From the IMG/VR virus record IMGVR_UViG_3300009548_000019, positions 1 to 37,758 of that record: a stretch of DNA of 37,758 nt. One strand, given 5' to 3'. The position numbers were made by a program, and so were the translations under genes. Shown piece after piece: positions 1-37,758 of the stretch. Below the pieces are notes generated by a model that was given only the letters and a program-made list of their open reading frames with translations, was not told where the DNA came from and made no database searches. The DNA is from a virus. Position 1 is the stretch's first letter, and each line of letters opens with the position of its first letter.

Positions 1-15
1 CGCCACGCCGAGAAA

Positions 16-591
16 TTATCTCCACTCAAATGAAAACTTACCGAATGCCTTGCGAAACGTGCCGAGCCCGAGACGCACGCCGCCGTCCACGAAGAGGTTC
101 TCAATCAAGTCTTCGTTCAGGTCGGGGTGGGGAAGAATTGTCAGCTTGAACTTCAACTCCCACGGCGTGTCCAGCATCGGGCGAACCTTGGGATTTGGAA
201 TGCCCTTATCCAACCGGGCAACGTGGTAAACAAGGTGAATACCGCTTACCGGGTCCACGTCGTCTACAAAGCTACCGCCAAACACAACGGGTTTACCGTT
301 TTTCGTAAACGGAATGGCGGATGGATTGATGATGGTGCTCGCCAGCAGCGCAGAGGCAACCGTCTTGTATTCTCGTTTGTCGAGGAGCATCTTCGGAGCG
401 GACTCTGTGTTCTGTGCCGACAAGAACGAGGTGATGTTCATCGAAGGCATCGTGACGATTTTGCCTTGCAGGTACAGTTTTTGTTCAGGTGCGAGTTGCG
501 TTTTGTTGTCTCCCGCGTATCGGTCGAAAAGAATCGAGGTGAGTCCAGTCAGAGTTATGTCTTTAGTGATTTGCTTTGAAATAGAAGCCAT
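16..591 (-). CDS. Conserved phage-type protein of unknown function (191 aa)
   Basis: I do not recognise the family with certainty. The protein is soluble, with no signal peptide or membrane segment. Its C-terminus has a glycine-rich segment, GLGTFRKAFGKF, followed by a short beta-like tail. Glycine-rich loops of this kind occur in RAMP/Cas7-fold proteins and in some uncharacterised phage proteins, but the resemblance is only a motif. A GGAG ribosome binding site lies upstream of the ATG. The gene has its own consensus promoter about 130 bases upstream and a leader carrying the GCCNN array. It is the leftmost complete gene. Confidence 0.8.
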   Translation of the reverse strand: MASISKQITKDITLTGLTSILFDRYAGDNKTQLAPEQKLYLQGKIVTMPSMNITSFLSAQNTESAPKMLLDKREYKTVASALLASTIINPSAIPFTKNGKPVVFGGSFVDDVDPVSGIHLVYHVARLDKGIPNPKVRPMLDTPWELKFKLTILPHPDLNEDLIENLFVDGGVRLGLGTFRKAFGKFSFEWR

Positions 592-660
592 GTTTTTCTC
601 CGCGAACGTTTGAACTTTTTGGTCGAGCCTAAGTTCGGTGTTCGCCTTCAGAAAAATCTA

Positions 661-720
661 GCCTTGCCTTGCCTCGCCTAGCCCTGCCATGCCAAGCCTT
701 GCCTTGCCGCGCCCTGCCCA
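661..720 (-). repeat. Twelve tandem GCCNN pentamers in a 5' leader
   Basis: Reading the plus strand in steps of five from 661, every unit begins with GCC and the last two bases vary: TT, TT, TC, TA, CT, AT, AA, TT, TT, GC, CT, CA. The transcribed minus strand therefore carries NNGGC twelve times, between promoter 730-758 and the ATG at 591. The last two bases drift while GCC is invariant, which differs from simple slippage of one unit. Confidence 0.9.
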
Positions 721-729
721 GCAAAATCC

Positions 730-758
730 ATAGTACACGAGTACAATCGCCGTGTCAA
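730..758 (-). promoter_or_regulatory. Sigma70-type promoter with GTAC-N4-GTAC palindrome
   Basis: On the minus strand, TTGACA (753-758) and TACTAT (730-735) are 17 bases apart. The palindrome GTACTCGTGTAC (733-744) overlaps the -10 box, as expected for a repressor operator. Transcription would run through the GCCNN array into the gene starting at 591. Confidence 0.8.
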
Positions 759-759
759 G

Positions 760-1524
760 TTAAATCTTGCCTCCGAGGAATAGACCAGCGATTACGCCAC
801 CGATAGTGCCCCAAAAGGTGCGCTTGCGACCCTTCGCGGCTTCAGCATCAACCCGCACGTTGCACGCGGCATCATCCGCTTTCACCGCCTGAACCAGTTC
901 GTCCTTGTCTGCCGCAATCACCTTATTCGCCGTCGCCAACTCGGTATTTGCGTCGGTCGTGAGAACCGTTTGCGCCGCCAATTGCCCCGTGAGATTCGTC
1001 ACGTCCGACTGAGCCTGCGCATAGAGGTCCATATCAGCGACAACCGTGCGAGTCATCGGTAGCGTCATCGTAACAGCATCGCCGTTTACAGTCAATTCGC
1101 TGGCGTCGGCGTGTGTTTGCTCCAAAAGCCGTGCCGCCGCCGCTTGAGCGTTGAGTGTCGCGTCCGTGGTGACTTGTTTCGCGGTCGCCGCACGCTCTGC
1201 CGCCATCTGAGCAATCAGATTAGTGATAAGCGCCGTCTGGGTGGCATCGCGGGCAACGTCGTCCGAATGTTCCTTCGCCAACTCGGCGACAAGAGCCGCC
1301 TGAGTTGCCGTGTCTACGCCCTCTTTCGCAAGCTGAGCCGCTGCGACCCGAGCGTCGTGCTTCTCAATCAGACTCTGGAACAAGGCAACGCCGCCGATGA
1401 TGCTGCCAGCAATCAAAGCGATGGCGAGCAGCGCTACAAGAATGTGCGCCTTAATCCACGTTATATCATTAGAGATTTTGGTGATTTCTGAAACGGGTTT
1501 CGTTGGTGTTGCAGTGTCGGTCAT
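760..1524 (-). CDS. Membrane-anchored Ala-rich coiled-coil protein
   Basis: The 254-residue protein has a charged N-terminal tail, one strong transmembrane helix at about residues 28-50, and a long Ala/Asp/Thr-rich helical region with heptad character. It ends in a small hydrophobic Gly-rich segment after a basic stretch (about residues 230-254). This layout resembles phage inner-membrane spanins or other periplasm-spanning structural proteins, but no lysin or holin is visible next to it, so the role is unproven. A GAGG ribosome binding site precedes the ATG. The gene has its own promoter at 1541-1569. Confidence 0.82.
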   Translation of the reverse strand: MTDTATPTKPVSEITKISNDITWIKAHILVALLAIALIAGSIIGGVALFQSLIEKHDARVAAAQLAKEGVDTATQAALVAELAKEHSDDVARDATQTALITNLIAQMAAERAATAKQVTTDATLNAQAAAARLLEQTHADASELTVNGDAVTMTLPMTRTVVADMDLYAQAQSDVTNLTGQLAAQTVLTTDANTELATANKVIAADKDELVQAVKADDAACNVRVDAEAAKGRKRTFWGTIGGVIAGLFLGGKI

Positions 1525-1540
1525 AGAACCTCACTCGGAT

Positions 1541-1569
1541 ATAGTACCAAAGTACGGGTCAGATGTCAA
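1541..1569 (-). promoter_or_regulatory. Sigma70-type promoter with GTAC-N4-GTAC palindrome
   Basis: On the minus strand, TTGACA (1564-1569) and TACTAT (1541-1546) are 17 bases apart. The palindrome GTACTTTGGTAC (1544-1555) overlaps the -10 box in the same register as at 733-744. It drives the coiled-coil membrane protein, whose ATG is only about 10 bases from the predicted transcription start. Confidence 0.82.
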
Positions 1570-2054
1570 GCCTTTTCAAGCCTCGCTCGGAGGTATGCGA
1601 CGACCGGCAGGAGATTCTCAGGATGAGACGCGGCGTTGAAGAATCGCTCAACGTAGCCTAGTCCTCTATTACATTTGAAGCAGAGAAGCCCCCGAATTGA
1701 CCACGGCATCATCGCCTGTGTCACAGCGGACACAGCCGCCGCTTTTGTAGCCGCCACTCGTGTACATTTTACCTGCCCTGCCTCGTCGTACCCGTAGGCA
1801 CTCCACTTTCCCGCCAGCGCGAAGCGGGCCCATCCGCCGGGCATCGTCCGGTACGCCCTTACGTGGAAATGAAAATGGTCTACGTTGGGAGGTCCGTAGG
1901 CGTCAAGGGGACCCCCGCAGATTTTGCACTGGCCTTCTTGGTCTTTGGCTCGCTGCTCTCGGTCGGCGAGGGTGATGCCGAATTTGCGTTGGATTCGGAG
2001 GTCGGTATTGTGCTGTCTTTCTTCAACTGTTGTTGCCTTTTTGCTTCGCGCCAT
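1566..2054 (-). CDS. Endonuclease VII-like (HNH/His-Me finger) nuclease
   Basis: The 162-residue protein matches the phage recombination endonuclease VII pattern: a CKICGG zinc knuckle at about residues 43-48, then VDHFH, then RGLLCFKCN as the second Cys pair, and a C-terminal helix after NRGLGYVERF. About 50 residues lie between the VDHFH strand and the second Cys pair, more than usual, suggesting a loop insertion. A GAGAGGG ribosome binding site sits four bases before the ATG. The N-terminal 175 bases overlap the membrane-protein gene 1880-2197 in another frame. The family either resolves branched DNA or acts as a mobile nuclease; the isolated position favours mobility. Confidence 0.88.
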   Translation of the reverse strand: MARSKKATTVEERQHNTDLRIQRKFGITLADREQRAKDQEGQCKICGGPLDAYGPPNVDHFHFHVRAYRTMPGGWARFALAGKWSAYGYDEAGQVKCTRVAATKAAAVSAVTQAMMPWSIRGLLCFKCNRGLGYVERFFNAASHPENLLPVVAYLRARLEKA

Positions 2055-2197
2055 TTTGCCCTCTCATCCCAGCGTTCCCGGTTCATTTCGTAGGTCCACT
2101 TCTCGTACCGCCGAATCAATTCCCCCTGCCACACAATCACCCCAAGCAAAATCAACTCAACACACATCAAGAATTGATCTGGCGTCATGGGCGTCAT
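1880..2197 (-). CDS. Small single-span membrane protein overlapping a nuclease gene
   Basis: The 105-residue protein starts MTPMTPDQ. It has one hydrophobic helix (about residues 9-24) followed by an Arg/Glu/Trp-rich amphipathic stretch and a low-complexity Ser/Pro/Lys tail. I chose ATG 2197 because the -10 box of a good promoter ends seven bases earlier, so the transcript would start at the A of this ATG (leaderless), and there is no Shine-Dalgarno sequence. An upstream in-frame ATG at 2275 would put the promoter inside the gene. The tail-coding part overlaps the nuclease gene by 175 bases on the same strand. Confidence 0.65.
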   Translation of the reverse strand: MTPMTPDQFLMCVELILLGVIVWQGELIRRYEKWTYEMNRERWDERAKWREAKRQQQLKKDSTIPTSESNANSASPSPTESSEPKTKKASAKSAGVPLTPTDLPT

Positions 2198-2203
2198 GCT
2201 GAG

Positions 2204-2233
2204 AGTGTACACCCCGCCGCCGCCAAAAGTCAA
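2204..2233 (-). promoter_or_regulatory. Sigma70-type promoter, apparently leaderless
   Basis: On the minus strand, TTGACT (2228-2233) and TACACT (2204-2209) are 18 bases apart. The next ATG begins seven bases after the -10 box, at the expected start point. The -35 context TTGACTTTTG and the TACACT box recur at 11627-11655. Confidence 0.65.
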
Positions 2234-2244
2234 GCCCCAAATTA

Positions 2245-2259
2245 GTACGAAAGTACTAT
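2245..2259 (+). promoter_or_regulatory. GTAC-N4-GTACTAT palindrome in the divergent intergenic region
   Basis: The palindrome GTACGAAAGTAC (2245-2256) is followed by AT, giving a TACTAT box (2254-2259) on the plus strand in the same register as in the two leftward promoters. No good -35 hexamer is visible 16-18 bases upstream. It may be the -10 of an activated promoter for the plus-strand cassette, an operator acting on the divergent promoter 2204-2233, or both. Confidence 0.6.
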
Positions 2260-2308
2260 GGACAGCCGGGGGCATCCTTTGTAATTATGTCGTCAGGAGG
2301 AATTACCG

Positions 2309-2536
2309 ATGAGCGGAAAAGAAATGAAAGTCCGAATCATGGCAGGCACCATCCGAGCCCGTCTGCTTGGACGCCACAGCAACCCGACATTTCGTCGTGT
2401 CCTTGCGAATATGACGGACTCCGAACTTGTGGACCGTCAGGCTCAGTTTCACGCCGATTCCCTTTCTCAGGCAGCGCAACCGCGACAGGAGGCACCATGC
2501 AGCGAAACTACTCCAGTTGTTTTAGTCCAGAAGTAG
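2309..2536 (+). CDS. Small basic protein of unknown function (75 aa)
   Basis: The start is set by a strong AGGAGG eight bases before the ATG. The first half is basic (repeated Arg within about residues 12-30) and would suit nucleic-acid binding; the second half is Gln/Ala-rich. No family is recognised. It is the first gene of the only plus-strand cassette, and its 3' end overlaps the next gene by 40 bases. Confidence 0.68.
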   Translation: MSGKEMKVRIMAGTIRARLLGRHSNPTFRRVLANMTDSELVDRQAQFHADSLSQAAQPRQEAPCSETTPVVLVQK

Positions 2537-2685
2537 CCGAAGAGTTAGGCGAAACCGAGCAGCCAGCCCTATCTGTGCCGCCCGCTCCCGCCTACGTCAG
2601 TCAGCCGACGCTCACCGAGCGAATCCAGTGGATTATGCTGGACCGGCAAATCAGATTGCTCGCACAACGTACGCAGCGAGCATAG
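2497..2685 (+). CDS. Small protein of unknown function (62 aa)
   Basis: The reading frame is open from 2287, but the real start is ATG 2497, which has AGGAGG four bases upstream. This places the gene over the end of the previous one and suggests translational coupling. The protein has an acidic, Pro-rich first half and a C-terminal amphipathic Arg/Leu helix. No family is recognised. Confidence 0.65.
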   Translation: MQRNYSSCFSPEVAEELGETEQPALSVPPAPAYVSQPTLTERIQWIMLDRQIRLLAQRTQRA

Positions 2686-2689
2686 AAGT

Positions 2690-2704
2690 GTCGGCAACCC
2701 CGAC
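2690..2704 (+). other. Small inverted repeat before a ribosome binding site
   Basis: GTCGG and CCGAC flank a five-base loop, directly before the GAGGAG that serves the secreted-protein gene. The stem could modulate translation initiation. It is short, so this is a weak call. Confidence 0.3.
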
Positions 2705-2718
2705 GAGGAGAAGTGTGA

Positions 2719-3723
2719 ATGACCAAGAAGCCGTGGTTCTTCGTGTTTTTGTTTCTGCTGTGCAGTGCAGTGCCTGCGAAGGCGTGGAATTGCAGTGACC
2801 CCCTCGCCGAGCGGGTTCTCGTGCCTTCAACCACCACCGGAACTTTTGGTGATGGTGACGGACAGCTTGCAAACTACAACGGTCAGGTGTACGAGTGCGA
2901 AGTCGTTCCTGTAACTCCACCCGCTCCCCCGACCACAGGAGGAAATTCAAATGCAAACTCGCAGTCGTCCAGTACCAGCCAAGCGGCTTCGCAATCTAGT
3001 GCGAACTCTTCGGCGACTGGTGGGCGGGCATCCTCTCAGTCTACCGCCACAGGAGGGAACGCAACAGGTGGTAACGGTTATGCTACGGTTTCCAATGCGG
3101 GGAATTCTACTGTCACCTCAAGCAACACTGCAATGGGAGGTACAGGAGGTTCCGCTACCGCCAACGGCGGAAACCAAAAGCAAACGCAGACGCAGTCAGT
3201 GAACAACTCGGGCAACTCCTCGGCGTCAGCAAATGGGTCTAACAATGCAACCTATACCGAGAATATCCCGAGACAAGCACCGCCTGCGATGGCTCCGACC
3301 GTACTTCCGACAACGCCGTGCTTCAAAGGCTATAGCGGCGGCGGTTCGGGAACGGCATTTGGGTTTTCATTCGGCGGCGGCAAGATTGACGAGAATTGCG
3401 CCATTCTTGAAGCCGCACGCCTAGCGCCGAGCGTCACCGCCCGATGCAAGGTGTATCTCACAAACAAGTACGTGAAGGCAGCGGGCGTCACGATGGATGA
3501 CTGTCTACCTCAGGCGGTTCCCGTCGTGGTTCCTACTCCTGCACCAGTCCCCGAACCGCAATTGCAACTCTCAGTGCCTGATGTCACGGTGAATATTCCA
3601 GTGACGGTGATTCCTGCGCCGGTTGTCCCGCCCGCGCCTAGCGTGGCAGCCGCCGCCCGGAAGATGCCGTATCGCAAACCACCGTGCAAGTGTGTGGTCA
3701 CAAACGACACCATCACCAAGTAA
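2719..3723 (+). CDS. Secreted Gly/Ser/Asn-rich protein with Cys-containing C-terminal domain
   Basis: The 334-residue protein has a clear signal peptide: MTKKPW, a hydrophobic core, and a likely cut after AKA at about residue 22. A short N-terminal region with two Cys is followed by a low-complexity Gly/Ser/Asn/Thr/Gln region at about residues 72-185. A compact domain with several Cys and a Gly-rich FGFSFGGGKID segment (about 195-262) comes next, then a Pro/Val-rich stretch and a basic Cys-containing tail. GAGGAG lies upstream and a terminator follows immediately. I do not recognise a family. Opposite orientation and independent signals suggest an accessory (moron-like) gene acting at the host envelope. 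Confidence 0.8.
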   Translation: MTKKPWFFVFLFLLCSAVPAKAWNCSDPLAERVLVPSTTTGTFGDGDGQLANYNGQVYECEVVPVTPPAPPTTGGNSNANSQSSSTSQAASQSSANSSATGGRASSQSTATGGNATGGNGYATVSNAGNSTVTSSNTAMGGTGGSATANGGNQKQTQTQSVNNSGNSSASANGSNNATYTENIPRQAPPAMAPTVLPTTPCFKGYSGGGSGTAFGFSFGGGKIDENCAILEAARLAPSVTARCKVYLTNKYVKAAGVTMDDCLPQAVPVVVPTPAPVPEPQLQLSVPDVTVNIPVTVIPAPVVPPAPSVAAAARKMPYRKPPCKCVVTNDTITK

Positions 3724-3744
3724 CATTCCGCAGTGTCTGGGACG

Positions 3745-3770
3745 GGGAGCCTGCAAAGGCTCCCTTTCTT
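3745..3770 (+). terminator. Rho-independent terminator of the plus-strand cassette
   Basis: GGGAGCC (3745-3751) and GGCTCCC (3758-3764) form a seven-pair stem with a six-base loop, followed by TTTCTT. It lies between convergent genes and overlaps the last codon of the leftward polyvalent-protein gene. Confidence 0.85.
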
Positions 3771-6700
3771 ATTTGCCGAGTTTCTTGAGACCGCCCTTGA
3801 GGAATTCCAGCGAGATATTACCCTTGGCTTTTGGAGCAGGCTTGGCGAAGATGCTTACTTCAGGGGTCTCAGGTGTCTGATCGACCACGGGAGTTCCGCC
3901 TCGATCTCCCCGTCCAGCGGCTCCTTCGGCGGGTTCCCCCCGAACGCCAGCAGTAAATAGTTCTCTCTGGTCAGCGGGATTCCGTACTCCTCTAGCAACT
4001 TCATCGTGCCATCGGGCTGCGTAGTCCCAGATTTGGTTTCGGGCTTCGTCGGCTGTGATTTTTCCGTCATTGTGTTGTCTCCAGATTGCATCTACCGCGT
4101 TGATATTTTCCTTGGTCTTGAAGTCGTCCGTGAAGACCTCGCGTATCTTCGCCCATACTGGTGATTGTAGCCTACTCGGTATGGGAATGTCAAGTTCTTT
4201 CGCTGCGAGTCGATACGCGGCGTCGTGCAGCGGATATGTGCCGCTGAGTCCATGGGGACCGTTGCTGATGGTTCCAAAGTTCGACCCAACGTCGGGGTGC
4301 TTGCCCGCCAGCGGGCGCAACTGCCCTGCCGCGACCGCGTGCGTATCAATCGTCAAGAATCGCGGGTCGTCCGGTGCGGCTTGGTTGTTGTAGAAGTTGC
4401 GAACCTTGTGCCCGTAGCCGAGTTGCTTGCTGATATTCTCGGGAGAGCCGTCTCGCAGAATCGAAATCGCTTTCTGAATGTGATTCTGAAAACTCCAGCC
4501 TACGCTGGCTTCAGACCCGTCCACGTTCTTGGCGAGCCCGAGCGGCTTGCCGTCAGGTCCCCACGTTTGATATGACCGAGGATTGTGACCTTCGTCGTAC
4601 AGTCGCAACCACCACGCTTGTTTCTCTGGCATGCTCGTCAGCCCTGCGAGCGTTTTCCCTCGCAACGATTTGAAGAGCGGCGCAAACTTCCCCATCCCGG
4701 GGACACTGAGAATCTCGTCCGCTGCTTTCTGCATCTCAGGTGTGAACTTTGTGTTCTGTTGGTTCTTCCAAATATCCACCGTCCGCTCGGCAAGCGCCGT
4801 GTTCTGGTTCCAGTCCGTCATCGGAGACTCGACTGAGGTCACTGCCCACGCTTGGTTCGGAGTGATGTCGTGCGTCTTTGCGACCTCCAGCCCGCGCTCG
4901 TGAGCGCCGACTGGGTACCATTGCTCGTTGTACGCAATCTCCGCAGGCGTCAATTTGCGGTACATGAATTTGATGTTGTCCGCGACGTGCCGAATGTATG
5001 CATCGGCGGCAGTCTGCGCATCCGCGCTTTCGGGCATCACGAATCCGGGGACACCTTTAACACGATTCACCATCTTGTCGATGTACCCGGGTGCAGCCTT
5101 CGCGGCTTCCATGTCTGAAATGAGCGACTGGTTCGTGTGGTCTTCGACAGTCTCACCTTTCACGGTGCGCGACGGCACGCGGGTGCTAACCGTGGGCGAT
5201 TCGATAGGCGTCGTCGCGCCCTTCTTGGCTTCCATGGCACCTGAAATTACGCCCCCAGTCTCGCCGCCCAAATCCTTGATACGTTGCTCCATCGGGTAGT
5301 CTGGGAACTGCCGGGTCTTGCCAGTTCCGCCGATTTCAATTTCCTTTTTGTTTTTGATATCGTAGATTGACTTCTGGTCTAGCTTGTGAGCTAAGTCTAT
5401 CGCCGCTTGCTTATCTCGGGTCACACCACTGACTTCCAACGCCCCCTCATACCCGCCGATGTGCAATTCAGGATGCTTGTCAAACAGCGCCTTATTCTCG
5501 CCGTGAAATTCCTGCATATCTTGGGGGCTCGGATGAAATGTCCCGGCAGGCTCGCCAGCGGGCTTCGGCCACTCTGCCCCGGCCTCAGGCTTGCGCTGCT
5601 CGGGACCAATTTCCACGACATAGCCCTCTGTAGGCGTCTTGCCCGTTGTCGGATGAATCGTAAAACCACCCGCCTTCGCCATAGTATTGGCAGCTTGATC
5701 GTGCCACGGCTCGGGTGGTTTCTGGATTTCGGCAGTTTTTACTTCTGGGGTTTTTGATACTTCGGCAGCCACTTCTGGAGACTTTTGTCCAGCCGCTCCC
5801 GAAACTTCGCTTTCTCCTCGGGCGACATCTGCTTGACTGTGTACAGCAAATCCTCCCCCAACTGTTCCGTTGTCCGCGTTTTCGGTTCCTTTTCCATTTG
5901 CTATTCTCCTTTGTGCTTCAGCATGCATTTTTTGAGCGTCCCGAACAACACGCTGTAGTCCATCCATGTCGTGAACATCTTTGGCGCTTGCGCCCCCCGG
6001 TAGAGCCCAATCGGGGTGAATTAAGTCAACCTCAACATCTCTACCACCTTCTAGAAGGGGCGTCAGCCTATCCAATTGGGCATGCGTAGGAGGATGTTCG
6101 GCAGAAACCATCACCCCGAGCCATTTAGACTGCGGAACATCAATCACACGCATAGCACCTGTTTTCATTACAAAATCAAAACGTGGATTTGAGTTGTGAG
6201 CGGACTGCACGCCGGGGATTGATGCAATATCGCCGTGGTCAAGAGTGCGAGCCTCCTGACCTTCCGAGAAATCCAGCATCGTCCCATCAAGCCCGATATA
6301 TCCTGCCTTGCGAATGTCCTCGGTCGTGCCGTAATGTTTTATTGCTTTGGCGAAGAGTCCTGAGGTGTCTCCGCCTTTTTGGGCGAAGAGTCTGCCTTGA
6401 ACTGGCTCCGCAGCGACTTTCTTACCTCCTCCTGCTGCGCCGGGCTCAGTTGCTGGAACGACTCCACCATCTGCTGCATGAGTTCCTTCAGTGATGCCAT
6501 GTTTTTGTCCCTCCCACACTGCTCGTACTTGGTTCAATAAATCGTCAACTCGTTCTTGAGTTTGCAGAACGGTTCTCGGGATACCGTCCTCCCGCTCTGC
6601 GGCCATCTTCTTCACTATAGCATTGATTGCCGGGTCTTGCCAGTCTTTTCTTAGCTCGGCAAGCGTTTTAATCATATGGTCACCGATTTCATCATCGGTC

Positions 6701-9700
6701 AACCCCATAGCTTTCCCCCAGCGAACGATGTTTTGAGCATCCCCCGCCCCAGCACCGCCCTCTGTGACCTTAATCGGAATCCCATAATTCACTTCTTGGG
6801 AAACCACCCCCCCCAAATATACCCGCACAGCTTTCGGCCAATTCTCTTTCAGGGCTTGAGCCGAAAACTTAAACCGCCCGGGTTCAATTTCCGTGACCCC
6901 GGGAAGTTCTCGGAAAACAGGACCAAAATCTGTTGACGCCGCCGCTCCTCCGCTCGTTGTCGGGTGATAGGCGCTGTTCACGACAACATTCTTCATAGGC
7001 CAACCCACACGTTCGCCTTCAACGATGTGTCCATCTTCGTGTCCAACTACACTTACCGGAGAGTTTCCTTCGGGGAGCAATTCTGCGGGAAACACGTCAT
7101 CCCATGAAGGTCCATGCGTGACACCTAAAGCCTCGGCGTATCGCTGATTGTCTTCCTCTTCGGTCGCGCCCCCGAGTCGCATTTTGATGTGCCCGCCAAT
7201 ATACCCGCCGGTCTCACCGTAGGCGGGACTCAGATTCACAGTTTGACCCGGCATTTCGCCCCGACGAGCAAGCGCCTGATGAAACTGCGGCTCGGGCGTC
7301 GGCTGTCTCAGTGGCGTAGGCGTGGCTTCAAGCAGTTTTGATGCCGCACCGTACAGGTCTCCGGCGAATTGCTGGTGCAGGGCGGGGTCCTTGTGGAACG
7401 ACTTCTCCAGCACATTCTCATTGAAGTCATCCGGGGAAGCGGTCGTCATGGACTTCCCGAGTTCTGTATTCTCATAGAGAGCGAGGTTGTAGATGTTGGC
7501 ATGAGAGATGATGTCTCTGTTGTCCTGCAAGAACTTGAGCGTGTTTGCGTACGTTTCTGCCGTCTCCCCCGGATAGCCAATCAAGATGTTCGGAATCAAG
7601 GTAATGTTGTTCTGGCGCAACTTATCCACGGCTTTGTTAATGATGTTCTCCGTAGCGGGCTTGTGCATTGACTTCAGGATGGGGTCATTATAGCTCTCAA
7701 TGCCTAGCTCCACGTATTTGATGCCGGATTTCGCCAACCAATCGGCAGGGATTTTCCCCATTTGCGCTGCGGTCGTCTGCACCACGAACCCTTGGAAATT
7801 CGGGTTCTTTTCTTTCATTCGGGTATTGAGTTCCGCCAAGTCCTGATAGTTTTTCGCTTGCCCGAATGTCTTATCGTTCAGGTACACCAGTTTTGAACCC
7901 AACTGAGCGATAGCGTCCGCCTGCTGTTCAATGTCTTCTTTCGGCGGCATGACCAGTTGCTTCTCAACTGTGCAGAACGCACATTTGTGCAGGCAGCCCT
8001 TTGACATCGTGAGACGGGGAATCACGTCTGACCCAGCATAGTGACGATAGTCGGCACCGCCCTTATATTCTACACCTGCATCCTTCGTGAGCGACTCCAT
8101 GGAGTCGTGCCATTTCACATTCGGCAAATCCGAAAACGTCTCAGGAGCCACATACCCGCCAACATCTACATGCCCTGAGTAGTTTGATGCGAGGTCCCGA
8201 ATTAGGTGCTTGTTGACATCCAGCGCAGAGAATGTGACCCTACCATATTTCGCATCGTTCAGAAATTTCTTCGCCTGCTCCATGTCACGGACGACATACA
8301 CATCCGCGTCGGGAAAGTTCCGAGCAACAAACCCGTGCCACTGTGGAATCTCCCAAAAGTCTTGCATGCGTGCATAGCCCGGACGAAACCCAGAATAGAG
8401 TTTGTCATAATACTGCGAGGCTTCGTCTTTTGTTTCAGTCTTGAGCCCGCCATTAATTAAATCGGATGCGAACTGCACCATGAGCAAGCGATTCTCGTTG
8501 GTCGGCGATGCGCTGTTTGCCGGGTCCACAGAACGTCGCACCCATGGATTTGTCTGGTCGTTGCTAGCTTCATGATAGGTCGGATATGGCTGCGTTGATG
8601 CCCCGCCTTGAATTTGAGTCCGCTCTAGTTTCGGCATAGGAACCGCAGCAATAGGAGCCGTCTCGGGATTAACCGTTGGTTTCGGGGGAGTCGGCGGTGC
8701 AACCATTTTGCCGCCCACCTTCGCCATTGAATCCGAAAGAGCCGCCACAGGAACGTCAGGCTTATCAACTCGCCCGACTGCCGTCCCCTCGGGACTGGGA
8801 ATCAACGGCACGGAAGTCGCATGCGTTTCGTTCGTAGTAAGCGGGTCTTTCTTGAGCCAATCCGGCAAGTTTTTGGTAGCTGGTGTTTCTGGCGGCTGGA
8901 GGTTCAATCGGAACCCGGGCGTTCCATTCGGGTGTGTGATGTTCTCAATCGGTAGCCCGCTGGCTTGCAGGTTTCTCCAAACTCCCGTTGCCGCCGGAGA
9001 GACGTGCGTCGGGTCACTGGAAATACTCAGCACGCCATCCGCCCGAGCTTTATCAAATGCAGATAGATACATCTTCGTCGCGATACCTTTTCTCTGCATC
9101 TCTGGCGTGACTTGTGCCCCATAAATCCGCGCGTTTCCCTCCACATCGGTTTTGTATCCGAGCGAGCCGATTTTCTTTCCGCCGACGTATGCACTCTGTA
9201 AATGCTCCCAGTCAGGACCTTCGGTTTTAATCGTCGGCTGTTGAACAGTACCGCCCTGTGCCTCGGCTTCATGTTGACGAATGATATTGAACGTCGTGTC
9301 CGCCATTCGCCCAACACGAGTTAATTGACCACTCGGAAAGGGACGAGTCGTATAGTCCCGGCGTTCAATGCCCTGCGGAGCCTCTACTTCTTTGCCGCCT
9401 ACAGTTTTGAAAGTGACGTGAGGCGAAATTTCAGCGCCTTCAGGTGCGGCAACAGCTTCTTTACCTGCGGGTTTCTTTTCAGCAGCGGCGGTAGGTTTTG
9501 TTTCAGCCGCCGGAGCCGCTTCAGGTGGGGCTGGAGTTTTATTCGCTATGATATCTTGAACTTCACCAGCGTTGAAATGAGTGATCGCTTGGTTTGAATA
9601 GCCGAGGTCTTTGAGCGTTCGTACGTGCTCACGGCTCATCTCAAAACCAGTTTCTGGACCCTCAACCGGCTTCACAGGACCCAACCCACCTCCTGTCTCG

Positions 9701-10248
9701 GCGGGTTCAACTTCTCCAAGCCGACCCATGAGCGGTATCGGTTGAGCCATCATGGTGGGTTTTCCGCCCGGCTGAGAAAGCGCACCAAGCGAGAGGTCTT
9801 GTAATCCATTCGTGGTGAGGTCATCAATCGCTTTCTCTGGAGTAGTCGTGCCGAGTTTGCCTAACGAAACCGGCTGTTTAGCCATCCCCGGAGCGAGCGC
9901 TCGCTTCGGTTCCGCTTCCACGCTATCCTTGACATAGTCGTATGTCTTGCGATAGATGTACTCGTATGGGTTCTGCTTTTTGAATTCCGCTGGGTTATCT
10001 CGGTAGAGAGCCTCTTTGTCGGCGTTCTCTTTTTCCGTAGCAGCAGCGTGGTCATTGTATTCTTTCTCTGCTGCGGGCGACTTCTGAGACTTGTTGATGA
10101 TGTGATGCCAAATTAAAGTTGAAGTATTTTCGTCGGGAATAGTTGCCGGAGGAGCAGTCTGAATAGAGGGAGTCCCGCCAGCACCCAGTTGGTCTTCTGG
10201 AGGAGCAGGCGGTGCACTGATTGTCGGCGTTGCGGTATCAGTTGCCAC
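3769..10248 (-). CDS. Giant polyvalent phage protein with radical-SAM, GNAT-like and metallopeptidase-like domains
   Basis: The protein has 2159 residues. The start is GTG with GGAG six bases upstream. In order: a disordered Pro/Ala-rich N-terminus; a GNAT-like fold around 330-430 with the QRKGIATKMY acetyl-CoA loop; a Rossmann-like region at about 600-745 resembling cobalamin-binding domains but lacking an evident DxHxxG; a radical-SAM domain with C752, C756 and C759 (CxxxCxxC) extending to about 985; a metallopeptidase-like domain with HEDGH at 1070-1074; two domains at about 1290-1420 and 1525-1680 of the sort seen in phage polyvalent proteins; and a large C-terminal domain (about 1740-2085). 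Such proteins are known to be packaged and injected to act early in infection. That role, and the substrate of each domain, are inferred here. It ends the long minus-strand gene array. Confidence 0.88.
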   Translation of the reverse strand: MATDTATPTISAPPAPPEDQLGAGGTPSIQTAPPATIPDENTSTLIWHHIINKSQKSPAAEKEYNDHAAATEKENADKEALYRDNPAEFKKQNPYEYIYRKTYDYVKDSVEAEPKRALAPGMAKQPVSLGKLGTTTPEKAIDDLTTNGLQDLSLGALSQPGGKPTMMAQPIPLMGRLGEVEPAETGGGLGPVKPVEGPETGFEMSREHVRTLKDLGYSNQAITHFNAGEVQDIIANKTPAPPEAAPAAETKPTAAAEKKPAGKEAVAAPEGAEISPHVTFKTVGGKEVEAPQGIERRDYTTRPFPSGQLTRVGRMADTTFNIIRQHEAEAQGGTVQQPTIKTEGPDWEHLQSAYVGGKKIGSLGYKTDVEGNARIYGAQVTPEMQRKGIATKMYLSAFDKARADGVLSISSDPTHVSPAATGVWRNLQASGLPIENITHPNGTPGFRLNLQPPETPATKNLPDWLKKDPLTTNETHATSVPLIPSPEGTAVGRVDKPDVPVAALSDSMAKVGGKMVAPPTPPKPTVNPETAPIAAVPMPKLERTQIQGGASTQPYPTYHEASNDQTNPWVRRSVDPANSASPTNENRLLMVQFASDLINGGLKTETKDEASQYYDKLYSGFRPGYARMQDFWEIPQWHGFVARNFPDADVYVVRDMEQAKKFLNDAKYGRVTFSALDVNKHLIRDLASNYSGHVDVGGYVAPETFSDLPNVKWHDSMESLTKDAGVEYKGGADYRHYAGSDVIPRLTMSKGCLHKCAFCTVEKQLVMPPKEDIEQQADAIAQLGSKLVYLNDKTFGQAKNYQDLAELNTRMKEKNPNFQGFVVQTTAAQMGKIPADWLAKSGIKYVELGIESYNDPILKSMHKPATENIINKAVDKLRQNNITLIPNILIGYPGETAETYANTLKFLQDNRDIISHANIYNLALYENTELGKSMTTASPDDFNENVLEKSFHKDPALHQQFAGDLYGAASKLLEATPTPLRQPTPEPQFHQALARRGEMPGQTVNLSPAYGETGGYIGGHIKMRLGGATEEEDNQRYAEALGVTHGPSWDDVFPAELLPEGNSPVSVVGHEDGHIVEGERVGWPMKNVVVNSAYHPTTSGGAAASTDFGPVFRELPGVTEIEPGRFKFSAQALKENWPKAVRVYLGGVVSQEVNYGIPIKVTEGGAGAGDAQNIVRWGKAMGLTDDEIGDHMIKTLAELRKDWQDPAINAIVKKMAAEREDGIPRTVLQTQERVDDLLNQVRAVWEGQKHGITEGTHAADGGVVPATEPGAAGGGKKVAAEPVQGRLFAQKGGDTSGLFAKAIKHYGTTEDIRKAGYIGLDGTMLDFSEGQEARTLDHGDIASIPGVQSAHNSNPRFDFVMKTGAMRVIDVPQSKWLGVMVSAEHPPTHAQLDRLTPLLEGGRDVEVDLIHPDWALPGGASAKDVHDMDGLQRVVRDAQKMHAEAQRRIANGKGTENADNGTVGGGFAVHSQADVARGESEVSGAAGQKSPEVAAEVSKTPEVKTAEIQKPPEPWHDQAANTMAKAGGFTIHPTTGKTPTEGYVVEIGPEQRKPEAGAEWPKPAGEPAGTFHPSPQDMQEFHGENKALFDKHPELHIGGYEGALEVSGVTRDKQAAIDLAHKLDQKSIYDIKNKKEIEIGGTGKTRQFPDYPMEQRIKDLGGETGGVISGAMEAKKGATTPIESPTVSTRVPSRTVKGETVEDHTNQSLISDMEAAKAAPGYIDKMVNRVKGVPGFVMPESADAQTAADAYIRHVADNIKFMYRKLTPAEIAYNEQWYPVGAHERGLEVAKTHDITPNQAWAVTSVESPMTDWNQNTALAERTVDIWKNQQNTKFTPEMQKAADEILSVPGMGKFAPLFKSLRGKTLAGLTSMPEKQAWWLRLYDEGHNPRSYQTWGPDGKPLGLAKNVDGSEASVGWSFQNHIQKAISILRDGSPENISKQLGYGHKVRNFYNNQAAPDDPRFLTIDTHAVAAGQLRPLAGKHPDVGSNFGTISNGPHGLSGTYPLHDAAYRLAAKELDIPIPSRLQSPVWAKIREVFTDDFKTKENINAVDAIWRQHNDGKITADEARNQIWDYAARWHDEVARGVRNPADQRELFTAGVRGEPAEGAAGRGDRGGTPVVDQTPETPEVSIFAKPAPKAKGNISLEFLKGGLKKLGK

Positions 10249-10260
10249 AGCGGTCTCCGA

Positions 10261-10818
10261 TTACGGATTCATAATCTGAAGCCGTGGGTCAATCTCTCGG
10301 GCTTGGTCAATGTTCTCAGCCGGGATATCATGAATGCCACCATCTGACGCCCGGACACGATGATGTCCTTCAGGAATCGGCGGATAGTTCTCTAAACCGT
10401 CTATCCGAGGCGGCTGGATTGACGGCGTAGCCTTCGCACCCTTGCCCTGCCCCTTACCCTTCGCCCCAGCTTTGCCCTCGCCTGTGGGCTCCGCAGCCCC
10501 AGCAGCCCCAGTCAGGGCTTTGAGCACGTTCGGATGGGCTTCTGCCATCGCCAAAACCTGCGGGTCAATGGTTTTCATGCGATTGATAGCCTCGGTCACC
10601 TTGTCAAGAGGCTCGCCTTTGGTAATTGCCCCACCTTGTTTAGCATCATACAGCTGCTTCTTAAAGTCGTCCGGCACTGCCAATGGCTGGAGCCGCCGAG
10701 CCAGTTCACCCTCGTCCTTTGTTGAGTGAAATATATCAAAAAGGTTCGCTCGCTGCTCATCGTTAATGGTTGGTTCCCCCCGAAGAATAGACTCTGCGGG
10801 GTCTTGATAGGGTTCCAT
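10261..10818 (-). CDS. Low-complexity protein next to the polyvalent gene
   Basis: The 185-residue protein has a helical N-terminal half, a Gly/Ala/Lys linker at about residues 105-130, and a C-terminal motif of the form DGGIHDIPAENIDQAREIDP. I recall this motif from phage internal or polyvalent proteins as a short conserved tail, but cannot name a family. GGAGG precedes the ATG. The gene lies 12 bases upstream of the polyvalent gene and overlaps nothing. A role as a partner or targeting factor for the large protein is a guess from position. Confidence 0.8.
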   Translation of the reverse strand: MEPYQDPAESILRGEPTINDEQRANLFDIFHSTKDEGELARRLQPLAVPDDFKKQLYDAKQGGAITKGEPLDKVTEAINRMKTIDPQVLAMAEAHPNVLKALTGAAGAAEPTGEGKAGAKGKGQGKGAKATPSIQPPRIDGLENYPPIPEGHHRVRASDGGIHDIPAENIDQAREIDPRLQIMNP

Positions 10819-10819
10819 A

Positions 10820-11437
10820 TTAGCTTACCTCCGAAGATGTTGGCGCGGCTGCTCCCATTGCTACTTCAAACTCGATGTTACCCTTCTCGTCCATATAGGC
10901 AGCAACGATACCACCCGGATCAACAATTTCACCCACCTCGTCGATTCCAAGCAGCGCCTTAATCACGGAATTGTGCATCGTCATCACAGTCGGAAGTGCA
11001 GCGTACGGTGTTGCGAGATACTGATAGATGACTTGCACTCGCAAATTTAACTGCGTGCCGCTCTCGCCGCCGGGAATCACGAGATCGGGATTCTCAATGT
11101 ACTTTTTGAACTCCTCAACTCGCTCGGGCGTCTTTTCTTTGCCTGTGTAATCAGCGACCATCCTCGGGCGCAAGTTCGGGTCATATGTGACGAAAGGGCA
11201 CGCCACGTTGCATGTATCCATGATGCACTGTGCGGTTTCTGCGGCACGAGGGATATCAGAGGAAACAACTCGTCCGATTTTCTCAAAGGACAACCATTGC
11301 GCGGCTTTCTCGGCGGACTCTCGACCTGTATTGGATAACTGGAAATCACCCCATCCATCCCAAACATTTGGCTGAGTGATTTCACCATGTCGTACGATAT
11401 AACCAATCAGTGTTCGACTTGGGTCAAGATTTAACAT
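10820..11437 (-). CDS. Histidine phosphatase superfamily protein
   Basis: The 205-residue protein shows the branch-1 histidine phosphatase (phosphoglycerate-mutase-like) signature: RHG at residues 16-18 with the phospho-acceptor H17, SSDIPRAAETA around R64, GGES at 123-126, and the second catalytic His at H155 in the MHNS context. The family removes phosphate from small molecules, proteins or nucleotides; the substrate here is unknown. The ATG overlaps the end of the upstream zinc-ribbon gene by 14 bases, so the two are probably coupled. A phosphatase of this kind is not a usual phage structural-module gene. Confidence 0.9.
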   Translation of the reverse strand: MLNLDPSRTLIGYIVRHGEITQPNVWDGWGDFQLSNTGRESAEKAAQWLSFEKIGRVVSSDIPRAAETAQCIMDTCNVACPFVTYDPNLRPRMVADYTGKEKTPERVEEFKKYIENPDLVIPGGESGTQLNLRVQVIYQYLATPYAALPTVMTMHNSVIKALLGIDEVGEIVDPGGIVAAYMDEKGNIEFEVAMGAAAPTSSEVS

Positions 11438-11624
11438 TGCGTTTCCATTCCAGTTGCGGGTTCACGAACCTCTCACTCTGCTCGCTTGCCAGCCACTCGC
11501 ACAAATTATCGCAGCGGGTAGACCAACTTGCCCAGCCGCATCTTTTACAAACAAATCGCTCCGTACGATTCGCCGGGTCTCGTTCACAGGTTTCGCCGCA
11601 GCGGGGACACGACATCTGGTCCAT
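11424..11624 (-). CDS. Small zinc-ribbon protein
   Basis: The protein has 66 residues from ATG 11624. Two CxxC pairs, CPRC near the start and CKRC about 20 residues later, form a classic zinc ribbon; a short Trp-rich, charged tail follows. A second in-frame ATG at 11615 is possible, because the promoter at 11627-11655 would begin the transcript at or just after the first ATG. There is no Shine-Dalgarno sequence, consistent with leaderless or nearly leaderless translation. It could bind nucleic acid or be a regulator. It precedes the phosphatase gene. Confidence 0.72.
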   Translation of the reverse strand: MDQMSCPRCGETCERDPANRTERFVCKRCGWASWSTRCDNLCEWLASEQSERFVNPQLEWKRNVKS

Positions 11625-11626
11625 AT

Positions 11627-11655
11627 AGTGTACCTCGCCAACCCTCAAAAGTCAA
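11627..11655 (-). promoter_or_regulatory. Sigma70-type promoter for zinc-ribbon and phosphatase genes
   Basis: On the minus strand, TTGACT (11650-11655) and TACACT (11627-11632) are 17 bases apart. Box sequences and the TTTTG after the -35 match the promoter at 2204-2233. The predicted start point falls on the first codons of the zinc-ribbon gene. Confidence 0.68.
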
Positions 11656-11705
11656 GCCTAGAATGCACGGGTCGCAGCAAACACCAAGACTCAAACACGC
11701 TCGGT

Positions 11706-12833
11706 TCATTCCACCACGTATACGATTACGAATTCATTCGGGTCAGCGTAGTTGCACAAGATAAATGTGTCGTCCCCAATCAATTCCATGTAGATTTCAT
11801 CGGTGAAAACCCACACCGGCCATTCATTCCCGTAGCCGAACCAAAACCCGTGCCAATAGATTTCCTGTCGCCCGCCACGTACGCGCACGTCTCGGTTGCG
11901 GTCAACTCTACGATGGTCATCTCTGCCGAGTATCCGCCCATCACCCCGACCGCCATTACCGCGCCCGGGATTACCCGCACGCCCGCCATCACCGCGTCCC
12001 GGGTTCCCGTGAGAACCTCCGCGTCCGCCACGCTGAGCAACCATCAAATCTTCGCCGTTATTCGGGTCTTGAGTAATAGGAGTCACAACCGTCACAGGAA
12101 TCGGAACCTGTCTCGCTTTGTAGAGCAGTGCTGGGATATCACCTAGCTCTTTTTCAACCTTTGAGATGGGCTCAACTATGGATGGCATTGTCGCCCCGTC
12201 CCAACCCGCAATCACCAGCCCGATAATCTTACGGGTCTTCTCGCTTACAACCGAGGAGCCGCTAGCTCCGTGAGAGTCCATCTGGGTCACAAGAAAGAAC
12301 CCAGACAGGTCGTCGTGCTGCCCTGCCGCCGATATGACTGTTGAGGCAATCACACCTGAGGCGACTTGCTTGGCCGCGTCAAGACTAAAGTTTACATCAA
12401 CAGTTCTATCACCGATGCGATCCTGGCTTTCATTCCCCATTGCAATCGTGGGATATTTCACCGTTGAGGGCATGAAATACACCGCGTAATCCAATGGTTC
12501 TTCCATCGCAGATTTAAGCAGTGCCACAGGAACTTTGTCCGTGCCAAGATCGGTAGAGACCTTGAACGTTAGATCGGGAGGCAAATCTGGGTTCGCCCCT
12601 GTACAGTGCCCCGCCCCGATAAGCAGGTAGCCATCTTGGACTTTCTCGTAGGCGGTCACAGTGCAGAGGAAGCGGTCTTGCGTGCTGCCGCTGGAGCCGT
12701 AGAGAGCGAACGTGCTGGCATAGACCTTATGGTCAAAGCCCTTGGGCTCTTTGATGTTTGCGCAAGCAAGAGCGGGGGTCAAAAGAATTACCATTGCAAG
12801 AGCGATGCTACGGATTGCCTTGGATACCTTCAT
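11706..12833 (-). CDS. Secreted trypsin-like serine protease with RGG-rich tail
   Basis: The start is ATG 12833, with GGAGG four bases upstream, giving 375 residues. A signal peptide covers about residues 1-25. The chymotrypsin-fold triad is visible as H76 (GAGHC), D115 (LDYAV) and S191 (GASG, 189-192). After the protease domain come a Gly/Arg/Asn-rich repetitive region (about 270-320) and a C-terminal aromatic, acidic domain. The signal peptide implies action in the periplasm or outside the cell. A terminator separates it from the capsid genes, so expression depends on readthrough or an unseen promoter. It may be an accessory exoprotein or a virion or envelope-processing enzyme. Confidence 0.88.
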   Translation of the reverse strand: MKVSKAIRSIALAMVILLTPALACANIKEPKGFDHKVYASTFALYGSSGSTQDRFLCTVTAYEKVQDGYLLIGAGHCTGANPDLPPDLTFKVSTDLGTDKVPVALLKSAMEEPLDYAVYFMPSTVKYPTIAMGNESQDRIGDRTVDVNFSLDAAKQVASGVIASTVISAAGQHDDLSGFFLVTQMDSHGASGSSVVSEKTRKIIGLVIAGWDGATMPSIVEPISKVEKELGDIPALLYKARQVPIPVTVVTPITQDPNNGEDLMVAQRGGRGGSHGNPGRGDGGRAGNPGRGNGGRGDGRILGRDDHRRVDRNRDVRVRGGRQEIYWHGFWFGYGNEWPVWVFTDEIYMELIGDDTFILCNYADPNEFVIVYVVE

Positions 12834-12845
12834 AAAACCTCCGTT

Positions 12846-12882
12846 AAAACAAAAAGCCCGAAGCATATCGCAGCCTCGGGCT
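12846..12882 (-). terminator. Rho-independent terminator after the capsid genes
   Basis: On the minus strand AGCCCGA (12876-12882) pairs with TCGGGCT (12855-12861), and the stem is followed directly by TTTTTGTTTT. It lies between the decoration-like gene and the protease gene and would end or weaken leftward late transcription. Confidence 0.82.
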
Positions 12883-12928
12883 CTGTTTTGGGCTTGCGCC
12901 CGATTCTTTTTTGAAACGCCCTTACTTT

Positions 12929-13525
12929 TTACTCAAAGTCAATGGCGAACTCGTCCAAGGTAGCTGTGAGAGCGTACGCTGCCATGGTGGCCGTCAACAC
13001 GAAGTTCAGGTCGGCTTCCCCGCCCGCTAGTACCGGGTTGTCGGTTGTCGTCGCCCAGTCCGTCACGGTGTTGAAAATCTGGCTTCGGAATTCACCGGAG
13101 AGAACCTTCGTTGCGGACAACTGCAAACGAGCGTCAATGGTAAAGGTCGTAGAGACCGCCCCAATGCTCACCGCGCCGCCGGTCACGAAGACTTCCTGCC
13201 AACCGGTCTTCGCTTGTGCAGCCGCTAGTGTGTCGGCGATGGGAAGAACGGATGCCGGAGCCACGTACAGGGTGAAGAGCACCGTGGAACTGGTGAGCCC
13301 AACGAGGGTTCCAGTCGCCCGGATACGCATGACCTGTCCCGTGCCGAGATACAACGGCGTGACGCCAACGGACAGAGGCACGACGCCCCCGCCAGCCAGA
13401 GTCAATGCGTTGTTGTTCAGTTGGAACGCAGTTTCGTTCGTTGTGATGACGGACTCCAGTAGAGGAGCGAGCGTCAACTGTTGCGTCCCTGAAACTTGCC
13501 TGCGAATCGTGTTAGCATTAGCCAC
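12929..13525 (-). CDS. Probable head decoration or capsid-associated structural protein
   Basis: The 198-residue protein is rich in Thr, Ala, Val and Gly with alternating hydrophobic residues, so predominantly beta. It lies two genes downstream of the major capsid gene. It starts with GTG preceded by AGGAGAACTACC. No enzymatic motif is visible. The position suggests a decoration, head-fibre or head-completion protein. A nuclease gene separates it from the capsid gene. Confidence 0.75.
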   Translation of the reverse strand: MANANTIRRQVSGTQQLTLAPLLESVITTNETAFQLNNNALTLAGGGVVPLSVGVTPLYLGTGQVMRIRATGTLVGLTSSTVLFTLYVAPASVLPIADTLAAAQAKTGWQEVFVTGGAVSIGAVSTTFTIDARLQLSATKVLSGEFRSQIFNTVTDWATTTDNPVLAGGEADLNFVLTATMAAYALTATLDEFAIDFE

Positions 13526-13541
13526 GGTAGTTCTCCTAGTC

Positions 13542-13919
13542 TTACTTCTTGTACTTTTTCAAGTACGAAAGTGCTGATTCCAAAATTTCTATGCTGTCGT
13601 GGGCACTGCCCAGCAACGTGTTGCAATTTGTGCAGAGCAAACCACGTCTGCATTTGTCGCACGCCGCTCGTTCAGAACAGCAAGTGTGGTCATGGTCTAT
13701 TGCTAGACGAATTCCATTTTGCTGCGGTCTTCCACAAACATCGCAAAGACCGTTTCGTTTCTGAACTTCAGTTTCAAACTGCGCAGCAGTCCATCCGTAG
13801 TCCAGTGGATGGTATTTCTGAACGTACTTTTTATACCGTTCAGGATGTGCCGCCCGCAACGCTCGCTGTGTTTCTAATTTTCGAGCCTTGCGTTCTTCCT
13901 CTGATTTCTTCGGAGCCAA
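13542..13919 (-). CDS. Endonuclease VII-type homing nuclease between capsid genes
   Basis: The 125-residue protein has a basic helical N-terminus and the core CDVCG, IDHDHTC, RGLLCTNCN and a terminal helix: the zinc-bound His-Me finger of the endonuclease VII family. The second gene of this type is at 1566. The start is uncertain: TTG 13919 has no ribosome binding site and the frame stays open upstream without an ATG. It has its own promoter at 13980-14008. Insertion between the capsid gene and its downstream structural gene is typical of free-standing homing endonucleases. Confidence 0.88.
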   Translation of the reverse strand: MAPKKSEEERKARKLETQRALRAAHPERYKKYVQKYHPLDYGWTAAQFETEVQKRNGLCDVCGRPQQNGIRLAIDHDHTCCSERAACDKCRRGLLCTNCNTLLGSAHDSIEILESALSYLKKYKK

Positions 13920-13979
13920 CGAATTGGCTAGAGCCGCGCCCGCCAGAGGTTTTCTTCCTTCATGATTCGCGATTCCTGA

Positions 13980-14008
13980 ATGATACCAAACCGAAAAGCA
14001 GAAGTCAA
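13980..14008 (-). promoter_or_regulatory. Sigma70-type promoter for the capsid-region nuclease
   Basis: On the minus strand, TTGACT (14003-14008) and TATCAT (13980-13985) are 17 bases apart, directly after the capsid stop codon. A mobile nuclease with its own promoter could be expressed independently of the late genes. Confidence 0.7.
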
Positions 14009-14015
14009 TACTAAA

Positions 14016-15011
14016 TTACACTGCCGACACCTCACACCTGACCCTTCTGAAACCCGGTGTCCCGTTCGTGTTCGGTCTCGCAACGACTCCGAGGAACCAG
14101 TCGTAGCTCACGATTGCTCGTGTCTGCAACATCGGGTTGCTCAGGTCAATGTCATTGTCGCCGAAGGTCTTGACGTTCACCTTGAAGCTGGGGTTCCGAG
14201 GAACTCGGTTGCCCAGCAACTCGGAGGCCATCATTGCTTCACGGCCAACGACATACGTTGCGTATCCAGTCTTACCCGTTGAGGGGTAATTGGCGTACGT
14301 CGGCACCGTCTGCGTGCGGATAATGCGAACTCCGCTCCACTCCAGCACCGTGTAGCCGCGAGTCATGTCCGACTTCAGGACAGACGCCCCGGCTTCGGAA
14401 CGCTTCAGCACGTCAACGGCGGACCCGGCAGAGTTGTCCGACATGAAATCGTAAACAACGTACGGGTGCATCGCGCTCGTGTAGAGCCCGCCATCACGAC
14501 CCGGAACCGCGTTGCCCATCAACTGGGACTCGCACTTACGGACTGTGTTGGACAGCATGAACTCGTTGTCGAGCAAGTCAATGGCTGCGGACGACTGCGC
14601 CACGACGGCTGCTTCGAAACCGTTAATCGCAATCAGGTTGCTCGTGAGAGCGCCCCGATACGAAAGGTTGCGGCTGGCATCCATCGTGATGTCCGCAAGG
14701 AACATCTGTTGAGCGACGTTTGAAATGCCAATCCAGTCGCCGTATTCATCAGCGAACGCATCGCTGAAGACTTGGGTCAACTGGAGGCTGGGACCCGGGA
14801 TACCTTCGGACAGGTCGTAGGTCGCAGCAGCGAACGGCTGTTGGCCGTAGAACTGGAGCGTCCGACCAGACCGGCGAGGCAGAGGCCGGAAGTCGCACAA
14901 TTCCTCAAGAAATGGAGTATTGAACTGCCATTCCAAAATCGCAGTGCGGTCATACGCAATCTGCGGGAAGGCAGCAAGGGTGGTGCTTTGAACGCCCGGG
15001 GGCAGAATCAT
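14016..15011 (-). CDS. Major capsid protein, N4-gp56 type
   Basis: The 331-residue protein has the layout of the N4-gp56 family of HK97-fold capsid proteins: an early RSGRTLQFY strand, a LSEGIPGP loop, then QLTQVFSDAFADEYGDWIGISN matching the conserved turn-and-strand region, and a C-terminal domain ending in a structural beta segment. GAGAGAGG precedes the ATG. Directly upstream are the probable promoter motif (15026-15053) and the scaffold-like gene, the usual gene order. Confidence 0.85.
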   Translation of the reverse strand: MILPPGVQSTTLAAFPQIAYDRTAILEWQFNTPFLEELCDFRPLPRRSGRTLQFYGQQPFAAATYDLSEGIPGPSLQLTQVFSDAFADEYGDWIGISNVAQQMFLADITMDASRNLSYRGALTSNLIAINGFEAAVVAQSSAAIDLLDNEFMLSNTVRKCESQLMGNAVPGRDGGLYTSAMHPYVVYDFMSDNSAGSAVDVLKRSEAGASVLKSDMTRGYTVLEWSGVRIIRTQTVPTYANYPSTGKTGYATYVVGREAMMASELLGNRVPRNPSFKVNVKTFGDNDIDLSNPMLQTRAIVSYDWFLGVVARPNTNGTPGFRRVRCEVSAV

Positions 15012-15025
15012 GGTATTGTACCTCT

Positions 15026-15053
15026 CTCAATTATGGCGAGGTTAGTCAGTTTT
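15026..15053 (-). promoter_or_regulatory. Intergenic motif copy 1 (before the capsid gene)
   Basis: The minus strand carries GACT, six bases, GCC, one base, TA, two bases, TGAG: the fixed-spacing consensus shared by six intergenic sites. It is followed by the purine-rich ribosome binding site of the capsid gene. Confidence 0.72.
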
Positions 15054-15073
15054 CCATGATTCCGAGGGAGTTC

Positions 15074-16231
15074 TTATATTCGCTTCGAAGCGTAATGTTC
15101 TTTGAAGGCGTCATCAGGGTTTCGCCCTTGAGCGATTGTGTATGCCTTCCATGCGTCCAAAATCTCCGCTGGAGTAGCCTTCGGGTCAATGACAAATTGA
15201 GGGGCAACAGCCCGTTCAGTCGCTCCCGCACCTGTCACAGCCGGAGCCCCGCCGGATGCAGCCGCTCCCCCTACACCAAACAGTGAAGATGACGTTGCCG
15301 GAAGTTTTGAAGTTGAAGCAGTGGCAGCCGCTATAACCGGTGCCGCACCGCCCACAGCGATTCTTGCAGTCTCGGCAGCCGCAAGCCGTGCGGTCTCGGC
15401 AGCCGCAGCAGCCGCCGCAACACGTGCAGCCTCTGCCGCCGCTGGGTCTTCCGCCACTGGCTGGAAAAGCATGTTCGTGCGTCTCAACTCACCGAACGCT
15501 TGAGCAAGTGCCGTAGCTTTGTCCGGCGCATCCACGAGACCGAGTTCAATAATCTTCATGCCCATCAACTCTCGGTTCCGATCATCACCGGGCCACGTTG
15601 CGCCCGCAGGACTGCGTAAAAATGTTTCTGTGGCTTGTGCCCATGATTGTTCATACGCGGTGCCTTGGCTCTGTTCAACCGAAGCACGCAACGCATCAAG
15701 CGGAATGCCCTGTTTATCAAGGTAATCTCGCAATGCACCCGATTGTTCAATGTAATCCGCAGCGGAGATTTCACCCGCTTTGAATCGCCGATCAAGGTCC
15801 GCCTTCGCAACTATCTCAGCCGCAGCCGCCGCATCAGCAGCAGCTTGCTGAGCCACGGGGTCAACAATCTGTTCCTCCACGTGTGCGTCAGCTTGGATGT
15901 TGAACGCAACCCGATACGCATTGAGAATCACTTGGTCGAGTTCTTCTTGAGTATCGGCAGTGAATTCATATTCACGCCCGCCGATATTCTCGATACGAGA
16001 GAACCCGTCACGAGTTGCCGCAGCCTCGGCTTCTTTCCGGGCGGTCTCAGCAGCGGCGAGCCTTGCAGTCTCGGCAGCCGCCTGCTCAGCGGCGAGCGTC
16101 TGGGTAGCATTCGCCTGCTTGAAAACTTCGTCACGCACGAGGGCTTTCAAAGCCTCGGGGTCTGTGGCGTCGGCGATAGCCTTCTGCAACTCTGGGGTCA
16201 TCACAAGATTTGTAGGTACTGGGTCGCTCAT
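15074..16231 (-). CDS. Probable scaffolding or head-assembly protein
   Basis: The start is ATG 16231, with AGGAG seven bases before, giving 385 residues. The protein is acidic and Ala/Glu-rich, with two heptad-like ETARLAAAE stretches (about residues 55-80 and 280-305), and is largely helical with a disordered Ala/Gly/Ser region before a short C-terminal domain. This composition and its position directly upstream of the capsid gene are typical of scaffolding proteins. No protease motif is visible. Confidence 0.78.
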   Translation of the reverse strand: MSDPVPTNLVMTPELQKAIADATDPEALKALVRDEVFKQANATQTLAAEQAAAETARLAAAETARKEAEAAATRDGFSRIENIGGREYEFTADTQEELDQVILNAYRVAFNIQADAHVEEQIVDPVAQQAAADAAAAAEIVAKADLDRRFKAGEISAADYIEQSGALRDYLDKQGIPLDALRASVEQSQGTAYEQSWAQATETFLRSPAGATWPGDDRNRELMGMKIIELGLVDAPDKATALAQAFGELRRTNMLFQPVAEDPAAAEAARVAAAAAAAETARLAAAETARIAVGGAAPVIAAATASTSKLPATSSSLFGVGGAAASGGAPAVTGAGATERAVAPQFVIDPKATPAEILDAWKAYTIAQGRNPDDAFKEHYASKRI

Positions 16232-16253
16232 GGTAGTGCTCCTATGGGTCGTT

Positions 16254-16281
16254 CTCAATTATGGCGCAATTAGTCAGTTTT
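16254..16281 (-). promoter_or_regulatory. Intergenic motif copy 2 (before the scaffold gene)
   Basis: Same GACT-N6-GCC-N-TA-N2-TGAG consensus. This copy differs from copy 1 at only a few positions over 28 bases. Confidence 0.72.
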
Positions 16282-16303
16282 CGTAATAAGTTGTCAACAA
16301 CTC

Positions 16304-16738
16304 TTACTTCTCGGTCGAGTCGTACGAACCCGCAATCCGATTATCCGCCATCTGGTCAAACGTCTCTAAAACTCGCTGCCGAACGTAGTCCCCAGTTTCA
16401 ACGACTTCAGCAGGTGTCTTCTCCAGCGTAGCTTCTGCCGCCGTTCTCGCCTTCTCCAGATTCTCTCTGTCCTCAGCGATGCCAACAGCGATAGCATCAT
16501 TGATTGCAGAGATGAGCAAAGCGTGATGCTCTTTCGCCGCTTGAGCACGGCACTTCAACATCATAACTTGCTGAGGGTCCCACCCGGGAAAGTCCGTGCA
16601 AATTGCCGTTGCCCCATCAACTAAGTCTTGAGAGATACGAAGGATTTCAAGAAACCCCGGATGGGCTCGCAGAGCCAGTAGACGATTTGCCCTCTCAATG
16701 TTCCGAGAGGTAGTAGGAACGTACGGTGTATCGCTCAT
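16304..16738 (-). CDS. Helical structural-module protein of unknown function (144 aa)
   Basis: The start is ATG 16738, with GGAG upstream and an ATGA overlap with the preceding nuclease gene. The protein is mostly helical and acidic, with a central region of about 90 residues containing single Cys residues and many Ala/Glu. No family is recognised. It lies between portal and scaffold genes, so a head-assembly or adaptor role is possible. The nuclease gene immediately upstream may have inserted between it and the portal. Confidence 0.75.
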   Translation of the reverse strand: MSDTPYVPTTSRNIERANRLLALRAHPGFLEILRISQDLVDGATAICTDFPGWDPQQVMMLKCRAQAAKEHHALLISAINDAIAVGIAEDRENLEKARTAAEATLEKTPAEVVETGDYVRQRVLETFDQMADNRIAGSYDSTEK

Positions 16739-17352
16739 TTTGTGCTCCGTTTCTTTTGGGCAGCCCGCCGCGCAGCCGACCATGGAATTCCTTTGTGCGA
16801 TTTTTGTAGATTTTCGCGGTGCGTGTCTGAAAACTTTTTACCCTTCCAAAACAGATGTTTTCCTTCTAGTTTTTGTGCTGCACTCTGGTGCAATTTCCAT
16901 AAATCTCGATCTGCATAATGTAAATGGGCATTTTGCAGTGATTCTAAACTGTGTTTGCAGCCCAAGGCATTCTTAAGTCCCTTACAGTTTTGATTTCCAC
17001 GACTCGCCCGCCCCATCTTTTTTCTTGCTTCTAAAGTATGAGGTCCTGTGAATCCTTCGCCCCCGTCACAGATGTTATACCCGACATCGGGGTGTTGCGT
17101 TTTCAAAACCCGAATAAAATGCTTTTCCAACTCGTCAAGTTCTTGCCGGGATTCAACCCCCGAAACCAAGGGATGAATACTCCAAGTCTCGCGGGGATGC
17201 AATCGCATCGCTGCGTAAAGATGCGACCGTTTCCCTGAGTACCTATTCGCATCGTGATACTTCTGTGAAAGGTACTTCCCTAAATCAGTCTTCTTGTGCT
17301 GTCCAACATAACACTTCAAAGTCTCACGGCAAACAATCACATAGATGAACAT
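16735..17352 (-). CDS. GIY-YIG homing endonuclease with NUMOD3-like repeats
   Basis: The start is ATG 17352, with GGAG upstream, giving 205 residues. The N-terminal catalytic half shows FIYVIV and YVGQHKK as the GIY-YIG pair, and ELEKHFIRVLKT followed by NICDGGEG as the Glu-containing helix and loop. The C-terminal half has NUMOD3-like DNA-binding segments (LEARKKMGRASRGN; a SDTHRENLQKSHKG unit). It is free-standing between the portal and head genes. Confidence 0.9.
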   Translation of the reverse strand: MFIYVIVCRETLKCYVGQHKKTDLGKYLSQKYHDANRYSGKRSHLYAAMRLHPRETWSIHPLVSGVESRQELDELEKHFIRVLKTQHPDVGYNICDGGEGFTGPHTLEARKKMGRASRGNQNCKGLKNALGCKHSLESLQNAHLHYADRDLWKLHQSAAQKLEGKHLFWKGKKFSDTHRENLQKSHKGIPWSAARRAAQKKRSTK

Positions 17353-17361
17353 TTGACTCTC

Positions 17362-17389
17362 CTCACTTATGGCAGGAATAGTCAAAAAG
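17362..17389 (-). promoter_or_regulatory. Intergenic motif copy 3 (before the GIY-YIG gene)
   Basis: Same fixed-spacing consensus, with the least conserved flank of the six. It lies ten bases from the nuclease start codon and may originally have served the gene now downstream of the nuclease. Confidence 0.65.
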
Positions 17390-17397
17390 TTCGGGGG

Positions 17398-19641
17398 TCA
17401 TCCAGAAAATGCACTCTTATCCATGTTGGCGAAGGCTCCCTTCGCTGCACGATCAAGACCTTGTTCCTCCGGTGTTGCAGCCATTGCTTTATCCGCAGCC
17501 TGCTGTTGTTTCTGCAACGCCATATCGTTTGCTTGGTCCGTGGTCTTCCCATGCTCATTCAAAGCATGTTTACCAGTTTCAATGAGCATGCGATTCTCGG
17601 CTTGGTTGTTATCAATGTCCTTCTTGACGGCACCTTGAGCCTGCATCATCGCCACTTTACCCTGTGATAACGCAGCCTGCGTATCAGCCATCGCTCGCTT
17701 CTTGTCTTCTTCATCCATCGGCACCACAATGTGTTCCTTGTACGGTGCGCCAAACGCATCAAACATCGCAGTGAACATGCCGTTCACGTCCAACTTCAAA
17801 GCCTGCACAGCCAGCATGTCCTTGGTTCCGGGGGCAGAAAGGAACGTTTCCAAAATACCCATGGTCTTATTCACGGCTTCGCGGGCAATAAGTCGGGTGC
17901 CCGCCGAGATTTCAACTCGGTACGTGCCGTTGAGAATATCCAACGGAGTTTGCTTGAATGCCTCACCCAATTCCTGTGAAAGCATCGCTCGGATTTGTGA
18001 CGGCTTCAATTTTTGGTTGTTCTCAATGCAGAACTCCAAGAACGGAACGAAGACTTGCTCCGAAACTACGTCCACGAGGTCTTGCAGCTTGATGTTCTCG
18101 CCGCCGGTGATTGCTTCAACGCCGCCGGGTGTCCGCATGTCACCCGATTTGCCCGGATTTGACCCGAGCATACCCGGTCCTGCACCAGAAATAGAAGCTG
18201 CCCACGCTTTCATCTGCGCGATAACCGCCAAAGGCTCGTTTGCATCAACGGCGTTGCGAGTCATCGGTTCAATCTTGCCCTCCCGGTCGGATTTGAAGAT
18301 TTTGCCCGGGAAAATCCACTGCGCCTGCGCCGTATTGTTCGCACCGGCGGGAGAAGTGTATGTTCCCATCAAATTCAAGTTCATGTCGTCCAAATAAGCG
18401 TTCACAACGCCTTGACAGACCCGTTGAAAGTCGGTCAACCAGTATGCAACGCCGTATCCGTGCAGGGAGTCGGGTGCATTGCGGAAACAGAAGCCCAAAA
18501 ATGGCGGACGACCGAATTTATGCGTTTCGTTGAGCAGAACGTACTCTTTTTGCAAAATAACCGCGTGACGCGAGCCTGTCCAATAATCAAAGCATTCAAA
18601 TTTCCTCGCCAACGGGTCGTGAGCGGTACGCTCGGTGTAATTTTCGGGATACGCCTTCTGCGGCGTAGTCGTTTGCTGAAAAACTGGGTTTCCGGTGTTT
18701 GACCCGAGCGTTTCTAATGGGTTTGTCGGTGACTGGTCCTGCATTTGCGGTGTCGTCAGCGCCACAAGTTGCTCCCGACTCGGAATATTCCAACCTTGGG
18801 TGTTACGAAGTTCATCAAGTTGGTATCCAGTCAGGTAAATGATGCGTCCAAACCAGTCCGCAACACGTGGGTCACCCCGGCGAAGGTCAGGAGCGTACCG
18901 AGCACGCCGAACAGGCACGTGTTCCAGTATCGGCATGTTAATTTCGCACGTCCCGATTGTCTTTTCCTCAATATCATCCTCGTCCGTGGGCTGCGGAACA
19001 ACTACAAGAGCGCCGTTCACCACCATGGACTTGTCATGGAACCGTTGAACCTTCTTAATGATGTTCTGTTTGGTAGTTTTCCAGCCGTAGTGAGCAACAC
19101 CGAGACCGTAGAACAGCCCGTCGTACGTGATTTCACGCATTTCGGTCTTAGCGGACACACCTTTGAAGCCGCACGTCTTCAATTCGGCGTTTAGGAGGGC
19201 TTGTTGAGCCTCGGCGCACGGCATCGGCGTGCCGGAAGTCGCATCAACCTTGAAAACTTGATATCCGCCGAACAAAGTCTGATTCACAACGCTGTGAATG
19301 CTGTAAAATTGCTCAGCGACGAGCGGAATTCCGAGGTGAGACCGAAATTGTTCGCTTCCTTTCCACTTCATCGGGCTAACCCACGCCTGAAGCATGATTT
19401 CTGCCATGTTCCAGCGCCCAATTAAGCCTCTCGTGGCAATAAAACTCTCGGATTCTTCACGGTTGAGGTTTGCTTCCTTCAACATTGACACATCAGAACG
19501 ACGTTGGTCAATGAAAGCAACCTCCGTAGGCATTATTGGGAGGGCAGTTTCACCATACGGAATAGCACCGGGAAGGTCCAGAATTTTAATCTGACCGAGG
19601 TCGGCGAAGTGAGTGACCGCTTTGATGTCGTTTTCTGACAT
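17398..19641 (-). CDS. Portal protein
   Basis: The 747-residue protein matches podovirus portals in size. It has an N-terminal wing region, a central region with conserved Trp/Tyr-rich strands (YDGLFYGLGVAHYGWK; FECFDYWTGSRHA), a stem and clip around YGVAYWLTDFQRVCQGVVNAYLDD, and a long helical, Gln-rich C-terminal tail resembling a barrel or core-contact region. It follows the large terminase directly and has AAGGAA before the ATG. The role as the DNA-translocating dodecamer follows from the family. Confidence 0.87.
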   Translation of the reverse strand: MSENDIKAVTHFADLGQIKILDLPGAIPYGETALPIMPTEVAFIDQRRSDVSMLKEANLNREESESFIATRGLIGRWNMAEIMLQAWVSPMKWKGSEQFRSHLGIPLVAEQFYSIHSVVNQTLFGGYQVFKVDATSGTPMPCAEAQQALLNAELKTCGFKGVSAKTEMREITYDGLFYGLGVAHYGWKTTKQNIIKKVQRFHDKSMVVNGALVVVPQPTDEDDIEEKTIGTCEINMPILEHVPVRRARYAPDLRRGDPRVADWFGRIIYLTGYQLDELRNTQGWNIPSREQLVALTTPQMQDQSPTNPLETLGSNTGNPVFQQTTTPQKAYPENYTERTAHDPLARKFECFDYWTGSRHAVILQKEYVLLNETHKFGRPPFLGFCFRNAPDSLHGYGVAYWLTDFQRVCQGVVNAYLDDMNLNLMGTYTSPAGANNTAQAQWIFPGKIFKSDREGKIEPMTRNAVDANEPLAVIAQMKAWAASISGAGPGMLGSNPGKSGDMRTPGGVEAITGGENIKLQDLVDVVSEQVFVPFLEFCIENNQKLKPSQIRAMLSQELGEAFKQTPLDILNGTYRVEISAGTRLIAREAVNKTMGILETFLSAPGTKDMLAVQALKLDVNGMFTAMFDAFGAPYKEHIVVPMDEEDKKRAMADTQAALSQGKVAMMQAQGAVKKDIDNNQAENRMLIETGKHALNEHGKTTDQANDMALQKQQQAADKAMAATPEEQGLDRAAKGAFANMDKSAFSG

Positions 19642-19665
19642 AAGTCTACGATTCCTTGGGCAGTA

Positions 19666-19680
19666 GGGGGAAATACCCCC
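19666..19680 (-). other. GC hairpin in the portal leader
   Basis: Five G and five C flank a five-base loop (19666-19670 and 19676-19680), between motif copy 4 and the portal ribosome binding site. Without a T-run it is not a terminator. It may protect or attenuate the portal message. Confidence 0.45.
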
Positions 19681-19707
19681 TCACATAAGGCGCAAAAAGT
19701 CGTTTTC
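19680..19707 (-). promoter_or_regulatory. Intergenic motif copy 4 (before the portal gene)
   Basis: Same fixed-spacing consensus (GACT, GCC, TA, TGAG). It lies directly between the terminase stop codon region and the portal leader hairpin. Confidence 0.7.
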
Positions 19708-19724
19708 TCCTCATTCTGCGACCT

Positions 19725-21647
19725 TTATTTCCACCTGTCGTCCTCGTCGCTCCCGTAACTGCCTGCCGGGCGGCTATCGGGCTCTTCTACAGTCTGGGCG
19801 GCGTTCAGTTTGCGAAGCCAATTCATCACGGTCGGAACAGGTGGAGGCTCCTGTAACTGAAATCCAGTCGGAGCCTGAACTACTTGCCCCGCGCAGTCTG
19901 CAAAATCGTCATGACGCCCCAACTTCGGCCAGCGCACTAGCTGTTTGACAAGGTTATCGTACGCCGCTGCGTAGTCCTTGCCGCCCATATTCCTGTAAAA
20001 CCACAGCCGCCCGTGCTCGTTGGGATTTGCTCCCGCCAGAAAGCCTTTGACGGTGCCGATACGGATTTTTTTAGCGTCCGCCGTACGTGAACACTTCAAC
20101 CACTGGACAGGCAAGTTCTCAATGTGGCGCTTTTTCGCTTCGGATTCAATAAGCCTTTGGTATGCGTCCCAGCCATTGAACTGCTCATAGAACACATCTC
20201 GGGGTCTGTGTGTGAGTAAAACATCAACCGTGATCTTCGCTACCTCCCCGGAGTCCCAGTTTCCAAAGAGACAGTCGTAGATGAAAATCTGCCCCTGAAA
20301 TAACCGACACACGAATATCACAGAAAAGTCCCGGTCTTCCTGTCCAACGTACGCCAAGTCGCCGACGACGAATGTGTATGACTGGCTATACCCCGGGATC
20401 GCGTTTATGTCAAACAGCGTTTGGGCTCCGATGAGTGCATCCGTGAATACCTGCGTCTGAGCGGCGATAGGGCGATTCTCGTACTGATTCGCAAAGAACT
20501 CCTCACCGTATTGAATCTTGAAACTTTCCAACCCGCCCAAAGTATGACCAATTGCCCGACCGTCATGCGCTCGGGTCTCAGGAAACAGAAGACCTCGATC
20601 CCCGGTCGCAACAAACCCGGGGCATTTGCACGCAAGACCCATGCACAGCGGATGAAGAATATTCGTCGCCGTGTCGTGATAGACCTGTGGATGATTGCAG
20701 TTCGCGCACGCATAACTCCAGCAATCTTGAATAGAGAATGCCCATACAGTGTGTCCTAACTGTTTCTCCTCTTCTCGGGCGTTCTCTTGAATACGCTCGT
20801 AGGTATCCCCCCACGAATACCGAGTTCCAGTCATCACGATGTAGCCTGTGGGTTCAAGCATCGGGCAGATATCTATGTAATCTTGATAGCATTTCTCCAG
20901 AGCCGGAATGCTTTTGTAGTTCGTCTCGTTCACGAGGTCATCAATGTAGATGATGTCAAAGTGAGCCCCGGCTTTGACGCACTTCGCCGTGCTGATAGAA
21001 AACGTAGGCTCGGGAAAAGTTTCATTCGTGCGGCAGGGCACTGTAAACTCGTGCTGATTGCCCATCTTGGCATTCACGTCTCCCCAGTTGTTTGACTTTT
21101 GATCCAATCGCCCCACAAAACAGAACTCAGGAAAGAGATACGCAAAGGTCTCGGTGGGATTTTCAAATATCCGCTTTATTTGTTTCAACCGCCGCATACC
21201 GAGTTCTTCGCCGCCGGTGAGGAAGCATATGCGAACGTTCGGATAGTTCAAGATGGTCTGAACGATATCAACAACAACAGCGGAAGACTTGAAAGTACCG
21301 CGAGGCCACAGAATCATCATCTTCTTGGTGAGGGATTCCAAGTCGGAGAGAACAAAACCCTCCCCGGGACGCTTCTGAACAAAGCGGCTAAATAGAATGC
21401 TGTGGGGGTTTGACTGGAAATCCCAGTCCGCAGATATCGGCACAAGTTTACCTGTCTCCGGGTGCTCAACCCAATCACTCAGGTAGAGATGGCTCTTCAT
21501 GCATTTGAATCGTCCTCGGAACCACTTATCCAGTTTCTCTTCCGGGGCGCTATCGTACCATTTCCGACGCTCGGGGGGCAGAATGTTAGCGTCAAAATCT
21601 GCTCGGTATTGTGCAAGTGCGATGGGGTCTACGTAGATGTCTATCAT
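19725..21647 (-). CDS. terL: Terminase large subunit (ATPase/nuclease)
   Basis: The start is ATG 21647, with AGGAG upstream, giving 640 residues. The ATPase shows a Walker A-type WPRGTFKSS (about 114-122), a Walker B DIIYIDD (231-237) and a coupling region MTGTRYSW. The nuclease domain starts with VVGDLAYVGQEDRDF, where D430 would be a metal ligand. An unusual Cys cluster (C314, C317, C335, C340, C342) with a nearby His lies between the two domains, like a zinc knuckle. The enzyme packages DNA into the head through the portal, encoded directly downstream. Confidence 0.93.
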   Translation of the reverse strand: MIDIYVDPIALAQYRADFDANILPPERRKWYDSAPEEKLDKWFRGRFKCMKSHLYLSDWVEHPETGKLVPISADWDFQSNPHSILFSRFVQKRPGEGFVLSDLESLTKKMMILWPRGTFKSSAVVVDIVQTILNYPNVRICFLTGGEELGMRRLKQIKRIFENPTETFAYLFPEFCFVGRLDQKSNNWGDVNAKMGNQHEFTVPCRTNETFPEPTFSISTAKCVKAGAHFDIIYIDDLVNETNYKSIPALEKCYQDYIDICPMLEPTGYIVMTGTRYSWGDTYERIQENAREEEKQLGHTVWAFSIQDCWSYACANCNHPQVYHDTATNILHPLCMGLACKCPGFVATGDRGLLFPETRAHDGRAIGHTLGGLESFKIQYGEEFFANQYENRPIAAQTQVFTDALIGAQTLFDINAIPGYSQSYTFVVGDLAYVGQEDRDFSVIFVCRLFQGQIFIYDCLFGNWDSGEVAKITVDVLLTHRPRDVFYEQFNGWDAYQRLIESEAKKRHIENLPVQWLKCSRTADAKKIRIGTVKGFLAGANPNEHGRLWFYRNMGGKDYAAAYDNLVKQLVRWPKLGRHDDFADCAGQVVQAPTGFQLQEPPPVPTVMNWLRKLNAAQTVEEPDSRPAGSYGSDEDDRWK

Positions 21648-21663
21648 GGTAGCTGCTCCTACC

Positions 21664-23370
21664 TTATCGGCTTGTGCCTGTCCTTTGACCGGTTCCCATA
21701 ATGTTGGTGGAACCTGAAATCTCTCGTCCCCCGAACCAAATCGTCCCGAGGACGGATGGATTTCCACCACTCACAATGAAGGTTGAAGTGAAATTCACGC
21801 TTGTGACGGCGTTCGGATTCCCGCCGCCTAGTGTTTCAGTTGCATCGGTTGGCGAGAACGTGTAGCGTAAGAGCGTCGGCGTAACCGTATACGTGCCATC
21901 CGCAAGCCCGCTGATTGTGTACCCGCCATCCGCCGCCGAGGTCACACTACCTGAGGACGTGCCAGTGTAGGATACCGTCACACCTGCCGTTCCGACGTTT
22001 CCTGAAATTGAATCCCCGACCGCACCACCACTGAAGTTCTTCACTGTTGAGTTTGATATAGTGGGGTCGGCTTCCAATATCAATCCCGTAAGTCCACGGG
22101 TGGTGACCGAACTATCAATGCCTGACTGCAACAGGACGCCGTTCTGCCACACATACCAACCTGATCCGACAACCGCTACTTTGAAAATGTCCCCGTTGGT
22201 GACAGTTAGGGAACTCGTCCAAATTTCTCCCTCTTCGGTGTCGTTATAGAACGCCACGATGCCAGTACATGGGGCTGGACCGTTGCCATTTAAGTTGACG
22301 GCAAGATCATAGCCTGTCGGCGTGCTTCGGTCTAACGCCGTGTCCCGAACAAGCAGGTCAAAATCTGAACTTGGGTCAGCGAAGTTAACGATGGTGATTT
22401 CAGCCCAACAATCGGTCGGCCATGTGATGCCGGTATAAAATTCCCCGCTCCCGTTCGTCGGCAATATCACTTGAGGTTCGCAGGCATCACTCACGATCTG
22501 TAAGCCGTTGTCGCCAACCGTGTCCAGTTGCCATGGCGGCGATGCAAGCGGACTTTCAGGCGCTCGGTGAAATGTATCAGACGCCAGCGTTGTGAAAACC
22601 ATTCCCGCTGTCGGTTGGGCGCTGATTGTCGCATGCCCGGTGATGGATGCAGAAATTGGATTCAAGGTTCCAATCAAAGCGCTGATAGTTGCATGCCCGC
22701 TGAGGGACGCGGAGATTGGATTAAGTACTACTGCTTGAAATCCGACCGACGCGATTACCCAGTCTGTACTTCCACTTTGATTCATGAATTCAGTAATACC
22801 CGTTTGCGCGGATGAGAAAAGAATGTGTTGAGCACCCATATCCCCGCTGATGGCGTTTGAAGCATCCAGTGTGTGACTGCCGTCCTGTGCGGTATACGTT
22901 ATGCCTGTAAAATCGTTTGCCGTCATGGTCAGAACGATTTCATCCGTACCGACAGTGTTAAATGATGCTGTGGTGGGGGTGCTAGAACTGCTGCGGCTCG
23001 CACCAAAAGGATTCACATCAAAAACAGGAGTGCCGCCAGAAATTGGGATATCCCAAACGCCGAGCGTGTTGAAACCCGGAGTCCCAGTAGCAGTCCAAAG
23101 CACGGTAACGTGATTCGCAGCGTTGGTGCCAGTGCTAATGCAATACGCCACGACTGTCTTCCAACCAAAAGTACCTTGCAACGTTTGGACTGTGTAATTG
23201 TTGCCGCCAATGTCATCCGAAAAAGCCGCCGCCGTTACACCTGTGCCATTGATTTGAGCTATCGCAACGATCAAATCGCCCGTGGTTGTATTTATAATAG
23301 CAGTGGAGGTTTTGCTTGATGAAGGTGCTGCCCCGGCTGCGGTGAATACTGGGGAACCGAAGATACTCAT
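21664..23370 (-). CDS. Modular tail-fibre or receptor-binding-type structural protein
   Basis: The 568-residue protein has an N-terminal beta domain (about 1-215) resembling the one in the 230- and 905-residue proteins at 26573 and 27272. Two tandem copies of a SGHATISA repeat follow at about 220-250, then a concanavalin/LamG-like domain (about 258-450), then a carboxypeptidase-regulatory-like (Ig-type) domain marked by GGYTISGLADGTYTV. AAGGTGA precedes the ATG. The mosaic of beta-sandwich modules suits a virion surface or fibre protein. Confidence 0.8.
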   Translation of the reverse strand: MSIFGSPVFTAAGAAPSSSKTSTAIINTTTGDLIVAIAQINGTGVTAAAFSDDIGGNNYTVQTLQGTFGWKTVVAYCISTGTNAANHVTVLWTATGTPGFNTLGVWDIPISGGTPVFDVNPFGASRSSSSTPTTASFNTVGTDEIVLTMTANDFTGITYTAQDGSHTLDASNAISGDMGAQHILFSSAQTGITEFMNQSGSTDWVIASVGFQAVVLNPISASLSGHATISALIGTLNPISASITGHATISAQPTAGMVFTTLASDTFHRAPESPLASPPWQLDTVGDNGLQIVSDACEPQVILPTNGSGEFYTGITWPTDCWAEITIVNFADPSSDFDLLVRDTALDRSTPTGYDLAVNLNGNGPAPCTGIVAFYNDTEEGEIWTSSLTVTNGDIFKVAVVGSGWYVWQNGVLLQSGIDSSVTTRGLTGLILEADPTISNSTVKNFSGGAVGDSISGNVGTAGVTVSYTGTSSGSVTSAADGGYTISGLADGTYTVTPTLLRYTFSPTDATETLGGGNPNAVTSVNFTSTFIVSGGNPSVLGTIWFGGREISGSTNIMGTGQRTGTSR

Positions 23371-23379
23371 GGAATCACC

Positions 23380-23823
23380 TTACCCTTCGGTGATTTCCAG
23401 TTCACCTATTGCAAACAACGGGGTGATACCTGCACTACCAACTGCGAGAGGAGCCGTCAACTCACCAGCCCACAGGAGAACGCCGTTCCCTGTTGCCGCC
23501 GTGCCGACTCCGACGTATGTCTCGGTTTCGGTGCCGCTGGATGAAGTCGGAAACGTAATCGCTGCGACGTTGGAAATAGTTTCACTGGTGATAGACCAGC
23601 CTGCTGTTGACCGAGCAACTGCGACACGAGCATAGGACCCGTAGGCTGCTTCGTTAGATGCCTGATTGCCCGCCGCCGTTGGGTCTGCTGTATGGAGACT
23701 GACGTATAGATTTGTCAGCGGAGACGCCGCGTTTTGAGCAAGCCCCGCAATCGCTGTGAAGACCGCCTGATAGATGGCCTCCAGAATAAATTGACTGTTG
23801 CTGTTTCCTTTTTCGCTTGCCAC
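23380..23823 (-). CDS. Phage tail fibre-like protein
   Basis: The start is GTG 23823, with AGAGG six bases upstream, because the TTG at 23853 lies inside the previous gene; 147 residues. The pattern LYVSLHTADP, NEAAYGSYARVAV, a GWSI strand, ITFPTSSSG and GITPLFAIGELEI matches a widespread family annotated as phage tail fibre protein. It follows the previous structural gene directly. Confidence 0.82.
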   Translation of the reverse strand: MASEKGNSNSQFILEAIYQAVFTAIAGLAQNAASPLTNLYVSLHTADPTAAGNQASNEAAYGSYARVAVARSTAGWSITSETISNVAAITFPTSSSGTETETYVGVGTAATGNGVLLWAGELTAPLAVGSAGITPLFAIGELEITEG

Positions 23824-23834
23824 GGTGAGCCTCT

Positions 23835-24428
23835 TTAGTAGATCAACGTGCAATGAACAATGTCATCAGCGTGGTCGCCGCTCGCCAACACGAAAATTCT
23901 GTCCGCTGGGATGTTCTCGCTCGCTATCTCAATGGATGTTTGCCCAGCCGCAGAGAGTGCCGCCATATACTGCGTAGACGACAAGTTCAAATCACCGACC
24001 CAAATCGTGTCGGAAGCACTCGGGTCAATTTCAATTCGTACGGCACGATAGTGCTGGAACGGGCACGCAGCGGTTGAACCCGTATCCGATGTCGCAGCTT
24101 GCGTGACGCTCGGACCCGTGAGATAGAACCGAAACGACTTCAAAGCCGGGTTGTTGTCAATAACAGTAACGGGTCTGCCGTTTGCATATGCTCCCGCCGT
24201 TGAAGTGAACCCCCACAGTGTGACTTGCTGCCCGCCTGACGGTGGGTTAGAGATGGCAACGTTGGGTCCGTTATACCCATTCTTCGGAAATGCGGATGTG
24301 TTCAACACAACCGTGGCGATACCGGCTGCCCATGCGAAAGTTGACGCAGCAATCACCGTGCCAGAATAAACCGGTGTGATGACGGTATTGCTCGCTACGA
24401 GTGCTGGTAGAGTTCGTAAAACGCCCAT
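23835..24428 (-). CDS. Structural protein of unknown function (197 aa)
   Basis: The protein is beta-rich, with Thr/Ala/Ser-heavy strands, no signal peptide and no catalytic motif. AGGAG precedes the ATG. It lies among fibre and decoration-like genes, so a virion role is likely from composition and position only. Confidence 0.78.
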   Translation of the reverse strand: MGVLRTLPALVASNTVITPVYSGTVIAASTFAWAAGIATVVLNTSAFPKNGYNGPNVAISNPPSGGQQVTLWGFTSTAGAYANGRPVTVIDNNPALKSFRFYLTGPSVTQAATSDTGSTAACPFQHYRAVRIEIDPSASDTIWVGDLNLSSTQYMAALSAAGQTSIEIASENIPADRIFVLASGDHADDIVHCTLIY

Positions 24429-24454
24429 TTTGACTTCTCCTGTCCGAAAAGCAA

Positions 24455-24760
24455 TTACGGCTTCAGGACTTTTGCAGTGTCCCGACTGATTCCACCCTCG
24501 GGGCGAATCTTAGACATCACTTTGACCGAACCGCCCTTGATGGTTTTCGGAGACCCGGCAGCCGTCTTTGAGGTGCCTGTTGCTTTCTTCAGGTTTCCGG
24601 CATCAATGTGAACCGCACCCTCGGGACGCAGCTTCTGATTGTCCACGGACTTCGTCATGCCGGGACCAGAAGCAACCAAGCCTTTGATGCCCTTGAACAC
24701 CATCACAGATTTCGGTCTGGGGGCTTTGTTCGCACCGCTATTGCTGGTTCCTTTAATCAT
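24455..24760 (-). CDS. Small basic protein with repeated RPEG motif (101 aa)
   Basis: The protein is Lys/Gly/Ser-rich and probably disordered. A KLRPEGAVHIDAG-like segment and a KIRPEGGISRDT-like segment look like divergent repeats. Its ATG overlaps the previous stop (ATGA). Basic low-complexity proteins in structural modules are often packaged or bind DNA; no family is recognised. Confidence 0.78.
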   Translation of the reverse strand: MIKGTSNSGANKAPRPKSVMVFKGIKGLVASGPGMTKSVDNQKLRPEGAVHIDAGNLKKATGTSKTAAGSPKTIKGGSVKVMSKIRPEGGISRDTAKVLKP

Positions 24761-25257
24761 GATATTGCTCCCTCTGGTTTCTCTGTAGTCGTCAAACCGC
24801 CTGAAACTGGTTGAGCAGTTGACATCGCCGCTTTAGGCTTCGGCAGCTTCGGCTTACCTGACTTCATCAGAGATTTCATCCCCGATGCCATCAAGGCATG
24901 CTTGCGGGCGTTTGCCGCTTCCTTCTCGGTAAGAACGTGTTCGCCCATCTTCAGTTTGTAAATGCCGTCATGCGTGACAGGTCCGCCGCCATGCATTATC
25001 TCGGCTTTCACGAAGTCGCTGGGTGTCAGCCCGCCCCCCATCTTGCTACCAGCAGCCTGCAAGGTGCTACCGGCTTTCTTGAGACCGCTCTCGGCAGGTT
25101 TTGATGCTGACTTTCTCGCAGCAGCCGCAGCCGCAGAGCCGGTCGTGTCCGGTTGGTCGGTAGCCGATGAAACGCTAGACCCCGGTGTATATGTGTCACC
25201 CATTTTCGTTGCCTCTCCAACCGATTTGATGGAACTACCCAAAACATCCATCGCCAT
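24757..25257 (-). CDS. Structural-module protein with DGxYxLxxGExV motif
   Basis: The start is ATG 25257, with AAAGG eight bases upstream, giving 166 residues. A low-complexity Ala/Ser/Lys region precedes the segment HDGIYKLKMGEHVLTEKEA, a pattern common in small phage structural proteins and in tape-measure-like ends. A basic Pro-containing tail follows. The nuclease gene upstream lies four bases away. Confidence 0.75.
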   Translation of the reverse strand: MAMDVLGSSIKSVGEATKMGDTYTPGSSVSSATDQPDTTGSAAAAAARKSASKPAESGLKKAGSTLQAAGSKMGGGLTPSDFVKAEIMHGGGPVTHDGIYKLKMGEHVLTEKEAANARKHALMASGMKSLMKSGKPKLPKPKAAMSTAQPVSGGLTTTEKPEGAIS

Positions 25258-25261
25258 CGGC

Positions 25262-25675
25262 TTAACCTTTCGCCCGCAGAATTGTTTTCTTCTCTCGGTT
25301 CGTTTTCCGCCGATGGTCATTCGGACAGAGCGTCACGAGATTGTACAACTTATGTCGCAACTCGGGGGCGACCGACTTCGGGACGATGTGGTCAACCTCC
25401 ATAATCTCAGGGTCTCTCAACCCGCACATCTGACAGGTGTAATCATCCCGAATCAGCGCCTGTCGCTGCCAGTACTTATCACAACCCCCCGCCCAAACTG
25501 GATTCTTCTCGTGCGCCATTTGAGGGCGTTTTACGCCTGTGTTGGCAGCAACATTAGCTCGGCTTCCCATGTGCCCCATTAAGGTTCGCAGCGGTTGACC
25601 TTTAATGTGCCCTGCTCGGGTATCTGTTCGCCGAGCAAGCCGCGTTTCCCTACCACACCCGCAAGCACAAAGCAT
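25262..25675 (-). CDS. HNH homing endonuclease
   Basis: The 137-residue protein has an N-terminal CACGCGRET knuckle as in phage HNH proteins, a basic linker, and the HNH core: CQMCGLRD, EVDHIVPKS, then LYNLVTLCPNDHRRK. The ATG begins immediately after the previous stop codon. It is free-standing within the structural module. Confidence 0.92.
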   Translation of the reverse strand: MLCACGCGRETRLARRTDTRAGHIKGQPLRTLMGHMGSRANVAANTGVKRPQMAHEKNPVWAGGCDKYWQRQALIRDDYTCQMCGLRDPEIMEVDHIVPKSVAPELRHKLYNLVTLCPNDHRRKTNREKKTILRAKG

Positions 25676-25882
25676 TTATCCGCCCGCCTTATGCTTTTTC
25701 AGAACTGCTTGGTAGGCACCAACGGCTGCCGCCTTGCCTTTACTACGGGCTATTCTATCAAAGTTGCCCGTTGTCTTCGTGCGCCCAAGAGCCCGAACAG
25801 CAGCCCTCCCGTGGGCACCTTTCGGCTTATGCCCCTGACCCGGCTTCACTAAACCCTTTATTCCTGAGTGAAGGCTTGCCAT
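25676..25882 (-). CDS. Small basic structural-module protein (68 aa)
   Basis: The protein is Lys/Gly/Ala-rich with the segment GLVKPGQGHKPKGAHGRAA and a C-terminal helix rich in Lys. A GAGGGGAG ribosome binding site lies directly after motif copy 5. No family is recognised; the composition suits DNA binding or a head protein. Confidence 0.72.
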   Translation of the reverse strand: MASLHSGIKGLVKPGQGHKPKGAHGRAAVRALGRTKTTGNFDRIARSKGKAAAVGAYQAVLKKHKAGG

Positions 25883-25891
25883 AGTTCTCCC

Positions 25892-25919
25892 CTCACATAT
25901 GGCTCAATTAGTCGTTTTC
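25892..25919 (-). promoter_or_regulatory. Intergenic motif copy 5
   Basis: Same fixed-spacing consensus, ending in TGAGGGGAG, which doubles as the ribosome binding site of the 68-residue gene. Confidence 0.7.
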
Positions 25920-26158
25920 ACAGGAGATGGTTGGCACTTGGCGCATACTGGACCCGCTGGCGTCATAGCGAAGGTGCGAGTGACATGGCGACACGCTGAA
26001 CACGTCATCGCTGAAACAGGAGCAACCCCAGCCGCCACAGCGACGGGAGCCGCAGACTTCGCCCGCACCCGCCGGAGCCCCCAGTAAAGCCGTGCCGTCA
26101 GTCCCAGATTCGCAAATGATAGAATCGCCAGCCCTATCCAAATCGCATTGATGTCCAT
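25904..26158 (-). CDS. Small membrane protein with zinc-ribbon tail (84 aa)
   Basis: An N-terminal hydrophobic helix (about residues 5-25) is followed by a basic turn and a CSAC...CAKC pair that forms a cytoplasmic zinc ribbon. GAGGAG precedes the ATG. Its stop lies inside motif copy 5. No specific function is known to me. Confidence 0.75.
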   Translation of the reverse strand: MDINAIWIGLAILSFANLGLTARLYWGLRRVRAKSAAPVAVAAGVAPVSAMTCSACRHVTRTFAMTPAGPVCAKCQPSPVKTTN

Positions 26159-26167
26159 ATGCTCTCC

Positions 26168-26419
26168 TCAAACCCCGACGCCGATCATCAAACTGTTCGT
26201 CACTCCCGAAGGTGCAGCACTGGGACCTTTGATTAAGATATCCCCGTGGTGGTAAGATCCAAGTCCGCCCGTCCAACCGTTCGTCCCACTTGGAATTATC
26301 AAATCGAATTGTCCCTCGGTCACGTACATCGTCAAGCCTGTGGGCAACGTCACCACGAAACAGTCCGCTTTCAGGCAGTTGGGGTTGGCTTGCAATGCTG
26401 CTATCAGTCCTGCACTCAT
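26168..26419 (-). CDS. Small structural-module protein (83 aa)
   Basis: The start is ATG 26419, because the preceding 50-residue ORF ends at exactly this base (TAATG). The 83-residue product is beta-rich, with TLPTGLTMYVTEGQFD and a Gly-rich C-terminus. The longer frame from 26521 would overlap that small ORF. No family is recognised. Confidence 0.68.
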   Translation of the reverse strand: MSAGLIAALQANPNCLKADCFVVTLPTGLTMYVTEGQFDLIIPSGTNGWTGGLGSYHHGDILIKGPSAAPSGVTNSLMIGVGV

Positions 26420-26571
26420 TAAGCGTTTGATAAGGCACCTCTCTGACGCCACTCCAAAAGATTTGTCGCTGCCCGATTTGCTTGTGCGGCTCTTCGCTCG
26501 GGCGTCCAGCTCGCACGACACTTACTTATGTGCTCGGGCGAGCGATTTCTCTCCACTAGGTAGACGAACAT
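26419..26571 (-). CDS. Tiny basic ORF, possible remnant of a homing endonuclease C-terminus
   Basis: The 50-residue ORF runs from ATG 26571 (one base after the previous stop) to a TAA sharing its last base with the next ATG. The core SWTPERRAAQANRAATNLL is an Arg/Ala-rich helix like the C-terminal NUMOD-type helices of the nucleases here (compare IPWSAARRAAQ at the end of the GIY-YIG gene at 16735). It could be a decayed nuclease end or a genuine small gene. Confidence 0.5.
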   Translation of the reverse strand: MFVYLVERNRSPEHISKCRASWTPERRAAQANRAATNLLEWRQRGALSNA

Positions 26572-26572
26572 G

Positions 26573-27265
26573 TTAGGAGGCTCCGCAACCCATCATGCAC
26601 AATGCGCCGGGGATTCCTGGAAGCGCACCACCAGTCGCAATGAAAGCCGCAGCGGCAACTGCTCCATAGTAAGCCCCACCCCATGACATGCTTGCTGTGT
26701 AGCTCGTGCCTGTGCTGAAATTCTCACCTATAACGAAGTTGGTGTTGTCCACCAGTCGATTTGTAGCTCCATCGGTCAGGGCAATCGAGGTAGTACTGCT
26801 GCCCGCCATGGCTTCGATGATTAGTTCGCCAGCACCAACTAAACCAGTCAGAGCGTCGATGACAGTAGTACCGACCCCACTGGTGTTGTTGGCACTTTTG
26901 TCGAGAGAAAAACCAAACGTTCCGAACGAGTCTCCATATTCCAAAATTGCTTGCTGAATGTAGTATCCATGCGTCCCGTCCCACGTCATCGTGACGGTGT
27001 TCGGCCCGCTCGCGTTTGCACTGAGGCAATAGAAAATCTGGCAAGACTCACTAGCCGCGATTCCCGAATTGGTAAGAGCAACCCAAGTGTTGCCTTGTGT
27101 GTCTGTGACTGTGTAGGCGGGGTCACCTGTGCCGGGATAGAAGTACTGAGCAACACAAATCAGCAGGTTGCCCTTCGTCACATCATTTGGATACGTCTGC
27201 GACGTTGAAGTGGCATATGTATACGATGGGGGCGCAATGCCTTGAACGTAGTGGGGTGTGGGCAT
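26573..27265 (-). CDS. Fibre-module protein sharing a domain with two neighbours
   Basis: The 230-residue protein is one beta domain: TKGNLLICVAQYF, a DTQGNTWV turn, WDGTHGYYIQQAILEYG and a Gly-rich C-terminus ending in MMGCGAS. The same domain type occurs in the 568-residue protein and inside the 905-residue protein. There is no obvious Shine-Dalgarno sequence; the ATG follows the previous stop by six bases. A virion surface or adhesin role is inferred. Confidence 0.78.
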   Translation of the reverse strand: MPTPHYVQGIAPPSYTYATSTSQTYPNDVTKGNLLICVAQYFYPGTGDPAYTVTDTQGNTWVALTNSGIAASESCQIFYCLSANASGPNTVTMTWDGTHGYYIQQAILEYGDSFGTFGFSLDKSANNTSGVGTTVIDALTGLVGAGELIIEAMAGSSTTSIALTDGATNRLVDNTNFVIGENFSTGTSYTASMSWGGAYYGAVAAAAFIATGGALPGIPGALCMMGCGAS

Positions 27266-27271
27266 GGGTGT

Positions 27272-29989
27272 TTACACGTACAAAGTTGTCAGCACCAGTC
27301 CGGTTGATGGAGCCGCCGAACTGGTCGGGCTGGTCGAAACTGCAATAGCAATACCTGTCGAGAACGCAAGTCCGTTCGGGAACGACACGTTGGACCCAGC
27401 ACCAGCGGGAAGTCCTTTTTGGAAAAGTAGGACAGTCGTCGCGCCAATTGTGCCCGGCGTGGTCGTGGTGTTATACAGGAACACGTAGACCGGAACTGCG
27501 TTCGGGTTGAAGTAATCGAAGCCGTACACTGTTCCTGCGCTGCTCTTGATGTTCACGGATGTGGTCAAAGCCTGTGAAACAGCCGAAGACATGGCGGGCA
27601 ATGTGGTCTGAACGGCAAACGTGCCCGTGTTCGTTACCGCTATCGTCTGTGATGCCGCAACGTTGACCGTGCCAATGACCTTGGTCGTTTCGGCAGCAAG
27701 CGTAGCTTGAACCGCGAACGTGCCCGCATTCGTAACCGCGCCGCTTGGCAAGGATGCGATGGAAACAGGCAGGGCCGTTCCGCTGGCGATACCTTGCACA
27801 GTCAAGACCGCCGTGCCGGACGAACCCGCAGTGCCGCCGCCAGCTATAATCCAAGGTGATGTACCTTGGTTCACTGTGCCGATGACTTTAGTAGTCTCAG
27901 CGTTCAAAGTCGCGGTGATGGCCCCCGAGTCAACTACAGTTTTGAGGTTACCTGCGGAGTCCAGTTGCAACGGCAGCGTTTGACCATTCGTCGGCGACGG
28001 AGCCGAAGAATTATAGATACCGCCTGCGATGAGAGTGTAGCTCGGCGCAGTGCCGGGAGTCGTACCCGACATATCCGCCCCGTCCAGTGTTGGCATAGAG
28101 CGTGTGCCAATCTTAATCGGCTGCAAGTTTCCAAACGCATCCAAGATACCGATTTCGGTTGCATACAGCGGACTCGGATTGTTCACGAGAGAGACAGACG
28201 GGTTCGCTGCGATCTGCACCGCCGCTTGAGCCTTGAACGCAATCATAGAACCTGATGCAGCCCCGCTTGCGGCTACGCTCAGTTGCGAGAGGAACAAGTT
28301 CGCAGTCGTATTCAACGTGTGGATTGAACTGACGAGTGTCAGTGCGGAATTGCCCAAAACCGCTTCGTTCTTCACGTCAATGATGTACGGATACGGTGTC
28401 GCAGCCGCCATGTTGCCAGATGGACCAAGAGCGAAGTGACTGAGGTTCTGCCCTGCCGTACCTGCGAAGAAGCAAAGAACCAAATCGTTTGACTGTATCG
28501 GCGATACGTATTCGTCGAGAACTGTTGATTCGCCTGTTCCTTGCGAGGAGTTTATCCAGTCAGTGAGAACCCCCTGCGTGAGAATGCCTTGAATTTCGTA
28601 CGCTATCAAAGCAACCGCGCCGCTGGCACCCGGCGTGACGGTGATGGTATCGGGGAGAGCAGGCACTACACCAGTAGATTGAATCGTAGAAACCGCCACG
28701 ACGTATGCAGCGAGTCCGGCACCGCCCGGTTGGCTATCAAGGTTATTCCACACGCCGCTCAAACTATCAGCGATTGTTGGAAGTGCGGCATCTGAAGATG
28801 CGACGGCGAAAACCACGAGGACGTTGCCATACGTAACAGGCAGCGGGAACGTATACGTGAGGGTACTGACACTGCCGCCTGAAACAGCATATCCGACCTG
28901 CACGACGTTCGGCGTGGTCGGCGTGGTGATGGTTTCCAATCGTCCCGAGTCATCAACACCGACGTTTTGATAGTTTCCCTGAAAATCTCGCCCTGCGATA
29001 ACGGACTTAGTCAAAACAGCAAGCGCCTCGTCATCAAGAGGAGCCGAAATTGGTACAGTGTCGTCGGTCACGCCCGCAGCCCAGCAAGCGGTGGTCATTG
29101 AAATGGTAGATGTGTTTGCGGCATTCGCCACATCAATCTGCATGCTCCAATCGGTCGTGTATGCATACGGAGCAGTCAGCGTGTTCGGAAATCGGAACGT
29201 GTGCATCGTTACCCAAACGCCATCAGGTGCAAACACTTCAAGAACGACAGGAGCCGTTCCAAACCATGCACCATGAATTCGGAAAATGTTCAACTTAGTA
29301 AGGTCTAGGGCAACCGGCGTACCACCGCTCGTAAACGGAGAATTCGCTTCACCTGTGCATTTATCGCCATTGAAAGAAGCCCGAGCCACTTGCGTAGCAG
29401 ACGAGTTTTGGTATTGAGTGAATCCCCATGTTGTACCTTCCCAACCAACCCAAAAACCATCAGTCGCATTATAAGGTCCGATTCGTTGAGTGGAGTTGGC
29501 TGCTCCCGCAGTAAACGACGCCGTGAATTCGGCGTACCATTCGTGACCCGGATGATATTGAATCGTCTGCGCCGATGTACCGTTGCAGTCTTGACTTCCT
29601 TCGGTGACTGTATAGACGGCTTGTCCATCAGACTGCGTCGGAGCAACGGTGCCAGAACCCGTCACAGAGTTTGTGATGTAGTCGGAGTCAAACGTCTGAG
29701 AGAAATTGATTGCGATTTGATTATAGCGTCCAACAGCTACGATGTCCCCGAGTACGTTCTCTGACCGCTGGTGCGTTCGCAGTCCGCCATCTAAATCTAC
29801 GCTGAGCGTTGTCAGGTCACCGTTTGTTTTTCCGGGGCGATTAAACGTAGCAGTCGCAACGAGAGCGCCGATGTTATTTGTAGATGGGGCAGCGTTGTTG
29901 TCAGTCAGAGTTCCGATAATCGGAAGCGGATTTGGGATGGAGCCGCCGCTCTTGCTGCCGCCTTGACCGATAATGACTGAATTTGACAC
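27272..29989 (-). CDS. Large modular fibre-type structural protein (905 aa)
   Basis: The start is GTG 29989, with GAGG five bases upstream. Modules in order: an N-terminal region with Asn/Gly-rich linker and DGGLRTHQ segment; a concanavalin/LamG-like domain (about 90-310) with FWVGWEG and WGFTQYQNSS; the shared beta domain (about 365-590); then tandem repeats containing TKVIGTVN and GTFAVQ (about 700-810) and a C-terminal beta domain with YGFDYFNP. This composition is typical of phage fibre or adhesin proteins. The preceding gene is a homing endonuclease. Confidence 0.82.
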   Translation of the reverse strand: MSNSVIIGQGGSKSGGSIPNPLPIIGTLTDNNAAPSTNNIGALVATATFNRPGKTNGDLTTLSVDLDGGLRTHQRSENVLGDIVAVGRYNQIAINFSQTFDSDYITNSVTGSGTVAPTQSDGQAVYTVTEGSQDCNGTSAQTIQYHPGHEWYAEFTASFTAGAANSTQRIGPYNATDGFWVGWEGTTWGFTQYQNSSATQVARASFNGDKCTGEANSPFTSGGTPVALDLTKLNIFRIHGAWFGTAPVVLEVFAPDGVWVTMHTFRFPNTLTAPYAYTTDWSMQIDVANAANTSTISMTTACWAAGVTDDTVPISAPLDDEALAVLTKSVIAGRDFQGNYQNVGVDDSGRLETITTPTTPNVVQVGYAVSGGSVSTLTYTFPLPVTYGNVLVVFAVASSDAALPTIADSLSGVWNNLDSQPGGAGLAAYVVAVSTIQSTGVVPALPDTITVTPGASGAVALIAYEIQGILTQGVLTDWINSSQGTGESTVLDEYVSPIQSNDLVLCFFAGTAGQNLSHFALGPSGNMAAATPYPYIIDVKNEAVLGNSALTLVSSIHTLNTTANLFLSQLSVAASGAASGSMIAFKAQAAVQIAANPSVSLVNNPSPLYATEIGILDAFGNLQPIKIGTRSMPTLDGADMSGTTPGTAPSYTLIAGGIYNSSAPSPTNGQTLPLQLDSAGNLKTVVDSGAITATLNAETTKVIGTVNQGTSPWIIAGGGTAGSSGTAVLTVQGIASGTALPVSIASLPSGAVTNAGTFAVQATLAAETTKVIGTVNVAASQTIAVTNTGTFAVQTTLPAMSSAVSQALTTSVNIKSSAGTVYGFDYFNPNAVPVYVFLYNTTTTPGTIGATTVLLFQKGLPAGAGSNVSFPNGLAFSTGIAIAVSTSPTSSAAPSTGLVLTTLYV

Positions 29990-29990
29990 G

Positions 29991-30536
29991 TTATCCTCGC
30001 TTGTTCGCTAATTTCTTTTGTGCCCACCACGCTGTTACCCGAGCCGCTGTTTTGTCTCGGCGTGCGAGATGGCTTGCGGACATCTTTGCTTTAATCTCCG
30101 GCGTCATTTCGTACAACTTCCGCCCAGTTAAGGTCGCTGATATTTTGTCTCTCCACGTAATCTGACGACCGAGATGACTCTCACGGAGTGCTCGCTTAGT
30201 GGCGTCAGACTGGGCATGACCGGGTTTCCCTTTCTTCGCTACACTCATCCGTCGTTTGGCAGCATCCGTATGCCGAAGTCCCACAAGTCCTTCGCCGCCG
30301 TTTGTGAAGTTATGCAAACACCCGGTGCCCAAATCCCGACGCCCGAACAAGTCAATCAAAGCAGTCTCAGACTCAAATGCTTCTGCTTCGCTCAGCATCG
30401 GAAACACCAAAATCCGAGACTTGTCTACAGGCGGATATAGACGTTTGTGTCGAACAAACGCCCTATTTCCAAATCCCTTTCCGGCGTAGTAGGGAGACCC
30501 ATCACATCGAAGCCATAGATATGAATAAAAGCCCAT
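29991..30536 (-). CDS. GIY-YIG-type homing endonuclease
   Basis: The 181-residue protein starts with FYSYLWL and PYYAGKGFGNRA, the GIY-YIG pair in degenerate form. ESETALIDLFGRRDLGTG and NFTNGGEGLVG follow as the Glu helix and loop, then NUMOD3-like segments (SDATKRALRESHLGR). The ATG shares a base with the previous stop (TAATG). It sits between a small basic gene and the large fibre gene. Confidence 0.87.
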   Translation of the reverse strand: MGFYSYLWLRCDGSPYYAGKGFGNRAFVRHKRLYPPVDKSRILVFPMLSEAEAFESETALIDLFGRRDLGTGCLHNFTNGGEGLVGLRHTDAAKRRMSVAKKGKPGHAQSDATKRALRESHLGRQITWRDKISATLTGRKLYEMTPEIKAKMSASHLARRDKTAARVTAWWAQKKLANKRG

Positions 30537-30724
30537 TATCGTTTCTTTCCGAGAGCACTAATGCCCTTTTTCATCGGCACATGGGCACCAGCCGCCCGAG
30601 CTTTACTCAAAGCGATAGCGATCATCTGCTTTCGCTGACCCGCCGGAGACTTGCTTTTCTTCACGGTTGAAGGCTTGTTGTGAAACACTTCGTGAAAAGC
30701 GTTCGCCACGATTTTACTTGCCAT
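30536..30724 (-). CDS. Small basic phage protein (62 aa)
   Basis: The start is ATG 30724, overlapping the end of the HNH gene by 11 bases. The segment AGQRKQMIAIALSKARAAG is a pattern seen in small phage and bacterial proteins, often before KK-rich tails. It is probably DNA- or RNA-binding. The next gene starts at its stop. Confidence 0.72.
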   Translation of the reverse strand: MASKIVANAFHEVFHNKPSTVKKSKSPAGQRKQMIAIALSKARAAGAHVPMKKGISALGKKR

Positions 30725-31115
30725 AAGCACTTCCCCTTTGATGCGGGCAGAAGCCCCAAATCCCAATCGCCATATTGCAGTTGTGGCACATCACTCTGAA
30801 ACCCTCAGGCCAATTGTGCCGCTTCAGCCACTTATAAAAATTGACACCGCCTTTTAACTTGACCATTCGGCGATGTTGGTTTCCATTCCCAGCCTCATGG
30901 TCAATCGCCAAAAACTCTACGATGATTTCCCCGCAGCAGGCGCATTCCCCGCCGTAGTGATAAATCGCTTCGAGTTTAATCGCTCGATTGCGACGACGGC
31001 AGCCCTCGTTCGTTTGGGCTCTATGACTATACCCATATGCCAACCGTTTATCTCGATGTTTCAAATAACACCGATGGTTAGCTGCTCTTTGAATCTCAAC
31101 TGACCGGCTTGGCAT
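30714..31115 (-). CDS. HNH homing endonuclease
   Basis: The 133-residue protein has a basic N-terminus and the HNH core: CACCGE, LAIDHEAGNGNQHRR, FYKWLKRHNWPEGFRVMCHNCN and GFCPHQ. This is a family common in free-standing phage nuclease genes. GAGGACG precedes the ATG, which overlaps the previous gene by 20 bases. Confidence 0.92.
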   Translation of the reverse strand: MPSRSVEIQRAANHRCYLKHRDKRLAYGYSHRAQTNEGCRRRNRAIKLEAIYHYGGECACCGEIIVEFLAIDHEAGNGNQHRRMVKLKGGVNFYKWLKRHNWPEGFRVMCHNCNMAIGIWGFCPHQRGSAYGK

Positions 31116-31407
31116 CGTCCTCGCTCTTCAACGGGGGTCGAACGTACCGACAGCACCCGTGCTCCATATCAATCTTGACAACAGGACGCCCATCAATCAA
31201 AACCAGTTTATCTTGCAACAATTCATCCCCAACCACCTTCGGGTGGATACAGAAAGGCTCGTCGCTTTTGGTCTTATGGATGCAGTCTTCACAGTGATAG
31301 GGTCCGCCAGTGGCATACCCCGAGCAAGGCGTGCCGGTTTCGTCCAGAATGGAGCCAAGCCGAGGCTGTCCAAGCGCTTCCGTGCCCGGAATGAGGGAAT
31401 CAGACAT
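31096..31407 (-). CDS. Cys-rich putative zinc-binding protein (103 aa)
   Basis: An acidic protein with CEDC, a His-rich spacer with FCIHP, and a CC pair near VKIDMEHGCC, suggesting a small metal-binding fold. GAGAGAGG precedes the ATG. It follows motif copy 6 and lies between the small terminase and an HNH gene. Similar Cys-rich small proteins occur near terminase genes in some phages; the function is unknown. Confidence 0.8.
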   Translation of the reverse strand: MSDSLIPGTEALGQPRLGSILDETGTPCSGYATGGPYHCEDCIHKTKSDEPFCIHPKVVGDELLQDKLVLIDGRPVVKIDMEHGCCRYVRPPLKSEDDAKPVS

Positions 31408-31419
31408 AGTTATGCCTCT

Positions 31420-31447
31420 CTCACATAAGGCGAGAAAAGTCTGATTC
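31420..31447 (-). promoter_or_regulatory. Intergenic motif copy 6
   Basis: Same fixed-spacing consensus, filling the gap between the small terminase stop and the Cys-rich gene. It is the most upstream of the six copies. Confidence 0.7.
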
Positions 31448-31939
31448 TTAGAAGTTTACTTTGCCGAATTTGTCGGGTTTAGGCTCTTTCACGCCGGGGG
31501 GCGTCTTGGGCTTCTTTTTGCTCTCTTCAAGCACGTCCTGAGGGATGATTCCGGGGGATTGGTGGTTCGGAATTCGGTTCGCAAGACCGAGAACATCACA
31601 TTTCAGCTTTAGCGCATACAGTTGAGCCATCGTCAGTTTCTTGTTGTTGATGGCTCGGTCAATCGCCACGAGGAGTTCCTCGGTCGGCGTGGCTTGGAAG
31701 TGCCGATTGAGCACCGCTATGATTCGGATGTTCCCCATGATGGCGTACGACATGATGCGAGCTACTTCCAGCGTTTTGCAGTTGTACGCCGTCCGCACAG
31801 CCTGCACCGCATCGTAGTGCCCATCTGCGAGCCCGCCCGCAACATAAGTCGAGACAAATAGCTGCTGCTTCTGGGTCAACTTCAGATACTCCGAAGTCGC
31901 CTGCAATTCGTCTAACGGCATTTTTGATTTGTCGCTCAT
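31448..31939 (-). CDS. terS: Terminase small subunit
   Basis: The start is ATG 31939, inside the GroES stop (ATGA), with GGAGAAG upstream; 163 residues. The N-terminal helix-turn-helix region reads LTQKQQLFVSTYVAGG and AVRTAYNCK, typical of small terminases that recognise packaging sites. Helices at about 60-115 would oligomerise the ring, and a Lys/Pro-rich tail ends the protein. It lies far from the large terminase, separated by the fibre genes. Confidence 0.82.
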   Translation of the reverse strand: MSDKSKMPLDELQATSEYLKLTQKQQLFVSTYVAGGLADGHYDAVQAVRTAYNCKTLEVARIMSYAIMGNIRIIAVLNRHFQATPTEELLVAIDRAINNKKLTMAQLYALKLKCDVLGLANRIPNHQSPGIIPQDVLEESKKKPKTPPGVKEPKPDKFGKVNF

Positions 31940-32229
31940 ACGACTTCTCCCTCTGTTTTTTCCCGAACCCAACCTTCAATCGCATCTTCTCTTAGAATCC
32001 TGAACTCAACGCCCTCAATGGCTACCATCTTCCCGGCGTACGGACCATAGAGCACAATCTCTCTCGGCTTCACCCGCTCCTGTGAGAGCGGCCCCACGGA
32101 GACCACTGTGCCATATGCCATGTCTTTCTCTCTAACGTTCCCGGGCAACTCGATGTCGTCGATGGTTGTCAAGCGAGCGCTGTCAATCACAAGAATGCGG
32201 TCTTGTGCCGGTTCAATAAACTTAGCCAT
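31936..32229 (-). CDS. groES: Phage GroES-type co-chaperonin
   Basis: The 97-residue protein equals E. coli GroES in length. It starts at ATG 32229, overlapping the GroEL stop by eight bases. The first strand has DRILVIDSAR, then a mobile-loop region around DDIELPGN (where bacterial GroES has GGIVL), then GTVVSVGP, KPREIVLYGPYAG and a final strand EFRILREDAIEGWV. The overlap suggests coupled translation with GroEL to keep the two proteins in proportion. Confidence 0.9.
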   Translation of the reverse strand: MAKFIEPAQDRILVIDSARLTTIDDIELPGNVREKDMAYGTVVSVGPLSQERVKPREIVLYGPYAGKMVAIEGVEFRILREDAIEGWVREKTEGEVV

Positions 32230-33817
32230 TAATTTTCTCCGTGAATTTTTCCGCAACACACGCACCCATAGTGAGGATGCTGCACGATACTGCCGCCGCG
32301 TTTCGCAGCGATTCCACCACAACTTTTACGGGGTCAATGATGCCCGTCTCTAACAGGTTTTCAAAATTTCCTGTCAAGGCATTGTATCCCCGGTCAGGAG
32401 TCGCCAGAATTTGGTTCAACATCAACTGCCGGTCAATGCCTGCGTTCTCCGCAATCTGCTGCACCACGGACTGACACGCTTCAAGAACAACCCGAAGCCC
32501 CGCAGCCTCTTCATCTGCATCATCAATACCCAGCGTGTAAATTGCCGGTCGAGCCTGCATCAAAGCCATCCCACCGCCTGCAACGACGCCGGATTCAATC
32601 GCCGCTCTCGCTGCCGACATTGCGTCAATGACCCGGTCTCGCTTCTCTTCCATCTCGGTGACCGTAACGCCGCCAACCTTGATGACTGTGATGCCGCCAA
32701 GCAGGGCAGCAAGCCGACGCTTCAGGACTACCTTCTCGCCGGGAGCCGCCGTCTCCATCGCCGTGCGAATGGAATCCACTCGCCCTTTAAGAATCGCTTG
32801 GTCTCCTTTGCCTTCAAGAATCTGCGTCTTGCTCATCGTCGTCACAACTTTGCGAGCGGAACCCAACTGAGCGACTTTGATGCTTTCAATCTTCAGCCCC
32901 ATGTCCTCGGTGTACGCCACGCCGCCGGTCAATGCAGCGATATCGCCCATCAAATCCTTTCGGGTCTGACCATATGCTTCCATGCGTACCGCAATCAACG
33001 GCAACGCTAATCGGATTTTATTGTTAATCAGAACAGCCAGTGCTTCTTGCTCGTACCCGCCTGCAATGATAATCAGCGGGGTTCCTGATTCTTTTATCTG
33101 TGCGAGAATCGGCACCAGCGACTTCGCCGTCGCAATCACGCCTTCCCACAGAAGTATCTTGCAGTTGAGAAGTTCGGCTTTCACTTCCTCGGGATGCGTG
33201 ATGAACGCTGCCGAAATCAAATTTGATTTGTCCAACTCCAAGCCTGCAACAGTCTCAACATACGTCTCGGACGTAGATGAAGGCTCAGCAGTCACCACAC
33301 CGTCTCGCCCTGCCTTCTCAACCGCACCCGCTACGAGTTGACCGATAGAGGTATCTCCATGAGCCGACACTGTCGCTACTTGAAACAGTTGCTTCCCCTC
33401 AACCCGTACCGCCATGTCCTGAAGCTGGTCAATCACAGCGGTCGTAGCTTTGTGAATTCCCCGCTCCATTGCCATCGGATTCGCGCCGTTGGAAATTGCG
33501 TGAAAGCCCGCATGTATCATTGACTGTGCGATCACGATAGCGGCGGTGGTTCCATCTCCGACTGCGTTATCAGTCTTCTGTGCAGCCTCACGAATAAGGT
33601 CTGCACCCATTTGCTCGGTTGGGTCTGACGGGTCGGCATAATTGGAAACTGTAACTCCATCCCTCGTAACTTTTGGCGATTGTCCAAGCGCCCGCTGACC
33701 GAGGATGCAATTGCGCCCTCGGGGTCCCTCGGTAATCTTCACCGCGTCGGCGAGGAAATCTACCCCTCGCATGAGCGCCTGTCGTGCGTCAGGACCGTGT
33801 CTGATATCTTTGCTCAT
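32222..33817 (-). CDS. groEL: Phage GroEL-type chaperonin
   Basis: The 531-residue group I chaperonin has GPRGRN (31-36), TRDGVTV with D53, VGDGTT with D88, an apical domain, VVAGGG, and GIIDPVKVVVESLRNAA near the C-terminus. The conserved Asp before AARAAIESG is retained, so ATPase function looks intact. The usual APGFG segment of the apical domain reads MEAYG, and the C-terminal GGM tail is absent (the protein ends EKING). The gene overlaps the upstream small gene by 29 bases. It would fold phage proteins, plausibly capsid or giant proteins. Confidence 0.96.
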   Translation of the reverse strand: MSKDIRHGPDARQALMRGVDFLADAVKITEGPRGRNCILGQRALGQSPKVTRDGVTVSNYADPSDPTEQMGADLIREAAQKTDNAVGDGTTAAIVIAQSMIHAGFHAISNGANPMAMERGIHKATTAVIDQLQDMAVRVEGKQLFQVATVSAHGDTSIGQLVAGAVEKAGRDGVVTAEPSSTSETYVETVAGLELDKSNLISAAFITHPEEVKAELLNCKILLWEGVIATAKSLVPILAQIKESGTPLIIIAGGYEQEALAVLINNKIRLALPLIAVRMEAYGQTRKDLMGDIAALTGGVAYTEDMGLKIESIKVAQLGSARKVVTTMSKTQILEGKGDQAILKGRVDSIRTAMETAAPGEKVVLKRRLAALLGGITVIKVGGVTVTEMEEKRDRVIDAMSAARAAIESGVVAGGGMALMQARPAIYTLGIDDADEEAAGLRVVLEACQSVVQQIAENAGIDRQLMLNQILATPDRGYNALTGNFENLLETGIIDPVKVVVESLRNAAAVSCSILTMGACVAEKFTEKING

Positions 33818-34049
33818 CGTTACACCTCACGCCCTTTCCCAACTCTTTCGGTGCTGGTCCCATGTTCACAAACTCATACGTCATCACTCCGTGCGGAGTT
33901 GATTCGTCGATCTCCATGCGGATGTGAACGTGGCACCGAGCGCAGTTAACATCAACCCAATGCCACGTATGATTGCACGGCAGCCCCATTTGCTCGCACT
34001 GCTCGTGCCTCTTTTCCTTGTGCCCAAACCATCGGCAGAGTAGACTCAT
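33789..34049 (-). CDS. Small Cys/His-rich protein (86 aa)
   Basis: It starts MSLLCRWFGHKEKRHEQC, followed by CNHTWHW and CARCH, forming a plausible zinc site, then an acidic tail. The ATG overlaps the previous stop (ATGA). Its 3' end overlaps the start of GroEL. The function is not recognised. Confidence 0.75.
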   Translation of the reverse strand: MSLLCRWFGHKEKRHEQCEQMGLPCNHTWHWVDVNCARCHVHIRMEIDESTPHGVMTYEFVNMGPAPKELGKGVRCNDEQRYQTRS

Positions 34050-34207
34050 TTTTGGAATGCCCCCGCAAAGGCTACAAGACCATCCAAAAACAAAATCATC
34101 GCTGCTATAATACTAAGCAGCCCGATGCCTTGAGTGTGTATCAGAATCATGTAGGCGAGATACGTATATCCTACCCCTGACAGAACTTTGAAGAATGGTG
34201 AGTTCAT
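34046..34207 (-). CDS. 53-residue membrane protein, holin-like in size
   Basis: The ATG is the last base of the previous stop (TGATG) and the stop overlaps the next ATG (ATGA), which strongly supports the gene. Two hydrophobic helices (about residues 9-22 and 28-49) are separated by a short polar turn. Small two-span phage membrane proteins include holins, but no endolysin is adjacent. Confidence 0.68.
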   Translation of the reverse strand: MNSPFFKVLSGVGYTYLAYMILIHTQGIGLLSIIAAMILFLDGLVAFAGAFQK

Positions 34208-34503
34208 CAGTTCCACTTTACCCCTTCGCCGCCCGCCCGCAACGTTGACAAATCAATCGGCGGTTCCTCGGGCTGCTGCGGAGGCAGAGCGAGTTTCACC
34301 GCCGCTGTTGGAATGCACTCCAGCGAGCACGCCTGCATTCGCCCCACGGAGCCGTCAGGAAACTGACGAGTAATCATATACCAGTCAGTCATCTCAACGA
34401 GCATTTCTTGCGTGCCGGGTGCAGCGAGGTCCCACTTCTGAACCTTCCCGCAATCCCCATCACACGTTCGTTCCACTATCTGCGTTACAGTCTTTTGAGC
34501 CAT
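34207..34503 (-). CDS. Small zinc-binding protein (98 aa)
   Basis: The start is ATG 34503, with GAGG upstream. CDGDCG near the start and ACSLEC later form two Cys pairs. A Trp/Tyr-rich middle and a Pro-rich end follow. Its stop shares a base with the next ATG. No family is recognised. Confidence 0.75.
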   Translation of the reverse strand: MAQKTVTQIVERTCDGDCGKVQKWDLAAPGTQEMLVEMTDWYMITRQFPDGSVGRMQACSLECIPTAAVKLALPPQQPEEPPIDLSTLRAGGEGVKWN

Positions 34504-34805
34504 TTCATCACCTCGATGTACTTCAGGTAAAGCCGAATCCAAAACGATTGCTTGTGAACTGGTTCGTTGGGCGTGGACGGTATCTGGTCAAAAAAGAATT
34601 CCACATCCTCGGTGCGAAGAACCTCCCGCCCCATGTCGTTCAGATACACAACCACAGTAGAACACTGCCGCCGAGGCAACGCTGCGTTTTCTCCGAACGA
34701 CCATGCATGATACTCCAACCGGAGAAATCCGCCCACGGCATTCACCGAAGAAAGAACGTGCAGCGACGGCGGTTTCAGGTGCTGGTTGATGTCATGAGCA
34801 ATCAC
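34485..34805 (-). CDS. Protein of unknown function (106 aa)
   Basis: I chose GTG 34805, which overlaps the previous stop in a GTGA junction, because the upstream ATG at 34844 lies inside the previous gene. It has basic and aromatic segments, a VVVYLND strand, and a C-terminal amphipathic helix rich in Lys, Trp and Leu. It overlaps the next gene by 19 bases. Confidence 0.62.
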   Translation of the reverse strand: MIAHDINQHLKPPSLHVLSSVNAVGGFLRLEYHAWSFGENAALPRRQCSTVVVYLNDMGREVLRTEDVEFFFDQIPSTPNEPVHKQSFWIRLYLKYIEVMKWLKRL

Positions 34806-35014
34806 GACGCGCCCCCGGGTTTGTCGGGCCAAACCTGCGAGCATCCAAAATGCCCTGCCAAGAATCCGTAGAAGGCGTAAAGGCTTGAAACGTAACTAGG
34901 ACCCAAGTCACGCTGGGTATGAAAGTGGTATGCAGTCGTGACGACGAACACCAGTAAGGCTATCGGCACGTGACCGTCATTCGTTATCTTTGACAAAATC
35001 GCTTGGATGTTCAT
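34802..35014 (-). CDS. Small membrane protein (70 aa)
   Basis: It starts MNIQAILSKI; the hydrophobic helix at about residues 17-31 (IALLVFVVTTAYHF) is followed by a second semi-hydrophobic stretch with YAFYGFLAGHFG. Start and stop both overlap neighbours by four bases. It is possibly a membrane-acting lysis or exclusion peptide, but nothing identifies it. Confidence 0.7.
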   Translation of the reverse strand: MNIQAILSKITNDGHVPIALLVFVVTTAYHFHTQRDLGPSYVSSLYAFYGFLAGHFGCSQVWPDKPGGAS

Positions 35015-35292
35015 TGAACGTCGTGTCCTTTCCTCTCGTCAATTACGATTGCATCGTCTGCACCACGATAGCAAATGCCGAAGACCGTCAACTCAAACGG
35101 CTTCTCGCCCGGTTTCGCTAGTACAAAAAACTCCCGCATCGGCGTGCTCCCGATACGAACATCAGCACAATGCCAAATCACCTTCTCGCTGTCCTTGCTC
35201 TGGCACTGCTCAACTTCCCAGAGTCGCTTGGCATTAATTTTGCCCGTGAGAGGGTTCAAGGCTTTTGGGTTCAGCCTTATCAGATATTTCAC
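35011..35292 (-). CDS. Protein of unknown function (93 aa)
   Basis: A small mixed alpha/beta protein with KRLWEVEQCQ, a VIWHCADVRIG strand and FELTVFGICYRG. It overlaps the previous gene by 58 bases and the next by four. No family is recognised. Confidence 0.7.
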   Translation of the reverse strand: MKYLIRLNPKALNPLTGKINAKRLWEVEQCQSKDSEKVIWHCADVRIGSTPMREFFVLAKPGEKPFELTVFGICYRGADDAIVIDERKGHDVQ

Positions 35293-35488
35293 GTCTCGCT
35301 CCCGCAGCCGCAGCCGCCTTCATAACCTCAAATTGCAATTGCTTCAGCGCCCACTTCGTAGCGGTGTGCACCAGCAACTGCTCGGATGTCATCTCTATCG
35401 GGTCTGTCGGCTCTCGTTCAACGAGCCAATCTTCAACACGAATCTTGTTCTGTGTAATTATCACAACGCCGTGCTTGTTGATTAGCAT
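35234..35488 (-). CDS. Protein of unknown function (84 aa)
   Basis: The start is ATG 35488, with AAAGGG upstream; the ATG at 35548 lacks a good ribosome binding site. It has an N-terminal strand MLINKHGVVII and a helical, Ala-rich middle. It overlaps the 52-residue gene by seven bases and the next gene by 58 bases. Confidence 0.65.
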   Translation of the reverse strand: MLINKHGVVIITQNKIRVEDWLVEREPTDPIEMTSEQLLVHTATKWALKQLQFEVMKAAAAAGARREISDKAEPKSLEPSHGQN

Positions 35489-35640
35489 TGTTGCCCTTTC
35501 GGTGCCCGCTTTTTTGGTATCCGATACAAACCCGCGTAAATAGTCCATCGTCCAAAAAAAACAATACCCCAGTCAAACCCATAAGTGGTTTTGAACCTCC
35601 CCACGGCTCTTGTACGAAAGCATTTGTCGCAGTTCATCAT
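35482..35640 (-). CDS. 52-residue Cys/aromatic protein
   Basis: It runs from ATG 35640, which overlaps the previous stop (ATGA) and has GGGAG upstream, to TAA at 35482. It has CDKC near the start, then a basic, Tyr/Trp/Phe-rich segment and a Lys-rich tail. The ribosome binding site and both overlaps support a real small gene. Confidence 0.6.
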   Translation of the reverse strand: MMNCDKCFRTRAVGRFKTTYGFDWGIVFFGRWTIYAGLYRIPKKRAPKGQQC

Positions 35641-35819
35641 TGTCTCCCTGTTAATGCCTGTTTGATGCGAACCACCAGCGTGGAGTACGGCGATATCGCT
35701 GCCGAATCAGCCCACACCGATGTCCATCCAAGCGTGCCCTTCAGGTCAGCTTTCAAATACCCCGACCGTTCGGTCACCGAGTACGAAACGCCGTTCACAA
35801 ATATCTTGCGTCCGCGCAT
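35637..35819 (-). CDS. Small basic beta protein (60 aa)
   Basis: The start is ATG 35819, with GGAGAAG upstream. It begins MRGRKIFVNGVSYSVTERSG, followed by a Trp-containing strand and a Ser/Val-rich end. It overlaps its neighbours at both ends. No family is recognised. Confidence 0.62.
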   Translation of the reverse strand: MRGRKIFVNGVSYSVTERSGYLKADLKGTLGWTSVWADSAAISPYSTLVVRIKQALTGRQ

Positions 35820-35983
35820 TTTTCTTCTCCGCAACCGCCCGCTATCCACCGAGCGATTGCCTTTGCCAGAATTTTTTGTTCGTTGTTCATGTAATTAAAC
35901 CCATCGGCGGTTTCAAAAGTTCCGATCACAAGTGGGTCGGATTCTGCCTGCCGACTAATGACCATGTTAGTTGTCCAAATCAT
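35795..35983 (-). CDS. Protein of unknown function (62 aa)
   Basis: The start is ATG 35983, in the previous stop (ATGA). A short beta N-terminus is followed by an amphipathic helix, KILAKAIARWIAGG, and a charged Cys-containing end. No family is recognised. Confidence 0.62.
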   Translation of the reverse strand: MIWTTNMVISRQAESDPLVIGTFETADGFNYMNNEQKILAKAIARWIAGGCGEEKCADARYL

Positions 35984-36522
35984 AGATTCATCCCCGGCAT
36001 TGCATTGTTCGCGAACAGCACGCCGCCCAGCGGCATCAAATCCGTGCGAATCCACATCGTCGGCGACGGGTAAATCAAAAGGAACGGCACATCCTCACTT
36101 TGGTTGTACACCCCATGCGTCATTTCCTTGAATGTATCCGGGTGAATGTACGCATAGCGAGTGATGGCGTGAGCCGCTCGCTTAATGCTATCAGCGCCCA
36201 TCGGCGCATTCACAATCGGCAACTGACTCACCAGCCATTGAAGCCGCTCAATCAACTGGTTCGTTGCGAGATGCTTCGCGTTCGTGCCGCTCCAGTCTTC
36301 GGGATACAATGGCGGCTGCGGGTCGGCGACTACATAGTTGTTCTCAATGTCGTTCACAAAGTACAACGGCTTGAGTTGCAGGTCCGGCGTCACTACTGTG
36401 TTCCCGATCCCTTCCCACGTCTGCGGGTCGTCAAGATATTTCTTCTGCGAGCCCTCAAACGATGTGAACTCGTCCCACCAACCCCGAAGTGTGTCCAGCA
36501 GTTGCGTGCCCCAGTCGCTCAT
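35980..36522 (-). CDS. Protein of unknown function (180 aa)
   Basis: The start is ATG 36522, with AAAGG seven bases upstream and an ATGA overlap with the previous gene. The protein has Trp-rich helices (GWWDEF, ERLQWLVSQL) and a C-terminal strand region with FLLIYPSPTMWIRTD. No family is recognised; it may be structural. Confidence 0.75.
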   Translation of the reverse strand: MSDWGTQLLDTLRGWWDEFTSFEGSQKKYLDDPQTWEGIGNTVVTPDLQLKPLYFVNDIENNYVVADPQPPLYPEDWSGTNAKHLATNQLIERLQWLVSQLPIVNAPMGADSIKRAAHAITRYAYIHPDTFKEMTHGVYNQSEDVPFLLIYPSPTMWIRTDLMPLGGVLFANNAMPGMNL

Positions 36523-37088
36523 GACTTCACCTTTACTGATGTCCAGTTTCTGCACCAGCCCCGCCGCACGTGCGGCTTCTCATTTGAGTTGCAAGTTCCC
36601 AACTCTACATCCGGCGGCAAGCCCATCGGGTTCTCCGCAGTTGGCGCAGGCGCAACATATCCCTGCGTACGCGGCGGCACAGGCGCGGCATTCCGCACAA
36701 CTTGGGCTTCCGGCAACGCCCACTGCGCAACCGTGAGTCCGGCGATATGCGTCAGTTCTTCCCATAGCTGCGGCGTCAGGACTTTTTGGGTTTGGTTCTC
36801 CATGATGTCCCGAACCTTGAGCACGCAGAATGCCATATCCATATCGTTCTTGCTCACCAGCGCAGCGAGCGTGCCCGTTGCGTAGCCCTGCACTAACGCC
36901 GCCGCATTACGAACTAGCCCTTCCCAAAGAGCCCCGGTTGGGGTTTCAGGCGCACCCGCCAATCCTTTACCTTTCACAAGAAGGTCCCGAACACGAAGAA
37001 TTTTTAACGCCAAAGAGGTCGGGTTAACATCAGCAGGCACCGTCGCAGACTGCCTTGAACTATCCCAGTAGCCGTCAATTTTGCACAT
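36519..37088 (-). CDS. Protein with an internal duplication (189 aa)
   Basis: Two related units are visible: ALKILRVRDLL...ALWEGLVRNAAALVQG (about residues 27-72) and AFCVLKVRDIM...QLWEELTHIAGLTVAQ (about 85-122). A Pro-rich linker and a basic Cys-containing tail follow. GGAGGGAG precedes the ATG. The duplication is clear, but the function is unknown. Confidence 0.78.
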   Translation of the reverse strand: MCKIDGYWDSSRQSATVPADVNPTSLALKILRVRDLLVKGKGLAGAPETPTGALWEGLVRNAAALVQGYATGTLAALVSKNDMDMAFCVLKVRDIMENQTQKVLTPQLWEELTHIAGLTVAQWALPEAQVVRNAAPVPPRTQGYVAPAPTAENPMGLPPDVELGTCNSNEKPHVRRGWCRNWTSVKVKS

Positions 37089-37344
37089 TGTTTTCTCCCT
37101 CCGGCGTCCAATGCCAAACCCCCGGTCGGGGTTCAGGGTCTGTCCGTTTCACAAACTCCTGACTCATCTGGGCTGCTACCGCCGCATTCAGAGCGGCGTG
37201 GTCAAAGTCTCTCACGTCCCGCCAAACATGATGTCGCCAGTGCTTCCGAACGAAAGGCCAGAGCAGCGCACCAATCAGTCCATCAAAGAGCGCCATCAAG
37301 AACAGTTCAAATTCCCAGTGCGCCCGGTCACGCAGCAGACTCAT
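37075..37344 (-). CDS. Small membrane-associated protein (89 aa)
   Basis: ATG 37344 lies in the previous stop (ATGA); ATG 37365 is an alternative. A hydrophobic segment (about residues 11-32, FELFLMALFDGLIGALLWPF) is followed by a His/Arg-rich stretch and an acidic helical tail. The function is unknown. Confidence 0.68.
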   Translation of the reverse strand: MSLLRDRAHWEFELFLMALFDGLIGALLWPFVRKHWRHHVWRDVRDFDHAALNAAVAAQMSQEFVKRTDPEPRPGVWHWTPEGENNVQN

Positions 37345-37526
37345 GAATGTTTCTTGCTCAAACATCCTAGAGTCTTCTCCATGATAATCGGCTTGAACGG
37401 CTGGTGCATCAACAGTAACCGATACTGCTCATCCAAAATTTCCATTACCGATTGGTGGCGTTCATCCTCGGCGAGTCGTGCCAGCCGTAACTCTTCCCAT
37501 ACCGCATCCCATTGTTCAGATGGCAT
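37341..37526 (-). CDS. Small helical protein (61 aa)
   Basis: The start is ATG 37526, with GGAGAAACTG directly upstream and one base shared with the previous TGA. A charged helix (EQWDAVWEELRLARLAEDE) is followed by a basic Met/Pro tail. No family is recognised. Confidence 0.68.
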   Translation of the reverse strand: MPSEQWDAVWEELRLARLAEDERHQSVMEILDEQYRLLLMHQPFKPIIMEKTLGCLSKKHS

Positions 37527-37615
37527 CAGTTTCTCCAAAGCCAAAGAATGCCGTACACGATGGCACCGCCGCACATCCCTATCAGCAAGAACCCGAGAGC
37601 GAACAAGAATGCCAT
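37526..37615 (-). CDS. 29-residue membrane peptide, first gene after the promoter
   Basis: It begins MAFLFALGFLLIGMCGG and ends in a short aromatic WLWRN. Almost the whole peptide is one hydrophobic helix with Gly residues. AAGG lies upstream and the stop shares a base with the next ATG. It is the first ORF behind the strong promoter at 37719-37747. Confidence 0.55.
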   Translation of the reverse strand: MAFLFALGFLLIGMCGGAIVYGILWLWRN

Positions 37616-37718
37616 CAGGATTTCACCTTGCCTGCAATGCTCCGGTCGTGCAAAATTTACCTATCCAGTTACGTCTACCCCACCTCGGGTACTTGGGGTT
37701 TGGCAACTAACAGGTCGC

Positions 37719-37747
37719 ATTATAAGGGACTCAGAGACGTTTGTCAA
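37719..37747 (-). promoter_or_regulatory. Near-perfect sigma70 promoter of the leftward operon
   Basis: On the minus strand TTGACA (37742-37747) and TATAAT (37719-37724) are exactly 17 bases apart, matching the bacterial consensus in both boxes. A leader of about 95 bases follows, with a CCCCA/TGGGG stem near its start, before the first small gene. Confidence 0.9.
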
Positions 37748-37758
37748 GCAGAATCGCG

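Follow-up and report, generated by a model that had tools for sequence, protein, structure and literature searches.

A divergent GroEL–GroES pair encoded beside a probable small terminase gene in an uncultured virus lineage

The window, that is, the whole stretch of DNA analysed here, comprises 37,758 bases of the IMG/VR virus record IMGVR_UViG_3300009548_000019, which is classed as linear and is probably a fragment. Its minus strand carries, according to the ORF list, groEL (33817–32222), groES (32229–31936) and a probable small-terminase gene (31939–31448), encoding proteins of 531, 97 and 163 aa. The groEL stop codon (32224–32222) lies beyond the groES ATG at 32229, giving an overlap of 8 bases; the groES stop codon (31938–31936) and the terminase ATG at 31939 overlap by 4 bases (ATGA). 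These coordinates bear out the overlaps described in an earlier, sequence-only reading. The same reading proposed an operon with translational coupling; this is only a possibility, as Shine–Dalgarno-like runs (GAGG, GGAG and GGGAG) precede all three starts and inserted genes are found in relatives. A short Cys/His-rich ORF upstream (33789–34049, minus strand) overlaps the groEL start by 29 bases and has no PHROG match; downstream of the terminase gene is a Cys-rich ORF (31096–31407, minus strand) that is kept in relatives. Genes for the terminase large subunit TerL (19725–21770; phrog_38, 1e-34), a portal or head–tail adaptor protein (17398–19641; phrog_332, 2e-14; phrog_1216, 3e-8) and a major capsid protein of 331 aa (14016–15011; phrog_1357, 7e-15) were assigned with PHROGs and lie downstream of the chaperonin genes on the same strand. 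A gene of the histidine phosphatase superfamily (10820–11437, minus strand; PF00300, 1e-23) adjoins the head genes.

GroEL matches Pfam Cpn60 (PF00118, 6.5e-56, 190.5 bits against a cut-off of 34.3) over profile positions 1–487 of 490, as well as PHROG 5725, ‘chaperonin groEL’ (7e-120); GroES matches Pfam Cpn10 (PF00166, 6e-10, 39.5 bits against a cut-off of 21.1). On the basis of Pfam and PHROGs, the identities of both proteins are certain, and the residue map and trees characterise GroEL as a divergent group I chaperonin. The ATP-hydrolysis residues D52, D87 and D398 (E. coli numbering) are kept in all 16 GroELs of the virus clade; D52 and D87 are the residues D53 and D88 of the window protein, whose retention had been noted before. 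Most of the nucleotide pocket is conserved, with K51 replaced by R and T91 by A or C. The residue map also confirms MEAYG in place of the APGFG motif and the lack of a GGM tail. The motif reads [ML][ED]AYG in 13 of 13 close virus GroELs, and three divergent members have TGA[FY] instead; within this region, F281 becomes Y, retaining an aromatic side chain, and P279 becomes acidic. The window GroEL ends in EKFTEKING, and a GGM C-terminal tail, which is common but not universal in group I chaperonins, is absent in every member of the clade.

The apical groove, formed in E. coli by Y199/Y203/F204/L234/L237/L259/V263/V264, reads L/A/F/V/L/L/I/N in the window protein. Six of these eight positions are hydrophobic or conservative; the exceptions are Y203 (A or V) and V264 (N or K), which in E. 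coli GroEL contribute to the binding of substrate and of GroES. All 13 close GroELs share Y199L, Y203A/V and V264N/K, and F204, L237 and L259 are kept; the assignment of Y199 is approximate, a one-residue insertion adjoining the site. Among the close members, three residue pairs that form salt bridges between GroEL subunits, R197–E386, D83–K327 and R58–E209, read K–V/L, N–M and N–E. The three divergent virus GroELs retain E or D at position 386, so the loss of E386 arose within the virus lineage. The ring–ring contact positions are degenerate in the residue map. The earlier suggestion of altered dynamics or clients thus gains support from groove and salt-bridge substitutions found across the clade, but it is still an inference. 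Because the partners in the three salt-bridge pairs are gone, the cooperativity of this GroEL may be changed. All three genes (groEL, groES and the terminase gene) are under purifying selection; for GroEL, dN is 0.18–0.26 against a dS that is 2.6 or saturated.

GroES retains the mobile-loop core G-I-x-[L/M]-P, with the tripeptide I-E-L in the window; in alignments of the relatives, I is invariant and L or M occurs in nearly all. Its roof β-hairpin is shorter than that of E. coli GroES by 8–11 residues. Loss of the roof loop was considered as a hallmark shared with T4 gp31, but this reading is weakened by the short roof loops of the GroES of Elemovirus, DAC23 and partly Bacteroides; the feature is not specific to the lineage. 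A predicted model of GroES had a pLDDT of 49.5, too poor for use.

The third gene had been read as the small terminase, an assignment that is graded here as probable. Weak but recurrent profile matches favour it: of 11 relatives, 10 match phrog_51 (best 4e-5) and five match Pfam Terminase_2 (best 1e-3). In an AlphaFold model, the N-terminal half is helical and confidently predicted (pLDDT about 90); a Foldseek comparison of the model with solved structures in the PDB returned no fold match at E ≤ 0.001, and a profile search of PDB sequences returned nothing. The 163-aa product is referred to below as TerS.

A first set of relatives was obtained by GroEL-based scans of IMG/VR, which yielded one essentially identical contig and 12 further contigs with a GroEL 65–76% identical to that of the window. 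All have the order GroEL, GroES, TerS. The 8-base groEL/groES overlap recurs in four of them (L012, L017, L019 and L021); in others, the two genes are separated by 160–620 bases, within which lies either an endonuclease-like gene or a small ORF. One such ORF, of about 68 aa (MDRxGT..NPI...PRRLDANV), is conserved and overlaps the groES start by 8 bases; it was located between the two genes at L016:7573–7802, L018:7591–8029, L020:7582–7811 and L022:6847–7076. An Rfam search for a structured RNA in the spacer of some relatives found none; the spacer contains a small ORF. Genes for homing endonucleases, some of them of the GIY-YIG type, occur at scattered sites in the lineage (in the window at 16735–17385 and 29991–30536, both on the minus strand); some relatives have them inserted into the cassette, either between groEL and groES or ahead of TerS, after groES (L004:9592–10230, L005:9873–10400).

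A GroEL-independent search was made to avoid bias, using the capsid protein as a query; it gave 59 IMG/VR loci, and 42 whole records were scanned. GroEL is present in 17 of the 42 records, GroES in the same 17 and TerS in 15 of those; no record among the 42 has TerS without both chaperonins. The other 25 records have no match to GroEL, GroES or TerS. Judged by where the capsid gene lies in them, the larger chaperonin-less records (G033, G004 and G015) stop short of the expected locus. Coverage of the locus was checked by hand for these three and a few others among the 25, and records of this kind appear uninformative. As far as hand-checked, no relative sequenced across the locus lacks the GroEL–GroES pair. 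Fifteen of the 17 records have it in the packaging and head region, immediately before TerS or with one inserted gene between. The two divergent records G034 and G035 have the Cys-rich gene directly after GroES, and TerS was not found in them; since they keep the pair without TerS, the link between GroEL and GroES is stronger than that to TerS. The idea of the three genes as an invariant coupled unit can be set aside, because small or homing-endonuclease-like ORFs intervene in relatives and TerS is missing from these two records. Five contigs are 96–100 kb long, and in three of them the distance from GroEL to the capsid gene (14–17 kb) is sensible only across the contig ends. Contig sizes and these distances suggest circularly permuted genomes of about 97–100 kb, and the lineage is one of uncultured tailed phages whose genomes probably measure about 100 kb.

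Nearly all bacteria have a GroEL–GroES operon, and such an operon could enter a viral record as a recent host contaminant or be picked up in assembly. For the present locus, we regard this explanation as improbable in the extreme. In IQ-TREE trees (LG+C20) that sampled Proteobacteria, Firmicutes and Bacteroidota, the 16 virus GroELs form a single clade with support of 100/97 and a long stem, outside all sampled bacterial groups. Compared with the bacterial and catalogued phage GroELs that were found, they are only about 40% identical, and 43% at most. The gene order, EL then ES, is opposite to the usual bacterial one, and the 17 GroEL-bearing records were retrieved through the capsid gene. The tree and the capsid-anchored co-occurrence thus exclude a host contaminant: judged from these comparisons, the GroEL is viral, and the earlier claim of a genuine phage GroEL/GroES pair, not nested deep inside one bacterial clade, holds. 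A weak join of the virus clade with phage phi38:1 may reflect long-branch attraction. A genome scan for the host gave a sole GroEL match, the ordinary bacterial GroEL of Xenophilus. Among isolated phages, the acidobacterial podovirus Tunturi_3 (97.6 kb) has the most similar capsid and terminase proteins (23–27%), but it has no GroEL; an acidobacterial host for the lineage is only a guess.

The major capsid protein is mostly 83–100% identical (range 74–100%) across the 59 IMG/VR loci, while in relatives GroEL is 65–76%, TerL 54–65% and TerS about 47–65% identical. Capsid dS is about 1, against near-saturated values in other genes; the conservation reflects either very strong constraint or gene exchange. 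Both the capsid protein and a giant polyvalent protein had been proposed as clients. The former is plausible: at about 36 kDa it fits a GroEL-type cage, and it is probably the likeliest client. The giant protein (3769–10248, minus strand; 2159 aa) is unlikely to be a cage client, because at about 235 kDa it is too large for whole encapsulation; the capsid protein gp23 of T4 (about 56 kDa) is already above the GroEL–GroES size limit (PMC6318259). Domains recognised in the giant protein are Radical SAM (residues 748–907, 8e-14) and DUF7178, along with a weak match to GNAT acetyltransferases. An ORF at 11706–12866 (minus strand) weakly matches a trypsin-like peptidase (PF13365, 9e-5); since several relatives have a homologue immediately ahead of groEL, this gene may be mobile or duplicated.

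Taken together, we consider it likely that the phage uses the pair as its own ATP-driven chaperonin in virion morphogenesis, the presumed main client being the capsid protein. In favour are the conserved catalytic residues and mobile loop, the shared occurrence of the two genes, the purifying selection on GroEL, the head and packaging genes that follow on the same strand, and the precedent of gp31 in folding the T4 capsid protein. Late in infection, a single message would probably serve for translation of groEL, groES and, in most members, TerS together with the packaging and head genes. The subunits of GroEL would assemble into one or more heptameric rings, whose modified apical groove could bind non-native virion proteins; binding of ATP (D52, D87, D398) would lift the apical domains. 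The phage GroES would then dock by its mobile loop, its thin, roof-shortened lid sealing the chamber, and the client would fold and leave after ATP hydrolysis. A bolder form of this proposal, in which the chaperonin is private and obligate, has its allostery between subunits rewired by the loss of three salt bridges and is dedicated to one extremely conserved capsid protein, seems unlikely; such a chaperonin would perhaps act non-cooperatively or as a single ring.

The pairing of the phage GroES with the phage GroEL is itself deduced from sequence and could be weak, because the changes of V264 to N or K and of Y203 to A or V weaken binding positions. The altered groove would suit an arrangement without a dedicated pair, in which, during infection, the GroEL of the phage forms mixtures with that of the host or takes its place and has a separate holdase role, and the phage co-chaperonin binds to host GroEL in the manner of gp31. 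The mobile-loop core I-x-[L/M], recognised by host GroELs, is retained, and the GroELs of phages EL, OBP and AR9 act without a co-chaperonin (PMC7185714, PMC9598537). However, these chaperonins are distant (AR9, 20.6% identity), and the occurrence of GroEL and GroES together in 17 of 17 records, usually adjacent, speaks against such an arrangement, which we rate as improbable. A non-structural role, for example folding of host or phage enzymes under stress with an incidental terminase neighbourhood, is also improbable. The EL-phage chaperonin acts on an endolysin (PMC9598537), and the linkage to TerS is not absolute, as G034 and G035 demonstrate; the location of the pair in the packaging and head region in 15 of 17 records, with at most one gene inserted before TerS, nevertheless argues against such a role.

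To our knowledge, the phage chaperonins characterised so far are of two kinds: solitary co-chaperonins such as gp31, which take over the GroEL of the host, and lone GroEL-like rings, as in EL, OBP and AR9. A divergent, co-inherited GroEL and GroES, fixed across a phage lineage and located beside packaging genes, makes it possible to test the requirements of a chaperonin dedicated to capsid folding, and the clade-wide loss of known salt-bridge positions is a direct natural experiment in GroEL allostery. Like T4 gp31, which lacks roof loops and is required for folding of gp23 (PMC6318259), the lineage has a phage co-chaperonin, but the mobile loop of gp31 is longer and its partner is host GroEL, whereas the lineage also has its own GroEL. 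The type found in EL, OBP and AR9 is likewise phage-encoded but co-chaperonin-free (PMC9598537), at about 22% identity to GroEL, and is not matched here: GroES is linked and GroEL is 38.7% identical to that of E. coli. The E. coli pair is similar in whole-length Cpn60 and Cpn10 likeness, catalytic aspartates and mobile-loop core; the phage proteins differ in the altered groove, missing salt-bridge partners, lack of a GGM tail, short GroES roof and reversed gene order.

Some phages carry both GroEL and GroES (PMC7185714), whole marine virus lineages have GroEL (PMC5332604), and soil viral GroELs have been detected as transcripts and peptides (PMC8390657). The earlier reading described phage GroEL homologues as known mainly from large phages; pairs, at least, are not restricted to very large phages, being read in phages of 60–180 kb (Elemovirus, phi38:1, immuto and DAC). 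Elemovirus (Flavobacterium phages, 60 kb) has the same EL-then-ES order with a 1-base overlap and a short GroES of 83 aa in a phage of medium size; unlike the present lineage, its GroEL (31% identical) keeps E386 and has a PPSIG motif, and the pair is flanked by opposite-strand genes, not by TerS. Cellulophaga phage phi38:1 (72.5 kb) and Flavobacterium phage immuto (160 kb) also combine a chaperonin and a co-chaperonin, but GroES precedes GroEL, GroEL is 35–37% identical and the genes lie near DNA polymerase genes instead of packaging genes. Since these three carry annotated pairs and DAC23 (179 kb) has a GroES-like ORF before GroEL, the pairing is not new. At the level of sequence, what is distinctive here is the divergence of GroEL, the consistent presence of the pair in the lineage, its position beside TerS and the clade-wide set of substitutions.
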